Shown here: positions 1 through 64,000 of the stretch, in pieces
Position numbering within the stretch: the first letter of the stretch is position 1
Layout: the number at the start of each line of letters is the position of its first letter
NCBI RefSeq assembly: GCF_026278245.1
Contig: NZ_CP111079.1
Coordinates: 2,730,501 to 2,794,500 of the forward strand
Reading direction: 5' to 3'
Length of the DNA: 64,000 bases
Source: Pontibacter kalidii
GTDB taxonomy: Bacteria > Bacteroidota > Bacteroidia > Cytophagales > Hymenobacteraceae
Notes under the pieces: generated by a model
What the model saw: the letters and a program-made list of their open reading frames with translations, nothing else
Database searches by the model: none
Told to the model about the DNA's origin: nothing
Made by a program: the position numbers and the translations under genes

Positions 1-1196
1 TTGTTCTTGCCCGTTACCTTCACTTTAGCACCTGCTGCCAGGTTCTTATTGAAGGTGTCGTGGCGCAGCTTGGTCCAACCCTGCAGCGCCTTCACGTCAC
101 TCTCGTGGATAAGGCCGCGCGTGTCGGGCGGGATGTTGAGCAGGAGCACCCCGTTGCGGCCCACGGAACTGTAGTAGATATCGAGCAACTTCTCCGGCGA
201 TTTCACCTTATCGTCCTCGGCAGGATGATAGAACCAACCCGGACGGATCGACACGTCCGTTTCAGCCGGATACCATACCAGCCCTTTGGCGTTGCGGATC
301 TTCTCGCGGCTGCCCAGCACTTCGCCCCGCATATCGCCGGTAGGTTTAAACGCCACCGCCTGCTGCGAATTTGCCGCCGTCGCATTCTGGTCCAGGTTAT
401 CGGCTGGTACTACGCTCCACTCGGTTTCACGGCCGTAGCCGGTTTCGGTGCCCACCCAGCGCACATCCGGGCCCATAATGGCAATAGTGGCCGTAGGCTG
501 CAGCTTGCGGATGTGCTTGTACCAACGGTCGAAGTCGTATACCTGCTTTTTGCCGTTCGGGCCCTCGCCATTGGCCCCGTCAAACCATACTTCATCTATC
601 TGCCCGTAATTGGTCAGCAGTTCGGTGAGTTGCTCTACAAACAGGTCGTTGTAGTCATCCGTGCCGTACACTGGTGAGTTCATGTCCCAGGGTGAGAGGT
701 ACACGCCAAAGCCAATGCCGTACTCCTTGCAGGCCTCCGCTACGTCTTTCATCAGGTCACCATTTCCATTTTTCCAGGGGCTGTTCTTCACCGAGTGTTC
801 GGTGGTGGCTGTCGGCCACAGGCAGAAACCGTCGTGGTGCTTGGCGGTGAGGATCACCTGCTTGATTCCGGCCTCCTTGGCCACGCGCACCCATTGGCGG
901 GCGTCTAACTGTGAGGGGTTAAAAATGGCCGGATCTTCCTTGCCTGTGCCCCACTCGCGGTTAGTGAAGGTGTTGACGCCCACATGAAAGAAACCGGTCA
1001 GCTCCAGCTGCTGCCAGCGCAACTGCCGAGGGGTGGGCACCACATTGGCCGCCTTGCGAATGATGTCGGCTTCGGAATCTCCGGGCTGCAGGATCACAAA
1101 GTTTACCTTTTCGTGAGTTGTTTGCTGCGCAACGGCTGGAGCAGAAGCTGCCAGCAGAAGGGAAAGGAGGCTGTGGGTTATCTTCTTCATTTTCAT
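1..1196 (-). CDS. Alpha-L-fucosidase, GH29 (3' end beyond window)
   Basis: Exo-fucosidase that removes terminal alpha-fucose from glycans, predicted periplasmic. The minus-strand frame is open from the ATG at 1196 (a second in-frame ATG lies at 1190) to the window edge, so the C-terminus is missing. Residues 1-24 are a signal peptide ending in PAVAQQ. GH29 hallmarks follow: FFHVGVNTFTNREWG near 69-83, LTAKHHDGFCLW near 117-127, and VWFDGANG at 203-210, whose Asp206 is the expected nucleophile. It is the last visible gene of the SusCD1-led enzyme run and lies 35 bp after a sulfatase. Fucose capping is typical of mucin O-glycans and N-glycans, which fits the neighbours. Whether the cut is alpha-1,2, 1,3/4 or 1,6 cannot be told here. 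Confidence 0.93.
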   Translation of the reverse strand, partial: MKMKKITHSLLSLLLAASAPAVAQQTTHEKVNFVILQPGDSEADIIRKAANVVPTPRQLRWQQLELTGFFHVGVNTFTNREWGTGKEDPAIFNPSQLDARQWVRVAKEAGIKQVILTAKHHDGFCLWPTATTEHSVKNSPWKNGNGDLMKDVAEACKEYGIGFGVYLSPWDMNSPVYGTDDYNDLFVEQLTELLTNYGQIDEVWFDGANGEGPNGKKQVYDFDRWYKHIRKLQPTATIAIMGPDVRWVGTETGYGRETEWSVVPADNLDQNATAANSQQAVAFKPTGDMRGEVLGSREKIRNAKGLVWYPAETDVSIRPGWFYHPAEDDKVKSPEKLLDIYYSSVGRNGVLLLNIPPDTRGLIHESDVKALQGWTKLRHDTFNKNLAAGAKVKVTGKN

Positions 1197-1231
1197 GTAG
1201 GGGTGAGCTATACTTAAAGATTTTATACTTG

Positions 1232-2767
1232 TTAGTTTATACTTTGGAGCGCTTCGTCTGGCATCGGCACCGGTTTTCCGGTGCTTTTAAACGACGGCAT
1301 CGGAGCCTCCCACTGCCGCAATTGCTGCGCTAGTTCCGTGGCCAGCGCCTTCACGCGTTTGGGGTGTTTGGCTGCCAGGTCCGTGGATTCGCCAATGTCG
1401 TTTTCCAGATTGTAGAGTTCCATTTTACCGTCGCGCAGGTGGTAGATCAGTTTCCAGTCGCCTTCGCGGATAGCACTTCTGTAATTGATGCCTGGTCCGT
1501 CCTGCTCGGTCCATTTGTTGGGCACGTGCCATACCAGGGCGCGGCCTGCCGGCCTCTGCTTTGGTGATCTGAGCAAGGGCACAAAGCTTTGGCCGTCCAC
1601 TTTTTGCACCACCTCATACTTCTCTACCTGCGCCATTTCCAGTATGGTCGGGAAGAAATCCTCAATGATAACGGGCATATGAGTAACCGAAGCAGGCTTT
1701 ACCACACCCGGCCATTTCACCAGCATGGGTACCCGGATGCCCCCCTCGTAAACCGAACCTTTTCCGGCTTTCAAAGGGAAGTTCTGCGTGTGAGCCTCCC
1801 CTCTCCCGGCATAAGACAGACTCAGGCCACCGTTATCGCTCATAAATATAAGCACTGTGTTGTCGTCCACACCATTATTTTCCAGGTAATTTAAGACATC
1901 CCCCAGGCTCTTGTCCATCCCCTCCACCATACTGGCGTAAATTGCCTCGGTCTGGCTCAGCCCGGTGTCGAGGTATTTCTGTAAAAAGCGCTTGTCGGGC
2001 TCATACGGGTCGTGCACGGCATAATGGGCCAGGTGCAGGAAAAACGGCTGCTTGTTACGGATCGGTGCCTCCAGTGTCTTGAGCGCTTCCAGTGTCAGGG
2101 CCTCCGTCAGGTAGGTTTCTGAGCCATAGTATTCCGCCATGTCCGGCACCGCATGGATATTATAGGATTTGCCGGGCATATTGCCGTAGTTCTGCTCGCC
2201 CAGGTAACTGAGCGGACGCCCCGCCACATGCCCGGCCACATTTACCATAAAGCCCAGGTTATGGGGATTGGCTCCCGGCGTGCCGGCCGTGCCCCAGTGC
2301 CCTTTGCCTATGTGTATGGTCATGTAGCCGTTCTCCTGCAGCAACTGCGGCAGAGGGGTGGCGTAGGCTGTTTGCGGCACGCCCGCTATGGGGCTCAAGC
2401 CGTTGATGTTCCAGTTGGCAAAGTTCAGCTGCTCATCCGGCGTATCGGAATTGCGGTCTTTCCAGGGCGTGGTCCAGTTGGTGACGCCGTGGTGGGCCGC
2501 GTTCATCCCCGTCAGCATACTTACCCGCGAAGGCGTACAGACCGGTGTGGCGTAGGCGCTGGTGAACTTCATGCCTTCCCGGGCCAGGCGCTCCATGTTA
2601 GGCGTGTGGTAGCGCTTGTTCACCGGGTATACTTTGTCGGCAAAAGGCACCGACGTATCCATCCAACCCATGTCATCCACCAGGAACACGATGATATTTG
2701 GCCGCTGCTGCGCCTGTATGGCCAGTGCAGGAAGTATAAGGATGATGAATAGAAAAAGCCTCTTCAT
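1232..2767 (-). CDS. Sulfatase, S1 family, Cys-type
   Basis: Periplasmic carbohydrate sulfatase that removes sulfate esters from glycans. I chose the start at 2767 (MKRLFLFIILILPALAIQAQ) because it begins a clean signal peptide; the frame stays open 13 codons further to 2806. Metal ligands appear at Asp31-Asp32 (FLVDDMGWMD). Cys77 in CTPSR is the residue converted to formylglycine, followed by the RVSMLTG signature. FMSDNGG in the second half supplies further metal ligands. Length 511 aa is normal for S1. The sequence resembles the arylsulfatase A-like group acting on galactose or GalNAc sulfates, but the subfamily is a guess. It sits between GH29 and GH20 in the sulfated-glycan cluster. Confidence 0.92.
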   Translation of the reverse strand: MKRLFLFIILILPALAIQAQQRPNIIVFLVDDMGWMDTSVPFADKVYPVNKRYHTPNMERLAREGMKFTSAYATPVCTPSRVSMLTGMNAAHHGVTNWTTPWKDRNSDTPDEQLNFANWNINGLSPIAGVPQTAYATPLPQLLQENGYMTIHIGKGHWGTAGTPGANPHNLGFMVNVAGHVAGRPLSYLGEQNYGNMPGKSYNIHAVPDMAEYYGSETYLTEALTLEALKTLEAPIRNKQPFFLHLAHYAVHDPYEPDKRFLQKYLDTGLSQTEAIYASMVEGMDKSLGDVLNYLENNGVDDNTVLIFMSDNGGLSLSYAGRGEAHTQNFPLKAGKGSVYEGGIRVPMLVKWPGVVKPASVTHMPVIIEDFFPTILEMAQVEKYEVVQKVDGQSFVPLLRSPKQRPAGRALVWHVPNKWTEQDGPGINYRSAIREGDWKLIYHLRDGKMELYNLENDIGESTDLAAKHPKRVKALATELAQQLRQWEAPMPSFKSTGKPVPMPDEALQSIN

Positions 2768-2910
2768 GTTTGATTTAAGTAAAGAATAGCAGCAGTATGA
2801 TGTCACCTCTCTCCTGCATTTCTGTCAGCCCGAACTTTGTGAGAGATCTTTTCCGAACTCCGGGTAGATTTCTCCTATCGCCGAAAGGACAAAGAGCATA
2901 AGCCGCCGTT

Positions 2911-4608
2911 CTACTTCACCGGCTTCGGCTCCACCTCGCGGTTGCCTTCGTGCGTTTGGCTCTGGTAGTACTGCGGGTGGAAGCGGATGCCTTTGGCCTC
3001 CCAACCCGGGAAATGCCAGCTGTTCAGACGGTTCACAAAACTGTTAAAGTCTTTCTTTTCCAGGGGCGTCCAGAGGGCTTCGGCAATGGCAGGCAGGCGC
3101 GGCAAAAGCATGTACTCCAGGTGCGCTACCGAAGAGATAAACTCGGTCCAGATGTTGGCCTGCGCGCCCAGCACATACTTATGCTCGTCTGGCGTTAAGG
3201 CCTCCGGGTGCGGGTTATACTGGTACACCCTTTCGAGGGTGTTGATGGAGTACTTGGCCGCAAAGGGCTCGCCTTCCGGACCAGCCTGGTAGCGGTTAAA
3301 GTAGAGGGGGTCGCTGGGCGTCATCACCACGTAGTGGTTCTGCTTGGCTGCCTCAATACCGCCCTTTTCCCCGCGCCAGCTCATTACCGTGGCCGATGGG
3401 GCCAATCCGCCTTCCAGGATCTCGTCCCAGCCCAGGAGCTTTTTGTTGTGTGCCAGCAGGTATTTTTCCATGCGCCGGATAAAATAGCTCTGCAGTTCTT
3501 CTTCGTTCTCTAATCCTTCTGCCGCCATGCGTGCCTGGCAGCGCGGGCATTTCTTCCAGTACGACTTGTCCACCTCATCGCCGCCGATATGGATGTACTC
3601 TGCCGGAAAGATCGCTCTCACTTCATCGAGCACGTCCTGCAGAAACAGGAAAGTGCTGTCGTTGCCGGCGCAGTAGTTCAGGTTCACGTTGGCAGGGTCT
3701 GTCACGCCGTTCCACAGGGCGGAGGTGGGTGCCTGCTGCCGGTGGCGCTCGCAGGAGAATTCCGGATAAGCTGTCAGCGCCGCACCCGAGTGGCCGGGAA
3801 TATCAATTTCAGGGATCACCGTAATGTGGCGGGCTTTGGCATAAGCCACCACCTCTTTGGCCTGCTCCTGGGTATAGTAGCCACCGTAGGTATAGGGCTT
3901 GCCGGTAAGGGGTTTCTGATAGGTAGAGTCGGGTTTATAGTACACGCTGCCCGGAATCTCCTTTCGCCAGGCTCCCACCGAGGTCAGCTTCGGGTATTTC
4001 TTGATTTCCAATCGCCAGCCTTCGTTATCGGTCAGGTGCCAGTGGAAGGTGTTCATTTTGTAGAGCGCCATCAAATCGATAAACTCCTTGACAGCCTCCA
4101 CGGTGTAGAAATGGCGGCTCACGTCCAGCATCATGCCTCTCCAGCCAAAGCGCGGCTCATCGGAGATTTCCATAGCAGGCACCTGCAAGGCCTCGTTGGT
4201 GCGCACGGCCGGCAAGGTCTGGAGCAGCGACTGCAACCCGTAGAACACGCCCGCCGGACTGTTTCCTTTAACAAGGATGGCCTCGGGCGACACGCTCAGT
4301 TTGTATCCTTCCGCTCCCAAGTCTGCCATACTTCCCAGCTCAAACCGGACCGCCTTTGCCTTCTTTTTGTTCAAAGGCAAGGTATAGCCAGACACCTCTC
4401 TGACATGGTTGGCGAAGTACGTTGCCAGGGCCGCCAGCTCTTTGTCACCCCGCTTAAACTGGATGGAGGTATGGGCATCAAGTATAAAATAGCCCTCCTT
4501 CAGCTCCAGGCTTACCGGCTGCGGAATAATGCTCACCTGCTGCGCCTGCAGCGGAAGTATCACCCCGAGCAGAAAGTATAAAACCAGTAGGGTTGGCCTG
4601 TTTTTCAT
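2911..4608 (-). CDS. Beta-N-acetylhexosaminidase, GH20 (copy A)
   Basis: Exo-enzyme releasing terminal beta-GlcNAc or beta-GalNAc by substrate-assisted catalysis, predicted periplasmic. A signal peptide occupies residues 1-23 (ending LPLQAQ). A GH20b N-terminal domain covers about 25-150 and the TIM barrel about 155-520. The catalytic pair Asp344-Glu345 sits in YIHIGGDEVDKSYW. MNTFHWHLTDNEGWR near 185-199 and IPEIDIPGHSGA near 265-276 are further family blocks. At 565 aa it has the usual size. It is one of two neighbouring GH20 genes separated by 199 bp; the two proteins differ substantially, so they probably differ in linkage preference. Confidence 0.95.
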   Translation of the reverse strand: MKNRPTLLVLYFLLGVILPLQAQQVSIIPQPVSLELKEGYFILDAHTSIQFKRGDKELAALATYFANHVREVSGYTLPLNKKKAKAVRFELGSMADLGAEGYKLSVSPEAILVKGNSPAGVFYGLQSLLQTLPAVRTNEALQVPAMEISDEPRFGWRGMMLDVSRHFYTVEAVKEFIDLMALYKMNTFHWHLTDNEGWRLEIKKYPKLTSVGAWRKEIPGSVYYKPDSTYQKPLTGKPYTYGGYYTQEQAKEVVAYAKARHITVIPEIDIPGHSGAALTAYPEFSCERHRQQAPTSALWNGVTDPANVNLNYCAGNDSTFLFLQDVLDEVRAIFPAEYIHIGGDEVDKSYWKKCPRCQARMAAEGLENEEELQSYFIRRMEKYLLAHNKKLLGWDEILEGGLAPSATVMSWRGEKGGIEAAKQNHYVVMTPSDPLYFNRYQAGPEGEPFAAKYSINTLERVYQYNPHPEALTPDEHKYVLGAQANIWTEFISSVAHLEYMLLPRLPAIAEALWTPLEKKDFNSFVNRLNSWHFPGWEAKGIRFHPQYYQSQTHEGNREVEPKPVK

Positions 4609-4655
4609 GTAGTGTACTGCAAGCTAAAAGTATAAATCCTTTCAGGACAAAGGAA

Positions 4656-4800
4656 TTTTTGACAAAGGACAAAGGTGTTTCAAGTATAAATCGTTGCCCC
4701 TCGGTCAGCCTGTCATCCCCCTCCCACCTTCAAAGGGGGACATCGGTATGCTGCAACTATACTTTGTATGTCTTTCGTCCTTTGTCAAAAAATCCTTTGT
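4656..4800. repeat. Inverted GTCCTTTGTCAAAA repeat between GH20 genes
   Basis: The 199-bp gap between the two GH20 genes holds TTTTTGACAAAGGAC at 4656-4670 and its reverse complement at 4777-4791, followed by another partial copy (TCCTTTGTCAAAT) at about 4793-4805. Related CTTTTGTCAAATAGTCCTTTGTC text occurs at 28437-28465, so this is a dispersed repeat and not a gene-specific terminator. A CCCCCTCCCACC...GGGGG short palindrome lies between the arms. Confidence 0.55.
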
Positions 4801-4807
4801 CAAATAA

Positions 4808-6439
4808 TTACTGATTCTTCTTCTGTTCTTCCGCGTCTGAGAGCGGGGCAAAATGAATGCCCCGGGCTTCCCATACTTGCAGGAGCGGCAACAGCGCGTT
4901 TCGGAACTGCTCGTAGTTTTTGTTCTGTGGCTGCGTCCAGCCCACTTCGGCGTAGGCGGCCAGGCGCGGGAACACCTGATAGTGCATTTCGCCTCGCGTC
5001 GGGATCCACTCACTCCACATCTGGGAGCCTGTGCCGATGATGTTCTGATGATACTCTTTGGCCAGCTCCTGCGGCACCGGATCGAAGCTGTAGGCTTTCT
5101 GCAGCGGGATAGATTTGTAGTCATAGTCCAGGTAGGTCATCGAGTGCAGCGAGTTCACCAGCTGGTAACCTTGGGAGGCAGCCTGCGTGATCAGCTCCAC
5201 ATCGCCTTTCCAGAAATGCACCACCACGTTTTTGGCCAGCTCGGTTTCGGCATTGGCATCTGCTTTTTTCTCCTCGAAGTCATGGTGGATGTTAATCCCC
5301 ATGATCTCGTTCCAACCCATCATGCGGCGGCCGTTCTGCTCAATATACTTCGAGATGTTGTTGGTGAAATGCACCTGCAAATCAGCGTAAGTCTTGATGT
5401 CGTGCTCCTTCATGTAGGCGTTTACCTGCTTCGATTTCTCCCAGGCTTCGTAGCCCACTTCGTCCCCGCCGATATGGATTACCTTGGAGGGGAACAGCGC
5501 GAATACCTCCTGCAGCACGTCCTGGAGGAACTCCTGTACTTTAGGATTAGTCACGTCGTAGATGTCGTAGAAGCGGCCGAATTTTACCGGTACCTCTATC
5601 TTCTGATTGTCCGTGCCCAGCCAGGGGTAAGCGGCAATGGCCGCACTGGCGTGGCCCGGCATCTCGATCTCCGGCACCACGTTGATGTGGCGCTCGGCGG
5701 CATAGGCTACCAGTTCTTTTATCTCCTCCTGAGTATAAAATCCGCTGTGCGGCTCCCCGGATTGCTTGTTGCTGTTCCACTTCTTCTCCCCTACGGCCGT
5801 GCTTTTTCTAACTGAGCCAACCTCCGTCAGTTTCGGGTATTTTTTGATCTCGATGCGCCAGCCCTGATCATCCACCAGGTGCCAGTGGAAAACGTTCATT
5901 TTCAGGCGGGCCATCTCGTCAAGCAGCAGCTTCACCTCCTCTTTTCCTTTGAAGTGACGGGCCTCATCCAGGTGCAAGGCGCGCCATTCGAACCGTGGCT
6001 TGTCTTCTATGGCCACCGCCGGCATAAATTTGCCTTCAGAAGTATGGAGGGCCTGCAGCAGGCTCTGAATACCGTAGTGGATGCCCGCTTCCGTGGCTGC
6101 CTTGATGGTCACCTGCGTCGGCGTTGCGGTCAGTCTATACCCTTCTTTGCCCAGGTCTTTGGACAGCTTCTTATCCAGCTCCAAGCTGATCGTGTTCTTC
6201 TTACCCTTGCCGGCGTTAGCCTCGAGTGATAGGTTATACTTCTCCTGCAATGCTTTTTGGAGGAAATCGGCCTCCTTTTCTGCTCCGGAAGTATACTGGA
6301 TGGCTTTGGCGCTGCCAAGTGCGAACTGTCCCTTTGCCAGTTCGATTTTGTTTGGCCTGGGAATGATGTTGATTTCCTGCGCACCGGCCTCAAACGCGGC
6401 CAGGCAAACTAAGAGGAGAAGGTATAGAAGTTTTTTCAT
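4808..6439 (-). CDS. Beta-N-acetylhexosaminidase, GH20 (copy B)
   Basis: Second periplasmic GH20 exo-hexosaminidase. Residues 1-20 are a signal peptide (ends FEAGAQ). A GH20b domain runs to about 145, then the catalytic barrel. Asp326-Glu327 in VIHIGGDEVGYEAW form the catalytic pair. NVFHWHLVDDQGWR at about 182-195 and VPEIEMPGHASA at about 255-266 match the family. At 543 aa it is slightly shorter than copy A and ends right after the barrel with a charged tail. It lies 80 bp downstream of the GH84 gene and is probably cotranscribed with it. Tandem GH20 genes next to GH84 suggest a glycan rich in beta-GlcNAc. Confidence 0.95.
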   Translation of the reverse strand: MKKLLYLLLLVCLAAFEAGAQEINIIPRPNKIELAKGQFALGSAKAIQYTSGAEKEADFLQKALQEKYNLSLEANAGKGKKNTISLELDKKLSKDLGKEGYRLTATPTQVTIKAATEAGIHYGIQSLLQALHTSEGKFMPAVAIEDKPRFEWRALHLDEARHFKGKEEVKLLLDEMARLKMNVFHWHLVDDQGWRIEIKKYPKLTEVGSVRKSTAVGEKKWNSNKQSGEPHSGFYTQEEIKELVAYAAERHINVVPEIEMPGHASAAIAAYPWLGTDNQKIEVPVKFGRFYDIYDVTNPKVQEFLQDVLQEVFALFPSKVIHIGGDEVGYEAWEKSKQVNAYMKEHDIKTYADLQVHFTNNISKYIEQNGRRMMGWNEIMGINIHHDFEEKKADANAETELAKNVVVHFWKGDVELITQAASQGYQLVNSLHSMTYLDYDYKSIPLQKAYSFDPVPQELAKEYHQNIIGTGSQMWSEWIPTRGEMHYQVFPRLAAYAEVGWTQPQNKNYEQFRNALLPLLQVWEARGIHFAPLSDAEEQKKNQ

Positions 6440-6519
6440 GGGGTGAGCGTTTGTTTAGAAGTATGGATTGCTTACTTAACTGAAGGTTTAAATTTAAGTG
6501 GATAATTTCAGGTCGTTCC

Positions 6520-9048
6520 TTAACTGGCTGGTTCCTGCTTTACCAGCTCGTAAATGCGCACCGGCTGCTTGCTTTCGGTCGAGAAAGTGAGCTTCGACAC
6601 ATTCTTGAGTTTGCTGCTATCGATCCGGATGTAGCTGCCGTTGCCGCTGTAAATGGTTTGCTGCTTTCCGTTTCTGCCGGGTGCAGTGATCGTATAGTTG
6701 GCACCGTCGTTTTTCAGCAAGATGACTAGGCCAGCTCCTCTCAGTTCCTTTGGCAGCGTTACCGTCACCGGCTGCTGGCTGGTCAGGGTCTGATAGGTGT
6801 TTATACTTTTGTCATGGGCAAAAACCGACTCGTTCGCTCCGGCAACAGGCTTCACCTTCAGACGAAGCTCCTTCAGGTAAAAATTCTGCCGTTTATCGGA
6901 GGCGTTACGGAAACGCACATACTTTATACCTGGGTCAGTGAAAGCTATACTTCCTTTGCCGCGCTCTGCTGTTGTTTCGGCTTTCGTCCATACTTTCCCG
7001 TCTTTGGAGGTCTCAAAAACGCCCCAATTCAGCAGGTTATTGTTGCTCAGGTTAAAGTATAAAGCCTGCGCCTGCAAGGCCTCCGACGGTTTAAAACCGA
7101 TGTACTCGCCGCTATCCAGGTAGGCCACCTCCAGCATGGGCGAGTAGGCAATGCCGTTGTTGTTGTAGAGCAGTGGTTGGGTGGCCAACCGCTGAGACTG
7201 GCTGTAGCTTGTGGGGACATCGGTATTTATACTTGCTACACTTTGATTTTCGCCCACGAAATGGTTGCCGGTTATTTTGAAAACCTCCTCCACAAAAGGC
7301 ATGAGCACCAGCGAGCCGGTTTTAACGCCAGGCTGGTAAGGATTCTGGTTGAGGGTGGCATCCACAGTAGCCATACTATCCAGCACAGCCTCCAGGCGCA
7401 GGTACTCGGCCCAGGCGGCGGCAGGGTTCAGGTTCATACGGTTATTTACCATATCTATCGCATGGCTACCGGCTTTGCCCAGCTGCTCGAACTGCAGCAG
7501 CCACGGCGACAGCTGCTCTACCAGGCGCTTGTTCTGACTTTTGCTTCGGATTTCGGAAGGGGCCTTGGCTATACTTTCAAACTCTTGTTTTATCCTGTTG
7601 GCTTCCGCCGCTGAAGGGTGCAGCCCGTTTTGATAGGTTTCCAGGAACGCTTCGATATAAGGTTTGATCTCTACCGACTCATCGCGGCGGTAGCGGTGGC
7701 CGTTCGGCCCTGGATCGCTGTTGTGGGCGTTGAAGGTGCGGAAGGCCACCGGCGCCTCCGGCATCACATATTGGTTAGCTGCCTCCCAGGCCTGCTGCGG
7801 ATCGTAGGCTTGCATGTTCCAGCTATACAACGCCACGCCAAAGATCGCCACCTTCGAGGCCTCCGCCTTGTCCATCGGGTTCGACACAAAGCCCGACATA
7901 TCATACTTCGCCTCGGTGTCGATGCCATAGGATGGGCCCATGAGCAGGTGGTTACGCACGTAATCGCTCACCGGGAAATTCCACCACACATAAGCTGGGC
8001 GCTGGATGCGCTTGTTCACCCATTCCAGTCCTTCTTTGGTAATGTCGTGCACCACGGTGTTGCCTGTCCACATCACGTGAATGGCCGGGTCGAGCTGCTC
8101 GCCCAGGATGTCGAGATAGGTGCCCGGTTCTTTATTCGCCCAGCCTTTGTTGTACTCGGTGGGGCACATGATCAGCGGCGCCACGTCCTTTTTCTTTTGG
8201 ATGAACTGGCGCTGGATGAAGTTGAGCAGGTTAGCCTGCATCCTGGCATCCGTTCCGGCGCCGGAGATGTCATCGAAGAAAACCGCAAACGCACGCACGC
8301 CCAGATCATACATCTGGTTAAACTTCGTGATGATGGCGCTGCTGTCGGCCTGGTTCCACTGAATGTCTTTGCCCGGATGGATGGCCCACACAAAATCCAC
8401 CTTGTTGCGTTTTGCTTCCTGCACCACTTCTTTTAGCTGCTCCTCCTCCTGCGGAGGGTATGGCTTGCGCCAGTTTGGAGAGGAATGGTACGGATCGTCC
8501 TTGGGGCCGTAGATGTAAGTGTTGAGCTTGAGTTTGCCGTAAAAGCGCAGCTGCTCCAGGCGGTCCTGATGACTCCAGGGCTCCCCATAAAACCCCTCCA
8601 CCGTGCCACGGTACGCTACATCCGGGTAATCGGTGATGGTGGCTTCGGGCAAGCTTATACTTCCGTTCCGCTCTTTCTGCACCAGCTGCGACAGCGTCTG
8701 CACGGCATAGAAAACCGAGCGGTCGTCGAAGGCCTCAATAGTTATCTCTTCCGGCGAGATCTCCAGCCGGTAAGCACCGGAGCGCTGCAATTGGGGCTCT
8801 CCTTTCCTGAGCTTCTTTACCTTCAGCGGAAGCGATTTGCCTTTCTCGGCCACTGGCACCACCGTCTTCAGCAGGGCTAAGGTAGCCGCATCTTTTTTTA
8901 GGCCTTTTACTTTGTAGGCATGGACCGGTGTGAAACGCTGCTGGTTGATAGTTGCCTGCTGCGGCTGCGGCACGATCTGCTGCGCCGTCGCGGCAAAGGA
9001 AATCAGAAGTAGAAAGGCAGCGAAGCTGCGCTGGATAAGGGTGAGCAT
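6520..9048 (-). CDS. Beta-N-acetylglucosaminidase, GH84, with C-terminal discoidin-like domain
   Basis: Hexosaminidase of the bacterial O-GlcNAcase/NagJ family. A signal peptide ends at TAQQ (residue 24). A GH20b-type N-terminal domain covers about 25-140. The GH84 barrel opens with RGTVEGFYGEPWSHQDR at 147-163, and the catalytic Asp pair is Asp259-Asp260 in VFFDDISG. A helical region follows, and about residues 650-765 resemble an F5/8-type (CBM32) domain (WGVFETSKDGKVWTKAE...KYVRFRN). Length 842 aa is in the range of Bacteroides relatives. Such enzymes release beta-GlcNAc from glycoproteins or mucins; the native substrate here is inferred from the neighbours. Confidence 0.94.
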   Translation of the reverse strand: MLTLIQRSFAAFLLLISFAATAQQIVPQPQQATINQQRFTPVHAYKVKGLKKDAATLALLKTVVPVAEKGKSLPLKVKKLRKGEPQLQRSGAYRLEISPEEITIEAFDDRSVFYAVQTLSQLVQKERNGSISLPEATITDYPDVAYRGTVEGFYGEPWSHQDRLEQLRFYGKLKLNTYIYGPKDDPYHSSPNWRKPYPPQEEEQLKEVVQEAKRNKVDFVWAIHPGKDIQWNQADSSAIITKFNQMYDLGVRAFAVFFDDISGAGTDARMQANLLNFIQRQFIQKKKDVAPLIMCPTEYNKGWANKEPGTYLDILGEQLDPAIHVMWTGNTVVHDITKEGLEWVNKRIQRPAYVWWNFPVSDYVRNHLLMGPSYGIDTEAKYDMSGFVSNPMDKAEASKVAIFGVALYSWNMQAYDPQQAWEAANQYVMPEAPVAFRTFNAHNSDPGPNGHRYRRDESVEIKPYIEAFLETYQNGLHPSAAEANRIKQEFESIAKAPSEIRSKSQNKRLVEQLSPWLLQFEQLGKAGSHAIDMVNNRMNLNPAAAWAEYLRLEAVLDSMATVDATLNQNPYQPGVKTGSLVLMPFVEEVFKITGNHFVGENQSVASINTDVPTSYSQSQRLATQPLLYNNNGIAYSPMLEVAYLDSGEYIGFKPSEALQAQALYFNLSNNNLLNWGVFETSKDGKVWTKAETTAERGKGSIAFTDPGIKYVRFRNASDKRQNFYLKELRLKVKPVAGANESVFAHDKSINTYQTLTSQQPVTVTLPKELRGAGLVILLKNDGANYTITAPGRNGKQQTIYSGNGSYIRIDSSKLKNVSKLTFSTESKQPVRIYELVKQEPAS

Positions 9049-9383
9049 TGTGTTTTGACTTTGTTACAATGGCCCATCCTGACTTAGCAAAGACAGGAGG
9101 AGTTATACTTTTATCTTTAGCTGGCACAAGTTTTCAAACCTGTGCCTTATCATGGTGTCGAGTTTATAACTCAACTGGGCCGGAGGCCCAACTATAGCCA
9201 GTCACGAGCGAGGACGCTCGCGCCACAAGTATGTTGTTTATTAAGCCTCGCCTGCTGTTCGCAAAGTCTTTCTTCCTGCCACAACTTGGGCTTCCAGCCC
9301 AGTCGCTTTACAAATCCGACTCTATATAAGGCACGAGTTGCAAACTCGCGCCAGCAGAAGAAGGCTTATTGTACAATCAAAGC
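9049..9383. repeat. Gap with REP-like palindromes, cluster 1
   Basis: This 335-bp gap has no credible gene. It carries several short palindromes of one style: 9123-9146 (GGCACAAG...CTGTGCC), 9159-9171 (GAGTT..AACTC), 9201-9224 (CGAGCG..CGCTCG followed by CGCC) and 9330-9352 (GGCACGAG...CTCGCGCC). Two GGGCC/GGCCC-type hairpins at 9174-9192 and 9287-9301 accompany them. The same GGCRCGAG...CTCGYGCC form recurs in the gap at 27981-28122. They look like repetitive extragenic palindromes mobilised by a RAYT transposase, which is not in this window. Confidence 0.7.
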
Positions 9384-10925
9384 TTAAAGCTTCCCGCCCT
9401 CTTTGGCCAGCAAGGCCTTGGCGCCGTCGTCCTCATACTTGTCGAGCAGGCCGTTGAGCTGTTTTTTGAGTTTGGCGGTGATCTTCTCGTAGCCTTTCTT
9501 GCCGTAGAGGTTGTGCATCTCCTGCGTGTCCTTCTGCAAATCGTACAGCTCCCACCCTTCCACTCTCTTGTAGAAACGAATGAGCTTGTAGCGATCAGTC
9601 TTGATGCCGAAGTGCGGTGACACGGAATGTTCGCCGTTCTCATAGTAGTGGTAGTACATCGCATCGCGACCCTTCGCTTTCTTGTCCGTTAGCAACGGCA
9701 GGAACGACTCGCCCTGCATGTCTTTCGGAATAGCCACGCCGGCAGCATCGAGCATGGTCGGGGCGATGTCCAGGTTCATCACGAAGTGCTCTGACTTAGT
9801 ACCCGGCTTCACTACGCCAGGATACCGCATCACCATCGGCGTGCGGAACGACTCCTCATACATAAAGCGCTTGTCGAACCAGCCGTGCTCCCCCATGTAA
9901 AAGCCCTGATCCGACATGTAAATCACGATGGTATTGTCGGCCAGGCCGTTTGCATCCAGGTAATCGAGCGTGCGGCCGATGCTGCGGTCGAGCGAGGCGG
10001 CGGTGGCCAGGTAATCGCGCATGTAGCGCTGGTACTTCCACTCCACCAGTTCCTTACCCTTCAGGTTGCGCGCCATCAGGTCTTCGTAGATCGGCTGGTA
10101 GTAGGCTTTAAATTTTGCCTTCTGCGCTTCATTCATGCGGGTGATATTGCCGTCCTTGATGTTGTCATAGTCCGGGAACATCTTCAGGTCATAGCCCATG
10201 ATCATGGTCTCGTCGATGGTCATATCCTGTACCTGAGCAGCCTCGCGGTTGGTATAGTTGTCGTAGAAGTTGGCTGGCAGCGGAAAGGTTTTGTCGTCGA
10301 ACATGCCCATATCCTCCAGGTCCGGCATCCAGGTGCGGTGCGTGTTTTTGTGGCCGATCACCAGGGCAAAAGGTTTGCTCTTGTCGCGGCTGTCGAGCCA
10401 CTCTTCGGCCACGTCCTCCGTTACGGAAGACACGTAACCTTCAATCCGCTCGCGGCTGCCGTCCATGTTAATGAAGTCGGGGTTAAAGTAATGTCCCTGG
10501 CCCGGAAGTACTTTCCAGTAGTCGAAGCCTTGCGGGTCGCTTTCCAGGTGCCACTTACCCACCCAGGCAGTTTGGTAGCCGCCTTTGCCCAGCTCCTTGA
10601 TGAAGCTGTTCTGGCTGCCGTCGAAGTGAGAGTTCTCGTTGTCCTTGAAGCCATTCTTGTGGCTATACTTGCCCGTCAGGATCACAGCGCGGCTCGGCCC
10701 GCAGATAGAGTTGGTGACGTAGGCCTTGTTAAAGGTAGCGCCTTCTTTGGCAATGCGGTCGATGTTGGGCGTCTGCATCAGGTTGCCGCCGTAGGCACTA
10801 ATGGCCTGAAACGCGTGGTCGTCGGACACGATGATGACGATGTTTGGCCGCTTTGCCGGCTGCTGTGCCGAAGCCACGAAGCTTCCCACAAAAGCCACTG
10901 TCAGTAAGAGTAAATGCTTCATCAT
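9384..10925 (-). CDS. Sulfatase, S1 family, GlcNAc-6-sulfatase-like
   Basis: Periplasmic Cys-type sulfatase. A signal peptide of about 20 residues ends at ASAQQ. Metal ligands Asp35-Asp36 are in IIVSDDHAFQ. Cys75 in CGPSR is the formylglycine site, followed by AVILTG. VGKWHLESDPQGFDYW near 135-150 and IYMSDQGFYMGEHGWFDKR are typical of the group that contains GlcNAc-6-O- and N-sulfoglucosamine sulfatases, and the C-terminal YKLIRFY...LYDLQKD...NLYG block is the usual sulfatase tail. The subfamily (S1_11-like) is a recall-based guess. A 15-bp gap to the upstream sulfatase indicates cotranscription. Confidence 0.92.
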   Translation of the reverse strand: MMKHLLLLTVAFVGSFVASAQQPAKRPNIVIIVSDDHAFQAISAYGGNLMQTPNIDRIAKEGATFNKAYVTNSICGPSRAVILTGKYSHKNGFKDNENSHFDGSQNSFIKELGKGGYQTAWVGKWHLESDPQGFDYWKVLPGQGHYFNPDFINMDGSRERIEGYVSSVTEDVAEEWLDSRDKSKPFALVIGHKNTHRTWMPDLEDMGMFDDKTFPLPANFYDNYTNREAAQVQDMTIDETMIMGYDLKMFPDYDNIKDGNITRMNEAQKAKFKAYYQPIYEDLMARNLKGKELVEWKYQRYMRDYLATAASLDRSIGRTLDYLDANGLADNTIVIYMSDQGFYMGEHGWFDKRFMYEESFRTPMVMRYPGVVKPGTKSEHFVMNLDIAPTMLDAAGVAIPKDMQGESFLPLLTDKKAKGRDAMYYHYYENGEHSVSPHFGIKTDRYKLIRFYKRVEGWELYDLQKDTQEMHNLYGKKGYEKITAKLKKQLNGLLDKYEDDGAKALLAKEGGKL

Positions 10926-10940
10926 ACAATATATACTTAA

Positions 10941-12455
10941 TTACCTGCTTTTTCCTTTTTGTTTGATTTCCTGCAATAGCTTAGCGAATTCCTCCACTTT
11001 CTCCGGATATTGCGCAGCCAGGTTATGCCGCTCCCCAATATCCTCCCTTAGGTTGTAGAGCTGCGGCTGCTCGCTATTTCCGAGCTCAATAGCAGTCAGC
11101 TTGTTATAGGCGGGGCCATTGCTTGGATGTATATACTTCCAATTGTCTTTTACAACTGCCAACGTACTGGCGTGTTGCACCAGTGTTTCCCGGCCTTGCT
11201 TTGATTTGCCCATCAGCGCCCTCAGCATGTTGTGACTATCAGGGGCATCTGTTGATGCCAACGGCTGGCGCAACAGATTGGCAAAGGAAGCCAGCAGATC
11301 CACCTGCGAGATCAGGGCATCCGACTCTCCGGCTTTTATCTTGCCAGGCCAGCTCACGATCCAGGGCACACGCGTGCCTGCCTCAAAGATGCTATACTTG
11401 CCGCCGCGCAAAGGCCCGGCCGGCATGTGTCCGTTTTGCTTTGTCACGGCCTCGTCCTCGTAGCCGTCATCCAGCACAGGTCCATTGTCACTGGTAAAGA
11501 CGATAAGCGTGTTTTTGGTAAGCCCCTGCAGCTCCAGTTCTTTCACGATTTCCCCCACGGCCCAATCCATTTGCAGGATCACGTCCCCGCGATAGCCTAA
11601 GTCGCTTTTGCCTTTGAAGTAGGTGGATGGCATGCGGGGCACATGCGGTTCGGTGAGGGAGTAAAAGAGGAAGAATGGTTGCTTTCTATTCTCCACGATA
11701 AAGTCTTTGGCCTTCTGCAGAAAGGTAAGCGGCACTTCCTCATCCGTCCAGCGGGCTTTGGTGCCCCCGCTCAGGTAGCCAATGCGTCCAATGCCATTGA
11801 CAATGGTATTATCGTGCCCGTGGTTGGGCGAGGCCTTCATTTTCAGGAGTTCCGGATTCTCCTTACCCGTAGGATCGCTGCCGACTTTCTCCCGGTAGTT
11901 CACCAGTATCGGATCGGCCGGATCGAGGCCCACTACCCGGTGGTTTTCTATGAAAACGGTAGGCACGCGATCGGCAGTAGCCGGGAAAATAAAGGAGTAG
12001 TCGAAGCCTACTTCGTTGGGACCAGGCTTAATATCCTCGTTCCAGTTCTTCTCCACCGCATCACCCAGGCCTAGGTGCCACTTCCCTACGACAGCGGTCT
12101 TATACCCAGCCTTTTTGAACACGCCCGGCAATGTGACCCTGTCCGTAGGCACGATCAGCGCGGCATTGCCCGGCAGCACGCCTGTTCCCTGTTTTCGCCA
12201 GGGGTACTCGCCTGTCATAAGGGCATAGCGCGAGGGGGTGCAGGTGGCCGAGGTGGCATATCCACGGGTAAAGCGGATACCTTGTTCGGCTAGTTTATCT
12301 ATGTTTGGAGTGAATACTTTAGTGGCTCCGTAGCTGCTTAGGTCGCCGTAACCCAGGTCGTCCACGTAAATTAGCACCACATTTGGTTTTTGCTGTGCAT
12401 AGGTAAACGATGCCACGCTAAGTATAGCCAGCAACAGTAGGAATCGTATACTCAT
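10941..12455 (-). CDS. Sulfatase, S1 family, arylsulfatase A-like
   Basis: Periplasmic Cys-type sulfatase. I place the start at the ATG at 12455 (MSIRFLLLLAILSVASF), which gives a compact signal peptide; six more in-frame codons run up to an ATG at 12473. Metal ligands are Asp32-Asp33 (YVDDLGYGD), and Cys72 in CTPSR is the formylglycine position. VVGKWHLGLGD and FTSDNGPVLDDGY follow in family order. The stretch after the signature (YPWRKQGTGVLPGNA) resembles galactose/GalNAc-6-sulfatase-like proteins; this assignment is tentative. It is 24 bp from the GH16 gene and 15 bp from the next sulfatase, so it is mid-operon. Confidence 0.92.
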   Translation of the reverse strand: MSIRFLLLLAILSVASFTYAQQKPNVVLIYVDDLGYGDLSSYGATKVFTPNIDKLAEQGIRFTRGYATSATCTPSRYALMTGEYPWRKQGTGVLPGNAALIVPTDRVTLPGVFKKAGYKTAVVGKWHLGLGDAVEKNWNEDIKPGPNEVGFDYSFIFPATADRVPTVFIENHRVVGLDPADPILVNYREKVGSDPTGKENPELLKMKASPNHGHDNTIVNGIGRIGYLSGGTKARWTDEEVPLTFLQKAKDFIVENRKQPFFLFYSLTEPHVPRMPSTYFKGKSDLGYRGDVILQMDWAVGEIVKELELQGLTKNTLIVFTSDNGPVLDDGYEDEAVTKQNGHMPAGPLRGGKYSIFEAGTRVPWIVSWPGKIKAGESDALISQVDLLASFANLLRQPLASTDAPDSHNMLRALMGKSKQGRETLVQHASTLAVVKDNWKYIHPSNGPAYNKLTAIELGNSEQPQLYNLREDIGERHNLAAQYPEKVEEFAKLLQEIKQKGKSR

Positions 12456-12479
12456 ACTTTGTCTGCTTCGCATGCTGCT

Positions 12480-13292
12480 CTATAGCTTAGCCTGTTGTTG
12501 ATCACTTGTCTGGTAGACCCGCACCCAATCCACTACCATCTGTACGGGTAAGTCTTCGTCTTTTATACTTCCTACCCAGTTGCCGCCCAGCGCCTGGTCC
12601 AGGATGATGTAAAAGTCCTCATCGAAGGGCCACTGCACATGATCAGCGTTCTCGAGTTTAGGGTAGGAGAAAGTCTTTTGGCCGTTGATGAAGAAGTCGA
12701 GCCGGTCGGGGTACCACTCCAGACCATAGGTGTTGAATTCGCCTTCCTTGAAAGGGGCTGTGGCGAAGTATAGGGGGTTTGTTTTCTGCTGTAGATTATC
12801 GATGTGGTGGCTGTGCAGGGTCTGGTATACAATGGAGTCGTAGTTAAGGTGCTCCATAATGTCTATTTCCCCACTGTGGGGCCAGCCGCCATACTTGGCA
12901 TCCTGCGGCATCAGCCAGATGGCTGGCCAGGACCCTTTGCCTTTCGAGAGCTTGGCCCTTACTTCCACTTTACCATAGCGGAAGGCAAATTTGTCTTTGG
13001 TCTGGATACAAGCGGTTTGATATTTGGCTGTGTCGGCAGGGTCTTCGCTGAGGATGCCGCGCAGGTATAACTGCCCGTCTTTGACAAAAGTTGTAGAAGG
13101 ATTATCGGCGCAGTAGCAGGCCCAGTCGGGGGAACGTCTGCCGGAGAAACTCCACTTAGAGGCATCCGGTGCCCCGTCGGTTTCAAATTCATCTTCCCAG
13201 AGCAACACCCAGTCAGAAGTGGTTGCTTTCTGCGGCATGGATGTGCAGGCAGCGCAAAGTATAAGTAGTAAAACCCAGAGTCTCTGTATCAT
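12480..13292 (-). CDS. GH16 endo-glycanase lipoprotein
   Basis: Retaining endo-beta-glycanase. A short signal with lipobox puts lipid-modified Cys16 at the mature N-terminus (ILCAAC), so it is membrane anchored and possibly surface exposed. The GH16 active site is GEIDIMEH at 141-148, with Glu142 as nucleophile, Asp144 as helper and Glu147 as acid/base. WPAIWLMPQD near 122-131 is also typical. At 270 aa it is a single-domain enzyme. GH16_3 members cut laminarin or lichenan, and a sub-clade cuts mucin O-glycans or poly-LacNAc at internal galactose. With sulfatases, GH20, GH84, GH2 and sialidases around it, an O-glycanase or keratanase-like role is more likely than glucan cleavage, but this is inference. 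It is the first gene after susCD1. Confidence 0.9.
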   Translation of the reverse strand: MIQRLWVLLLILCAACTSMPQKATTSDWVLLWEDEFETDGAPDASKWSFSGRRSPDWACYCADNPSTTFVKDGQLYLRGILSEDPADTAKYQTACIQTKDKFAFRYGKVEVRAKLSKGKGSWPAIWLMPQDAKYGGWPHSGEIDIMEHLNYDSIVYQTLHSHHIDNLQQKTNPLYFATAPFKEGEFNTYGLEWYPDRLDFFINGQKTFSYPKLENADHVQWPFDEDFYIILDQALGGNWVGSIKDEDLPVQMVVDWVRVYQTSDQQQAKL

Positions 13293-13317
13293 TTTTGCTG
13301 AACTTTATAAAAAGGCT

Positions 13318-13356
13318 AAAGGGGCTGCACAAACCCGGAGGTTCGGCAGTCCCTTT
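13318..13356 (-). terminator. Second hairpin in the susD1-GH16 gap
   Basis: AAAGGGGCTGC at 13318-13328 pairs with GCAGTCCCTTT at 13346-13356 (one mismatch), with a nested ACC/GGT stem in the loop. In minus-strand RNA it is followed by AGCCTTTTT, so it can act as an intrinsic terminator or attenuator before GH16. Confidence 0.5.
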
Positions 13357-13419
13357 TCACCTTACTAAACTAAAACTACTACTCTCTAAACTAATTATAT
13401 TCAACCTATGCTGTTTGCC

Positions 13420-13461
13420 GCCACAGCATGCCCTATTTATACTTTAAGGGCTTGCTGTGGC
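13420..13461 (-). terminator. Post-susD1 RNA hairpin
   Basis: GCCACAGCATGCCCT at 13420-13434 pairs with AGGGCTTGCTGTGGC at 13447-13461 (one A-A mismatch, 12-nt loop), just 12 bp after the susD1 stop. No U-tract follows it, so it may protect the 3' end of susCD mRNA rather than terminate. It is one of four such post-susD hairpins in the window. Confidence 0.65.
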
Positions 13462-13472
13462 AGTTATACTTG

Positions 13473-15461
13473 TTACTCCGTTGCGCCGGCGTTAGCCTGC
13501 AGCGGCCAGCCCGGGTTCTGGTAAATCACGGATCCGTCTGCCCCGCCCTGAGAAGTGATCAGGAAGTGCTGTATGGCGATCGGCTCCAGGTAGTGGGCAT
13601 TCGCCCATCGGTAACCATCTTTCACCAGGTTAGACCCGGACAGGTTCACGCGGTATGGACGCAGGTACGGGCTCTCCGACTTCTTGGAAACGTTGGCAGT
13701 TTTACCAGGGGTTTCCGCTTCGATCAGCAGGGAATTGCCTTCCTCATCCACATACCACTCCTGCATTGGCCCCCAGATCTTAAAGCCCTCCACGATGTAT
13801 GGATTTTGCTTCAGCTGGTCCAGCGCTCTCCAGCGCTTCAGGTCGGTGTAGCGCATGCCTTCGGCCATCAACTCAGTTCGGCGCTCGCGGCGGATGTTGT
13901 ACAGCGTTGCATCTGAAAGAAGCTGCCCGGCAGAGTAGGCGGCAAAGTCGTTCTTAGCCTCCTGGTTCATATCGGTAGCAGCTATTGTTACCATAAAATC
14001 AGGATTAACGCCCGCTCTCTCACGTATGGCTCTCCAGTATTGTTCTGCCTTGCCGTTGATGCTTCCCTCCTTCAGGTAAGAAGCTTCGATGTAGTTCAGG
14101 TAAGCCTCCACAGCTCGGAACACGATGCTGCCGGTGGCTCCGCTGCTGCCTTCCGACTCAGCGAAACTGTAGGCCATACCTTTCTTCACAGAATAACCAG
14201 TTACGTCACGTGTCTCGGCCAATCCAATAATGTCTGGTTTACCGATAAGTATAGGTGAACCGTCCTGGTTTTTAGCATCCTTATACATCAACTCTCCCGG
14301 GGCCTTCATAAACAGCTGTAATCTGTTGTCGCGGTCCTCTTTAACATCTGAGATGAAGTCATCCCCCTGATAGCCTGAGCCTGCCGCATAAATAGGCAGA
14401 CCGTTGCTCATCAGGAAGTTATCCACAAACCCTCTAGTATATCCGGTGTTGCCGCCGTTGCGGTTCAGGTAGTGGTTCACGTTGTGGCTGATGCCCTGGG
14501 TTGGGTCATACTGGCGCCACAGCAGCACTTCATCATACTTACCCAGATTCTGATCCGAGAACATTCTAAAGTAGGGGTTAGTTGAAGAGTCATAGCCGTT
14601 GTCTTTGGTGTTGTCTACCAACGGCACTACATCTGCTACCGCAGCCGAAGCTTCCATCGCTTCGGTCAGGAAGTAGTTGATCTCCTCATCAATATTGATA
14701 TTGAAGTTCTCTACCTTGCCCTGGCCTGGCCAGCCTGGCCCACCCGGTACTTGGGCGGTTCCACGGTGGTAGATCAGCCAAGTAGCCTCGTGCAGGGCAA
14801 CGCGCGATTTAAAGAGCTGCGCGGCGTGCTGAGAGATGCGATTTTTACCCCCCGGAGGCGCTGTGCTCAGCAACATAATGGCTGAATCCAGATCAGAGAT
14901 GATGAAGCGCGCCACCTCGTTACGCGGTCTGCGCTTAGAGGCCTGCGTCAGTGGGTCCATCTGGTCCGGCAACGTGCTCTTCACGATAGGAAAGTCGCCG
15001 AAAGCCTGCACCTTGCCAAAATATTCGTATGCACGCAGGAAATACCCTTCTCCAATGTAATGCGAAATATTATTGGTGCTACCAGTGATCTTTCCAGCTT
15101 TCCAGCGGGGCACTGCTGTCTCCAGGAAATAGTTGACCTGGCGTATGTCATTAAAGTTCCAGCTACCTCCTGCTTGCGGCACGCGCCACTCTCCCGGTAC
15201 CCAGCGGGTGGCATAGCCACTGGTTGCCTGGTTATCGGTATGGTTATCGTTGCCGAATGTGCCCGGCCCCCAGCCGCCGTGGGTCGGGAAACTATAGCGG
15301 GCAATCGTATAGGCTGCCAGGTCTGCCTCGCTCCACAAATAATTCTCAGGCGTTACGTCAGACAGGGGTTCCCTGTCCAAGTAATCGTTACAGCCTGTTA
15401 TCCCAACAAAGCCGAGAAATAACAGCACTGCATATAACTTATTACTAAATGTTCTATTCAT
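13473..15461 (-). CDS. SusD/RagB-family outer-membrane glycan-binding lipoprotein 1
   Basis: Surface lipoprotein that forms the lid of a SusC transporter and binds oligosaccharides. The signal ends in a lipobox with Cys24 (VGITGC), followed by NDYLDREPLSDVTPENYLW, a classic SusD N-terminus. TPR-like helices carry blocks such as GEGYFLRAYEYFGKVQAFGDFPI, and the C-terminal half has the usual LRRERRTELMAEGMRYTDLKRW. At 662 aa it is large for the family. It lies 12 bp after susC1, so the two are cotranscribed. It leads the sulfatase/GH20/GH84/GH16/GH29 run and probably selects the large fragment that GH16 produces. Confidence 0.95.
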   Translation of the reverse strand: MNRTFSNKLYAVLLFLGFVGITGCNDYLDREPLSDVTPENYLWSEADLAAYTIARYSFPTHGGWGPGTFGNDNHTDNQATSGYATRWVPGEWRVPQAGGSWNFNDIRQVNYFLETAVPRWKAGKITGSTNNISHYIGEGYFLRAYEYFGKVQAFGDFPIVKSTLPDQMDPLTQASKRRPRNEVARFIISDLDSAIMLLSTAPPGGKNRISQHAAQLFKSRVALHEATWLIYHRGTAQVPGGPGWPGQGKVENFNINIDEEINYFLTEAMEASAAVADVVPLVDNTKDNGYDSSTNPYFRMFSDQNLGKYDEVLLWRQYDPTQGISHNVNHYLNRNGGNTGYTRGFVDNFLMSNGLPIYAAGSGYQGDDFISDVKEDRDNRLQLFMKAPGELMYKDAKNQDGSPILIGKPDIIGLAETRDVTGYSVKKGMAYSFAESEGSSGATGSIVFRAVEAYLNYIEASYLKEGSINGKAEQYWRAIRERAGVNPDFMVTIAATDMNQEAKNDFAAYSAGQLLSDATLYNIRRERRTELMAEGMRYTDLKRWRALDQLKQNPYIVEGFKIWGPMQEWYVDEEGNSLLIEAETPGKTANVSKKSESPYLRPYRVNLSGSNLVKDGYRWANAHYLEPIAIQHFLITSQGGADGSVIYQNPGWPLQANAGATE

Positions 15462-15473
15462 TGCGTTGGGTAA

Positions 15474-18400
15474 TTAGAAGTTAAGGTTAAGGCCGAAAGA
15501 GAGCACGCGCGCGTATGGATATGTCTTACCGTCATTCCAACCATTCAAGCCAACAGACTCCGGATCGAAAATATCGATCATGTCCGTGAAAGTGAGTAGG
15601 TTCTCACCAGACACGTAAAGTCTTACACGGGATACACCAACCTTAGAAGTAAGATGTGCAGGCAGCGAGTATCCCAACTGCACGTTCTTCAGACGCAGGT
15701 AGGCTCCGTTCTGCAGGTAGCGGGTCTGCGTTTGCTGGTTCTTGCCTCCGTACCCAAAGTCTGGGGCAGGGAAGTATGAATCCAGGTTTACACCGGCCAC
15801 ACCAGCCTGTACCATTGGAGAGTTCTCGTCGCGGAAAAAGTCCATGTGCTCTACAAAGCCCGCAGACTGCCACATGCCGCCGTTCACTCCCCAGAAGTAT
15901 GGGCCGTTTGGCATGTAGTCTCTTTTTCCTACACCCTGGAAGAAGACACGCATGTCAAAGCCTTTCCAGTCGCCTGTCAGGTCCAAGCTATAGCGGTATC
16001 TCATGGCGCTGTTACCGATGATACTGCGGTCTCCCGGGTCATCCAGTGTTCCGGCACCACTATTCACTTTTCCATCGCCGTTCAAGTCAGCATACATGAT
16101 GTCGCCTGGCCCCCAGTTGCGGCCCATGGCACTCTGATCTACTTTCTCCAGGTGTGCATCCATTTCTGCCTGTGTTTTCGCTATTCCTATAGTAGTGTAG
16201 CCCCAGATTTCCCCAAATTTTCTGCCGTTGTAATATTGGCTCAGGTTTCCAGTCTCATTAGGATAGTTTGTGACCACTTGATAGTCATCTGCCAGAACAG
16301 CACGCACACCGTAGTTGAATTCTCCAATATTATCCTGCCAGCTGGCTTCAATCTCAAAGCCTTTTGACTCCATATCGGTGTTGTTGATGGAAGGAACACC
16401 AGTACCCAGTACGACAGGAAGCTCCGGTGCCGGGCCCACCATATCATAGGTTTTGCGCTGGAAGTAATCGAAGTTCAGGTTGAGGCGGTTATTAAGCAGT
16501 GCCACGTCAAAGCCTGCGTTCCAGCTGGTTACTCTCTCCCAGGTAAGCAGGGTACTTACAATACCTGGTGCATGGGCCAAATTCGGCCTCTGGCCATCAA
16601 TCATCCAGCTTCCGTTGCCAACGCTAACAGGCTGCATAGTATAAAAAGGGTACCAGTTAAGTGTCTGCTGGTTACCCAACTCGCCGTAAGAACCTCTGAT
16701 CTTGAAGGTTTGGATCAGATCATCAAACGTCCAGAAATCCTCATTGGCCACATTCCAACCAGCCGAAACTGACGGGAAGAAATTCCAGCGCTTGTCTCTG
16801 ATAAAGCGGGAGCTACCATCGTAGCGACCGTTCAGTTCCAGCAGATAGCGCTCTTTGAAGTTGTAGTTCAGACGGCCAAAGAAGCCCGCGATGGCCCAGT
16901 GCTGGTATCCTCCTGCCGTAGCCTTGCTATTGTCAGTAGCCGTATTAATAGTCGGCAGCAAAGGGGTGATGAGGCCACTTCTTGAGCCACCCAGGTCACG
17001 GGTCTTAGTCAACTCTGAGTTGAAACCGCCCAATACCTTAAAGTTGTGGCTGTCGTTGATGCTGAAAGTATAATCTGAGAAGATGTTGGAGCTGAAATAA
17101 TCCTCCTTAAAGGCATATTCAGACACATAGGTGTAGCCTGCCGAGTTCCAACCTACAGGGATAGCAAAGGCCTCACCGGCCACATCGTAACCAAAGGCTG
17201 GCAACACGTCGCTGTGGTTATTGCGGTTCTGGATTCTATAGTTACCATTAGCAACAATGTTCCAGCCTTTAGCAGGGGTTAAAGTTAACTGAGCCTGCTG
17301 ATATAACCAGTCTTTCTGATCTTCCACACGGCCACCTTCTCTTAGCTGAGCGATCTCGCTTGGGTCAGACCAGTGCCCGTTGGGATCTCTGGCAGGCACC
17401 GTAGGCCAGCGGCGGGCAACGTTGTGGTAGAACAGGTCTGTCTGGTGGGTGGCTTTGGTAAAGTCCTCCCGCACATACCTGGCAGTATAGTTGAACTTGG
17501 CAAGCTTGGAGATCGTCGTATTGATCTTACCGGTAAAGCTATATCGCTGGAACTCATCCCCTGCGTGGCGGGTTAGGCCTCCCTGGTCCAGGTAGCCGCC
17601 CGATACGTAAAACTGCGTGTTATCCGTGCCGCCGTTCAGGCTAACGTTATGCTCCTGCGAGAAAGATTGGTCCTTGTAATGCTCCTTGAACCAGTCCGTG
17701 TTGCCATGCGAACCGGTGTAGTACTGGTATCTGTCGCCGTTGGCATTTGGCACGGTAGCATAGTCAATCTCGCCACGCTGGTACTGCTTGATCCTATCGA
17801 GCACCTCCTGCGAGAACTTTGGAGACTCACCGCCGTTGGCGGCTGCTTCGTTAAAGTACATGGCAAACGTATGGGAGTCCATCATAGTGGGCAGCCCCAT
17901 GGGCTCCGAAACTCGGAAGTTGTTGGAATAGCCCACGCGCGTTTTACCGGCCTTACCTGCCTTAGTCGTTACCAGTATTACACCGAAAGGAGCGCGGGAA
18001 CCATAAATGGAAGAGGCCGCAGCATCCTTCAGCACCGTTACCGACTCGATATCCTGCGGATTGATGGCATTCAGGTTGCCCTCCATGCCGTCAATAAGTA
18101 CCAAAGGAGCTGAAGAGGTATTCCCAATCGTACCGGCACCACGGATATTAAAGTTCAGCGGCTGGTTCAGTTCTCCGCCCAGTCCTGTCGTCTGCAGGTT
18201 TAGGCCTGGGATGATACCTTGCAATGCCTGACCAGCATTCTGCACAGGCCGCGACTCCAACACTTCTGCGCTTACCGTAGAAACAGAACCGGTCAGGTTA
18301 GCTTTCTTTTGCTCGCCGTAGCCCACCACCACCACTTCATCCAGGGCTTTCGAATCCTCACGAAGCGTAACACTGATGGTAGACTTCCCATCAACAGAAA

Positions 18401-18731
18401 CTTCCTGCGGCAGGTAGCCGATATAGGAGAAAACCAGCGTACCTGTACCATTCGGCACATTCAGGCTGAAAGATCCATCAGCACCTGTCGTAGTACCTGT
18501 TGAGGTTCCCTTTAAAACAACCGTTACACCAGGAAGGGCCTCTCCATTTTCAGAAGTTACCTTTCCCTGTACGGCACTTGCCTGCCGGGTAGCCTTATTA
18601 GCTTCCCCCTCGTTTTGCCGGACCAACTGCTCAGGACTGATCCTGGAGTTGGCCCACACCTCACTGCTAACCGGCCCGCCTAAAGAGGCAGCCAACAGCA
18701 GCAGAGTAGATAATTTTGTAGATTTTTTCAT
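15474..18731 (-). CDS. SusC/RagA TonB-dependent transporter 1
   Basis: Outer-membrane beta-barrel importer of oligosaccharides powered by TonB. A signal peptide (about 1-27) is followed by a linker and a carboxypeptidase-regulatory-like domain at about 54-125 (VQGKVTSENGEALPGVTVVL...GADGSFSLNV). The TonB-box-like DEVVVVGYGEQKK follows at about 135-147, then the plug with SVTVLKDAAASSIYGSRAPFGVI and a long barrel ending in SFGLNLNF, whose terminal Phe is the BAM signal. At 1085 aa it is full length. A 556-bp leader region lies upstream, so this gene probably has its own promoter. It pairs with susD1. Confidence 0.97.
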   Translation of the reverse strand: MKKSTKLSTLLLLAASLGGPVSSEVWANSRISPEQLVRQNEGEANKATRQASAVQGKVTSENGEALPGVTVVLKGTSTGTTTGADGSFSLNVPNGTGTLVFSYIGYLPQEVSVDGKSTISVTLREDSKALDEVVVVGYGEQKKANLTGSVSTVSAEVLESRPVQNAGQALQGIIPGLNLQTTGLGGELNQPLNFNIRGAGTIGNTSSAPLVLIDGMEGNLNAINPQDIESVTVLKDAAASSIYGSRAPFGVILVTTKAGKAGKTRVGYSNNFRVSEPMGLPTMMDSHTFAMYFNEAAANGGESPKFSQEVLDRIKQYQRGEIDYATVPNANGDRYQYYTGSHGNTDWFKEHYKDQSFSQEHNVSLNGGTDNTQFYVSGGYLDQGGLTRHAGDEFQRYSFTGKINTTISKLAKFNYTARYVREDFTKATHQTDLFYHNVARRWPTVPARDPNGHWSDPSEIAQLREGGRVEDQKDWLYQQAQLTLTPAKGWNIVANGNYRIQNRNNHSDVLPAFGYDVAGEAFAIPVGWNSAGYTYVSEYAFKEDYFSSNIFSDYTFSINDSHNFKVLGGFNSELTKTRDLGGSRSGLITPLLPTINTATDNSKATAGGYQHWAIAGFFGRLNYNFKERYLLELNGRYDGSSRFIRDKRWNFFPSVSAGWNVANEDFWTFDDLIQTFKIRGSYGELGNQQTLNWYPFYTMQPVSVGNGSWMIDGQRPNLAHAPGIVSTLLTWERVTSWNAGFDVALLNNRLNLNFDYFQRKTYDMVGPAPELPVVLGTGVPSINNTDMESKGFEIEASWQDNIGEFNYGVRAVLADDYQVVTNYPNETGNLSQYYNGRKFGEIWGYTTIGIAKTQAEMDAHLEKVDQSAMGRNWGPGDIMYADLNGDGKVNSGAGTLDDPGDRSIIGNSAMRYRYSLDLTGDWKGFDMRVFFQGVGKRDYMPNGPYFWGVNGGMWQSAGFVEHMDFFRDENSPMVQAGVAGVNLDSYFPAPDFGYGGKNQQTQTRYLQNGAYLRLKNVQLGYSLPAHLTSKVGVSRVRLYVSGENLLTFTDMIDIFDPESVGLNGWNDGKTYPYARVLSFGLNLNF

Positions 18732-19287
18732 ATACGCACTATCACTTTTAGTTAGGTTAATTTGGTTATTGTGTTTGATAGTTTCTCGAACTGTGTCGTT
18801 TAGTATAGAATGGTAGCGGCGGCGGTGTGGCTAATGAGTAGTGGCTTGTGTTATAGGGGTAAATCTTCTTACCGGTTGGCTTTACAGCAGCAGTGCAAAA
18901 GTTCGTACACGCTTTCGCACATGTATCCATTTGCCTCCCCAGAGCTTAAGATACTATTAAATATATAATAATTAATTAATATTAGCAATATATAGTACAT
19001 AAAAATGTGTTCGAAAACGCAAAAACTTATAAAGGCTTCTCTTTTTATCCTTTCTCACTAGAACTTCACCCTATAGCTTCCTAGGCACTCTCCAGGTCGT
19101 ACTTGATAGCCTAAGACAACTACTAAATATAAGTAAACTTTGTCTCTTGTCATACATAAAGTAAAACTAATAAAAAAGGTTAATCTTCCCATGTAAAATA
19201 TTACAAATAAGAAGATTAACCTTTTTACTCGGAGAACACGTCTGAAATGGCTATGAAACCTAATCAGACGGTTAAATTAAGGCAATG
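18732..19287. promoter_or_regulatory. Intergenic leader upstream of susC1
   Basis: This 556-bp non-coding stretch separates susD2 from susC1. It holds the susD2 hairpin at its right end and a very AT-rich run (about 18955-18995). I found no exact TAnnTTTG -7 element reading toward susC1, so the promoter position is unknown. No ORF or RNA gene is recognisable. Confidence 0.4.
19173..19226 (-). terminator. Post-susD2 hairpin, 16-bp perfect stem
   Basis: AAAAAGGTTAATCTTC at 19173-19188 and its exact reverse complement at 19211-19226 enclose a 22-nt loop that has its own TGTAA/TTACA stem (19192-19205). The stem ends in a U-run in minus-strand RNA. It lies 62 bp after the susD2 stop and is a good intrinsic terminator for the ROK-susCD2 unit. 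Confidence 0.8.
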
Positions 19288-21192
19288 CTACTGTTTCTGT
19301 GCCCACCATAGTGGGGTTGCCACAGCGTCGGGTCCGTTCAGGAAGCTTACAGCCTGCTCATAGCCAGCAGGGTTTGTATTCTCCAGGGTGGATGGGTACT
19401 TCAGGCGCTGCGGGAAGAACTCCACCCGGCTCTCCATGTAATTTGCGGAGGTAAGGGATGGCAGGTTCGGAAGCGGGTTCTCCACAGCTGGGTTTTCAAA
19501 GAAAGGTAGCCCCAGTCTTCTATGGTCACTCCAGGCTTCCAATGGAAGCCACGGGAACTGCGCAATGTACTTCTGCGTGATGATCTTAGTCAGGTGATCA
19601 TTCTTAACCGCACCATCCTTGTACAGGTGGTTGACCGGATACTTGATAGTAGCCTCACTGGTTGCACCTGTGTACCCGTTCTCATACTTCATAGTATAAG
19701 TGGCAGAAGGTTCGGCGGTGTGTGCCCAGCTTACGGAGGTGCCGTTTCTGTTATAATCCTCTGAAGCCAGGTAACCCTTCATTGGCACGCCCCAATAATC
19801 AAAGCTGCTCTTAATACCTGCCTCATAAGCCTCTTCGGCCGACATTGGTGTATTCCAGCCACGAACAGCGGCTTCGGCGAGGAGGAAGTAGGTCTCCCAA
19901 GGCCCGAAGAAAACACGCTGGCTCTGGCTTGTTCTAAACTCCTGCGACATACGCGGGATAGTGCCTGGGTAAGAATACACCCTGTTTTTCGATCCCTTGG
20001 CTCCCCACGATCCGTTGCCGGCTGAGTTCCAGGTGTACGTGGCATCGATCTCTTTTATCACGTTGCCTGCATCATCCAGCAGCGGACGCTTCGGGTTTCT
20101 GGCATCCGTTGTCCAGGATGGATAGTTACTATAGTTGGGGTTTGTATAGTCGCCAGGGATGGCAAAGGCCTCATAAGCACGGGGATCCACGGCATATGGC
20201 AAACCATTGAACCAATAGCCAGCGGATGGATTGTTCGTCAAGGTGGCGAAATGATTTTCAAATCGCTGTCCCATCCAGTCGGCAGGTTTGATCGCATCAT
20301 GGAAAGGCTCGCCGAGCTGCTCCTCCGTCTCTATACCACCCAGGTTGAAGTAGGTGTTGAACAGTGTCTGAGACAGGTACTGCGCGTTCCACTCGCGGCT
20401 CATCACGCCAGACAGGGCGTCCCAACCCGGTTTTTCCTTCACCTTAAAGGTTTCGTCCAAGGTCAGTAGCAGGTCGTTGGTTGCAGCAGCTGCCTCAAAC
20501 TCTGCCTTTGCCTTAGCTGGGTCTACCTCGGAGAGCCTCATGGCCAGGCGCAGGCGCAGCGAGTTGGCATACCTTCTCCAGTTGGCCCAGTTGTAAGCAT
20601 AGGCAGGGTCCAATTGCTTAAGCCTATCGGGTCTTGCCACCGACTCATCAAGCTTAGCACTCGCATCCCTCAGTTCATCCAGAATAAAGTAGTAAACAGT
20701 CTTTTCATCTGAGAACTCCGGGTTCTCGCCCTGGAAGGCATTGATCGGAATGGGGCCAAAGTTGTCAGACATCTCGCTCATCAGGTATGCTCTCCAGATA
20801 CGGGCTACCTGCAGCAGGTTCTCGGTGTGAGGTTGCGTTTTGCCCGAGTTGATGTGCCCGTTGGCGACCTCAATGGCAGTGTTGGCTGCGTTCAGCCAAC
20901 CGGAAACCTGGTTATAGTAAGCACTGGTCCAGCCGTCGTTGTAGCCGCCTGCCGAAAGGGTTGAGCCCTCCTGGTAATGCGCAGCTACTTTCCAGTAAAG
21001 TATAAATGATCGCTCGGCCACGTCTGGGTTCATTTGCGCGCTAATGATGGAGTTGTTGATAAAGTACTCCACCTGCACCTGATCCGCACTTGCCGCTACG
21101 GGGTTCACGTTGATTTCTTCGAAATCGTTGCATGAGGTAAGCATCAGGCCTGTTGCCATCAGCACCCACGATTTTTTAAGTATATTTCTCAT
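19288..21192 (-). CDS. SusD-like lipoprotein 2
   Basis: Partner lipoprotein of SusC2. The lipobox is LMLTSC with Cys21, followed by NDFEEINVNPVAASADQV. This start resembles the SusD_2/RagB-like branch, and the protein is long (634 aa). Typical segments are QVARIWRAYLMSEMSDNFGPIPI, YANSLRLRLAMRLSEVDP and QRVFFGPWETYFLLAEAAVRGW. It is 21 bp after susC2. No glycosidase follows it before the strong hairpin, so this pair is an orphan SusCD, perhaps feeding on products made by enzymes from the flanking units. The ligand is unknown. Confidence 0.92.
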   Translation of the reverse strand: MRNILKKSWVLMATGLMLTSCNDFEEINVNPVAASADQVQVEYFINNSIISAQMNPDVAERSFILYWKVAAHYQEGSTLSAGGYNDGWTSAYYNQVSGWLNAANTAIEVANGHINSGKTQPHTENLLQVARIWRAYLMSEMSDNFGPIPINAFQGENPEFSDEKTVYYFILDELRDASAKLDESVARPDRLKQLDPAYAYNWANWRRYANSLRLRLAMRLSEVDPAKAKAEFEAAAATNDLLLTLDETFKVKEKPGWDALSGVMSREWNAQYLSQTLFNTYFNLGGIETEEQLGEPFHDAIKPADWMGQRFENHFATLTNNPSAGYWFNGLPYAVDPRAYEAFAIPGDYTNPNYSNYPSWTTDARNPKRPLLDDAGNVIKEIDATYTWNSAGNGSWGAKGSKNRVYSYPGTIPRMSQEFRTSQSQRVFFGPWETYFLLAEAAVRGWNTPMSAEEAYEAGIKSSFDYWGVPMKGYLASEDYNRNGTSVSWAHTAEPSATYTMKYENGYTGATSEATIKYPVNHLYKDGAVKNDHLTKIITQKYIAQFPWLPLEAWSDHRRLGLPFFENPAVENPLPNLPSLTSANYMESRVEFFPQRLKYPSTLENTNPAGYEQAVSFLNGPDAVATPLWWAQKQ

Positions 21193-21213
21193 AAAACTAA
21201 TGCAGTTAAAAGA

Positions 21214-24200
21214 TTAGAAGCCCAGCGTAAGGTTGAACAGAATAGAGCGTGTGGTTGGCATACTTCCGTTCTCAAAACCAGTTGCGTTGGAGCCAGTGGC
21301 AAACACCGATTCAGGGTCTAGTCCGTCCAGGTGGCTGGAGATGAGCCACACGTTTGTGGCTGTTATGCCAACGCTGGCTCTCTGAAGCGGCGTTTTAGAA
21401 AGCAGACCTCCTGGCAGTGCATAGCTTAAGTTCACGTTGCGCAGACGCACATTGGTTGCATCGTAAACATTGGCCTCTGTGATACCCAGGTTACCCACAC
21501 CAGCTACTGCATTCCAGTAGTTCTGTGGCGTTACTTCTGTCGTGTTTACTTGGTATTCTCCTGTAGTAGGGTCCTGTATCACACCTTCCACTACAAAGCT
21601 TTCACGGCCTCCGTCACGCAGCGTGGCGAGAGATGTACCGTTGCGCTGCATGCTAGCAAGTGTTCCAGCGAAGATCTCGCCTCCGATGCGGGCATCTACT
21701 TGGAAGGAAAGGCCCAGGCCTTTATAACGCAGTGTGTTGGTAACACCCAACAGTGCATCCGCCTGCTGGTTGCCCAGTCTCACACCCTGCTCTCCTACCA
21801 GTGGCAATCCTGCGCTGCTCAGCAGCAATTGGCCAAAGTATGGACTTTCCGAATCATCTACTCTGCTGAACGTGCTGCCGTAGATCTCGCCATACTCGCC
21901 GCCAACTACTGCATTTACACGCACATCATCGAAGCCTCCCAACTGATAGATCTCGATATCCTCATACAGTTCCTCCACTGTGTTGCGGTTTCTGGAGAAG
22001 TTACCGCTGATGTTCCAGTTAAAACCGGTCGAGTTTCTGATGATGTCGGCATCTACCATCAACTCTATACCCTTGTTCTGGATATCACCAGCATTGATAA
22101 TTCTTCCGCTGTAACCGCTGAGCGGGTCCATTGGCAGCGTAATAAGCTGGTTTGTAGCGTTAGACTTATAAACTGTAAAGTCAAAGCCAATCCGGCTGTC
22201 AAAGAAACGCGCCTCCAAACCGGCTTCGTACGACTTAATCAGCTCATTTTTAACATTTGAGTTGTAAAGGGTGGGATTTCTGCCTGCCGTCGGGTTGCCA
22301 TTTGGGTCTTTTCCTATCCAGTAGGTGTTGTAAAGCTCGTAAGGCTGAAGGCCGTTTCCTACCTCTGCATAAGAGGCTCTTAGTTTACCGTAGGTCAACC
22401 AGGCCGGAAGTGTAGCTCCAGTGGTCTCCAGCATATCGGTGAACACGTAAGAGGCGCTCACGGACGGGTAGAAGAACGAGCGGTTGTCTTCGCTCAGGGT
22501 AGAAGCCCAGTCGTTGCGGAAGGTCGCATCCAGGAACAGGTAGCCGTCCCAGTTAAACTGCACCATACCGTATACTGAGTTGATTTTCTGCTCGCGATAG
22601 TCCTGGCCTATGGTAGGATTAGATCTGCCGTTGTTCAGGGAGAACAGGTTTGGCACTTCCAGTTCGCCAGCGTTGCCGCTGATAGAGCTGAACTTCTGCG
22701 CCATCAGGTTACCACCCAATGTCACCATACCACCCAGTCTGCCGATCACGTTATCGCGCTGTGCCGTGATGAGTGTGCTGTAGTTGGTCTCCATGAAGTT
22801 CTGCTTGCCCAGGCTGTATCTTCCGGATGGTGTCTGTGGGCTGCCGCCGTAGAGTTTGCTCTCGACAGTAGTATAGTGCATGTCCGCACCACCTTTAATC
22901 TCAGCACTCAACCAGTCCGTAAAGTCATACTTCACGGAACCATTCATGATAAACCTGTCTCTTAAATCCTGGTTCAGGTTATACCTGCTGTTCCAGTAAG
23001 GGTTCATCTGGCTGCTGGAGCCGTACCAGATCATGTTGCCATTCTCATCAACCGCCCGCTCAAAGTCACGGATGTCTATGGAGCGTGGCAGGCCGAATAG
23101 CGTTCCGAAGGAGTTGTTAGGGTTGTTACCCCCGATTGGCCGGTTCTCGGCGTCAGTCTTTGTATACTGCACCTTGGTGTCCGTGGTCCAGCGCTCCGCC
23201 TTGCCGAAATGGCTGACAGCTCTGGCCGTCAGGCTGGTTCTGCTTAGCTTCACGCCCGGCGACACTCCTTCGTTGTCAAACTTATTGAAGGACGTGTAAA
23301 CAGAGGTGTTGTTGTACTGCTGCTGGAACGAAACGTTCTGGCTGGAGTAAAGTCCTTTTCCAAAGAAGTTATCGATGTTGTCATAAATGCGAAGCGGCAC
23401 ATTTTCGCCTCTCCAGTTCTCCACGGTCTGCCCATCGGCTCTTGGGCCCCAGCTAGCGCCAGATATTGGATCATAGCTACCCTCCGAACCCTGGCCGAAG
23501 GTATCCTGCAGTTCTGGATAGGTAAAAATCTCGTCGTAGCCAACGGTAGAGGAGATCGTGATACCCAGCCCGTCCTGCGGCTTGCCAGACTTCGTGGTGA
23601 TCAGGATAACGCCGTTACCCGCTCTTGAGCCATAGAGAGCCGCCGCAGACGCTCCCTTCAGCACAGATATACTTGCTATATCTTCTGCGTTAATATCGGC
23701 AAGACCGTTACCCATGTCCAGGCCCGGGTTCCAGTAGTCGTTGTTGTTTCTTCCGGTAAAGTTGTCGATCGGAATACCGTCTACCACGATCAGCGGCTGG
23801 TTATCCCCTGTAAGGGAGTTGTTACCGCGAAGGAGGATCTTGGAGGAACCTCCCGGGCCGTTGCTGGAGCGCGTGATCTGCAGACCAGCCACCTTACCCG
23901 TCAGGGCATTTGCTAGGTTAGCCTCTCTCGCCTCCACCAGCTCCCCGCCGCCAACTTCCTGCATGGCATATCCCAGCGATTTCTTCTCGCGCTCAATCCC
24001 CAGAGCTGTCACCACTACCTCGCTGAGCTGGCTGCTGCTGCTTCCCAGCGTAATATTGAGCGTGTTGCTTGTCCCAACACTTACTTCCTTGGAGTCAAAA
24101 CCTAAGGAGTTTACCACCAGAACAGCCCCCTCAGCCACTGAAAGGCTGAACGTGCCGTCGTCACCGGTGGTCGTTCCGGTCGTAGTTCCCTTTACCTGTA

Positions 24201-24339
24201 CCGACGCATAAGGCAAAGGAGTTCCCTTGTCATCTTTCACTGTACCAGTGATGGTCCGTTTCTGCTGCGCGAACGCCAATCCTGTAAACAGGCACAGGAG
24301 CAAACAAAGCACGAACTGCTTAGTAATCATTTTCCTCAT
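21214..24339 (-). CDS. SusC/RagA TonB-dependent transporter 2
   Basis: Outer-membrane TonB-dependent oligosaccharide importer. The signal peptide (about 1-25, ends LAFAQQ) leads directly into a regulatory-like domain (TITGTVKDDKGTPLPYASVQV...GDDGTFSLSV). The plug has EVVVTALGIEREKKSLGYAMQEV, a variant of the usual VVVVGYG, and SISVLKGASAAALYGSRAGNGVI. The barrel ends SILFNLTLGF. At 1041 aa it is complete. It starts 68 bp after the ROK gene and shares that gap with a TGTATTACA site also found at the GntR gene, so both regulators may act here. Confidence 0.96.
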   Translation of the reverse strand: MRKMITKQFVLCLLLCLFTGLAFAQQKRTITGTVKDDKGTPLPYASVQVKGTTTGTTTGDDGTFSLSVAEGAVLVVNSLGFDSKEVSVGTSNTLNITLGSSSSQLSEVVVTALGIEREKKSLGYAMQEVGGGELVEAREANLANALTGKVAGLQITRSSNGPGGSSKILLRGNNSLTGDNQPLIVVDGIPIDNFTGRNNNDYWNPGLDMGNGLADINAEDIASISVLKGASAAALYGSRAGNGVILITTKSGKPQDGLGITISSTVGYDEIFTYPELQDTFGQGSEGSYDPISGASWGPRADGQTVENWRGENVPLRIYDNIDNFFGKGLYSSQNVSFQQQYNNTSVYTSFNKFDNEGVSPGVKLSRTSLTARAVSHFGKAERWTTDTKVQYTKTDAENRPIGGNNPNNSFGTLFGLPRSIDIRDFERAVDENGNMIWYGSSSQMNPYWNSRYNLNQDLRDRFIMNGSVKYDFTDWLSAEIKGGADMHYTTVESKLYGGSPQTPSGRYSLGKQNFMETNYSTLITAQRDNVIGRLGGMVTLGGNLMAQKFSSISGNAGELEVPNLFSLNNGRSNPTIGQDYREQKINSVYGMVQFNWDGYLFLDATFRNDWASTLSEDNRSFFYPSVSASYVFTDMLETTGATLPAWLTYGKLRASYAEVGNGLQPYELYNTYWIGKDPNGNPTAGRNPTLYNSNVKNELIKSYEAGLEARFFDSRIGFDFTVYKSNATNQLITLPMDPLSGYSGRIINAGDIQNKGIELMVDADIIRNSTGFNWNISGNFSRNRNTVEELYEDIEIYQLGGFDDVRVNAVVGGEYGEIYGSTFSRVDDSESPYFGQLLLSSAGLPLVGEQGVRLGNQQADALLGVTNTLRYKGLGLSFQVDARIGGEIFAGTLASMQRNGTSLATLRDGGRESFVVEGVIQDPTTGEYQVNTTEVTPQNYWNAVAGVGNLGITEANVYDATNVRLRNVNLSYALPGGLLSKTPLQRASVGITATNVWLISSHLDGLDPESVFATGSNATGFENGSMPTTRSILFNLTLGF

Positions 24340-24379
24340 AGAAAACAGTTTTGATTGTGAAATTTTTTGTAACCCTTAT

Positions 24380-24394
24380 TCATGTAATACAAGG
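24380..24394 (-). promoter_or_regulatory. Candidate GntR-type operator upstream of susC2
   Basis: In minus orientation 24382-24391 reads TGTATTACAT, ten bases identical to the core of the palindrome in front of susC3. It fits the GntR-family pattern GT-A-T-T-AC. It lies between the ROK gene stop and the susC2 start. Confidence 0.5.
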
Positions 24395-24407
24395 CTTATC
24401 TATCGGG

Positions 24408-25625
24408 CTAAACCGCCTGATGATTGCCTGCCGTTTTGCCCTTTCCAAGGCTTAAGGTGTCGTAATGCTCCATAACCAGCGCCGCTGCGCCAATTATTTC
24501 CGCCTGGTATCCGATTGTTGAGATTTTGATTTCTGTGTCTTCAGCGATTTTAGGAATGCAGTGCTCGTTGATTGCCTGTTGGAGAGGGGCCATCCAAAGT
24601 TTGCCGGCCACAGACCCCCTGCCACTTAGCACGATGAGCTCCGGGTTAAGAAGATGTATAAGTGTGGCCACGCCCCTTCCTATGTTATAGGCTGTTTCGG
24701 AGAACAACTCGATGGCGAAGCGGTCTCCCTTCAGGGCAGCCTCCATAATAGCATTAGATGTGGCTTCCATATCATCGAGCGTGAGCCCCTGCAGCATCGA
24801 TACCCTGCCGGACTTTAGCCCCTCTACCGCCCGTTCCGCTACCACCACCAGTGAGGTCTCGGTTTCCAAGCAGCCGCTCTTGCCACAGCTGCACATCTTG
24901 TTGTTCATGAAGATGGGGATGTGGCTGAACTCGCCGGCAAAGCCGTTGTGCCCCCGAAACAAGGCCCCGTTCAATACCATGCCCAGGCCTATACCCCACC
25001 CAATGCTCAGCACCATCACGTTCTGCCTGTCCTTGGCGGTACCCAACTTGTGCTCGGCCAGGGCGACCAGGCTCGAGTCGTTGTCGATCACAACCGGGAG
25101 GTTTATCTCAGACTCCAGGTACGTGACCAGGCTGACCTGCCCATTATTGAGAAATGAGTGATTGACTCCTTTAACCACATCCACAAACCCTGGCATACCG
25201 ATTCCCACTCCGATGATCTTGTCAGTCGGAACGCCTGCCTGCGCTATAAATTGTGTGAGATGAAGGGCTAGCTGCTGCAGGGCATCGGGGTTGTTGGCCA
25301 GTGGCAACTCCACCTTTTGGACTTCCCCTATGTAGTTGTTGTGCATGTCGAGCAGGGCGATGCGTGTTATGAGCTGATCCATCGCCACGGACACCATGTA
25401 CATTAAATCAGGCCTTAAGGAGTACATCTGCGGCCGCCTGCCACCGGTGGAGAGGGCATAGCCTTTCTCGACCACCGTTCCCTCGTTCACTAACTCACCA
25501 AGCAGGCGTGCGGTAAGAGGTACACTCTTACCAGTAAGGGTGCTGAGGTCAGCACAGGACAGCTCACCGGCAAAGTATAGATGCTTTGCGATGTTCCTCT
25601 TATAAGCAACCTGTTTGTCAAACAT
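24408..25625 (-). CDS. ROK-family transcriptional regulator (NagC/Mlc type)
   Basis: DNA-binding sugar sensor, cytoplasmic. An N-terminal winged helix covers about residues 8-65 (LSCADLSTLTGKSVPLTARLLGELVNEG). The ROK domain follows with GVGIGMPGFVD near 139-149, DNDSSLVALAEHKLGT near 181-196, SIGWGIGLGMVLNG, GEFSH at 231-235 and the zinc motif C-S-C-G-K-S-G-C (Cys245, Cys247, Cys252). The HTH domain and 405-aa length make it a repressor or activator, not a sugar kinase. GlcNAc or GlcNAc-6-P is a sensible ligand because the neighbouring enzymes liberate GlcNAc. It precedes susC2 in the same direction with a 68-bp gap and may be cotranscribed. Confidence 0.93.
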   Translation of the reverse strand: MFDKQVAYKRNIAKHLYFAGELSCADLSTLTGKSVPLTARLLGELVNEGTVVEKGYALSTGGRRPQMYSLRPDLMYMVSVAMDQLITRIALLDMHNNYIGEVQKVELPLANNPDALQQLALHLTQFIAQAGVPTDKIIGVGIGMPGFVDVVKGVNHSFLNNGQVSLVTYLESEINLPVVIDNDSSLVALAEHKLGTAKDRQNVMVLSIGWGIGLGMVLNGALFRGHNGFAGEFSHIPIFMNNKMCSCGKSGCLETETSLVVVAERAVEGLKSGRVSMLQGLTLDDMEATSNAIMEAALKGDRFAIELFSETAYNIGRGVATLIHLLNPELIVLSGRGSVAGKLWMAPLQQAINEHCIPKIAEDTEIKISTIGYQAEIIGAAALVMEHYDTLSLGKGKTAGNHQAV

Positions 25626-25932
25626 CAGATGGAAGATATTATCTTTTTGAGGCCTTCTTTACGAAATTGTTACCAAAGTAGGTGGACTTTCTTTAATAAA
25701 AAAATACTTTAAAGAAATTTTTAAAAAGTTTTACGGTCTTTGAGTAATTAATCACCCTTGCCTTTTACCATGATAATTTGGATTTAAATAAGTAAACTAA
25801 AGGATGTAAACGCACACGCAAACAGGTAAACAAGAGAAAAACCAGAGACGGCACTACAGATTTAAGCTGATATTATTAAAAAATAAATAGATAGCTGTAC
25901 AGAGATGGAAGGAGGTGTTTGACGTAAGACCC
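25626..25932. promoter_or_regulatory. ROK gene leader with inverted repeat
   Basis: This non-coding stretch lies upstream of the ROK gene. TTTCTTTAA at 25688-25696 and TTAAAGAAA at 25709-25717 form a perfect 9-bp inverted repeat with a 12-nt AT-rich spacer, 63 bp before the start codon. The size and AT-richness suit a ROK-type operator, perhaps for autoregulation. No ORF is evident. Confidence 0.4.
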
Positions 25933-25973
25933 AAAAAAAAGCCGCCCGCGAACAAGGTGCTCGCAGGCGGCGG
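25933..25973 (-). terminator. Intrinsic terminator after the PNGase F-like gene
   Basis: GCCGCCCGCGA at 25941-25951 pairs with TCGCAGGCGGC at 25961-25971 (one mismatch). In minus-strand RNA the stem is followed by eight U residues. It lies 26 bp after the stop at 25999 and ends the sialoglycan unit. Confidence 0.88.
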
Positions 25974-25998
25974 TAGACAACGTATAGTTTGTGAGAAA

Positions 25999-27936
25999 TT
26001 ACTCTTTCAGGCGGATGCGCTTCTTGAACTTCTCTTCCCCGTCAACAAATACTTTTAGGTAAAAGCGGCCTTTCGGGTGCTGGCTCAGGTCGTAGGTGAA
26101 GACGCCTTCCTTTAGCTGCTCATACTTCTGCTCCAGTACCACCTCATCGCCCGGGTCGGTTACGATCTGCACCAGCACGTCGTGCGGCAGGTTAGCATAA
26201 TAGTCGAAGGTGGTGGTATCGTTGGTGCGGGTGGGGTATAAGCCGAAGGAGGTCTGGTCAGTAACTGGCGCTACGGGCGTTCCTACCTCAAAGGCATAGC
26301 GCACCGAGGAACCGAAGTCAGACTCAAAATCCTGCAGCATGGCCCCGTCTTTATTCAGCAGGCGCACCTTGCCCCTGCCGCCGCGCGGGTTGGCCCAGAA
26401 CTCCAGGCCATTTCCGCCGGTGTCCTGAAGGACAAACTCATAGTTGCCATTAGTCAGCTGCACCGTGTCGCGGTATAGGGTATTCGCCTTCAGGGTTCCG
26501 GCGACTCTCTCCTGAATAACTTTGCCCTCTCTGTCTTTGAGCACGTAGCTGTTTTGATCCGGCTGGTTGTTTGTCATCAGGTATACGACCATGGTTCCCT
26601 CCTGCCTTGGTACCGCCTCGAAGGCGCTGGCCATTTTATTATCGGCCGCATACTTGTCTTTTTTACCGTTTGGCCGCTGCAACTCTACTTCAAAGGTGTT
26701 CTGCCCTACGTTGCTCTCTATTTCGCCCGGCAGGGCGATCACGGTGTAGCCTGCGGGCTGCAGGCTGCCGGTCCAGTTATACTTCTTCTTGCCAAAGCCC
26801 CTGGTGCCGTAGCTAATTTGCAGGCTGGTAAGCGGCGCTGCTCCCATGTTGCGCACTACGATCTGCGGCTGCACATTGGCTGGATTCTGGCGACGGTGGG
26901 CATCTTTCAGCGACGGGCGGATGATGTCGGTTAGGGCCACATCGTTTTTAGCAGCGGGCTTTTTATACTGTATGACGTACGCGGTGATGTATTCGTCGGC
27001 GCTTGGCTCCGTGGAAGTATAATCCTCCATGTTGATGTCTACCGTGTGCTGGGAGCCGGGCTTTACGGGCAGGTCAAACAGGTCAGGTTGCATCAGGTCG
27101 CCGGGGCACCAGTCGGCGCGGTCGTACACCCAGGTGCCAGCCTGCGGATAGAGCGGATTCTCTCCGCACTTCTTCCAGATGTCTCTCCTGTCTACCAGTT
27201 TCTCGTCGAAGTATACTTCCCTGTACTTGCTGCAAAACTCAGCGCAGTTGTCAGGCTTGTCCATGCCGTGGCCAGTCTGCACCACGCGCAGGCGGGCGAA
27301 CGCAGCATTTTTATCGGCTTTAAACGTAGTGGGCTTCAGCGCATTCTCGATTGGGTTGGCAGGGTCGCCGTAGCGGTAAGCCCCGTCGTAGATCTTCTGG
27401 ATGGAAATAGGCTCCCAGGCCGGTTTCCCCTTCACGACCTCGAAATCCAGCGTCACGGTCCAGCCACGGTCCTCATTGGGCTCCCAGCCGGTGTGGTTAT
27501 ACTCTATCTCCACGCTATCGCGCAGCAGCAGGCTGAAATCGGTGACGTCCACCTCCCAGTCAAAAGTCCATTCCTTGCCGAAGGCCCCACCATAGGGCGT
27601 CAGCATGCGCCCGATCTCAATGTCCTGCGACGCGCCTTTTTTGCCTCCGGTTCTACGAATGGTGATGTGGTCTTTATAATCCCAGTCGGCGCAGCGCATG
27701 TTGTCGGGGCAGCCCAGGCGCAGCTTCAGTTTTATACTTCTAATGTCCTCGCCTTTGGACGGGAAAACGCCCCAGGCTTTGTAGCGGTTATTGCCCTGGC
27801 TCGGGTCGGTTACCACCGTCATGCGGTTGTGCGTGACCACATTTAAGGTATCGGAGGCGTGGGTTTGGAGGGTGATGATGGAAAGCATGGCGGTCAGGGT
27901 GTAAAGCCATACTTTGCGGATAATTTTATACTTCAT
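25999..27936 (-). CDS. PNGase F-like peptide:N-glycosidase with T9SS-type C-terminal domain
   Basis: Predicted secreted amidase that frees N-glycans from Asn. The signal peptide ends at residue 27 (QTHA). PNGase F blocks are recognisable from memory of the Elizabethkingia enzyme: GCPDNMRCADWD at 75-86 (Asp86 equals catalytic Asp60), EIGRMLTPYG at 107-116, EVDVTDF at 128-134, CAEFC at 231-235 (Glu233 equals Glu206) and YDRADWCPGD at 271-280. The Glu118 position appears to be His148 (YNHTGW). About 320 extra residues follow, including a middle beta-rich part and a last 80 residues (LYPTRTNDTTTFDYY...GRFYLKVFVDGEEKFKKRI) shaped like a type IX secretion sorting domain. It is the last gene of the sialoglycan run. 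Confidence 0.82.
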   Translation of the reverse strand: MKYKIIRKVWLYTLTAMLSIITLQTHASDTLNVVTHNRMTVVTDPSQGNNRYKAWGVFPSKGEDIRSIKLKLRLGCPDNMRCADWDYKDHITIRRTGGKKGASQDIEIGRMLTPYGGAFGKEWTFDWEVDVTDFSLLLRDSVEIEYNHTGWEPNEDRGWTVTLDFEVVKGKPAWEPISIQKIYDGAYRYGDPANPIENALKPTTFKADKNAAFARLRVVQTGHGMDKPDNCAEFCSKYREVYFDEKLVDRRDIWKKCGENPLYPQAGTWVYDRADWCPGDLMQPDLFDLPVKPGSQHTVDINMEDYTSTEPSADEYITAYVIQYKKPAAKNDVALTDIIRPSLKDAHRRQNPANVQPQIVVRNMGAAPLTSLQISYGTRGFGKKKYNWTGSLQPAGYTVIALPGEIESNVGQNTFEVELQRPNGKKDKYAADNKMASAFEAVPRQEGTMVVYLMTNNQPDQNSYVLKDREGKVIQERVAGTLKANTLYRDTVQLTNGNYEFVLQDTGGNGLEFWANPRGGRGKVRLLNKDGAMLQDFESDFGSSVRYAFEVGTPVAPVTDQTSFGLYPTRTNDTTTFDYYANLPHDVLVQIVTDPGDEVVLEQKYEQLKEGVFTYDLSQHPKGRFYLKVFVDGEEKFKKRIRLKE

Positions 27937-28498
27937 TTTTAGGGTTTTTATACTTTGCTTTTTGTGTTGCTAATGTCACTGGCGCAAGTCTGCAGACTTA
28001 TGTCGCCTATCGCTGGCGCGAGTTTGTAACTCGTGCCTCTCTATAATCCGACTACCTCTAGAGCCGTCTTTTGTACTTCTGCTATACTTCATACTTCTCT
28101 GGCGCAAGCATCCGCTTGTGCCTCTCTTAGGACCTGCTTCCTGCAACTGGAACCAGGCTATCCTTACTAGCTACTGTTCATCCTCCAGACTTACAAACCT
28201 ACAGTTGTATTTCCGGCTTTGGTGCTCTCAAGCCCGAAAGGGCTCGTCTTCCCGCATCGCGCTGCTTTCGCTTCCTTTGCTCCTACGTCGCAATGCCTCG
28301 CTCACGCTCGGCACCGGAACCTCTCGAGGCGCTCAACGGAAAGACTGGGAATAGCATCGATAGCTTTTGCCCTTGCCGTCATTTCAATCCTCGGGGAGAG
28401 ATCTATCCGAATTCTAAATATTTCAATACTTGACCTCTTTTGTCTTTTGTCAAATAGTCCTTTGTCTAAAACTTGCTTGTCTACAGCTCTTCCCCCGC
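27937..28498. repeat. Gap with REP-like palindromes, cluster 2, and a GC-rich insert
   Basis: A 562-bp stretch without a credible gene. Three REP-like units lie at 27981-28007 (GGCGCAAGTCTGCAGACTTATG), 28015-28037 (GGCGCGAGTTTGTAACTCGTGCC form) and 28101-28122 (GGCGCAAG...CTTGTGCC). A GC-rich segment (about 28225-28345) starts with a GNRA-tipped hairpin AGCCC-GAAA-GGGCT at 28231-28244. Copies of the CTTTTGTCAAA repeat lie at 28437-28465. Short ORFs here have no recognisable content. Confidence 0.65.
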
Positions 28499-29761
28499 CT
28501 ACTTGTACTGAAATACATTGTAAGGCCGGGAAGTACCCTGTAACGTCAGCACGACCACGCCGTGCGCGGGAACGTCAAAGCTAATGTCTTTCGCTGTAGA
28601 AACGGCAAAATCTTTTTTCGCCCAAAGGTCACGCATGGTATAGCCTTTGACGGCATCCAGGCCCACGGAATCCGGCTGGAAAGTAATAGCAGCGGTTTTC
28701 CCCGACCTGTTGAGCAGCGCCACGGCTACCTGGCCGCTCATGGTCGTCTGCAGGGGCTTGGCCCATACTTCCAGGTCGCCTTTGTCCACCAGGCGGCGGG
28801 CCTGGTACACCAGTTTGTCCTGGTTGATAGCAATCAACTCTTTGTTTGTGAGGATGCGGATCGTTTCCGGGCTCATCTGGCGCAGGTCGTTGCCGGCCAG
28901 CAGCGGGGAGCTCATCATACACCACATCGAAAAGTGCGTCTTATCTTCTTCGTAGCTCATGCCCCGCCCTACCTGCAGCATGTCCATGTCGTTTACGTGG
29001 CCCGGCGAGGCGTGCTTCCAGAGGTCGGCGTTCAGGTCCACGATGTGCATCACCGAGGCAAAAGTGTTGTCGATGTCTCCGGAGATGCGCCAGGAGTCAG
29101 CCAGCGGCACCACCCACTCGCCCGGAAACTCCCAACGGCACACGTTGTAGACCGCATCGGGCCGGATCTGGCGGATCAGGTGGCCGATCTGGGTATAGCG
29201 CGTTTGCTCATCGAGGCCCAGCCAATCGCCGCCGCACCAGTCCACTTTAATAAAATCATAGTTCCACTCCTGCAGCATCAGTTGCAGGTCCTGCGCATCG
29301 TGCCCGTAGAGACCCATGCCTACGCCCACGGTATCTTTGTCCCAGTAAGAGGCACAGGTGTTGATGCCGGCATCCGAGTAAATTCCCGCTTTCAGCCCTT
29401 TAGAGTGGATGTAGTCGCTCAGGGCACGCATGCCGCTGGGGAACCGCTCCGGGTGGGGCAGAATATTTCCCTCCGCATCGCGCCCGCCAAAGAAGCCGTC
29501 GTCGATGTTGACATACGTATAACCGGCCTCCTGCATCCCCGACGAGACCATGAAATCGGCCTGCGCCCGGATGATGTCCTCGTTGATATTGGCTCGGAAG
29601 TTATTCCAGCTCGACCAGCCCATAATGGGTGTTCTGGGGCGCTCGGCTACCGCTACCGCTTTGCCTACAGCAGGTGCGTAGCTGGTAACGGCGCTATTGG
29701 GCTGGCTCCGGCAGGCAAGCAGCGCAACAAGCAAAAAACATGGGACGAGCTTTTTTAACAT
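28499..29761 (-). CDS. Alpha-galactosidase, GH27, lipoprotein
   Basis: Retaining exo-alpha-galactosidase or alpha-N-acetylgalactosaminidase. I start it at 29761 because MLKKLVPCFLLVALLAC gives a lipoprotein signal with Cys17; the frame continues 36 codons upstream without a signal-like start. PIMGWSSWNNF near 45-55 and YVNIDDGF near 83-90 are GH27 blocks. Asp174 in IKVDWCGG is the nucleophile, and Asp229 in RISGDI is the acid/base. At 420 aa it is of usual size. In a glycoprotein locus it could remove blood-group B or Gal-alpha-1,3-Gal caps, or A-type GalNAc; the sequence alone does not decide. Confidence 0.93.
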   Translation of the reverse strand: MLKKLVPCFLLVALLACRSQPNSAVTSYAPAVGKAVAVAERPRTPIMGWSSWNNFRANINEDIIRAQADFMVSSGMQEAGYTYVNIDDGFFGGRDAEGNILPHPERFPSGMRALSDYIHSKGLKAGIYSDAGINTCASYWDKDTVGVGMGLYGHDAQDLQLMLQEWNYDFIKVDWCGGDWLGLDEQTRYTQIGHLIRQIRPDAVYNVCRWEFPGEWVVPLADSWRISGDIDNTFASVMHIVDLNADLWKHASPGHVNDMDMLQVGRGMSYEEDKTHFSMWCMMSSPLLAGNDLRQMSPETIRILTNKELIAINQDKLVYQARRLVDKGDLEVWAKPLQTTMSGQVAVALLNRSGKTAAITFQPDSVGLDAVKGYTMRDLWAKKDFAVSTAKDISFDVPAHGVVVLTLQGTSRPYNVFQYK

Positions 29762-29924
29762 GATCTTTGATTGGATAAAAGTATGGGTCATCTCCCACAC
29801 GTGAAACGCACTACCTCTACAGGCTAGGCTAACACTTTGTATACTTTGGCAACAGGTGCCTAAGCGCAAACGGAGCGGCCACAGGTATACCTTTGTGCCG
29901 CTCCGTTCAAAAAATCAATCAAAC

Positions 29925-33395
<3,471 letters not shown>

Positions 33396-34562
33396 CTACT
33401 TCTTCCACTTCACCACCGTGAACACGATCTGCTGATAGCCGTGTTTCTCGTACAGCACGCCGATCTCCTTCTTCCCTGTCTTCACCAGGTCAGAGTAAGC
33501 AGCGTAGTCCTTCTCGTTGTTCGGGCTTTTGGCGATCAGGTGCTGCTCGGACCATGTCTTGCCTTCGTCGTAGCTGATGCGCAGGGTCAGGTTATCGCGG
33601 CGCTGGGTGTCGGCGGCGTTGCAGAAGGCCAGAATGGCTTTCCCTCTCTTTTTGCCGATCCGAAGTATACTTCCCTGGTTCACCGGGTCCGGGAGCTGCT
33701 GATCAAAGTAGGTCGTATCCCAGGTGGCGCCGCCGTCGCTGCTGATGCTAATGATGCGGGCACGCACATCGCCCTGCTGGTTTCGGATGTTCATCATTAA
33801 CCGGCCCTTGGTCAATTCAGCTGCCATTGCCTCGTTGCCTCCTGACTCCGGCACGGTTTCGCTGATCTTGAAAGTTTTACCGTGGTCGTCGGTGTAATAG
33901 CCGTGGGCGAAGTAATCCTCTGCTGTGTTCTTCGGGTTGCCTTCCGAGTGGTTGGCGGCTACGTAAATGCGGCCTTTATACTTGCCCTCCGCAAACTGAA
34001 TGGCATGGCCTGGCGTGTTGGCATAGGCGCGCCAGTCCTCTTTAAAGGTATAGGCCGGGTTAGCGGCAGGCATGTTCGGGCGGTGTACCTGTGTGGTGAT
34101 GTCCACAGGCTCCGACCAGGTCTGGCCGTTGTCGGTGGAGGTGACGTACCACGCCTCGCGATAGCCCTTGGCGCTTCGTACTTCATACTCATGCGCGTTG
34201 CCCGTGTTGTAGAACAGAAAGATTCGGCCCTTCGGATAGGCCAGGTCCGTCAGGTCCACCACAGGGGCGGCGTTACCGGCCTGCAGGGTGTCGTAATCCA
34301 CCACCGTCTGCAGGGCCGACCAGGTTTTGCCTTTGTCCGAGCTGCGCTTCATGACGATGTTCACGTCGCCAAAGTCTGCCGCGCCATGTACCCGGCCTTC
34401 CGCAAAAGCGAGTATATCGCCGTTGGGCAGGTCGATGATGGCGGGGATACGATAGGATTTATGGCCTTCCTGGCCGGAAACAAAAACAGGGACATCAGTA
34501 GTTTGAGCCTGCGCGAATAGTGCGGTAAAGAAAAAGGTAAGGGTAAATAGTAAGCGTTGCAT
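33396..34562 (-). CDS. Exo-alpha-sialidase, GH33 (compact form)
   Basis: Retaining neuraminidase that releases terminal sialic acid, predicted periplasmic. The signal peptide ends about residue 19 (LFAQAQ). Arg38 in YRIPAI begins the arginine triad. Asp-box repeats are visible as SSDKGKTW, STDNGQTW, SDDHGKTF, SSDGGATW and SYDEGKTW, matching a six-bladed propeller. At 388 aa there is no room for an extra binding domain, unlike the second sialidase in this locus. It lies 124 bp after the AGE epimerase gene. Confidence 0.94.
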   Translation of the reverse strand: MQRLLFTLTFFFTALFAQAQTTDVPVFVSGQEGHKSYRIPAIIDLPNGDILAFAEGRVHGAADFGDVNIVMKRSSDKGKTWSALQTVVDYDTLQAGNAAPVVDLTDLAYPKGRIFLFYNTGNAHEYEVRSAKGYREAWYVTSTDNGQTWSEPVDITTQVHRPNMPAANPAYTFKEDWRAYANTPGHAIQFAEGKYKGRIYVAANHSEGNPKNTAEDYFAHGYYTDDHGKTFKISETVPESGGNEAMAAELTKGRLMMNIRNQQGDVRARIISISSDGGATWDTTYFDQQLPDPVNQGSILRIGKKRGKAILAFCNAADTQRRDNLTLRISYDEGKTWSEQHLIAKSPNNEKDYAAYSDLVKTGKKEIGVLYEKHGYQQIVFTVVKWKK

Positions 34563-34686
34563 GGAAAGTTTAAGAGTTAAAGAGTTTAAGAGTTAGAGTG
34601 TTTAAGAGCCGTAATACCTTGCGGTTCTATAGTTAGAAAGTTAGAAAGTTTGGGAAATCAAACAACTAATAACCTGTAACGAATAA

Positions 34687-35856
34687 CTAACGCAGCGCTT
34701 CCAGGGCCTGCCAGCAGTACCACTCCTGCCGCGGCAAATGGAAAGGGCCCTTGAAAAGGTTACCTTTGGTGCTGGAGGATAGGCTGCCGTCGCGGTGGAG
34801 GTAGCCGAACCATTCACCATGCTCTTTGTCATGAAAATGACCATAGGCGTAGTCGTGGATTTGCTTGTGCCAGTCGGCGTATTTCTGGTTGCCCGTCAGC
34901 AGATAGGCTAGCAGCGTGGCGATGATGGTCTCGTTTTGCGGCCACCAGAACTTCATGTCGTGCCAGTACTCCTGCACCGGTTTGCCATACACGTCGCGGA
35001 AGTATAAAATGCCGCCGTGCTCTTTGTCCCAGCCCCGCTCCCACATATAATCGAGCATGCGGCAGCCAAGGTCAATCAGGTGCGGGTCGTTGTTGCGGTA
35101 TCTTGCCTCATGAAGTATAAACCAGGCGCCTTCGATGGCGTGGCCAGGATTGATAGTTCTGCCGTCGATGTGGTCGATGATCTCCCCTTCCGGCGTTACC
35201 TGCTCCATCACGCAACGGATATCGTCTTTTACAAAATCCTTTTCTATTTCAGCTATCCACTTGGTAATCCACTCATCGCAACGCGCGTCGCCAATATTGT
35301 CGCGCAGTTGCTGGGCCGTGCTCATCATGATCATGGGCACTACAATGCCTTTCGCCGGACGTGTGTCGGTGAATTTTGGCTCGAGCAGGCCGGGCGTGGT
35401 GGCATACTCCAGGCACTTGCCGAATAGCCTTCTGGCTTCTTCGGCAACTTCCTCGTCGCCGCTGGCTTTGGCGTAGGCAGCGAAGGCGATGACGGCAAAC
35501 GTCTCCGAGAAGAAATAACGCCGCTTGCGGATGGGCTTGCCCTCGCGTGTCACGTGGAAAAACATGCGCCCGTCCGTGTCGAAGCAGTGCTGTCGCAAAA
35601 AGTCGATGCCCTTTTTCGCCCCTTCCAGCCACTCTGGCCGCTGCTCCACCGTGTTGTAGAGCGTTGCCAGCAGCCAGGCGGCGCGGCCTTGTATCCAGAC
35701 GGCTTTGTCCGTGTCGAGTAGGCTGCCGTCGGCGTCGCGCATAAAGAGGTAGCCACCATGTTCTGCGTCCAGAGAGCGTGGGAACCAGAAGGGCAGGGTG
35801 TCCTCCAAGAGCTGCTTCTTATAGAAGTCTTTGTAGTCGTTCAATGTTGAGGTCAT
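34687..35856 (-). CDS. N-acylglucosamine 2-epimerase (AGE family)
   Basis: Cytoplasmic epimerase interconverting ManNAc and GlcNAc. There is no signal peptide, which fits a role after NanA has cleaved imported sialic acid. The (alpha/alpha)6-barrel AGE family is shown by GGYLFMRDADGSLLDTDKAVWIQGRAAWLLA near 30-60, RKRRYFFSETFAVIAFAAYAKAS near 108-131, NPGHAIEGAWFILHEA near 240-255 and KFWWPQNETIIATLLAY near 300-316. Cellobiose 2-epimerases share the fold, but the sialic-acid context argues for ManNAc. This is the Bacteroides fragilis-like route that uses a RnBP-type epimerase in place of NanK/NanE. It lies 12 bp after the acetylesterase gene. Confidence 0.88.
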   Translation of the reverse strand: MTSTLNDYKDFYKKQLLEDTLPFWFPRSLDAEHGGYLFMRDADGSLLDTDKAVWIQGRAAWLLATLYNTVEQRPEWLEGAKKGIDFLRQHCFDTDGRMFFHVTREGKPIRKRRYFFSETFAVIAFAAYAKASGDEEVAEEARRLFGKCLEYATTPGLLEPKFTDTRPAKGIVVPMIMMSTAQQLRDNIGDARCDEWITKWIAEIEKDFVKDDIRCVMEQVTPEGEIIDHIDGRTINPGHAIEGAWFILHEARYRNNDPHLIDLGCRMLDYMWERGWDKEHGGILYFRDVYGKPVQEYWHDMKFWWPQNETIIATLLAYLLTGNQKYADWHKQIHDYAYGHFHDKEHGEWFGYLHRDGSLSSSTKGNLFKGPFHLPRQEWYCWQALEALR

Positions 35857-35868
35857 AGCAAAAATAGC

Positions 35869-37956
35869 TTATTCAGATGGAATGGAGAAACTAGAGAAGG
35901 TTGAGGCTGGCAGGCCGGCTTTGTTCACGAGGTTAGCGGTGGTATAGGGCTGCCAGCCGTAGCGCACATACTTCGGCACCGGCACCTGATCCGACCGCAC
36001 CCATACTTTACTGCCCCGGATCTCGGCTTTAGCCTCCCTGAAAATCAGGTCGCTACCCGCTATCTCAAACCCGCGTAGCTCCTGGCCGTCGCTGGTGTGC
36101 AGTCCTTTGCCGTGCTCAAAAGTACAAACAGCCTGGTTGCCCGAAAGCCGAACGTCTTCAAACAAGGGGCCGCTGTAGGGCACGCGCTTGCCATAGGTTT
36201 TAGCCAGGGCCCAGGCCGCCAGCCGCTCCCCCACCTGCCGCTTTTGTCTCGGGTGCACGTCCTGCGGGTCGCCTAGGTCGCTTGTCACGGCCATACCCGT
36301 ATTTTCCACTTGCCGGAGCAGTCTGCGCTGGCTGTCACGGAAGTATGGCCAGCTAGGGCGGTTAATGCTGGAAAGTTGTGCGTAGTAAAAAGGGAAATCA
36401 TAACCCCACTGCCCGCGCCAGTCCTGCACCAGCGTTTTAAAGAGTGTCTCATGCAGCTCCGTATTATGGGCGTTGCTCTCACCCTGGTACCAGATCACCC
36501 CTTTTATAGGGAAGGCCGTTAGCGGAGCAATGCCGCTCTCGTAGTTATAGGAGGGCTGGTAGGGGTGGCGCTGCTTGGTGAGGGTAGCTTTCTCCAGGTT
36601 TTTTCCTGCCCGTTCACGCACCCAGGGCATCAGGAAATCAGAGCTGCGCCAGCTATGGAGCATGTGTACCAGCTGCGGATGATGCTCTAAGGTATAGCGG
36701 CTTATCCATGACTCGGTGCCGGAGCCGCCGACAGCTACCTCGATCAGCCCCACGGGCACCCCAAGCTGCTCCTGCAGCTGTTTGCCGAAGTAGTAGGCCA
36801 CGGCCGAGAAATCCTTCGCCGCCGCCGAGTCGCTGCGCTGCCAGGTGCCGGAGAAGTATTCGAGGCGGTTTACCTTCTGCAGCGTCTCTGAGTCCCAGGC
36901 TACGTCATAGGTTTCGGCCAGCGGCTTCAGCTGCAGCAAACGGATAGCGGGCGCCTGTTGCGCCTGCCGCATCTCCCCGGCCGTGTGCACCGCCTGGCGC
37001 AACGGGAAAGCCATGTTCGATTGGCCCGAGCACAGCCATACCTCCCCCACCAGCACATCGTTTATACTTATACTTGTGTCTGCAGTAGAAACCTGGAGAT
37101 GAAACGGCCCTCCTGCCCTCTGAGGCGGAAGTATGGCTTTCCATTTACCGTCGGAACCAGCCGTGGCCCTAACCTCCTCTCCGTTGAAACTCACCTTTAC
37201 TTCCTGCCCGGCATCGGCGATGCCCTGCACCGGGATCGGCATTTTCTGCTGCAGCACCATGTGGTCTGAGAAAACAGAAGAAAGCTGCAATCCGCCATAC
37301 TTGCCCGTCAGATGCCCGGCTACTGTGGCTGCTATAATTCCCGCTCCCTCTGCGGTCGGGTGCAGTTCATCGGGGAACAGGTCTGGTCGCCTGTACAGCG
37401 GCGCGTGCAGGTCAATCAGCTCCACCTTCCTGCTTTCAGCTATCAGGGGTATAAGCGCCTGAATCTGCCAGAACCACTCGCGGGTGCCGGAGGTAAAGCG
37501 CGGATGCCCTGAAAAAATGGGCGTGAGCCGCGAAATAAGAATGCGCACCTGCGGATTGATGGCACGCAGTGTATCGATCAGGTGATAGTAATCCGCGGCA
37601 AACTCATCGGCGTAGTTCGGCCAGTTGCGCGGATCGGTGTCGTTTAGGCCCAGGTGGATAATGGCAATATCGGGCCTGTAGGCAAGGGCATCTTTGTACT
37701 GCTGCGTTTGCGTGTAGGGCCGGTGCCCCTTGCGGAGCAGCGTGGCCCCGCTGAGCCCAAAGTTCCCCACCTCATACTTTGCCCCAAGCAGTTGCTGGAG
37801 CTGCGCCGGGTAAGCCTTGTGTTCCCTGTCCTCAAGCAGATACCCATAAGTAACGGAGTTGCCGATACAAGCCACCTTCAATCGGCCCGCCGCCTGTTGC
37901 GAGAAGCCAGGCACAGCAAGTATAAAGGAGATAAAAAGCAGTAAATAACGAGTCAT
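35869..37956 (-). CDS. nanS: Sialate O-acetylesterase, two-domain SGNH plus SASA
   Basis: Removes O-acetyl groups from sialic acids so that sialidase and lyase can act. A signal peptide of about 20 residues (ends PGFSQ) sends it to the periplasm. The first domain is an SGNH/GDSL hydrolase: Ser34 in IGNSVTYG, Gly-Asn around LGLNDTD near 102-108, and Asp196/His199 in PDELHP. A linker beta-domain (VFSDHMVLQQKMPIPVQG) precedes a second SASA esterase domain with Ser313 in CSGQSNM. The 695-aa dual-domain build matches Tannerella NanS-type enzymes. It is 12 bp from the epimerase gene and 56 bp after sialidase 2. Confidence 0.92.
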   Translation of the reverse strand: MTRYLLLFISFILAVPGFSQQAAGRLKVACIGNSVTYGYLLEDREHKAYPAQLQQLLGAKYEVGNFGLSGATLLRKGHRPYTQTQQYKDALAYRPDIAIIHLGLNDTDPRNWPNYADEFAADYYHLIDTLRAINPQVRILISRLTPIFSGHPRFTSGTREWFWQIQALIPLIAESRKVELIDLHAPLYRRPDLFPDELHPTAEGAGIIAATVAGHLTGKYGGLQLSSVFSDHMVLQQKMPIPVQGIADAGQEVKVSFNGEEVRATAGSDGKWKAILPPQRAGGPFHLQVSTADTSISINDVLVGEVWLCSGQSNMAFPLRQAVHTAGEMRQAQQAPAIRLLQLKPLAETYDVAWDSETLQKVNRLEYFSGTWQRSDSAAAKDFSAVAYYFGKQLQEQLGVPVGLIEVAVGGSGTESWISRYTLEHHPQLVHMLHSWRSSDFLMPWVRERAGKNLEKATLTKQRHPYQPSYNYESGIAPLTAFPIKGVIWYQGESNAHNTELHETLFKTLVQDWRGQWGYDFPFYYAQLSSINRPSWPYFRDSQRRLLRQVENTGMAVTSDLGDPQDVHPRQKRQVGERLAAWALAKTYGKRVPYSGPLFEDVRLSGNQAVCTFEHGKGLHTSDGQELRGFEIAGSDLIFREAKAEIRGSKVWVRSDQVPVPKYVRYGWQPYTTANLVNKAGLPASTFSSFSIPSE

Positions 37957-38012
37957 GATAAAATTACATTAGAGGTACCCGCCCTGTATACCTTGGGGCA
38001 TTTCACCCCTGT

Positions 38013-39587
38013 TTATTGAATTACCTCCTGCACTGGTATCCGCACAAAGTATAGATGCTTCACACCTTCGTAGAGCAGCCCCAGCGTGTTATCGTCTATT
38101 TTGGTGAGGGCGGAATAGCCATAGGTGCCGCGCTCATCTATCAGTAGCTCGTTGCCTGACGGCCAGGTCTCGCCCAGGTCGGTGCTGGCTTTAAGCGTGA
38201 TATTGTAGCGGCCGGAGGGGGTGGCGGGATTGCTGAAGAACAGTACTTCCTGCGGCCCGCTGTTCGTGCGCACGCTGGCTTTGATAAAGCTGCCCATGCA
38301 CACCGGGTCGGGCAAGGCGCTGTAAGAAGTATGATGCTCTACCCAGGTCTGGCCCAGGTCGGTGGTGGTGGCCACGGAGCGGAAGCGGCCGCGGTTGTCG
38401 CGCATGTTCAGCATCAGGGTTCCGGGCGTGGTCTCCACTACCTGGCTCTCGGTGGTGTTGGCCTTTGCCCCGATGCCGCTCTTCCAGGTCTGGCCGTTGT
38501 CCTGGCTGTAGATGATGCTGGAGTGCGGCATGCCGTTCTCGTCCCAGTACTGCGAGGGGAAAACCAACGTACCGTTCTGCATCACGATGCCATTGCCGGG
38601 GCCGTTGAAGTAGATGCGCCAGTCCGGGTTCTTGATCTGCTCGGTGATGCTGTAAGGCTCCGACCAGGTCTTGCCGTCGTCGGAGCTGCTCACCAGCACG
38701 AACTGCCCCGTTTCGTCGGGCGTCAGGCCCGGTCCGGAGCCAGCGATGGAACGGTTGCCCTTGCTCCACAGTGCTGCTACCCAGATTTTACCGGTGGCCG
38801 GGTCAAATAACACGGATGGGTCGCCGATGCCGTTGTTCTCATGCGGCGCGCCCATGTCCATGATGTTCTTCATCGGCTCCCATGTCTGCCCCCCGTCCGT
38901 GCTGCGGCTCATGCCCACGTCGATGTTGCCGGGCAGGTCGCGGGAGTTGTCGTAGCGGATGTCGTAGACGGCAATCAGGGTGCCTTTGTCGGTGGTGGCG
39001 ATGCCGGGAATGCGGTAGGTGTCCACGCCATCGTCTCCGGCCTTGCGCAGGGCCACGCCCATGCGTTTGGAGTAGTCAGAGCCGTCCTCGGCTACCGGGT
39101 ACACGTTACCGGCAGCATCGGTCAGCTGGGTGGCGCGCAATGCTACCTTGTTAGCGAGGTTGGCCGACTCCTTCAGCGTGGCGCTGAACCAAATGTAGTG
39201 CTTGCCTGGCTTTGCCTGAATCTCCAACGGCACTTCAAACTCCTCGGCTGTGGGCGTGATGGACCTGATGAGGTTGGATGTTCCAAACAGCGGTTCGTTG
39301 CCCGTAAAGTATACATCCAGCTGCTCCACATCCTGCAGCGCGGTGCCGTTAAGGCGGGCTTTTATACTTTGGTAGGTGATACTTTCCGCGCCTGCCGGCA
39401 CATACAGGGTTAGGCGAAGAAGCGGGTTCATATCCACCCCCTTCAGCACCGGTATTGCCGGGGCGGTGCTGGCTATACTTGCTCCGTTTGCTGTGGAGGC
39501 TGCCGTGCTGATCTCCCTGGAGCAGCTCACGCCACAAAACAGAACTACAAACAGCAGGCACAGGATACGTTTGGCTTTATTCATCAT
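38013..39587 (-). CDS. nanH: Exo-alpha-sialidase, GH33, lipoprotein with N-terminal beta domain
   Basis: Second sialidase of the locus. The signal has a lipobox with Cys22 (LFCGVSC), so it is membrane anchored. Residues about 45-165 form a BNR-associated N-terminal beta-sandwich (GVDMNPLLRLTLYVPAGAESI...). The catalytic propeller begins with Arg192 in YRIPGI and carries Asp boxes STDGGQTW, SSDDGKTW, SQDNGQTW, TTDLGQTW and STDLGETW. At 524 aa it matches the Bacteroides NanH layout. Surface tethering suggests it acts first on large sialylated proteins, while the compact enzyme trims in the periplasm. Confidence 0.95.
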   Translation of the reverse strand: MMNKAKRILCLLFVVLFCGVSCSREISTAASTANGASIASTAPAIPVLKGVDMNPLLRLTLYVPAGAESITYQSIKARLNGTALQDVEQLDVYFTGNEPLFGTSNLIRSITPTAEEFEVPLEIQAKPGKHYIWFSATLKESANLANKVALRATQLTDAAGNVYPVAEDGSDYSKRMGVALRKAGDDGVDTYRIPGIATTDKGTLIAVYDIRYDNSRDLPGNIDVGMSRSTDGGQTWEPMKNIMDMGAPHENNGIGDPSVLFDPATGKIWVAALWSKGNRSIAGSGPGLTPDETGQFVLVSSSDDGKTWSEPYSITEQIKNPDWRIYFNGPGNGIVMQNGTLVFPSQYWDENGMPHSSIIYSQDNGQTWKSGIGAKANTTESQVVETTPGTLMLNMRDNRGRFRSVATTTDLGQTWVEHHTSYSALPDPVCMGSFIKASVRTNSGPQEVLFFSNPATPSGRYNITLKASTDLGETWPSGNELLIDERGTYGYSALTKIDDNTLGLLYEGVKHLYFVRIPVQEVIQ

Positions 39588-39659
39588 TTATACGTTTAGG
39601 CTTTGCCCATTCTCCGACGGGCTATAAAAATGCTGACTTATACTTTAGACACTTTGATT

Positions 39660-42359
39660 TCAGGATACTTTCATCTCCGCCTTATCCTCGCTGACGCTTT
39701 TGCGCTCTGATGCCTCCTCGTCGTACACCGTGAGGCCTTCGTTCTCGCGCTCCTGGCCGCCAAACAGCAGGCTGAGCAGGTACCCAAATACGACACAGGA
39801 CACCAGCCCGGTGAAGGCGTACAGCAAGAAGTTGATGCTGGTGTACTGGCTGATGTAGAACTGCACCACACCGCTCAGCAGAAGGCCGACAACAGCGCCC
39901 TTGGCATTCGCTTTTTTAGTGAAGATCCCCAGCACAAACAAGCCGCCCAAGCCACCTGTAAATAGCCCCAGAATCGTGTTAAACTGGTCCCAAAGCGAGG
40001 AGATGCCCCATTGCGCCATCACCAGCGCCAGCGAGGTGCCCACCACCCCGATCAGCAGCGTCAGGAATTTGGCGATGCGCAGGTAGCTTTTGTCTGATTT
40101 GAAAGGGGCAAAACGCCGGTAGAAGTCAGTGATCAGGGCCGTGGTGACAGAGTTCATGCTGCTGCTCAGCGTAGACATGGCCGCCGCAAAAACGGCAGCA
40201 ATCAGCAGCCCGGTAACACCCGCCGGCAGCTCCGTCACGATGTACCACGGAAAGATGGAATCCTGGCTTTGCAGCTGGTAGTTCACCTTCTCCGGGTGCT
40301 CCTGGAAGAACAGGTACAGCATGGTGCCGATCGAGAAGAAAATGACCGCAGAAGGCAAGGCCATCCAGGCGCCCAGGCGCATGCTTTTCTTCGAGGTAGC
40401 CAGGTCTTTTGTAGTAATGTACCGCTGCACCACCGACTGATCCGCCCCATAGGAAATGACGTTGATGGCCAGGCCTCCCAGCAGTACCACCCACAGCGTA
40501 GGGGAACTAAAGCTGAACGTGGTGTCGATGATGTTAAGCTTCTCGTTTTGCTGAATCGTTTGCCAGATAGCCCCTGCATCCGCCTCCAGCTGGAATGGGA
40601 TCATCACGAGGCACACCAGCGCGCCACCCAGCAGTATAACTACCTGCGCCACGTCCGTCCAGATTACGGCCTCAATCCCGCCTTTCATGGTATAAAAAAT
40701 CGTGATGGCGCCCATCAATACAATGCACACGTTCACGTTGATGCCGGTCACCAGCGTCAGGGCCAGGCTGGGCAGCAGGAGCACGATAGCCAGGCGCCCC
40801 AGCTGCAGCATAATGTAGAGGAGCGAGGCCATGGCCCGCGTTGTGTAGTTGAAGCGTTTCTCCAAGTACTCGTAAGCCGAGGTGATCTGCAGCCTGCGGT
40901 AGAAAGGTATAAAGTAGTTGGTGATGACCGGGATAACCAGAATGATGGTGATCTGAAGTATGAAATAGCTCCAGTTGGTGGCGTAAGTCTTGGCCGGGAT
41001 CGACATAAAGGTGATGGCGCTCAGCTGTGTACCGTAGATACTCAGGCCGGCTGCCCAGCCCGGTATGCGCTGGCCACCACGGAAATAGTCGTCGGTCGTA
41101 TCCTGGTGCCGGGAGGTCCACATGCCGATGCCCACCATCAACAGCAAGTATAAAACGACCACCACGTAGTCGAGCCAGGCAAAGTAATGCTGCGGTGTGA
41201 GATTGCCTCTTAATATCTCGGGCGTACGCACACCTGGCCTGACCTCGCCGGAAGGAATGAGGATGTCGTTGCCCCAGCGCGTGGCGAAGGTTGTAACGGG
41301 CGCGTAAGGCAGCGTGCCGGTTTTGGTCCAGGCGTCGGTTACGGTGTTGTAGAGGTAGATGTCTTTGCTGAAGCCCTCGTGCTGGGTTTGCAGCTTTAGC
41401 CTGGCTGCCTCCAGATTTTGCTTTTCGGTCTCGTTAGTGGCTTGGGCAATGGCGGCATTGTACTGCTCTATTTGCGTGAACACATTGCCCTTGTCACCGC
41501 CAAATATGAGGATGTAGTTGGCCCCTGTTACTACGCCAGTGGCGGCAGAAAGCGTTGTTTCGTTGCCCTTGCCATCAGAAATATCGCTAAGTTGTTTCCA
41601 GTTGTTCTTCTTCGGGTCGTAGCGAAAGGTGGAGCCGTAGAGCTCGCTTACGCCTGATGCGGTTCTGGCTCTGCCACCGATCAGGTACAGGGCCGGGTAT
41701 TCACCGTTGGACTGCACCACCGCCACTGCATGCGACAGCGCCTTTGGCAGGTCCGGCAGTTTTTCCCAGCCTTTGGCTGGAGCAGATAAGTTTAAACGGT
41801 AGAAAGCATTGCTGGCTTTGCCTGTGGTTTCGCCGCCTGCCACGTATACCTGGTTATCAACGAGAGCAGCGGCGGCGTTGGTGAGCGGTAGTGGCAGCGA
41901 GGGCAGTTTTTCTATCCTCACTTCTTTAGCCGCAGGGTTCCACTGCAGCAGTTGCACTGTGTTCTGGATGCCCTGCTCGTTCTCGCCGCCTATACTTACA
42001 ATGCCCTTTTCAGTGGTAACATTAGCGCTGTAGGCCAGCGGTTGCGGCAGCTGAAAAGTCTTGTCGTGCCAGCTATACGTTCCCTGCTCATCCCGCAACA
42101 AGACAAAAATATCCTGCCAGTACTTCTTCTTACCGCCCTCCCAAGGCAAGCCGTCCGGAAAGTTGGCTCCGCCGCCAACTAGCAGGGCATTGTTGTGCAC
42201 TCCTCCCAACGGACCAGCCAAACCCGGTTGCACCGGCTGGCCAGGGGCGGCAGGAAGCGTGGCGGCAACAGACCATGCTATGTTGTTTGGCTTTTGCTGT
42301 TCGGCCCTTCCGGCGCTAAAGGCAAAGAGAAAAAGAAGTATGGGCAGGATATTTTTCAT
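39660..42359 (-). CDS. NanM-type sialic acid mutarotase fused to sodium:solute symporter
   Basis: One polypeptide couples anomer conversion to uptake. The signal peptide (residues 1-19, ends AGRAE) is followed by a Kelch-propeller mutarotase at about 25-385 (GGVHNNALLVGGGANFPDG, VYVAGGETTGKASNAFYRL, LYLIGGRARTASGVSELYG, YILIFGGDKGN), the N-acetylneuraminate epimerase fold. From about residue 395 an SSS-family sodium symporter begins (first helix LDYVVVVLYLLLMVGIGMW, then TDDYFRGGQRIPGWAAGLSIYGTQLSA) with about 13 membrane helices and an acidic cytoplasmic tail. The propeller would lie in the periplasm, beside the transporter mouth. It lies 9 bp after nanA and is cotranscribed with it. Confidence 0.93.
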   Translation of the reverse strand: MKNILPILLFLFAFSAGRAEQQKPNNIAWSVAATLPAAPGQPVQPGLAGPLGGVHNNALLVGGGANFPDGLPWEGGKKKYWQDIFVLLRDEQGTYSWHDKTFQLPQPLAYSANVTTEKGIVSIGGENEQGIQNTVQLLQWNPAAKEVRIEKLPSLPLPLTNAAAALVDNQVYVAGGETTGKASNAFYRLNLSAPAKGWEKLPDLPKALSHAVAVVQSNGEYPALYLIGGRARTASGVSELYGSTFRYDPKKNNWKQLSDISDGKGNETTLSAATGVVTGANYILIFGGDKGNVFTQIEQYNAAIAQATNETEKQNLEAARLKLQTQHEGFSKDIYLYNTVTDAWTKTGTLPYAPVTTFATRWGNDILIPSGEVRPGVRTPEILRGNLTPQHYFAWLDYVVVVLYLLLMVGIGMWTSRHQDTTDDYFRGGQRIPGWAAGLSIYGTQLSAITFMSIPAKTYATNWSYFILQITIILVIPVITNYFIPFYRRLQITSAYEYLEKRFNYTTRAMASLLYIMLQLGRLAIVLLLPSLALTLVTGINVNVCIVLMGAITIFYTMKGGIEAVIWTDVAQVVILLGGALVCLVMIPFQLEADAGAIWQTIQQNEKLNIIDTTFSFSSPTLWVVLLGGLAINVISYGADQSVVQRYITTKDLATSKKSMRLGAWMALPSAVIFFSIGTMLYLFFQEHPEKVNYQLQSQDSIFPWYIVTELPAGVTGLLIAAVFAAAMSTLSSSMNSVTTALITDFYRRFAPFKSDKSYLRIAKFLTLLIGVVGTSLALVMAQWGISSLWDQFNTILGLFTGGLGGLFVLGIFTKKANAKGAVVGLLLSGVVQFYISQYTSINFLLYAFTGLVSCVVFGYLLSLLFGGQERENEGLTVYDEEASERKSVSEDKAEMKVS

Positions 42360-42368
42360 CAGGCTATG

Positions 42369-43310
42369 TTAAGCGTATTTTGTTTCGGGTGTGTGGGAGC
42401 AATACTCCTCAAAACCAAGTGCGGCTACATCTTCTTTAAATGATTTGAACTGCGCTGTGCTCATGTTGCGGACCGGTAGGCGGAATTCGCCGCAGTCGAG
42501 GCCGATTAGCTTCATATAAGCCTTGCCGGTGGCGATACCGCCATACTTGCCCAGCAGGCGGATCATGTCGATAGATTGTTGCTGCAGCTTCCGGGCCTCG
42601 TCCGTCTCTCCCTTGTTATAGGCGTCGATGAGGCGGGTATAAAGCGGCGCGGCATAGTTGTAGGTACTGCCTACCCCGCCTTTGGCGCCCAGCACCAGCG
42701 CGGAGAGCAGGTTTTCGTCGCGGCCCCAGAGCATGTCATACTTGCCATCGCCGAATTGCAGGCAAGACAGGAAATCCATGAAGTCCTCGTGGGTATACTT
42801 GATCCCCTTAAAGTTAGGGACTTTTCCGTCCACTTCCGCCAACAGATCGATCATTTGGAAGCCTACGCCCGTGAGCACCGGGATGTGGTAGTAGTAAAAC
42901 GGCATCTGCGGCACTGCGTCGGCCACGGCTTTGCAACACTCGGCCAGCAGCTGCACACTGGCAGGCTTAAAGTAAGAAGGAGCCGTAAACGACACGGCGT
43001 ACAAACCTATACTTTGCGCGTGCTTCGAAAGGTCTATGGCATCCTGCAGGCAGGTGCCCCCTACAAGAGTAATCACCTTGAACTCGTCATCGCCTTTGGT
43101 GGCTTCTGCCCAGGCCTCAGCTACGCGTTTCTTCTCGTCCAGCGTCAGCGAAACGCCTTCCCCGGTGGAGCCGCAAATAAAGGCGCCCGTGTTTCCGTTT
43201 GTTTTCAGCAGGTTGTAGTAGGCCGGGATCAGCGCCAGGTTCAGGCTGCCATCAGCGCGCATCGGCGTGAAAGGGGCCGCAATAAGCCCCTGTAAGTGTT
43301 TAAAATTCAT
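42369..43310 (-). CDS. nanA: N-acetylneuraminate lyase
   Basis: Cytoplasmic class I aldolase cleaving Neu5Ac to pyruvate and ManNAc. The (beta/alpha)8 DHDPS-family frame shows CGSTGEGVSLTLDEK at 46-60, catalytic Tyr141 in YYYHIP and the Schiff-base Lys171 in FKGIKYTHED. There is no signal peptide, and 313 aa is typical. DapA has the same fold, but the Nan context and the FKGIKYTHEDF block support the lyase. It follows susD3 by 108 bp, with a strong hairpin between, and precedes the mutarotase-symporter fusion. Confidence 0.94.
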   Translation of the reverse strand: MNFKHLQGLIAAPFTPMRADGSLNLALIPAYYNLLKTNGNTGAFICGSTGEGVSLTLDEKKRVAEAWAEATKGDDEFKVITLVGGTCLQDAIDLSKHAQSIGLYAVSFTAPSYFKPASVQLLAECCKAVADAVPQMPFYYYHIPVLTGVGFQMIDLLAEVDGKVPNFKGIKYTHEDFMDFLSCLQFGDGKYDMLWGRDENLLSALVLGAKGGVGSTYNYAAPLYTRLIDAYNKGETDEARKLQQQSIDMIRLLGKYGGIATGKAYMKLIGLDCGEFRLPVRNMSTAQFKSFKEDVAALGFEEYCSHTPETKYA

Positions 43311-43361
43311 GTGATGTTTAAAAAATTGACTACAGGTAAGTATAAACTAGGTAGAAAAGCC

Positions 43362-43409
43362 GTAAAGCAAAAAGCAAGTATACCTCAGGTGCCTTGCCTT
43401 TTGCCTTAC
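43362..43409 (-). terminator. Post-susD3 RNA hairpin with sense-specific G-U pairs
   Basis: GTAAAGCAAAAAGCAAG at 43362-43378 and CTTGCCTTTTGCCTTAC at 43393-43409 pair over 17 positions. The two non-Watson-Crick positions are G-U wobbles in minus-strand RNA but A-C mismatches in plus-strand RNA, so the fold suits the susD3-nanA transcript. It lies between the susD3 stop and nanA. Confidence 0.7.
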
Positions 43410-43418
43410 AGCGGATAT

Positions 43419-44951
43419 TTAAAACTCAGGATAGCCCGGGTTCTGCTTCAGTGCTCTGTTATCTGTTAAAGAGCCTCTGTCGATAGGCCAAAGCAATTTA
43501 TAGGATTCGTCCGGCGTGAGGGTTGTATGCTCATAAACGAAGCTATCACCCATTCTTCGTAAGTCATACCATCTCTTTCCCTCAAAGATAAACTCGAAGA
43601 AGCGCTCCTGCAAAATGGCCTGCTGTGGGTTAGCATCTACCGGCTGGTTTGGATAGCCGTGCACATTGGCATCATAGTTAGCGCCAAACGCACGTTGCCG
43701 GACTGCATTTATCTCGGCGGAAGGGTCTTCCCCCAAGATCAGTTTGGCTTCTGCCAGCAACAGCAGAAGGTCCGCATAGCGGTAGATAGGGTAATCATTC
43801 GTGTACTGCCGCGTGCCGGCGTTCTGCTCTCCCTGGAACTTCTTTACAAATGCACCGGCGATCACATAGTTGCCGTCAACTTTTTCATAGGCTGGCTGGA
43901 TGGTGGCCCACTTCCTGCTGTCCTCGTCATCAAATGTCCTGAAGGTGGAAACCTCGACAGGCGCGCGCAACAGCCCACCCCAGTTATCAACTGCAACGGA
44001 AAACTGTCTGTTTTCCAGGGAGTCATAGAAGTTTGCGATAAGCCCCGTCTGTGGCACAAAGCTGCCTATTGCCTGTGTTGCCTCATTTAACCCGTAGCGG
44101 CTTGCAAAGATGATTTCTGCGTTCCCTTTAGTGTTAATCGAAAAAACATCCGCAAAGTTAGATAGTAGGCCTAACCCAGGTACATTGGTCTGAATATCGG
44201 TTAGGGCGTCCTTCGCCACAAGAGCATCTGCTGCCCCGCCCCCTCTGTAACTCGTCCACAGGTATACCTCGGCCTTCAGCATCTGGGTAGCTGATTTCGA
44301 CCAGAAAGACTTGCCTTCCCGGAAGGAGTAGTCGCCTCCGAAATTGACATTGGAGCTATCGATATCGGCCTTGATCAGCTTCATCACCTCTTCCTGGCTG
44401 GAGGCAGGCTTGGCTAAGTTGGCCACGTCAATCATAGAGATAGGCTCTGTCTGTATCACGACATCGCCCCAGGTTCTGTACATCTGAAAGTAATAGAAGG
44501 CCCGCATCCCATAGGCAATTCCCAGGTAGTAGTCCTTCGTGGCTGGCGCCACCACATCGATAGTGTTGAGTTTACTAATGAGGAGATTAAGCTGGGAAAT
44601 GTTGGTGTAAAATCCTCCGAATCCAGCAACACCGGCATTGTTGGGATCTAATGCCTGCAGCCACAGGCGCTCTATCCCTTGGGTGGCCTCCCCTGTAAAT
44701 GAGGCGCTGGAGCCAGGCTCCAACCCGAATATGTCTGCTCGTAACTCACCCAGTGTCCGGAAGGTTGAATTATGCCCCCGAAAACGTGAATGAACGCCCG
44801 TAACAAAGGCATCAACCTGGTCAGGAGTTTTCCAGTAATTGGCGTCACTGATAGAGCTTACTGGCGCGACGTCCAGCTTATCGGAGCAGGAGCTTGCCAG
44901 CAATGTTACTGTCCCGATGAGCGCGATAAAATATACAATACTCTTTTTCAT
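43419..44951 (-). CDS. SusD-like glycan-binding lipoprotein 3 (sialoglycan unit)
   Basis: Outer-membrane lipoprotein partner of SusC3. The signal ends at Cys22 (LLASSC), followed by SDKLDVAPVSSISDANYWKTPD, a typical mature SusD start. YYLGIAYGMRAFYYFQMYRTWGDVVI and ILQERFFEFIFEGKRWYDLRRMG are hallmark SusD blocks. At 510 aa it is of normal size. It starts 21 bp after susC3. Its position directly before nanA and the sialic acid transporter suggests it handles free sialic acid or sialylated oligosaccharides, like the NanU binder of Bacteroides and Tannerella. Confidence 0.95.
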   Translation of the reverse strand: MKKSIVYFIALIGTVTLLASSCSDKLDVAPVSSISDANYWKTPDQVDAFVTGVHSRFRGHNSTFRTLGELRADIFGLEPGSSASFTGEATQGIERLWLQALDPNNAGVAGFGGFYTNISQLNLLISKLNTIDVVAPATKDYYLGIAYGMRAFYYFQMYRTWGDVVIQTEPISMIDVANLAKPASSQEEVMKLIKADIDSSNVNFGGDYSFREGKSFWSKSATQMLKAEVYLWTSYRGGGAADALVAKDALTDIQTNVPGLGLLSNFADVFSINTKGNAEIIFASRYGLNEATQAIGSFVPQTGLIANFYDSLENRQFSVAVDNWGGLLRAPVEVSTFRTFDDEDSRKWATIQPAYEKVDGNYVIAGAFVKKFQGEQNAGTRQYTNDYPIYRYADLLLLLAEAKLILGEDPSAEINAVRQRAFGANYDANVHGYPNQPVDANPQQAILQERFFEFIFEGKRWYDLRRMGDSFVYEHTTLTPDESYKLLWPIDRGSLTDNRALKQNPGYPEF

Positions 44952-44972
44952 GATCTAAGCAATTTAGTAGCC

Positions 44973-47900
44973 TTAAAACGTAACCTGAACACCCAGTACA
45001 GCGGATCTCGGCGTAGGATAGGTACCCACATACACACCCGTAATCCTACCGCTTGAATCTACAGGAGGCTCTGGGGTCGGGCCGGTGAATTCAGTGATGT
45101 AAAACAGGTTGCCGAAAGTAGTGTAAATCCTAGCCTGAGACAGCACCTTTGTCTTGGAAACTATTCCGCTTGGCACATCATACGACAACGTGAGCTCGCG
45201 CAGGGCCAAGTAGTCTCCCTTCTCGTAGAAGCGGGAGTTATTGCCGTTCAGCACAGAGCCAGCGTTATTGGCTCTGGTATAGTTCTGTTTGGAGCCCCGC
45301 ACCTGGTCGGCAAAGTATACTTTCGGGATGTCAGTCTCGGTGTTGGTGGGTGACCAAGCTTTTTCTATCAGGTCGATATAGTTGAAGGTTCCCTGGTAGT
45401 TACCCAAGGTTCTGGCTACTAAATCGTTGTAAATGGTGTGCCCCAGTGCAAATTCAAAGCGGCTGTACAGTGAGAAGCCTTTATAGGTCAGATTTGCCGA
45501 GAAACCGCCCGTCCATTTTGGGGTAGTGTTACCCAAGCGCACCTGGTCCCTGGTGTCAATGGTATCGTTCTGGTCCACATCCAGCCAGTTCACGTCGCCT
45601 GGGGTGATACGCCCATCTACACCGGCAGGAAGGCCCGGTCCGGTTATCCTGGCGATGGCGTCGTATCTGTTGTTGGCAACTCTTTCTACTTCAGCTTCAT
45701 CTTTAAAGATAGACACCTGCTTGAAACCATAGATCTCGCCCAGTGTGCCGCCCTCCTGCAGGCCGCCCACCCATATCACCTCTCCCGAGGCAGGGTCATA
45801 TATCTGAAAACCGCCCTGTCTGTTGTTCTCATTACCATTGAAAGGCAGTTTGAGGATCTTATTTTTCACAAAGGAAGCGTTGGCGCCTAAGGTCAGGTTC
45901 AGCCCATCCGGCGAGCTAAGGGCAACGGCGTTGGCCGTCAGCTCATAACCTTTGTTCTGGAAGGTACCCAGGTTGGTCCTGAAAGTACCGTACCCTATAT
46001 AGCCCGGCAGGTCCAGGTTGGTAAGCAGATCGCTGGTTCTTCTGTCAAAATAATCGACAATGACAGAGATTCTGTCGTTCAGGAAGCCTACATCCAGGCC
46101 GACGTCTGTTGTTTTGCTCTTCTCCCAGCGCAGGCCGGGGTTCGTAAAGGCTGTGTTCAGGAAGCCCGCCTTGCCATTATAGTTTGTCTGGAGTCCGTAT
46201 ACCCCCTGCACCTCATACCTTCCCAGGCCAGCCACGTTGCCATTCACGCCGTAGCTGACCCGCGGCTTAAAGGTAGAGATATACTTATCCAGCCCGGCGT
46301 TCTGGAAGAACGCTTCCTTGTGCACATTCCACCCAGCCGACATGCCAGGGAAAAAGCCCACTCTGTTCTCTTCCGCTAAGCTGGAAACCGCATCCTGGCG
46401 GAATACGGCCGTAAACAGGTAGCGCTGGTCGTAGTCATAGCTCAGCCTCCCGAAGGCAGAGACGATACGGTACTCTGATATGGAGCTGGTATTGCTGCCA
46501 GGGGCAAAGGTGGTAGAAGCATTTGCCGTGGGAATGTCATCCGTTGGCGCATTCTGTCCCAGCACACGCATAAAGTTTGCTTTCGTTCCGAAATACTCGG
46601 AGCCAATCATAGCATCCACATTGTGCCTTGCCCCAAATGTGGCGGTATAGTTTAACAGGCCATTGTACTGCTGTTGGAAGCTCCTGTCAAAACTAGTGTT
46701 GGAAGTCCTGCTGGTGTTGCTGGTCGGGTTAGCGGCAAATATATTGGCATACGTTTGGGTAGCCCGCTGAAAAGACTGAAACAGGTTCTCGTACAAATAG
46801 CCGTTACCAGTTCCCTTAAAGTATAAACCCGGTAAAATATCCCATTTCACGGATGCGTTGGCCACGATCCGGTTCACCTCGTCATCTACCTCGCGCTTGT
46901 TGAGCCAATACAGTGGGTTACCGTCGCTCGACCCGTTACCCGGGTTAGGCAGTGTTTTCGCCTCATCTAGCCACGGGTTGAAGGTAGGCCAGATAGCCAG
47001 GGTTCTGTAGAGCGTATTCACCTCACCGCCCACAGTACCAACCTGCGAAGAGGTTGAAAGCGTAACGCCGGTACCCACCTCCACGTTCGGCTTCACTTTG
47101 TAGGAGCCGTTCACATCGAGCGCATAGCGCTTGTAGCCGGAGCCTACGATAACGCCATCCTCGTCATAATAGTCAAAGCTGGCAAAGTATTTACCTCTAT
47201 CATTGCCACCCATCACATTTACATAATGCTCCTTCGTATAGGTGTCCCGGAACACGATATCCTCCACTTCCCCCCCATGATCCCTGAAGATGATGGAATC
47301 ACCAGTAGGGTTGTACGGGTCAGCCATTACTTCCCAGCCCTGCGATAACAGGCTTCTATTTTCAGTGTCCAGCTTGCGGATATCAAAGGTAGCCAGATCA
47401 GCAGGATTCGTCAACAGACCGAGGCCTCTGGATGAATTGGCCTGCGCCAGGGTTCTGCCCGCGTTCAGGTAACCCAGCCTGGTATAATAAATATAATCCC
47501 TGGCCCCCAGGTAATTGTACCCCTCTCTTCTTTTATTATATCCACCGGTAAATTTATAGGATACCTGCGCCGTGCCGGCTTTTCCCTGCTTGGTTGTAAC
47601 CAGGATAACGCCATTGTTAGCTCTTGCACCGTAGATAGCTGTCGAAGCAGCATCCTTAAGAATCTCCACAGAAGCAATGTTGTCTGCAGGAACATCGTTG
47701 AGCGATCGAATCACGCCATCTACGATTACCAGCGGCTCCCCTGGACTATTGATAGAGGCCCCGCCGCGCAACAGAATAGATGGCGCAGCCCCGGGTTGCC
47801 CGGTGCTGTTGACTACCCGCACCCCGGGAACAGTACCCTGTAACGCAGTGGCCACGTTCGCGCGCGGCGTACTGGCCAGAACTTCCTGGTCCAGTTTTGC

Positions 47901-48278
47901 CACTGAATTGGTCAGCGTTTCGCGGCTCTGTGTGCCGTATCCCACCACCACAACTTCATCCAGTTTTGCTGTGGCCGGCTTTAAAGTAATGTCCAATGCC
48001 TTTGCAGCACTCTCCACAGCAACTTCGCGGGTCTCAAAGCCAAGGTACCTTACCACCAGCACATCCCCCTCAGACGCTCTAATGGTAAAAGCACCCTCCG
48101 TATCTGTCTGGGTGCCGCGGTCAGTACCCTTCACGTTCAAACTTACACCGATCAGTGGCTGGCTGTTCTCTGAGGAGAGAACACGCCCACTCACGGTGGA
48201 ATTCTGTGCATAGAGGTGAGGGCTTATCAGCAAGCTCCACCCCAGAAAGAGAAACATGAGTAAACGTTTAAGATTCAT
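44973..48278 (-). CDS. SusC/RagA TonB-dependent transporter 3 (sialoglycan unit)
   Basis: Outer-membrane importer, NanO-like by context. The signal peptide (about 1-25, ends LYAQ) precedes a regulatory-like domain (STVSGRVLSSENSQPLIGV). DEVVVVGYGTQSRETLTNSV starts the plug, with SVEILKDAASTAIYGARANNGVI following. The barrel ends in SAVLGVQVTF with terminal Phe. At 1101 aa it is complete. It is divergent from the GntR regulator, and a perfect palindrome sits 20 bp before its start codon. It heads the sialoglycan unit. Confidence 0.96.
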   Translation of the reverse strand: MNLKRLLMFLFLGWSLLISPHLYAQNSTVSGRVLSSENSQPLIGVSLNVKGTDRGTQTDTEGAFTIRASEGDVLVVRYLGFETREVAVESAAKALDITLKPATAKLDEVVVVGYGTQSRETLTNSVAKLDQEVLASTPRANVATALQGTVPGVRVVNSTGQPGAAPSILLRGGASINSPGEPLVIVDGVIRSLNDVPADNIASVEILKDAASTAIYGARANNGVILVTTKQGKAGTAQVSYKFTGGYNKRREGYNYLGARDYIYYTRLGYLNAGRTLAQANSSRGLGLLTNPADLATFDIRKLDTENRSLLSQGWEVMADPYNPTGDSIIFRDHGGEVEDIVFRDTYTKEHYVNVMGGNDRGKYFASFDYYDEDGVIVGSGYKRYALDVNGSYKVKPNVEVGTGVTLSTSSQVGTVGGEVNTLYRTLAIWPTFNPWLDEAKTLPNPGNGSSDGNPLYWLNKREVDDEVNRIVANASVKWDILPGLYFKGTGNGYLYENLFQSFQRATQTYANIFAANPTSNTSRTSNTSFDRSFQQQYNGLLNYTATFGARHNVDAMIGSEYFGTKANFMRVLGQNAPTDDIPTANASTTFAPGSNTSSISEYRIVSAFGRLSYDYDQRYLFTAVFRQDAVSSLAEENRVGFFPGMSAGWNVHKEAFFQNAGLDKYISTFKPRVSYGVNGNVAGLGRYEVQGVYGLQTNYNGKAGFLNTAFTNPGLRWEKSKTTDVGLDVGFLNDRISVIVDYFDRRTSDLLTNLDLPGYIGYGTFRTNLGTFQNKGYELTANAVALSSPDGLNLTLGANASFVKNKILKLPFNGNENNRQGGFQIYDPASGEVIWVGGLQEGGTLGEIYGFKQVSIFKDEAEVERVANNRYDAIARITGPGLPAGVDGRITPGDVNWLDVDQNDTIDTRDQVRLGNTTPKWTGGFSANLTYKGFSLYSRFEFALGHTIYNDLVARTLGNYQGTFNYIDLIEKAWSPTNTETDIPKVYFADQVRGSKQNYTRANNAGSVLNGNNSRFYEKGDYLALRELTLSYDVPSGIVSKTKVLSQARIYTTFGNLFYITEFTGPTPEPPVDSSGRITGVYVGTYPTPRSAVLGVQVTF

Positions 48279-48297
48279 ACAAAAAGGGTTTAGATGA

Positions 48298-48314
48298 ATT
48301 ATGTATTACATAAT
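48298..48314. promoter_or_regulatory. Palindromic operator upstream of susC3
   Basis: ATTATGT-ATT-ACATAAT is a perfect 17-bp palindrome, and its TGTATTACA core fits the GntR/FadR operator consensus (GT, one A, spacer, TAC). It lies 20 bp upstream of susC3 in the intergenic region shared with the GntR gene. Confidence 0.75.
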
Positions 48315-48390
48315 AAAGTTATTCTAGTTAATTAATTTTCCAAAACATTTCCTTAACTTTTTTGTAAAAAATAGATAATCTAATATTCTC

Positions 48391-48398
48391 TAAATTTG
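48391..48398 (+). promoter_or_regulatory. Candidate -7 element of the GntR gene
   Basis: TAAATTTG matches the Bacteroidota -7 consensus TAnnTTTG, 43 bp before the ATG. The best upstream TTTG (48361-48364) is 26 nt away, longer than usual, so the match is tentative. Confidence 0.35.
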
Positions 48399-48418
48399 TA
48401 ATTTAGCTTTAGGAAAGC

Positions 48419-48436
48419 ATAATAAGTAATACATAA
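48419..48436. promoter_or_regulatory. Second operator copy next to the GntR gene start
   Basis: Read on the minus strand, 48419-48436 is TTATGTATTACTTATTAT, sharing TTATGTATTAC with the palindrome at 48298-48314. It ends 5 bp before the regulator's ATG and covers its ribosome-binding region, so it suggests autorepression. Confidence 0.6.
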
Positions 48437-48440
48437 CCGA

Positions 48441-49145
48441 ATGGAGAACGCCCTAAACAAAATAAAAACCATTGATACCAGCTCGCTGGTGGATAAGGTG
48501 GAGACAAACTTGCTGGAGTTGTTAGTACAGCAGAACCTGAAAGTGGGCGACCCCATACCCAAAGAGATGGAACTGGCGTCCACCCTGGGCGTGAGCCGCA
48601 CCGTGATCCGCGAAGCCCTGCTGCGCCTGCGCCTGATGGGTTTGATTGAGTCAAAAAAGCACCGGGGGGCTATTATTACCAGCCCTGACCTGCTGGCTAT
48701 GCTGGAGAAGCGCCTGATACCGCAAGTACTCGATAACGCAACCCTGCGCGACGTCTTCGAGCTTCGTCTGGTGCTGGAAATCGGCATGGCAGACTTTATT
48801 ATGGAGCGCGTCACGAAGGAGGATGTTGAAGAACTAAAGGAAATTGTGGCCAATGAGCCAGACCTCTCCGACTCTACCATTTTTCAGGTACAGCATGAGA
48901 TTGCCTTCCACGGCAAACTCTATGAAATATCGGGCAACACCACCCTGAAGAAGTTCCAGAGTATGCTGCTGCCGGTTTTTGACTACGTGAACCGCAGTGG
49001 CCTCTTAAAAATGGATGTTCCCGTACGTAAGTTCGTCTCGCACAAGGGCCTGGTGGACATTATTGAGCATGGCTCCGCCGAGATGCTCCGCAACGGCATG
49101 CGCAACCACCTGGACAACCACTTTGCACGTATTATGGCGATATAG
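48441..49145 (+). CDS. GntR/FadR-family regulator, probable NanR-like
   Basis: Cytoplasmic transcription factor divergent from the sialoglycan unit. An N-terminal winged helix occupies about residues 15-85 (VGDPIPKEMELASTLGVSRTVIREALLRLRLMGLIESKKHRGAII). The FCD all-helical sensor domain covers about 100-230 and contains likely metal or ligand residues in LRLVLEIGMADFIMERV, HEIAFHGKLYEISGN and HKGLVDIIEHGSAEMLRNGMRNHLDNHF. At 234 aa it matches FadR-subfamily FCD regulators such as E. coli NanR. Divergence from susC3 and two operator-like sites in the shared 162-bp region indicate control of the Nan unit and of itself. Confidence 0.92.
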   Translation: MENALNKIKTIDTSSLVDKVETNLLELLVQQNLKVGDPIPKEMELASTLGVSRTVIREALLRLRLMGLIESKKHRGAIITSPDLLAMLEKRLIPQVLDNATLRDVFELRLVLEIGMADFIMERVTKEDVEELKEIVANEPDLSDSTIFQVQHEIAFHGKLYEISGNTTLKKFQSMLLPVFDYVNRSGLLKMDVPVRKFVSHKGLVDIIEHGSAEMLRNGMRNHLDNHFARIMAI

Positions 49146-49200
49146 CACTACTCAGAAACGAGCGCGGGCTACTTGTATACACATCACATCTATTTACAGG

Positions 49201-49247
49201 CATTCCTGCAGCAGGGCGCAACAGCCCTCAGCAGGAATGTTTTGTTT
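49201..49247 (+). terminator. Intrinsic terminator of the GntR gene
   Basis: CATTCCTGC at 49201-49209 pairs perfectly with GCAGGAATG at 49231-49239, with an inner AGGGC/GCCCT stem. It is followed by TTTTGTTT and lies 56 bp after the stop codon. Confidence 0.88.
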
Positions 49248-49344
49248 CGAACATTTAGCTTATCCGTTTTAGTACCTCAACTGCACCGTGCTACCCATAC
49301 ACCCTCTGATGCACAAAAGTATCAGGCAGTATCCGATAATTTGC

Positions 49345-50182
49345 CTAGAAGCTATCTCATAAATGCCTTTAGCACTATTAGCATACATGCCAGTAAGATG
49401 AATGCTTTGAGTTTTCTTCCTTATACTCATACATGGTCACGCATCTTCTGTAATTGAATACCCAGGCGAAGAACCGCTCTACCTTCCATCTGCGCTTGTA
49501 ACGGCGGAGCTTTCTGCCGTCCTCTAGTCTTCTTCTTTTTTCTGTTGCCTCTGTGAGGCGCGATCATTTCAATGCCTTTCTGCTGCAGCGCTTGATCCAG
49601 AGGATCAGAGTCATAGGCTTTATCACCAATGAGCCTCTCAGGCAGGGGCTCTGCGAAACGCTCCTCCAACACCTTTCCCACCAATTTTACCTCGTGGGGA
49701 GATGCTGATTCGACTGACACAGATAAAACAGTACCACCAGCGCCTGTGACTGCCATGACCTAGGTCCCTTTGCCTCGTTTAGTCTTGCCAACAGAAGCTC
49801 CCCCTTGTTGGCCATGCAAAAGGAGCCGTCAATAAAGCACTCGCTCAAATCCACATCGCCTCTTTCGTGAAGGTCCCTGGCCAGCGCCTCCACCACCCGC
49901 TGCATCACGCCCTGCTCCTGCCACTGTTGAAACCTGCGGTGGCAGGGCTGGTATGGAGGATACACGGGCGGCAAGTGGCTCCATTGGGCTCCGGTCTTCA
50001 AGATCCAGAGAACCCCCTCGAGCACCTCGCGCTTATCTCTCCAGGGCCTGTCTTTGCCATCTGGCCTCTTTGCTCCATCAGGAATTAAATCCTTTAGCTT
50101 TTCCCATTGCTTATCCGTCAACTTCATGACAAACAAACACCATACAACTAAAGATCATCCCTATTTATGAGATAGCTTCTAG
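49345..50182 (-). mobile_element. IS5-family (IS427-like) insertion sequence, decayed
   Basis: The 16-bp ends AAGCTATCTCATAAAT (49349-49364) and ATTTATGAGATAGCTT (50163-50178) are perfect inverted repeats. Both are flanked by CTAG (49345-49348 and 50179-50182), the expected target duplication of this group. The 830-bp body carries a disrupted transposase on the minus strand. The element sits between the GntR terminator and purL and does not break a visible gene. Confidence 0.88.
49427..50136 (-). pseudogene. IS5-family transposase, frameshifted and with internal stop
   Basis: The N-terminal part (50136 to about 49790) begins MFVMKLTDKQWEKLKDLIP and carries WILKTGAQWSHLPP and FIDGSF, with the first DDE Asp in the last block. 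The C-terminal part (49756-49427) has GDKAYDSDPL (second Asp) but ends in [21 protein letters not shown] text in another frame. Between them the frame slips at the GGGGG run near 49800, and the frame that would read GASVGKTKRGKGT meets a TAG at about 49760. Programmed frameshifting is known in this group, but the extra stop argues for decay. Confidence 0.8.
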
Positions 50183-50252
50183 CCTCATAATGAAAAATTC
50201 CAAATTTAGTGTTGTCCTGAAGCACATTTAACCTTATTTGAAATTTAAACCG

Positions 50253-50260
50253 TACCTTTG
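50253..50260 (+). promoter_or_regulatory. -7 element of purL
   Basis: TACCTTTG is an exact TAnnTTTG match 22 bp before the purL ATG. The -33 side is weak (TTTA near 50227-50230). Confidence 0.55.
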
Positions 50261-50281
50261 TGACTTGAAAGGAAAATAAAC

Positions 50282-53200
50282 ATGCTTCACTTCTTTTTAA
50301 GTCAACCTGACACAGTTTACGCCCTGCAATCTAAAGGGGAACTAAACGCTACCGACATCCAAAAACTAGAATGGTTATTCGGCGACGCCACTCTAATGCA
50401 GGAAGCTGCGCTGAGTGGCTTTTTTGTTGGTCCTCGTGCTGCCATGATCACCCCATGGAGTACCAATGCCGTGGAGATCACCCAGAACATGGGTATTGAT
50501 GGAATCATCCGAATCGAGGAATTTAAAGTAGTAGCGGAAGATTCTACTGATTTTGACCCGATGCTTTCTCAAAAGTATAAGGGGCTGAATCAGGAGATCT
50601 ATACTATAAATATCCAGCCGGAGCCAGTACAGCCTATTACGGATATTGCGGCCTACAACAAGCAGGAAGGCCTGTCGCTAAGTGATGAAGAAGTTGAGTA
50701 CTTAAACCAGCTGGCTGAAAGAGTGGGCCGGCCATTAACCGACTCTGAAGTCTTCGGCTTTTCGCAGGTAAACTCCGAGCACTGCCGCCACAAGATCTTT
50801 AATGGCAAATTTGTGATCGATGGTGAAGAGAAACCAGCTTCGCTCTTCAAACTGATCCGCAAAACATCAGAAACAAACCCGAACAACATCGTTTCGGCCT
50901 ATAAAGATAACGTGGCCTTTATTAAAGGGCCGGTGGTACAGCAGTTTGCTCCAAAACGAGCCGATATTCCTGACTTCTACCAGGTAACTGATTTTGAGTC
51001 GGTAATTTCGATCAAAGCAGAAACGCACAACTTCCCGACGACAGTAGAGCCTTTCAACGGGGCCGCTACAGGTTCCGGCGGGGAGATCCGCGACCGACTG
51101 GCCGGTGGTCAGGGAGCGCTTCCGTTAGCCGGTACAGCGGTTTACATGACAGCTTTATCGCGACTGGAAAAAGACCGCCCTTGGGAAAAAGCCACGCAGG
51201 AAAGAAAGTGGTTGTACCAAACGCCGATGGATATCCTGATCAAAGCCTCGAACGGTGCGACTGATTTCGGTAACAAATTCGGTCAGCCGCTGATCACGGG
51301 CTCGGTACTTACTTTTGAGCACGACGAGAAAGCGGATAAACTGGAGGATCCGAGAAAACTGGGCTACGACAAAGTGATCATGCTGGCAGGTGGCGTTGGC
51401 TACGGCAAAGCCAGCCAGGCGCAGAAAGGGCACCCGAAAACTGGTGATAAGATTGTGATCCTTGGCGGTGAAAACTACCGCATCGGTATGGGCGGGGCAG
51501 CTGTATCGTCTGCTGATACCGGCGAGCACGGAACAGGCATAGAGTTGAACGCCATACAGCGCTCTAATCCGGAGATGCAGAAACGCGCTGCAAACGCTAT
51601 ACGCGGTATGGTGGAAAGTGAGCACAACCCGATTGTCTCCATTCACGACCATGGTGCGGGCGGCCACTTAAACTGCCTTTCTGAGCTGGTAGAAGAAACA
51701 GGCGGTAAAATAGACTTAGACAAGCTGCCGGTTGGCGACCCTACCCTTTCGGCTAAAGAGATCATCGGAAACGAATCGCAGGAGCGTATGGGTCTGGTAA
51801 TCGGTGAAGACGATATTGCTACCCTGCAAAAGATAGCGGATCGTGAGCGTGCCCCTATGTATACTGTGGGTGATGTGACCGGCGACCATCGCTTTACTTT
51901 CCAGTCTTCCACCACTGGCGAGAAGCCGATGGACCTGGAATTGAGCGACATGTTCGGCAGCTCGCCTAAAGTGGTAATGACCGACAAAACAATTAACAGA
52001 ATATACCAGCCGGTAAGCTATGATAAAAACCAGCTGTATACTTACCTGGAGCAACTACTGCAATTAGAGGCCGTGGCCTGCAAAGACTGGCTTACAAATA
52101 AAGTAGACCGCTGCGTGGGTGGCCGTGTGGCGAAACAGCAATGTGCTGGTCCGCTGCAGTTGCCACTGAACAACTGCGGTGTAATGGCGCTGGATTTCCA
52201 GGGCAAAGAAGGTATAGCTACTTCCATTGGACACTCCCCTATCTCGGCCCTAATTGATCCCGCAGCTGGTAGCCGGAATGCCATCGGCGAGTCATTGTCG
52301 AACATCGTGTGGGCTCCGCTGAAGGATGGTTTGAAGAGCGTCTCGCTTTCCGCCAACTGGATGTGGGCTTCTAAGAACGAGGGTGAGGACGCCCGTCTCT
52401 ACAAAGCTGTGGAAGCCTGCTCGGAATTCGCGATTGCCTTGGGCATTAATATCCCAACCGGAAAAGACTCGCTTTCGATGAAGCAGAAGTATAAAAACGA
52501 GGAAGTGATTGCACCGGGTACGGTAATCATTTCTGCCGCAGGCAATTGCAGCAACGTACGACAGGTGGTTGAGCCGGTGTTGCAGTGCGACGGTGGTAAC
52601 ATCTACTACATCAACCTTTCTAACGACGACTTCAAACTGGGTGGTTCTTCTTTTGCACAGATAGTAAACAGAGTCGGTAACGAAACACCGGATATCACCG
52701 ATGCAGCTTCTTTCGGAAATGCTTTCAACACACTGCAGGGCCTAATCAGAGAAGGTAAAATAGAGGCAGGTCATGATATAGGCAGTGGCGGTCTGATCAC
52801 CACCCTGCTGGAGATGTGCTTTGCGGACAACAACCTGGGCGCAACCATCGACCTGACCTCCCTGGGTGAGGAAGACAGCGTCAAAGTATTGTTCGCTGAA
52901 AATATCGGCGTAGTATTCCAAGCGTCGGCAGACGTAGAAGCTACATTAGAAGCGAACAAGGTACCGTTCCACAAAATTGGTATAGCTACCTCTTCTGCCA
53001 CGCTTGAACTGAAAAACGGAGCGGATGCTTACAGCTTCGATATTGCCCGGCTACGAGATACCTGGTTTAAAACCTCGTACCTGCTGGACATCAAGCAAAG
53101 CGGCCCGGTAAGTGCAAAAGAGCGTTTCGACAACTATAAGAAGCACGAACTGAAGTATAAATTTCCAGAAAGATTTGACGGAAAGAAGCCGGTAATTGAT

Positions 53201-53965
53201 ACTTCCAAGCCAAGAATAAAGGCAGCTATCATCCGCGAGAAAGGAAGTAACTCCGAGCGTGAAATGGCCAACGCCATGTACATGGCAGGTTTCGACGTGA
53301 AAGACGTACACATGACGGACCTTATCTCCGGAAGAGAAACGCTGGAGGATATCCGATTCATCGGTGCAGTGGGTGGCTTCTCTAACTCAGACGTACTAGG
53401 GTCGGCAAAAGGATGGGCCGGAGCCTTTATGTACAACGAAAAAGCAAAGACCGCCATCGAGAACTTCTTTAAGCGAGAGGATACGCTGTCGGTAGGTATA
53501 TGTAACGGCTGTCAGCTATTCGTGGAGCTTGGATTTATTACCATGGGGCATGATCAGAAGGCCAGAATGCTGCATAACGTGAGTCAGAAGCACGAAAGTA
53601 TCTTTACGTCCTTAACCATCCAGGAGAACAAATCAGTAATGCTCTCTAGCCTGGCCGGTAGCACATTGGGTGTTTGGGTATCGCACGGCGAGGGCCGCTT
53701 CAGCCTGCCGCATACCGAGGATCAGTACCAGATCGTTGGCAAGTATGGATACGACACCTATCCGGCCTGTCCTAACGGCTCTGACTATAACACGGCCATG
53801 ATTTGCGATGAAACAGGACGTCACCTGGTGATGATGCCGCACATCGAACGATCGCTTCTGCAGTGGCAGTGGGCACACTACCCAAAAGGGCGCCAGGATG
53901 AGGTATCGCCATGGATGGAAGCATTCGTGAACGCCAGAAAGTGGCTGGAGGCAAATGATAATTAA
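50282..53965 (+). CDS. purL: Phosphoribosylformylglycinamidine synthase (large PurL)
   Basis: Purine biosynthesis enzyme converting FGAR, ATP and glutamine to FGAM in the cytoplasm. At 1227 aa it is the long form containing all parts: an N-terminal PurS-like domain (about 1-150), a linker with FSQVNSEHCRHKIFNGKF, two AIR-synthase-like halves (SIKAETHNFPTTVEPFNGAATGSGGEIRDR and SIGHSPISALIDPAAGSRNAIGE), and a C-terminal class I glutamine amidotransferase with the catalytic Cys in VGICNGCQ and HGEGRFSLP. It is a housekeeping gene unrelated to the glycan units. The -7 element and a terminator frame it as a single-gene unit. Confidence 0.98.
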   Translation: MLHFFLSQPDTVYALQSKGELNATDIQKLEWLFGDATLMQEAALSGFFVGPRAAMITPWSTNAVEITQNMGIDGIIRIEEFKVVAEDSTDFDPMLSQKYKGLNQEIYTINIQPEPVQPITDIAAYNKQEGLSLSDEEVEYLNQLAERVGRPLTDSEVFGFSQVNSEHCRHKIFNGKFVIDGEEKPASLFKLIRKTSETNPNNIVSAYKDNVAFIKGPVVQQFAPKRADIPDFYQVTDFESVISIKAETHNFPTTVEPFNGAATGSGGEIRDRLAGGQGALPLAGTAVYMTALSRLEKDRPWEKATQERKWLYQTPMDILIKASNGATDFGNKFGQPLITGSVLTFEHDEKADKLEDPRKLGYDKVIMLAGGVGYGKASQAQKGHPKTGDKIVILGGENYRIGMGGAAVSSADTGEHGTGIELNAIQRSNPEMQKRAANAIRGMVESEHNPIVSIHDHGAGGHLNCLSELVEETGGKIDLDKLPVGDPTLSAKEIIGNESQERMGLVIGEDDIATLQKIADRERAPMYTVGDVTGDHRFTFQSSTTGEKPMDLELSDMFGSSPKVVMTDKTINRIYQPVSYDKNQLYTYLEQLLQLEAVACKDWLTNKVDRCVGGRVAKQQCAGPLQLPLNNCGVMALDFQGKEGIATSIGHSPISALIDPAAGSRNAIGESLSNIVWAPLKDGLKSVSLSANWMWASKNEGEDARLYKAVEACSEFAIALGINIPTGKDSLSMKQKYKNEEVIAPGTVIISAAGNCSNVRQVVEPVLQCDGGNIYYINLSNDDFKLGGSSFAQIVNRVGNETPDITDAASFGNAFNTLQGLIREGKIEAGHDIGSGGLITTLLEMCFADNNLGATIDLTSLGEEDSVKVLFAENIGVVFQASADVEATLEANKVPFHKIGIATSSATLELKNGADAYSFDIARLRDTWFKTSYLLDIKQSGPVSAKERFDNYKKHELKYKFPERFDGKKPVIDTSKPRIKAAIIREKGSNSEREMANAMYMAGFDVKDVHMTDLISGRETLEDIRFIGAVGGFSNSDVLGSAKGWAGAFMYNEKAKTAIENFFKREDTLSVGICNGCQLFVELGFITMGHDQKARMLHNVSQKHESIFTSLTIQENKSVMLSSLAGSTLGVWVSHGEGRFSLPHTEDQYQIVGKYGYDTYPACPNGSDYNTAMICDETGRHLVMMPHIERSLLQWQWAHYPKGRQDEVSPWMEAFVNARKWLEANDN

Positions 53966-54309
53966 CAGAAACGGGATTATTATATTAACCCGGCGGCTGG
54001 TGTTTACTGCCAGGCTATTTCTAAATAAGTATAGAATTTGTCTGAATCCCTGTGGGTAAGGTTCGACAATTTATTCCCTCGGTCTACTTGAAAGCCTCTC
54101 AGCTCACGCTGAGGGGCTTTTTTTAATGTAGTGCATAACCTTAAAAGCTGTTTCTGGGCCGCTTTAGTTCGTTTTTATCTCGTAATTAATTTGTCGTAAT
54201 AGCCTTTTTTACTTATAGCCGATGCAATGCTTGCAAGCCACGCGTAGGCGATACGGACTTGTAATGGGTCTTAACTGGTTAATTTATTAAACTTCTCTAT
54301 ATTAAATTA
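53966..54309. other. Non-coding gap between convergent purL and GH92 genes
   Basis: A 344-bp stretch. It contains the purL terminator and otherwise AT-rich sequence with no ORF of interest and no RNA gene that I can support. Confidence 0.6.
54093..54124 (+). terminator. Intrinsic terminator of purL
   Basis: AGCCTCTCAGC at 54093-54103 pairs with GCTGAGGGGCT at 54108-54118 around a short loop, followed by seven T. One G-U or mismatch position is present. Confidence 0.88.
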
Positions 54310-56406
54310 TTACTGTGGCTGTTGCAAACTGGAAACCCATTTGTTCGCAACTCCCCAGCTTTTCTCAGGCTCATCAGAAGCTATTATAATCAGCTTACCA
54401 CCAGCCATAATCTCCTCATGTGTTAGCCAGTTCCGGTTCAGCTTTTTCCCATTTAAGGTTACCTGTTTGATGTAATAGTTTTCATCTGCGTAATTCTCTA
54501 CCTGAATAGAAAAGCTTTCTCCATTGGCCCACTTTACCTCAGCTGATTCAAAGAGAGGCACATTTAGGTAATACACCGGCCAGCCGACGCAGGCAGGTTG
54601 TATACCTAAAGAAGTTAAAACAAACCAGGAGGACATAGCTCCAGCATCGTCGTCCATTGTTCTGAGGTAAGCCTGCGGCTGATTTTTGTAGATAACACCT
54701 ATGTAGGACCCCACTCCCCGACTGTTGTCGTTAAAGTAATGCTGCACAACAGTATCTACAGCCAACCGATGCATCAAGGCCTGCGATTTCCAAGGTTCTG
54801 AAGTAGCATTGTATAGCAGTGGCACCTGAAGATCCGGCTCATTAGCACGGTTATGGTAATCTTTTCCAAAGAACTCGTCCAGTTGGTTTATAAAAGTTTG
54901 CTCGCCACCTGTCAGTTCTATCAACCCTTTTACATCGAAAGGAACAGACCACCTGTATTGCCAGATTGTGCCCTGGTACATCCCGCGTGCAGACATGCGG
55001 TTCACATCGTCCCGGGTTAAGTCTTTAAAGTCTTTCTCCCAATAGCTTTTATACTCCAAAGCCTTTTGCCTATACTTCTCGCTTAGCTTATCCTGATTCA
55101 GCTCCTTTAAAATCTGCGACAAAGCCCAGGCATCGTAGGAAGACTCTAATGCTTTATCAGGATGTGTATAATCCAGCTTGTCCACTTCCTGCATTAGAGA
55201 ATCCAGAATGGATGGAAAATCGATTTTATACCCTTTACGATAGGCATCCAACAGCACTACGATGGCATGTTCTGTACGCACCGTGTTGGAAGGCTCATGT
55301 GCAGTAGCAAAGTCTTTTTTGCCATACGGATAAAGGTTGGCTATAGAGGAAGCTATGTCCTGGAACCTTTCCGGGTAAGCAAAGGATAGCAAGGGTAACT
55401 GTGTTTTGTAGTTGTCCCAGATGGCCCATCCGTTATAGACGGTGCTTTTGGAAGTTTGCAAAGAGCCATCAATAGCCCGATACGTACCATCTTCCTCCGA
55501 AACTACATATGGTGACTGTACTGCCCGGTAAAGCAAGGAATAAAAAAGCTTTTCTCTTTCAGGGTCCCCCTTTACCTGGATACGGCTCAATAGCTCGTTC
55601 CAGTCACTTATACTCTTTTGCTTTACCTGCTCAAAGGGCTCATGTTTTAGTGCAGCCTTGGCATGCGCTGCATCCACAGATGAGAAAGCTACCTCTGCAT
55701 ATACGTCCTGTTGATCCGGGGCAAACGAAGCTACCAGCTCATGTTCACTTATAGTAGCCCACTTTACCGGTTGCCTAAAGTGCATTGCATAGTAAATACG
55801 GTAGGTACCGACACTACAAGTAGTTTTTGCTTCTATCCAACCACTTAAAGTATTACCACTAACAGTGTGTTCTTCTGCCACAAAGCCTCCTACAAAAGCA
55901 TGGCTTAAATCAATGTAAACGCCCTTTTTACCTACAGGTAACTGGTAATGATGTACACCACTGTTTTTGAAAACAGCAAACTCCGCTTTGATCTTGTTCT
56001 TAAAACCTACCTGGTAATAGCCCGGACCTGCTTTTTCCTCTGATTTGATCAAGGGTGTTGCATCCGGAACATCACCCAAGAATGGTTTAACCAGAATAAT
56101 ACCTCCGCTGCCCAGACAACCTACCCCTTCAAAACGGTTATGTGTGAAACCTAAAAATTCTTTGGCCAAATATTCATACCCTGTATGCGTAGCAGGGTAT
56201 GTCTGGGGGCCTATACTCAACATACTGAAGGGGTAAGAAGCTGCCGGTGACAGTTGCCCATGATCGCCGGAAGAGCCTAGGAAAACATTTACTTTTTCCT
56301 CAGGTGCACCCTTGCCGGCTACCTGCATTTGTTTTTGCTGTGCAACATTGCCCTGTTGCTGGCAGCCACTCAGGATGACTATGAATAATAGAATTAATAA
56401 TCGCAT
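54310..56406 (-). CDS. GH92 alpha-mannosidase-family lipoprotein with Gln in place of the catalytic acid
   Basis: Calcium-dependent exo-alpha-mannosidase family. Lipobox Cys15 (ILSGC) predicts a lipoprotein. VNVFLGSSGDHGQLSPAASYPF near 39-60, NGWAIWDNYKTQLPL near 325-339, and NEPDLQVPLLYN near 522-533 mark GH92. The base aspartates are kept at 585-587 (TMDDDAGAMSSWF). At the general-acid site, the usual YxEGxxWQY reads MYQGTIWQY, giving Gln478 instead of Glu. In the Cellulosimicrobium GH92 enzyme that hydrolyses mannose-1-phospho-6-mannose, the same Glu is Gln, because a phosphate leaving group needs no acid. So mannosyl-phosphate cleavage is predicted; inactivity or an altered linkage is the alternative. 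It lies 87 bp after susD4, behind a hairpin. Confidence 0.9.
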   Translation of the reverse strand: MRLLILLFIVILSGCQQQGNVAQQKQMQVAGKGAPEEKVNVFLGSSGDHGQLSPAASYPFSMLSIGPQTYPATHTGYEYLAKEFLGFTHNRFEGVGCLGSGGIILVKPFLGDVPDATPLIKSEEKAGPGYYQVGFKNKIKAEFAVFKNSGVHHYQLPVGKKGVYIDLSHAFVGGFVAEEHTVSGNTLSGWIEAKTTCSVGTYRIYYAMHFRQPVKWATISEHELVASFAPDQQDVYAEVAFSSVDAAHAKAALKHEPFEQVKQKSISDWNELLSRIQVKGDPEREKLFYSLLYRAVQSPYVVSEEDGTYRAIDGSLQTSKSTVYNGWAIWDNYKTQLPLLSFAYPERFQDIASSIANLYPYGKKDFATAHEPSNTVRTEHAIVVLLDAYRKGYKIDFPSILDSLMQEVDKLDYTHPDKALESSYDAWALSQILKELNQDKLSEKYRQKALEYKSYWEKDFKDLTRDDVNRMSARGMYQGTIWQYRWSVPFDVKGLIELTGGEQTFINQLDEFFGKDYHNRANEPDLQVPLLYNATSEPWKSQALMHRLAVDTVVQHYFNDNSRGVGSYIGVIYKNQPQAYLRTMDDDAGAMSSWFVLTSLGIQPACVGWPVYYLNVPLFESAEVKWANGESFSIQVENYADENYYIKQVTLNGKKLNRNWLTHEEIMAGGKLIIIASDEPEKSWGVANKWVSSLQQPQ

Positions 56407-56428
56407 TAGGTTTATAAAAAGTTATAAA

Positions 56429-56463
56429 TACCACAGGCAGCCTTATAGTATGGCTGCCTGTGG
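56429..56463 (-). terminator. Post-susD4 hairpin, 13-bp perfect stem
   Basis: ACCACAGGCAGCC at 56429-56441 and its exact reverse complement at 56451-56463 enclose a 9-nt loop. In minus RNA an A/U-rich tail follows. It stands between susD4 and the GH92 gene and can attenuate transcription or shield susCD mRNA. Confidence 0.8.
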
Positions 56464-56493
56464 TAAATTGTGGTATAAATAGTTAAACTCTCA

Positions 56494-58146
56494 TTACTTC
56501 GTACTTGCCAGGTAATCCAAATACTTTTGCGGCACAGGGAAATAGTTGTGAGTACCTTCTATGAAATTCGCATTCGTTAAATGAGTTCTCCTGGTTTTCT
56601 CCACCTCCAAATACGCATTGATTGTTTCCGCAGCCACTCCCCAGCGTACCAAATCAAAGAAACGATGCCCTTCCATAGCCAGCTCTAACCTGCGCTCCGT
56701 CCGAACGGCCTCACGGGCTGTGGCTTGGTTTGTCCAAGGGGTATTATATGTCTCGATTCTATAGTTGGCGGCTGGTGCTGTTTCTTGCAGGTTCATAACA
56801 TACTGGCTGTCTTTAGCTCTTCCCCTTACCTGGTTCACCACAGCTCTTGCTCCTTCCAGGTCACCCAGCTCAACCAAAGCCTCTGCTTTCCATAGCAACA
56901 AGTCAGCATAGCGGATTATGTAATAATTCAGTGCGCTAATGTAAGGCCAGGTCTTGATCTGGTAAGGAGAGTTGGCGGACACAATTCGCTTTTTAGGCGC
57001 AAAAGGCCCATAGGTTGAAAGATCCCGTGCCCAGCTTGCCTCATACAACACGCCTAAGTCCAGATAAGGTATACCTGGTCTTCCTACTGTATGGTCCAAC
57101 CGTGGATCTACAAAATCTGTTTCGGCAAGGTTCTTATTATCCAGTACCGGCACTCCGTTAGCGCTCGTTTTGTAGGCATTGACAAGGTTTTGAGACGGGC
57201 GGTGAAAGCCATACTGTGAATAGAAAGGGCCACCAGGTGCAGACAAACGATCACCTATACTTCCATTGTAATTATCTGGAGCCCCGTCGAGCACTGAATG
57301 CTGAACAGCAAATATTATCTCAGAGCTGTTATCGTTTTCAGGAAGGAAGACATCCCTGAAGTTAGGAAGTAGGCTGTACTTGTTACTATTGATAACTTCA
57401 TTCGCGGCATCCAGGGCATTCTGCCATTGTCCCTGAAAGATGTAAGTCTTTGCCAGATAAGCTTTCGCCGTCATTTTGTTCGGGCGCCCCACCTCCTCCT
57501 GTTCATTGGGCAGCCTCTCATAGGCGTTGCTGAAATTTTCCTCTATTTTATCCCACAGCTGCTCAGAGGTATATTGGGTGTGAGACACAGCATAGTCCTT
57601 AACAGTTGCAGCTGTTTCGTCTATGTATGGTATGGTGTTGTATATTTTTTTAAGCTCAAAGTAATAATGTCCTCGAAGGAAGTACAGTTCACCCATCCGG
57701 TTCTCTTTTAGAGCCGCATCGTATTCCTGCGAACTCTGAAGCAGCCTCATAGCCTCGTTTGTTCTTTTCACCCCTTCATAAAGCGCCACCCATTTTCGCT
57801 CAATGTCAATAATGGTCGGGTTCGTATTGAATATTTCCATCAGGTGAATGTTATTCTGGTCCCCTGTACCACCACCTCCTTTATAGGCATCATCTGAAAC
57901 CACGTCCCCAAAGCTCCAGTTGGAGGCAGGTGAATTGAAGGCACTGCTAGAGCCATCGTACTGGCCATTTAGCAAACTGTATGCTGCTATGATTGCCCTA
58001 TCAACATTACCTGGGCTTGTCATTTCTGAAGGAGAAATTTCTCCATATGTCATTTCTTCAAGATAGTCGTCAGAGCAGGAAGAAGAAAATATGACAAGAG
58101 CAGTAAAAACTAATTTTGAAGTATTTGTAGTTTTAAAAAAATTCAT
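56494..58146 (-). CDS. SusD-like glycan-binding lipoprotein 4
   Basis: Surface lipoprotein partner of SusC4. The signal ends in a lipobox with Cys24 (IFSSSC), followed by SDDYLEEMTYGEISPSEM. MGELYFLRGHYYFELKKIYNTIPYI and TERRLELAMEGHRFFDLVRWG are SusD blocks, and YFPVPQKYLDYL is the usual C-terminal end. At 550 aa it is of normal size. It is 12 bp after susC4. With only the GH92 gene behind it, the ligand is probably a mannose-containing glycan. Confidence 0.95.
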   Translation of the reverse strand: MNFFKTTNTSKLVFTALVIFSSSCSDDYLEEMTYGEISPSEMTSPGNVDRAIIAAYSLLNGQYDGSSSAFNSPASNWSFGDVVSDDAYKGGGGTGDQNNIHLMEIFNTNPTIIDIERKWVALYEGVKRTNEAMRLLQSSQEYDAALKENRMGELYFLRGHYYFELKKIYNTIPYIDETAATVKDYAVSHTQYTSEQLWDKIEENFSNAYERLPNEQEEVGRPNKMTAKAYLAKTYIFQGQWQNALDAANEVINSNKYSLLPNFRDVFLPENDNSSEIIFAVQHSVLDGAPDNYNGSIGDRLSAPGGPFYSQYGFHRPSQNLVNAYKTSANGVPVLDNKNLAETDFVDPRLDHTVGRPGIPYLDLGVLYEASWARDLSTYGPFAPKKRIVSANSPYQIKTWPYISALNYYIIRYADLLLWKAEALVELGDLEGARAVVNQVRGRAKDSQYVMNLQETAPAANYRIETYNTPWTNQATAREAVRTERRLELAMEGHRFFDLVRWGVAAETINAYLEVEKTRRTHLTNANFIEGTHNYFPVPQKYLDYLASTK

Positions 58147-58158
58147 ACCGTTTTTAGT

Positions 58159-61100
58159 TTAAAGCGTGAAATTAACTCCTAATGTAAAAGTTCTAGATGG
58201 AGGGTAAATACCACGATCAACTCCAATATCTAAGTTGCGATTGCTGGAAGAATAATTTTGGAGGCCTATTTCAGGAGTCATACCACTGTAGTTGGTAATA
58301 GTGAACAAATTAGTTGCCTGCAAGTAAACCCTCAGGTTAATGCCACCAACTTTATCTTTAGGGACATTATAACCCAGCTGCATATTGTATAGCTTGAAAT
58401 AGGAGCCGTTTTCAAGGTAATAAGAAGACGGCCTTATGTTATTGTTAGGATCATCCAACGAAACACGCGGCACTATGGCATCGGGGTTCTCCGGAGTCCA
58501 GGCATCCAGCACAGCAGTACTTTTGTTATAGGAGGCCTGGTTAAAGAACTCTGTCTTGTATTTGGTTAGATTGTAAATGTCGTTTCCTATACTGCCGTTA
58601 AACAACATGCTCAGGTCAAACCCTTTATAGTTCAAACTTACATTAAGGCCAAGTATCAGGTCAGGATGGGGGGACCCGATATAGGTACGGTCATCCCCAT
58701 TAAGCTTACCATCTCCATTTACATCCCTGAACCTTAAATCACCTGGTCGCGCATTGGGCTGTATTCCATGGGAAGTTATTTCCTCCTCACTCTTAAAAAT
58801 TCCGTCAGCCTCGTAACCGTAAAAGGCTCCAATCGGCTGTCCTACTGTACTCCTGGTTATCTCCTGGCCGAAGTTTATACTATGAAGAGAGGAGGCGGGT
58901 ATTCCTAAATAAGAGATGCCGTTTAGCTCGGTCAGTTCGTTACGATACGTTGATGCATTCAGTCCTACTGTATAGGTTAACCCTCCTGCACTTCCAAGAT
59001 AGTTTGCAGCAACATCTAACCCTATATTCTTCATCTGCCCCCCGTTAATCCATGTTCCATCGTTTGTTCCACCATAGGTCGGAGGAATCGGGGAGTATAC
59101 CAGCACATCATTCGTTACCTTATGATAGAAGTCTGCAGTAAGCGCCAGCTTCTCGTTAAATAAGCCTAAGTCAAAGCCCGCGTTTGCCTGCTGGGTTACC
59201 TCCCAGGCCAGATCAGAGTTTGGAACCCTTGTCTGTATCAACCCTTTGTATACAGAGCCCTGAGAGCCATCTATGGCATAATCAGAGTACCTGGCGTTGT
59301 TGTAATAGCTATCCACTGTTGAATAAGATGGTACCTGTTGGTTACCTGTCTGTCCCCAGCTGGCACGTAGCATGAGAGAACTCACGATACCATCCTTCCC
59401 GAAAAAGTGCTCATCACTTACACGCCAACCTGCCGATACTGCCGGAAAAGTTCCCCATTTATTCTGGCTCAGGCGAGACGTTCCGTCTCTTCTGAGAGTA
59501 ACACCCAGAAGGTACTTCTGATCAAAGTTATAATTGATCCTTCCAAAGTAAGAGAGCAGGGACCATTCATTTGCAGTTCCTGTATTTAGTTGATTATCCG
59601 CACCATAAGTGAGATAGCGGAAGTTTGGATCTTCGTATAGAAAATTCTGCCGGGAAGCAGAAAAACCTTCATAGTAGTATTCAATCGCCTCCTGACCTAT
59701 CAAAGCATCTACATTGTGCTTACCAAAGCTTTTAAGATAGTTCAGCGTATTAGACCAGGTTAACTGATAGTTAAAGCTGTTATCGGTGCTTAGCGAGTTA
59801 ACGTTATTTTGGGAGAGGATTTCATCATATTTAGGCGAGAATCCTCTGTAATTATAATTCTGAAAATCAATTCCTAAATTGGTCTTGAATGACAAATCCC
59901 CAAACTCTACTCCTGCAAACACGTTGCCTATGGCAGAGAGTCTTTTTCTAACATTATCTTTTGCCCGGTAGAGACTACCCAATGGGTTGCTGATATCATT
60001 TAAAGGATTACCCCCATAATTGCCATTGATGTCTTTTACAGGAACAATAGAAGGAAACTGGAAGGCATTGTACACGATGCTACCCAATGAACTGTTTGTA
60101 CCCACACTGACATTACGGGTTAAGGAAGCTGAAAAATTTTCTCCTATCGTAACAATATCTTTGATTTTATAGCTGGAGTTAAAGCGGGCCGAGAATCTCT
60201 CAAATCCGGTGTGCTTAATAGTGCCTTCCTCATTAAAATAGCCAAGCGAAAGCGCATGATGGGTCTTATCATCTCCTTTTGATGCGGAAAGATTATAGGA
60301 ATGCACTACCGCAGGCCTAAAAATTTCCTGTACCCAGTCTACATCAGCACTAGGTATCGTTTGCGCATCATCCAGCCATGCAGGTATGACTGCATTACCC
60401 GGGTTGTTTCCGTAAATATCGCTGCTAGGAGTACTTCCATCGTTCTTGGCTGCTTGCCAAAGCATATCTCCGTATTGCTGTGCTCCCAGCATGCGAGGTA
60501 GATTGAAAGCTTTCTGTACTCCTGTATATGCATCCAGGTTGATAACTGTACGGTCTGAGCTACCTTTTTTGGTAGTGATTACCACCACTCCGTTTGCTGC
60601 CCTTGACCCATAAATAGAGGCGGAAGCAGCATCCTTTAATACTTGTATAGTCTCTATATCTGTTGGATTGATGGCGTTCAACCCATTGGAAACAGGTACG
60701 CCATCTATAATGTAGAGAGGGTCATTATTGTTGATAGTTCCATATCCACGTACACGGATACTTACTCCTCCACCGGGGCTGTTATCACTCATTACCTGTA
60801 CACCGGGTAGCCGACCATCCAGCATTTCCTCGACACTGGAAGTAGGAATGGAATTTATATCAGCAGGATCAATTTTAGAAACCGCTCCAGTAATCTCTCT
60901 TCTGTTCTGCGTCCCGTACCCGACTACAACCAATTCATCTAAGCTGGAAGCGTCCGGGACTAAAGAAATATTCAGCCTGGTTTGGTTTCCTACAGAAACC
61001 TCTTGCCGTTGATACCCAATGAAGGTAACAGCAAGCACGTCGGAACCAGCCGGCACAGAAAGCTCGAAATTTCCGTTCGTATCAGAAACTGTACCGACAG

Positions 61101-61308
61101 AAGTGCCCACTACCGCAATAGAAGCTCCCGGCAATGCTTCACCATTTTCGTCAGTTATTTTTCCTAATACAACTTTAGCCTGCTGCTGCACTACTTCTGA
61201 TACTGTTATCTCAAAGAGATTTCCAGCATGAGCAGGCATGGCACCTAACATTGATACGGCACAAATACCATGAAGTATAGGCCTAAAAACATGTAATCTT
61301 ACACTCAT
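58159..61308 (-). CDS. SusC/RagA TonB-dependent transporter 4
   Basis: Outer-membrane TonB-dependent importer heading the GH92 unit. The signal region (about 1-28, ends MPAHA) is followed by a short linker and the regulatory-like domain (VLGKITDENGEALPGASIAV...DTNGNFELSV). DELVVVGYGTQNRREITGAV opens the plug, with TIQVLKDAASASIYGSRAANGVV following. The barrel ends SRTFTLGVNFTL. At 1049 aa it is complete. Sampled GC here is lower than in the glycosidase genes of the first 40 kb. A TACCTTTG element lies 214 bp upstream. Confidence 0.96.
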   Translation of the reverse strand: MSVRLHVFRPILHGICAVSMLGAMPAHAGNLFEITVSEVVQQQAKVVLGKITDENGEALPGASIAVVGTSVGTVSDTNGNFELSVPAGSDVLAVTFIGYQRQEVSVGNQTRLNISLVPDASSLDELVVVGYGTQNRREITGAVSKIDPADINSIPTSSVEEMLDGRLPGVQVMSDNSPGGGVSIRVRGYGTINNNDPLYIIDGVPVSNGLNAINPTDIETIQVLKDAASASIYGSRAANGVVVITTKKGSSDRTVINLDAYTGVQKAFNLPRMLGAQQYGDMLWQAAKNDGSTPSSDIYGNNPGNAVIPAWLDDAQTIPSADVDWVQEIFRPAVVHSYNLSASKGDDKTHHALSLGYFNEEGTIKHTGFERFSARFNSSYKIKDIVTIGENFSASLTRNVSVGTNSSLGSIVYNAFQFPSIVPVKDINGNYGGNPLNDISNPLGSLYRAKDNVRKRLSAIGNVFAGVEFGDLSFKTNLGIDFQNYNYRGFSPKYDEILSQNNVNSLSTDNSFNYQLTWSNTLNYLKSFGKHNVDALIGQEAIEYYYEGFSASRQNFLYEDPNFRYLTYGADNQLNTGTANEWSLLSYFGRINYNFDQKYLLGVTLRRDGTSRLSQNKWGTFPAVSAGWRVSDEHFFGKDGIVSSLMLRASWGQTGNQQVPSYSTVDSYYNNARYSDYAIDGSQGSVYKGLIQTRVPNSDLAWEVTQQANAGFDLGLFNEKLALTADFYHKVTNDVLVYSPIPPTYGGTNDGTWINGGQMKNIGLDVAANYLGSAGGLTYTVGLNASTYRNELTELNGISYLGIPASSLHSINFGQEITRSTVGQPIGAFYGYEADGIFKSEEEITSHGIQPNARPGDLRFRDVNGDGKLNGDDRTYIGSPHPDLILGLNVSLNYKGFDLSMLFNGSIGNDIYNLTKYKTEFFNQASYNKSTAVLDAWTPENPDAIVPRVSLDDPNNNIRPSSYYLENGSYFKLYNMQLGYNVPKDKVGGINLRVYLQATNLFTITNYSGMTPEIGLQNYSSSNRNLDIGVDRGIYPPSRTFTLGVNFTL

Positions 61309-61521
61309 ACTTAGATTGATTAACGTTTAGTGAATAACTTATTATTCTGTAAAGCACCAGCAACCTGCGCTGCAGTGTATGAAGGTAGTCTTAAAGCTAA
61401 AGCCTTTATCGTATTCGTTTGGTATCTTCTCTGATCAATGGAGACACCCGCTGGTTCATGCGAAAACCATTTGAAAGTATATGCTGAAATAATGCTCTTA
61501 TCCCGTTACTTTAACTTGTGG

Positions 61522-61529
61522 CAAAGGTA
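61522..61529 (-). promoter_or_regulatory. -7 element candidate for susC4
   Basis: CAAAGGTA on the plus strand is TACCTTTG on the minus strand, an exact match to TAnnTTTG. It implies a leader of about 205 nt before susC4. The -33 element is imperfect (TTTC-like near 61555). Confidence 0.5.
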
Positions 61530-61561
61530 TTGTATCGATTTGATGAGGGAGATACGAAACT

Positions 61562-62425
61562 TATTAACAAATAGTTATCTAAGAATATATTATATTAAAT
61601 AATCATTATTTTTCCGTAGCCACTACTTACTCAGTGTTTCTTCTAACTACATTGTATTTGTCATAAAAACGCCACAGATACAACAGACTTGATTACTTCT
61701 CTTTTTTGTTATTTAAGACGTAAGAAGATAAATATTGGGATCGAAGGCAGAATCCTTTGTAAGTCTATCATTAGAAGTAAAATGATAGCTCCATGTAAAC
61801 TTTATCTTCCTAGCTCGAGGCTTTCCCTCACCTGTCGCATTCTGCTGCCCTATTTTACAGGCCAAGGCTTTACTGCCACTTGAACTGGCCCCACACCTAT
61901 CCATGCGCCCGATTTGATGCCATTTAATGGCTACCACTTACCCTCTTTACAAGGGTGCTCTCCTATTTGCCAGAATAAAACTTTGATAGGTCATATCCTA
62001 TTCAGGCTACTTATGCCATGCTAAAGTATTTTTACTTCTCTTTTAAAGCCTTCAAATATGTGGTGACAGAATAGGTGGCAAAATTTTGTATAACACCTGT
62101 TATCACCGATGATGATATATCACCAATACGCTATATACGCTGCAAACGTACGTCTTCAAACCCTTGAAGTAGTTAAGAACTCACTGAAGCCCGGCTCAAG
62201 GTATAACACAAACAAAAAAGTCTTGTAAGCTAATAACTTGCAGAGTTTTTTGATATTAGGGGGCTGATGAGGGGACGGACTACTGCTGGCCCTGAAACAT
62301 CTTGCGGTGGTAGCAATTCACCTGAGTCAATGATGGCCACCAGGCCTTTTCCCCTAGTATCACGGCGCGAAATAAAAGTGCAGACGGGACTGAGCGAATA
62401 GTTCGGGAGCAAGTGCTTCTTTTAC
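61562..62425. other. AT-rich non-coding stretch
   Basis: About 860 bp with no gene I can support on either strand. Short ORFs (for example 61713-61937 and 62230-62412, both minus) have no recognisable domain or start context. It may be eroded mobile-element DNA since it borders an integrase remnant. Confidence 0.5.
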
Positions 62426-62620
62426 TTATTCCTCCTTTGCTGTAAGCCGCTCCCGGAGCCGCTGCATACCCTCCCCTACCTTCACATACAATATTTTAGC
62501 ATTATGCTGCTTACTTCTCAGGTTTGTATGCCCCTGCGTCTTCAACACGCTCTCCATAGGCACCCCGTTAAGAAGCATAGCAGGCAGTATGGAGGTCATC
62601 TGCTTGGATCCCGCGCAGGC
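62426..62620 (-). pseudogene. Tyrosine recombinase (integrase) C-terminal remnant
   Basis: The last 60 or so codons of a phage-type integrase are readable: MLLNGVPMESVLKTQGHTN, then LRSKQHNAKILYVKVGEGM and QRLRERLTAKEE before the TAA at 62426-62428. The pattern matches LLNxGVPxExVxxxLGHTxxxTTQxYAKI. The catalytic Tyr is Asn (KQHNAKI) and the HxxR block upstream is lost, probably with a frameshift (DLHTACYA is readable in the next frame near 62590). It is a dead relic lying beside a tmRNA 3' fragment and tRNA genes. Confidence 0.75.
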
Positions 62621-62931
62621 GGCTTGTTGCCAGCTCTGCCCGCCTACCGGCTACAGTGACACGCAGGCAGATCTGTACGGGCCTGTCTGGAGTTTTTCGG
62701 TTTCTTCACGTTGAAGAGGAGACTGAAAACGGTGCTTCTAACGGTGACATAAAAGGTTTAATAAAAGTAGCCTTGCAGTAAACCGCACTCAAGGCATACT
62801 TCTTCTGTATACCTTGCATATCAACGAGTCACATATATATCCAATGAGTCAATGGGGACTTTTGGGATACTCACCTGGCTACTTACCTAAAGTATTGGAA
62901 AAGGTGAAGAATTTAGGAGCCCCTCGAAAAC

Positions 62932-62968
62932 AAAAAAGCCTGCAAACGAAGAGCTTGCAGGCTTTTTT
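62932..62968. terminator. Strong bidirectional terminator hairpin
   Basis: AAAAAAGCCTGCAA at 62932-62945 and TTGCAGGCTTTTTT at 62955-62968 form a perfect 14-bp stem with a 9-nt loop. U-runs are available in either direction. It lies directly 3' of the tmRNA-like fragment, the usual place for an ssrA terminator. Confidence 0.85.
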
Positions 62969-62989
62969 CTGATTATGGCATTCCTACCA

Positions 62990-63045
62990 GCAGAGATGCA
63001 GGGATACGAACCCTAGTCCAGACAATCTCGACGAGCCTACCTAAA
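62990..63045 (-). ncRNA. tmRNA (ssrA) 3'-end fragment, probable att scar
   Basis: The minus strand reads GTAGGCTCGTCGAGATTGTC, then TGGACTAGGGTTCGTATCCC, then TGCATCTCTGC. The GGAC-x-GGGTTCGxATCCC-x-CATCTC order is that of a tmRNA 3' half (T-arm and acceptor). No tag reading frame or 5' half was found in the 400 bp upstream, and the CCA end is degenerate. It therefore looks like an integration-duplicated 3' end, not a working ssrA. Confidence 0.55.
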
Positions 63046-63390
63046 CTTTAAAGGTTAAAATTAGTATGGTACTAATTGTGTAAAATCTATGCAAAGGTAT
63101 TGGAACATCTCGTCCCATTTACGATTAATAAGGCTTTTCCTTCTGCGAGCAAGCTATTTCACAGTTGTACTTCCTATTTTCAAATGTAGAGTAACCAATT
63201 TTAGGCACAAACTACTCGCTCAATAATGGTAATGTAGCTAGTAAATCTTCTGGTGACCTTTGTCAATGGCATTAATGAGGAGTTTAGCTGCCATTCCAAT
63301 TTTAGGATAAAGCTAATTGATACTTAGAATTGTGTCCCACTTTTCCTTTAGAACAGCAATATAAAACCTGTGTGCAAAATGTGTGCACAT

Positions 63391-63428
63391 AAAAAAAAGC
63401 ACCTATAAGTTTTACCTTATAAGTGCTT
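63391..63428 (-). terminator. Terminator after tRNA-Arg
   Basis: AAGCACCTATAAG (63397-63409) and CTTATAAGTGCTT (63416-63428) pair with one G-U-type position. In the minus direction the stem is followed by eight U. It begins 11 bp after the tRNA end. Confidence 0.85.
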
Positions 63429-63438
63429 AATTTTCAGG

Positions 63439-63512
63439 TGATCCCGTTTGGATTCGAACCAAAGACCTACTGCTTAGAAGGCAGTTGCTCTATCCAGCTG
63501 AGCTACGAGACC
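63439..63512 (-). tRNA. tRNA-Arg (anticodon TCT)
   Basis: The minus strand starts GGTCTCGTAGCTCAGCTGG and has the anticodon stem-loop ACTGCCTTCTAAGCAGT with TCT, then the T-arm TTTGGTTCGAATCCAAA. Acceptor strands GGTCTCG and CGGGATC pair with two G-U wobbles. CCA is not encoded. Confidence 0.95.
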
Positions 63513-63550
63513 AGCGTTTGTCAGGAGAGCGGTTGCTCTACCCTTTAAAC

Positions 63551-63582
63551 AAAAAATTTCGGAATCTCTTCCGAAATTTTTT
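63551..63582 (-). terminator. Perfect hairpin terminator after tRNA-Pro
   Basis: AAAAAATTTCGG (63551-63562) and CCGAAATTTTTT (63571-63582) form a 12-bp stem with an 8-nt loop, two bp after the tRNA-Pro 3' end. Confidence 0.88.
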
Positions 63583-63584
63583 AG

Positions 63585-63658
63585 TCGGGGTGGCAGGATT
63601 CGAACCTACGACCTCCACATCCCAAATGTGGCGCGATACCGGGCTACGCTACACCCCG
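63585..63658 (-). tRNA. tRNA-Pro (anticodon TGG)
   Basis: The minus strand starts CGGGGTGTAGCGTAGCCCGG, has anticodon loop ATTTGGGAT with TGG, and T-arm TAGGTTCGAATCCTG. Acceptor CGGGGTG pairs with CACCCCG; the discriminator is A. The C1 start and TGG fit proline. Confidence 0.96.
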
Positions 63659-63714
63659 AACTATTTTTCGCTTTCGGACTATCCGGTGTTAAACCGTTTC
63701 ATCTAATTGCGATG

Positions 63715-63744
63715 CAAAGGTAAGTGAAGATTTCAGATTTGCAA
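63715..63744 (-). promoter_or_regulatory. Promoter of tRNA-Pro
   Basis: On the minus strand a TTG (63744-63742) precedes TACCTTTG (63722-63715) by 19 nt, matching the Bacteroidota -33/-7 layout. It lies 56 bp before the tRNA. Confidence 0.65.
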
Positions 63745-63780
63745 AAGCTTTTTTTAACTTTTTTCGTCGTCATCTTACAG

Positions 63781-63867
63781 CGGAGAAGGGGGGATTCGAA
63801 CCCCCGGTACCGTTACCAGTACGGCAGTTTAGCAAACTGCTGGTTTAAGCCACTCACCCACCTCTCC
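63781..63867 (-). tRNA. tRNA-Ser (anticodon GCT)
   Basis: The minus strand starts GGAGAGGTGGGTGAGTGG. The anticodon loop TTTGCTAAA carries GCT, a long variable arm (GTACTGGTAACGGTAC) follows, and the T-arm is GGGGGTTCGAATCCCCC. Acceptor GGAGAGG pairs with CTTCTCC; the discriminator is G. The 87-nt class II form fits serine. Confidence 0.96.
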
Positions 63868-63896
63868 GTGGAAATCCCTTACTGCTTAAGAGACTG

Positions 63897-63927
63897 CAAA
63901 CATACTACATCGATCTGTACAACGCAA
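63897..63927 (-). promoter_or_regulatory. Promoter of tRNA-Ser
   Basis: On the minus strand a TTG (63927-63925) and TATGTTTG (63904-63897) are spaced by 20 nt, matching -33/-7. It lies 29 bp upstream of the tRNA. Confidence 0.65.
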
Positions 63928-64000
63928 TACCCTGCCGTAAAATTCCTTCCAAACATTTCACGCCACCCGCCCCACTGAAAGCTAACTCCTTGATACAGCA

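Follow-up and report, generated by a model that had tools for sequence, protein, structure and literature searches.

A Gln-type GH92 protein in a minimal SusCD unit of Pontibacter kalidii is a probable mannosyl-phosphate hydrolase of the CcMan5 type

We analyzed a stretch of 64,000 nucleotides from Pontibacter kalidii (hereinafter, the window), in which three genes on the reverse strand form a compact unit. The first encodes a SusC/RagA TonB-linked outer-membrane protein of 1,049 aa (58159..61308; TIGR04056, E 4e-266), the second a SusD-family protein of 550 aa (56494..58146; PF07980 and PF14322), and the third, which starts with ATG, a GH92 protein of 698 aa with Gln at the acid position (54310..56406). 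SusC and SusD are separated by 12 bp, and SusD and the GH92 gene downstream of the pair by 87 bp; a SusC-SusD pair adjoining a glycan enzyme on one strand is the arrangement of a PUL. No enzyme intervenes between the pair and the GH92 gene, in agreement with a preliminary description of this DNA, which had placed the gene alone behind its own SusCD pair. The neighbor of the GH92 gene on the opposite strand (50282-53965) appears PurL-like by eye. A 57-aa open reading frame at 62426-62599 (reverse strand) resembles, by eye, a tyrosine recombinase C-terminus, and three tRNA genes (63437-63867) are located near it, a combination that would fit an acquired operon.

Both GH92 domains are recognized in the 698-aa protein above the curated Pfam cut-offs, namely, the N-terminal domain PF17678 (E 2e-32, 113 bits against a cut-off of 34.5) and the catalytic domain PF07971 (E 5e-88, 296 bits against 24.6), and the predicted model displays the beta-sandwich and (alpha/alpha)6 barrel of the family. 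A lipoprotein-type signal, ILSGC, is discernible by eye at aa 11-15. The motif YQGTIWQY starts at aa 477 (54955-54978, reverse strand, as are all the motifs below) and includes Gln478 (codon 54973..54975), the TMDDDAG motif contains the aspartates 585-587 (DDD, 54646..54654), and the loop NEPDLQVP spans aa 522-529 (54820..54843); the acid-site Gln, base aspartates and loop had been reported in the preliminary description and are all present as described. In two alignments, Gln478 falls on Glu535 and Asp587 on Asp637 of BT3130, reported to be the general acid and general base, respectively, of that enzyme (PMC5930347). Thus, of the two catalytic residues of inverting GH92 alpha-mannosidases acting on mannosides, the base is retained as Asp587, and the acid Glu is replaced by Gln. 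The predicted model has pLDDT values below 50 in the active-site loops 364-372, 464-484, and 521-524.

By both sequence and fold, the best match of the protein is CcMan5 of Cellulosimicrobium cellulans (PDB 2XSG and 4AQ0), the chain of which reads LYQGTLWQY, with Gln536 aligned to Gln478; the earlier statement that a Cellulosimicrobium GH92 carries the same Glu-to-Gln change is therefore correct. The two proteins share YQGT(I/L)WQY, TMD(D/N)DAG, ANE-x-D, and TVR-x-E and belong to one clade, but the identity between the query and four CcMan5-side sequences aligned with it is only 29%. They also differ in context: CcMan5 is actinobacterial and is said to carry CBM32 (PMC10167667), whereas the Pontibacter protein is a bare two-domain protein within a SusCD unit. 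CcMan5 is reported to split a mannose-phosphate-mannose diester (PMC5930347), and a recombinant C. cellulans alpha-mannosidase to act on yeast Man-1-P-6-Man glycans, yielding mannose-6-phosphate (PMC9246025); a different linkage number is given in PMC9522356. In the passages considered, CcMan5 is the sole GH92 named as having mannosyl-phosphate activity. According to PMC10167667, ordinary GH92 enzymes are strongly impaired by a Glu-to-Gln change, as would fit a substrate with a leaving group that can depart without acid assistance.

A tree of 91 sequences groups the 39 proteins with Gln at the acid position (Gln-types), CcMan5 included, in one clade with a support of 0.999, apart from 52 sequences with Glu (Glu-types), the latter set having been chosen partly by a motif with an acidic residue before GN, which makes their Glu column partly a matter of construction. 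The tree thus indicates common ancestry of the Gln-types apart from Glu-type GH92, though the stems are long (1.18 substitutions per site to the query side and 0.63 to the CcMan5 side). Across this deep split, donor or acceptor specificity could have shifted, or the grouping could reflect long-branch attraction, the latter being countered by the linked positions described below.

Conservation of Gln478 was assessed in several samples. The acid column of a 160-row alignment (the query with 120 of its homologues, CcMan5 with 34, BT3130, and three GH92 proteins from the same genome as the query) has Gln in 142 rows, Glu in 10, and a gap in 8. Glu is found in BT3130, the three same-genome proteins, and six distant proteins, every one outside the clade; the gaps come from one distant protein and seven partial ones. 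Among the matches listed, all 120 protein homologues carry Gln, including 33 in which a motif search missed the acid site and the residue was assigned through the 160-row alignment. A scan of species genomes by pattern and tblastn, one of the patterns, [RP]TMD[DN]DAG, being itself typical of the clade, yielded 334 relatives, the best 80 of which all have Gln; reading by hand showed a changed Trp in seven of these loci and a changed base motif in four. Conversely, 64 distinct GH92 frames collected from 19 genomes with no filter on the acid residue (78 frames of at least 450 aa minus repeats, from family searches) comprise 63 with Glu and one with Gln, and the latter carries the YQGT motif of the clade. 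Since these loci were the best Pfam matches, Gln-types are under-represented, and the count speaks only to Glu-types keeping Glu. The three further GH92 proteins of the P. kalidii genome all have Glu. The closest homologue of the query is a Pontibacter korlensis protein with 93% identity, and the gene is present in 5 of the 37 Pontibacter genomes searched, its own included. Comparisons with P. korlensis and P. silvestris give dN/dS values of 0.09 and 0.08, respectively, the latter at a dS above 1, indicating that the gene is maintained by purifying selection.

The Gln is accompanied by further substitutions, with 20 positions setting the Gln-types apart by a residue that almost all of them share and few other sequences have (positions were counted in a slower alignment that fills the columns of BT3130 Trp390 and Met400, both gapped in the first one). 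Several of them cluster in TVRTE (aa 375-379; 55270..55284). Val376 is invariant in the 39 Gln-types, whereas all 52 Glu-types have Met, the residue that in BT3130 is described as stacking under the mannose ring (PMC5930347). Thr375 is found in 38 of 39 Gln-types, at a position occupied in BT3130 by Cys at the -1/+1 boundary; next to these two residues, Arg377 is present in 39/39. Located by the scissile bond, Arg377 and Thr375 may be ligands of the phosphate, in a part of the model that is poor nearby (pLDDT <50 at 364-372). The Trp that binds O4 in BT3130 is retained by 51 of the 52 Glu-types but by none of the 39 Gln-types, so that mannose as the sugar is deduced through CcMan5. Overall, the query resembles BT3990, BT2199, BT3130, BT3965, and other GH92 alpha-mannosidases in its two-domain fold, base Asp, and equivalent of Asp331 but differs in lacking their acid Glu, the Met under the sugar, and the Trp at O4, as well as the HGNEP or HGNQP loop seen in most of the aligned alpha-mannosidase rows.

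Because conservation, linked positions, and dN/dS all speak against it, Gln478 as a product of chance or decay was ruled out. A catalytically dead binding protein, or pseudo-glycosidase, for which Gln at the acid position and the missing O4 Trp might be taken as signs, is very improbable: Asp587, Asp331, and the rest of the 27 positions common to almost all Glu-types are retained, dN/dS is about 0.09, and the Gln-bearing homologue CcMan5 is reported to be active (PMC5930347). Alternatively, the protein could be an ordinary alpha-mannosidase in which another carboxylate serves as the general acid. Asp48, Glu379, and Asp525 would be suitable, each occurring in 39/39 Gln-types versus 0%, 0%, and 2%, respectively, of the 52 Glu-types. 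However, CcMan5 has equivalents of all three and yet is reported to act on a phosphodiester (PMC5930347), and part of the relatives have phosphodiester-type neighbors (see below); a further candidate, Asp585, is not special, being Asp in 16 of 52 Glu-types too. We consider such a substitute acid unlikely.

The resemblance to CcMan5 extends over sequence, predicted fold, clade membership, and shared positions, and phosphodiester-type neighbors occur in part of the relatives; we conclude that the gene probably encodes a mannosyl-phosphate hydrolase of the CcMan5 type within a minimal SusCD unit. The activity proposed in the preliminary description thus stands as a prediction. For such an enzyme, we infer the following course of reaction. 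The substrate would be imported through the SusC-SusD pair of the two upstream genes and reach a cell-envelope exo-hydrolase, in which Asp587 would activate water for an attack, with inversion, on an alpha-mannose held in a Ca2+-dependent -1 site. The phosphate would depart unprotonated, and mannose would be released from mannosyl-1-phosphate esters or diesters; given that a phosphate leaving group needs no protonation, the acid Glu would be replaceable by Gln478. Some sources label such genes “putative alpha-1,2-mannosidase,” a label that would be corrected if the prediction is true, in which case the clade would also supply new enzymes for uncapping Man-1-P-6-Man glycans.

Genomic context in the relatives bears on the nature of the substrate. 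Neighbor proteins of the 80 Gln-type loci, some of them on short stretches, were clustered by BLAST, SusC and SusD being named from sequence cluster and by eye. A DUF218 cluster (two members checked against Pfam) occurs near 29 of the 80 loci, a GDPD-DUF4996 cluster (glycerophosphodiesterase; three members checked) near 18, and a cluster denoted c10 (one member checked) near 15, leaving 51 loci without DUF218 and 62 without GDPD, some of these being on short stretches. Removal of repeats (L097 = L006 and L099 = L040) changes the DUF218 and GDPD counts from 31 and 19 of 84 to 29 and 18 of 82. In a control set of 40 Glu-type GH92 regions of ~20 kb from nine genomes, which were picked for having DUF218 or GDPD at a Gln-type locus and two regions of which (L148 and L149) overlap, DUF218 was found in 0/40, GDPD in 0/40, and c10 in 1/40, corresponding to Fisher p values of 1e-6, 4e-4, and 0.01, respectively, with loci counted as independent, which related loci are not. 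A script detected the AHRG..PEN motif of GDPD at 16 of the 18 loci, and the GDPD partner matches 3I10, a putative GDPD structure, at 8e-68. The DUF218 partner has no match in PDB, and the one c10 member checked has none in Pfam or NCBIfam. A guess, made by eye only, that c10 is a propeller was dropped, given the empty Pfam and NCBIfam searches and the PDB matches, two in number, to pentatricopeptide-type proteins with no significant stretch.

The gene order varies among lineages. Many Mucilaginibacter loci read DUF218 - c10 - SusC - SusD - GH92(Gln) - GDPD, and in other loci GDPD lies upstream of GH92 or on the opposite strand; it is also found in Pedobacter (L066 and L076), Hymenobacter (L054 and L059), and Pontibacter mucosus (L040). 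The order SusC - SusD - GH92 - DUF218 occurs in P. silvestris, P. qinzhouensis, and Cesiribacter, and SusD - DUF218 - GH92 in Flavobacterium, some Hymenobacter, and one Paludibacter MAG. Eighteen Pedobacter loci encode an LmbE-like protein, and in most of these a small protein and a symporter-like one adjoin GH92 (names assigned by eye); gpsA (one Pfam-checked) is nearby in eight Chitinophaga-type loci, possibly as plain synteny. In Hymenobacter L054 and L059, the gene sets GDPD-SusD-SusC-c10 and DUF218-GH92 diverge from one midpoint. In Rufibacter (L010), the Gln-type GH92 is flanked by two more GH92 genes.

The DUF218 and GDPD neighbors suggest phosphodiesters independently of the active site. 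Nevertheless, GDPD must have further partners, because three stretches from genomes of the class (L175, L176, and L178) contain GDPD of the same family beside SusC- and SusD-like genes (identified by eye) and no Gln-type GH92. Across 198 class genomes, GDPD was detected in four (E 1e-40) and Gln-type GH92 in three (E 1e-100), with both in one (G250), on different contigs; this phylogenetic profile was set aside as support, being too sparse and not in favor of a link. The query operon includes neither DUF218 nor GDPD. A search of the P. kalidii genome with the P. silvestris DUF218 protein, run with no positive control, found nothing, and one with the GDPD gave weak matches only. A family search recovered two DUF218 proteins in this genome, one of which, of 417 aa (G000:C1:2814863-2816116; L182:8864-10117), matches the partner family over about 50 residues only and was for this reason not counted as a partner of the query. 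This protein has a C-terminal half that appears repeat-like by eye and lies at another SusCD-like locus ~28 kb beyond the GH92 gene.

By itself, Gln478 implies only that the leaving group can do without an acid, and a different activated mannoside, such as free mannose 1-phosphate, GDP-mannose, or lipid-linked phosphomannose, could be hydrolyzed instead of a phosphodiester glycan, in line with the many Pedobacter loci that have no SusCD-type gene directly beside GH92. In the query and many relatives, however, a SusC-SusD pair adjoins the gene, which argues for an external oligomeric nutrient, and an activated mannoside of this kind seems slightly less probable still than the substitute acid considered above. 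Regarding a phosphorylated glycan as the substrate of the predicted mannosyl-phosphate hydrolase, the preliminary description had favored phosphomannan or phosphorylated N-glycans. Bacteroides loci for yeast alpha-mannan and N-glycans share SusCD and GH92 with the query (PMC5930347), but the query unit is devoid of a second mannan enzyme, and GH76, the endo-alpha-mannanase expected in the genome for a yeast alpha-mannan locus, had no PF03663 match in the P. kalidii genome at E 0.001, a search that was positive in 2 of 14 control genomes; GH125 is present. Part of the relatives further differ from the Bacteroides mannan and N-glycan loci in having GDPD and DUF218. Phosphomannan or phospho-N-glycan, as proposed earlier, is a possible substrate.

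GDPD-family enzymes cleave glycerol phosphate off diesters, an activity suggestive of substrates that combine a mannosyl-phosphate with a glycerol-phosphate moiety; for the relatives with a GDPD partner, a glycerol-phosphate-bearing substrate fits at least as well as phosphomannan or phospho-N-glycan. Very tentatively, these loci could represent a Bacteroidota class dedicated to mannosyl-1-phosphodiester glycans with glycerol phosphate, for example, phosphoglycolipid head groups or polymers of the teichoic type, in which SusCD would import the substrate, GDPD would cut the glycerol-phosphate side and the Gln-type GH92 the mannose-phosphate side, DUF218 would be a phosphoester enzyme, and the query would be the minimal three-gene form; on balance, we regard this scheme as rather doubtful. 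None of the literature matches listed deals with a dedicated class of loci for mannosyl-1-phosphodiester glycans, with Gln-type GH92 proteins in Bacteroidota, or with a GH92-GDPD combination. What is new here is a clade of Bacteroidota proteins that come with an importer and, in part, with phosphodiester-type partners: among the 334 relatives in species genomes, the best 80, uniformly Gln-type, are in many cases located beside an importer and in some beside GDPD or DUF218.

The surroundings of the operon are rich in other glycan-related genes. A long host-glycan region comprises a sulfatase, two GH20, and GH84 at 1-9048 of the window and, to the left of the window (L183 and L184), two GH20, GH125, two Glu-type GH92, and two GH29 genes, one of the last lying across the window start. 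The sialidases, GH20, GH29, GH84, GH2, sulfatases, and GH125 nearby fit a glycoprotein feeder, with no part of the query operon in this lifestyle implied. The sialidases belong to a sialic-acid utilization locus at 28499-49145, which includes two BNR sialidases, a DHDPS-family lyase, a GlcNAc 2-epimerase, an 899-aa fusion of a NanM-like propeller with a sodium symporter, an esterase, GH2, an alpha-galactosidase, and a GntR-type regulator, as well as SusD- and SusC-like open reading frames at 43419-48278, recognized by eye. In P. korlensis, the Gln-type GH92 gene is followed by SusC- and SusD-like genes and then, at a distance of ~7 kb downstream, by a type I phosphodiesterase/nucleotide pyrophosphatase gene (PF01663; L096:17750-19000).
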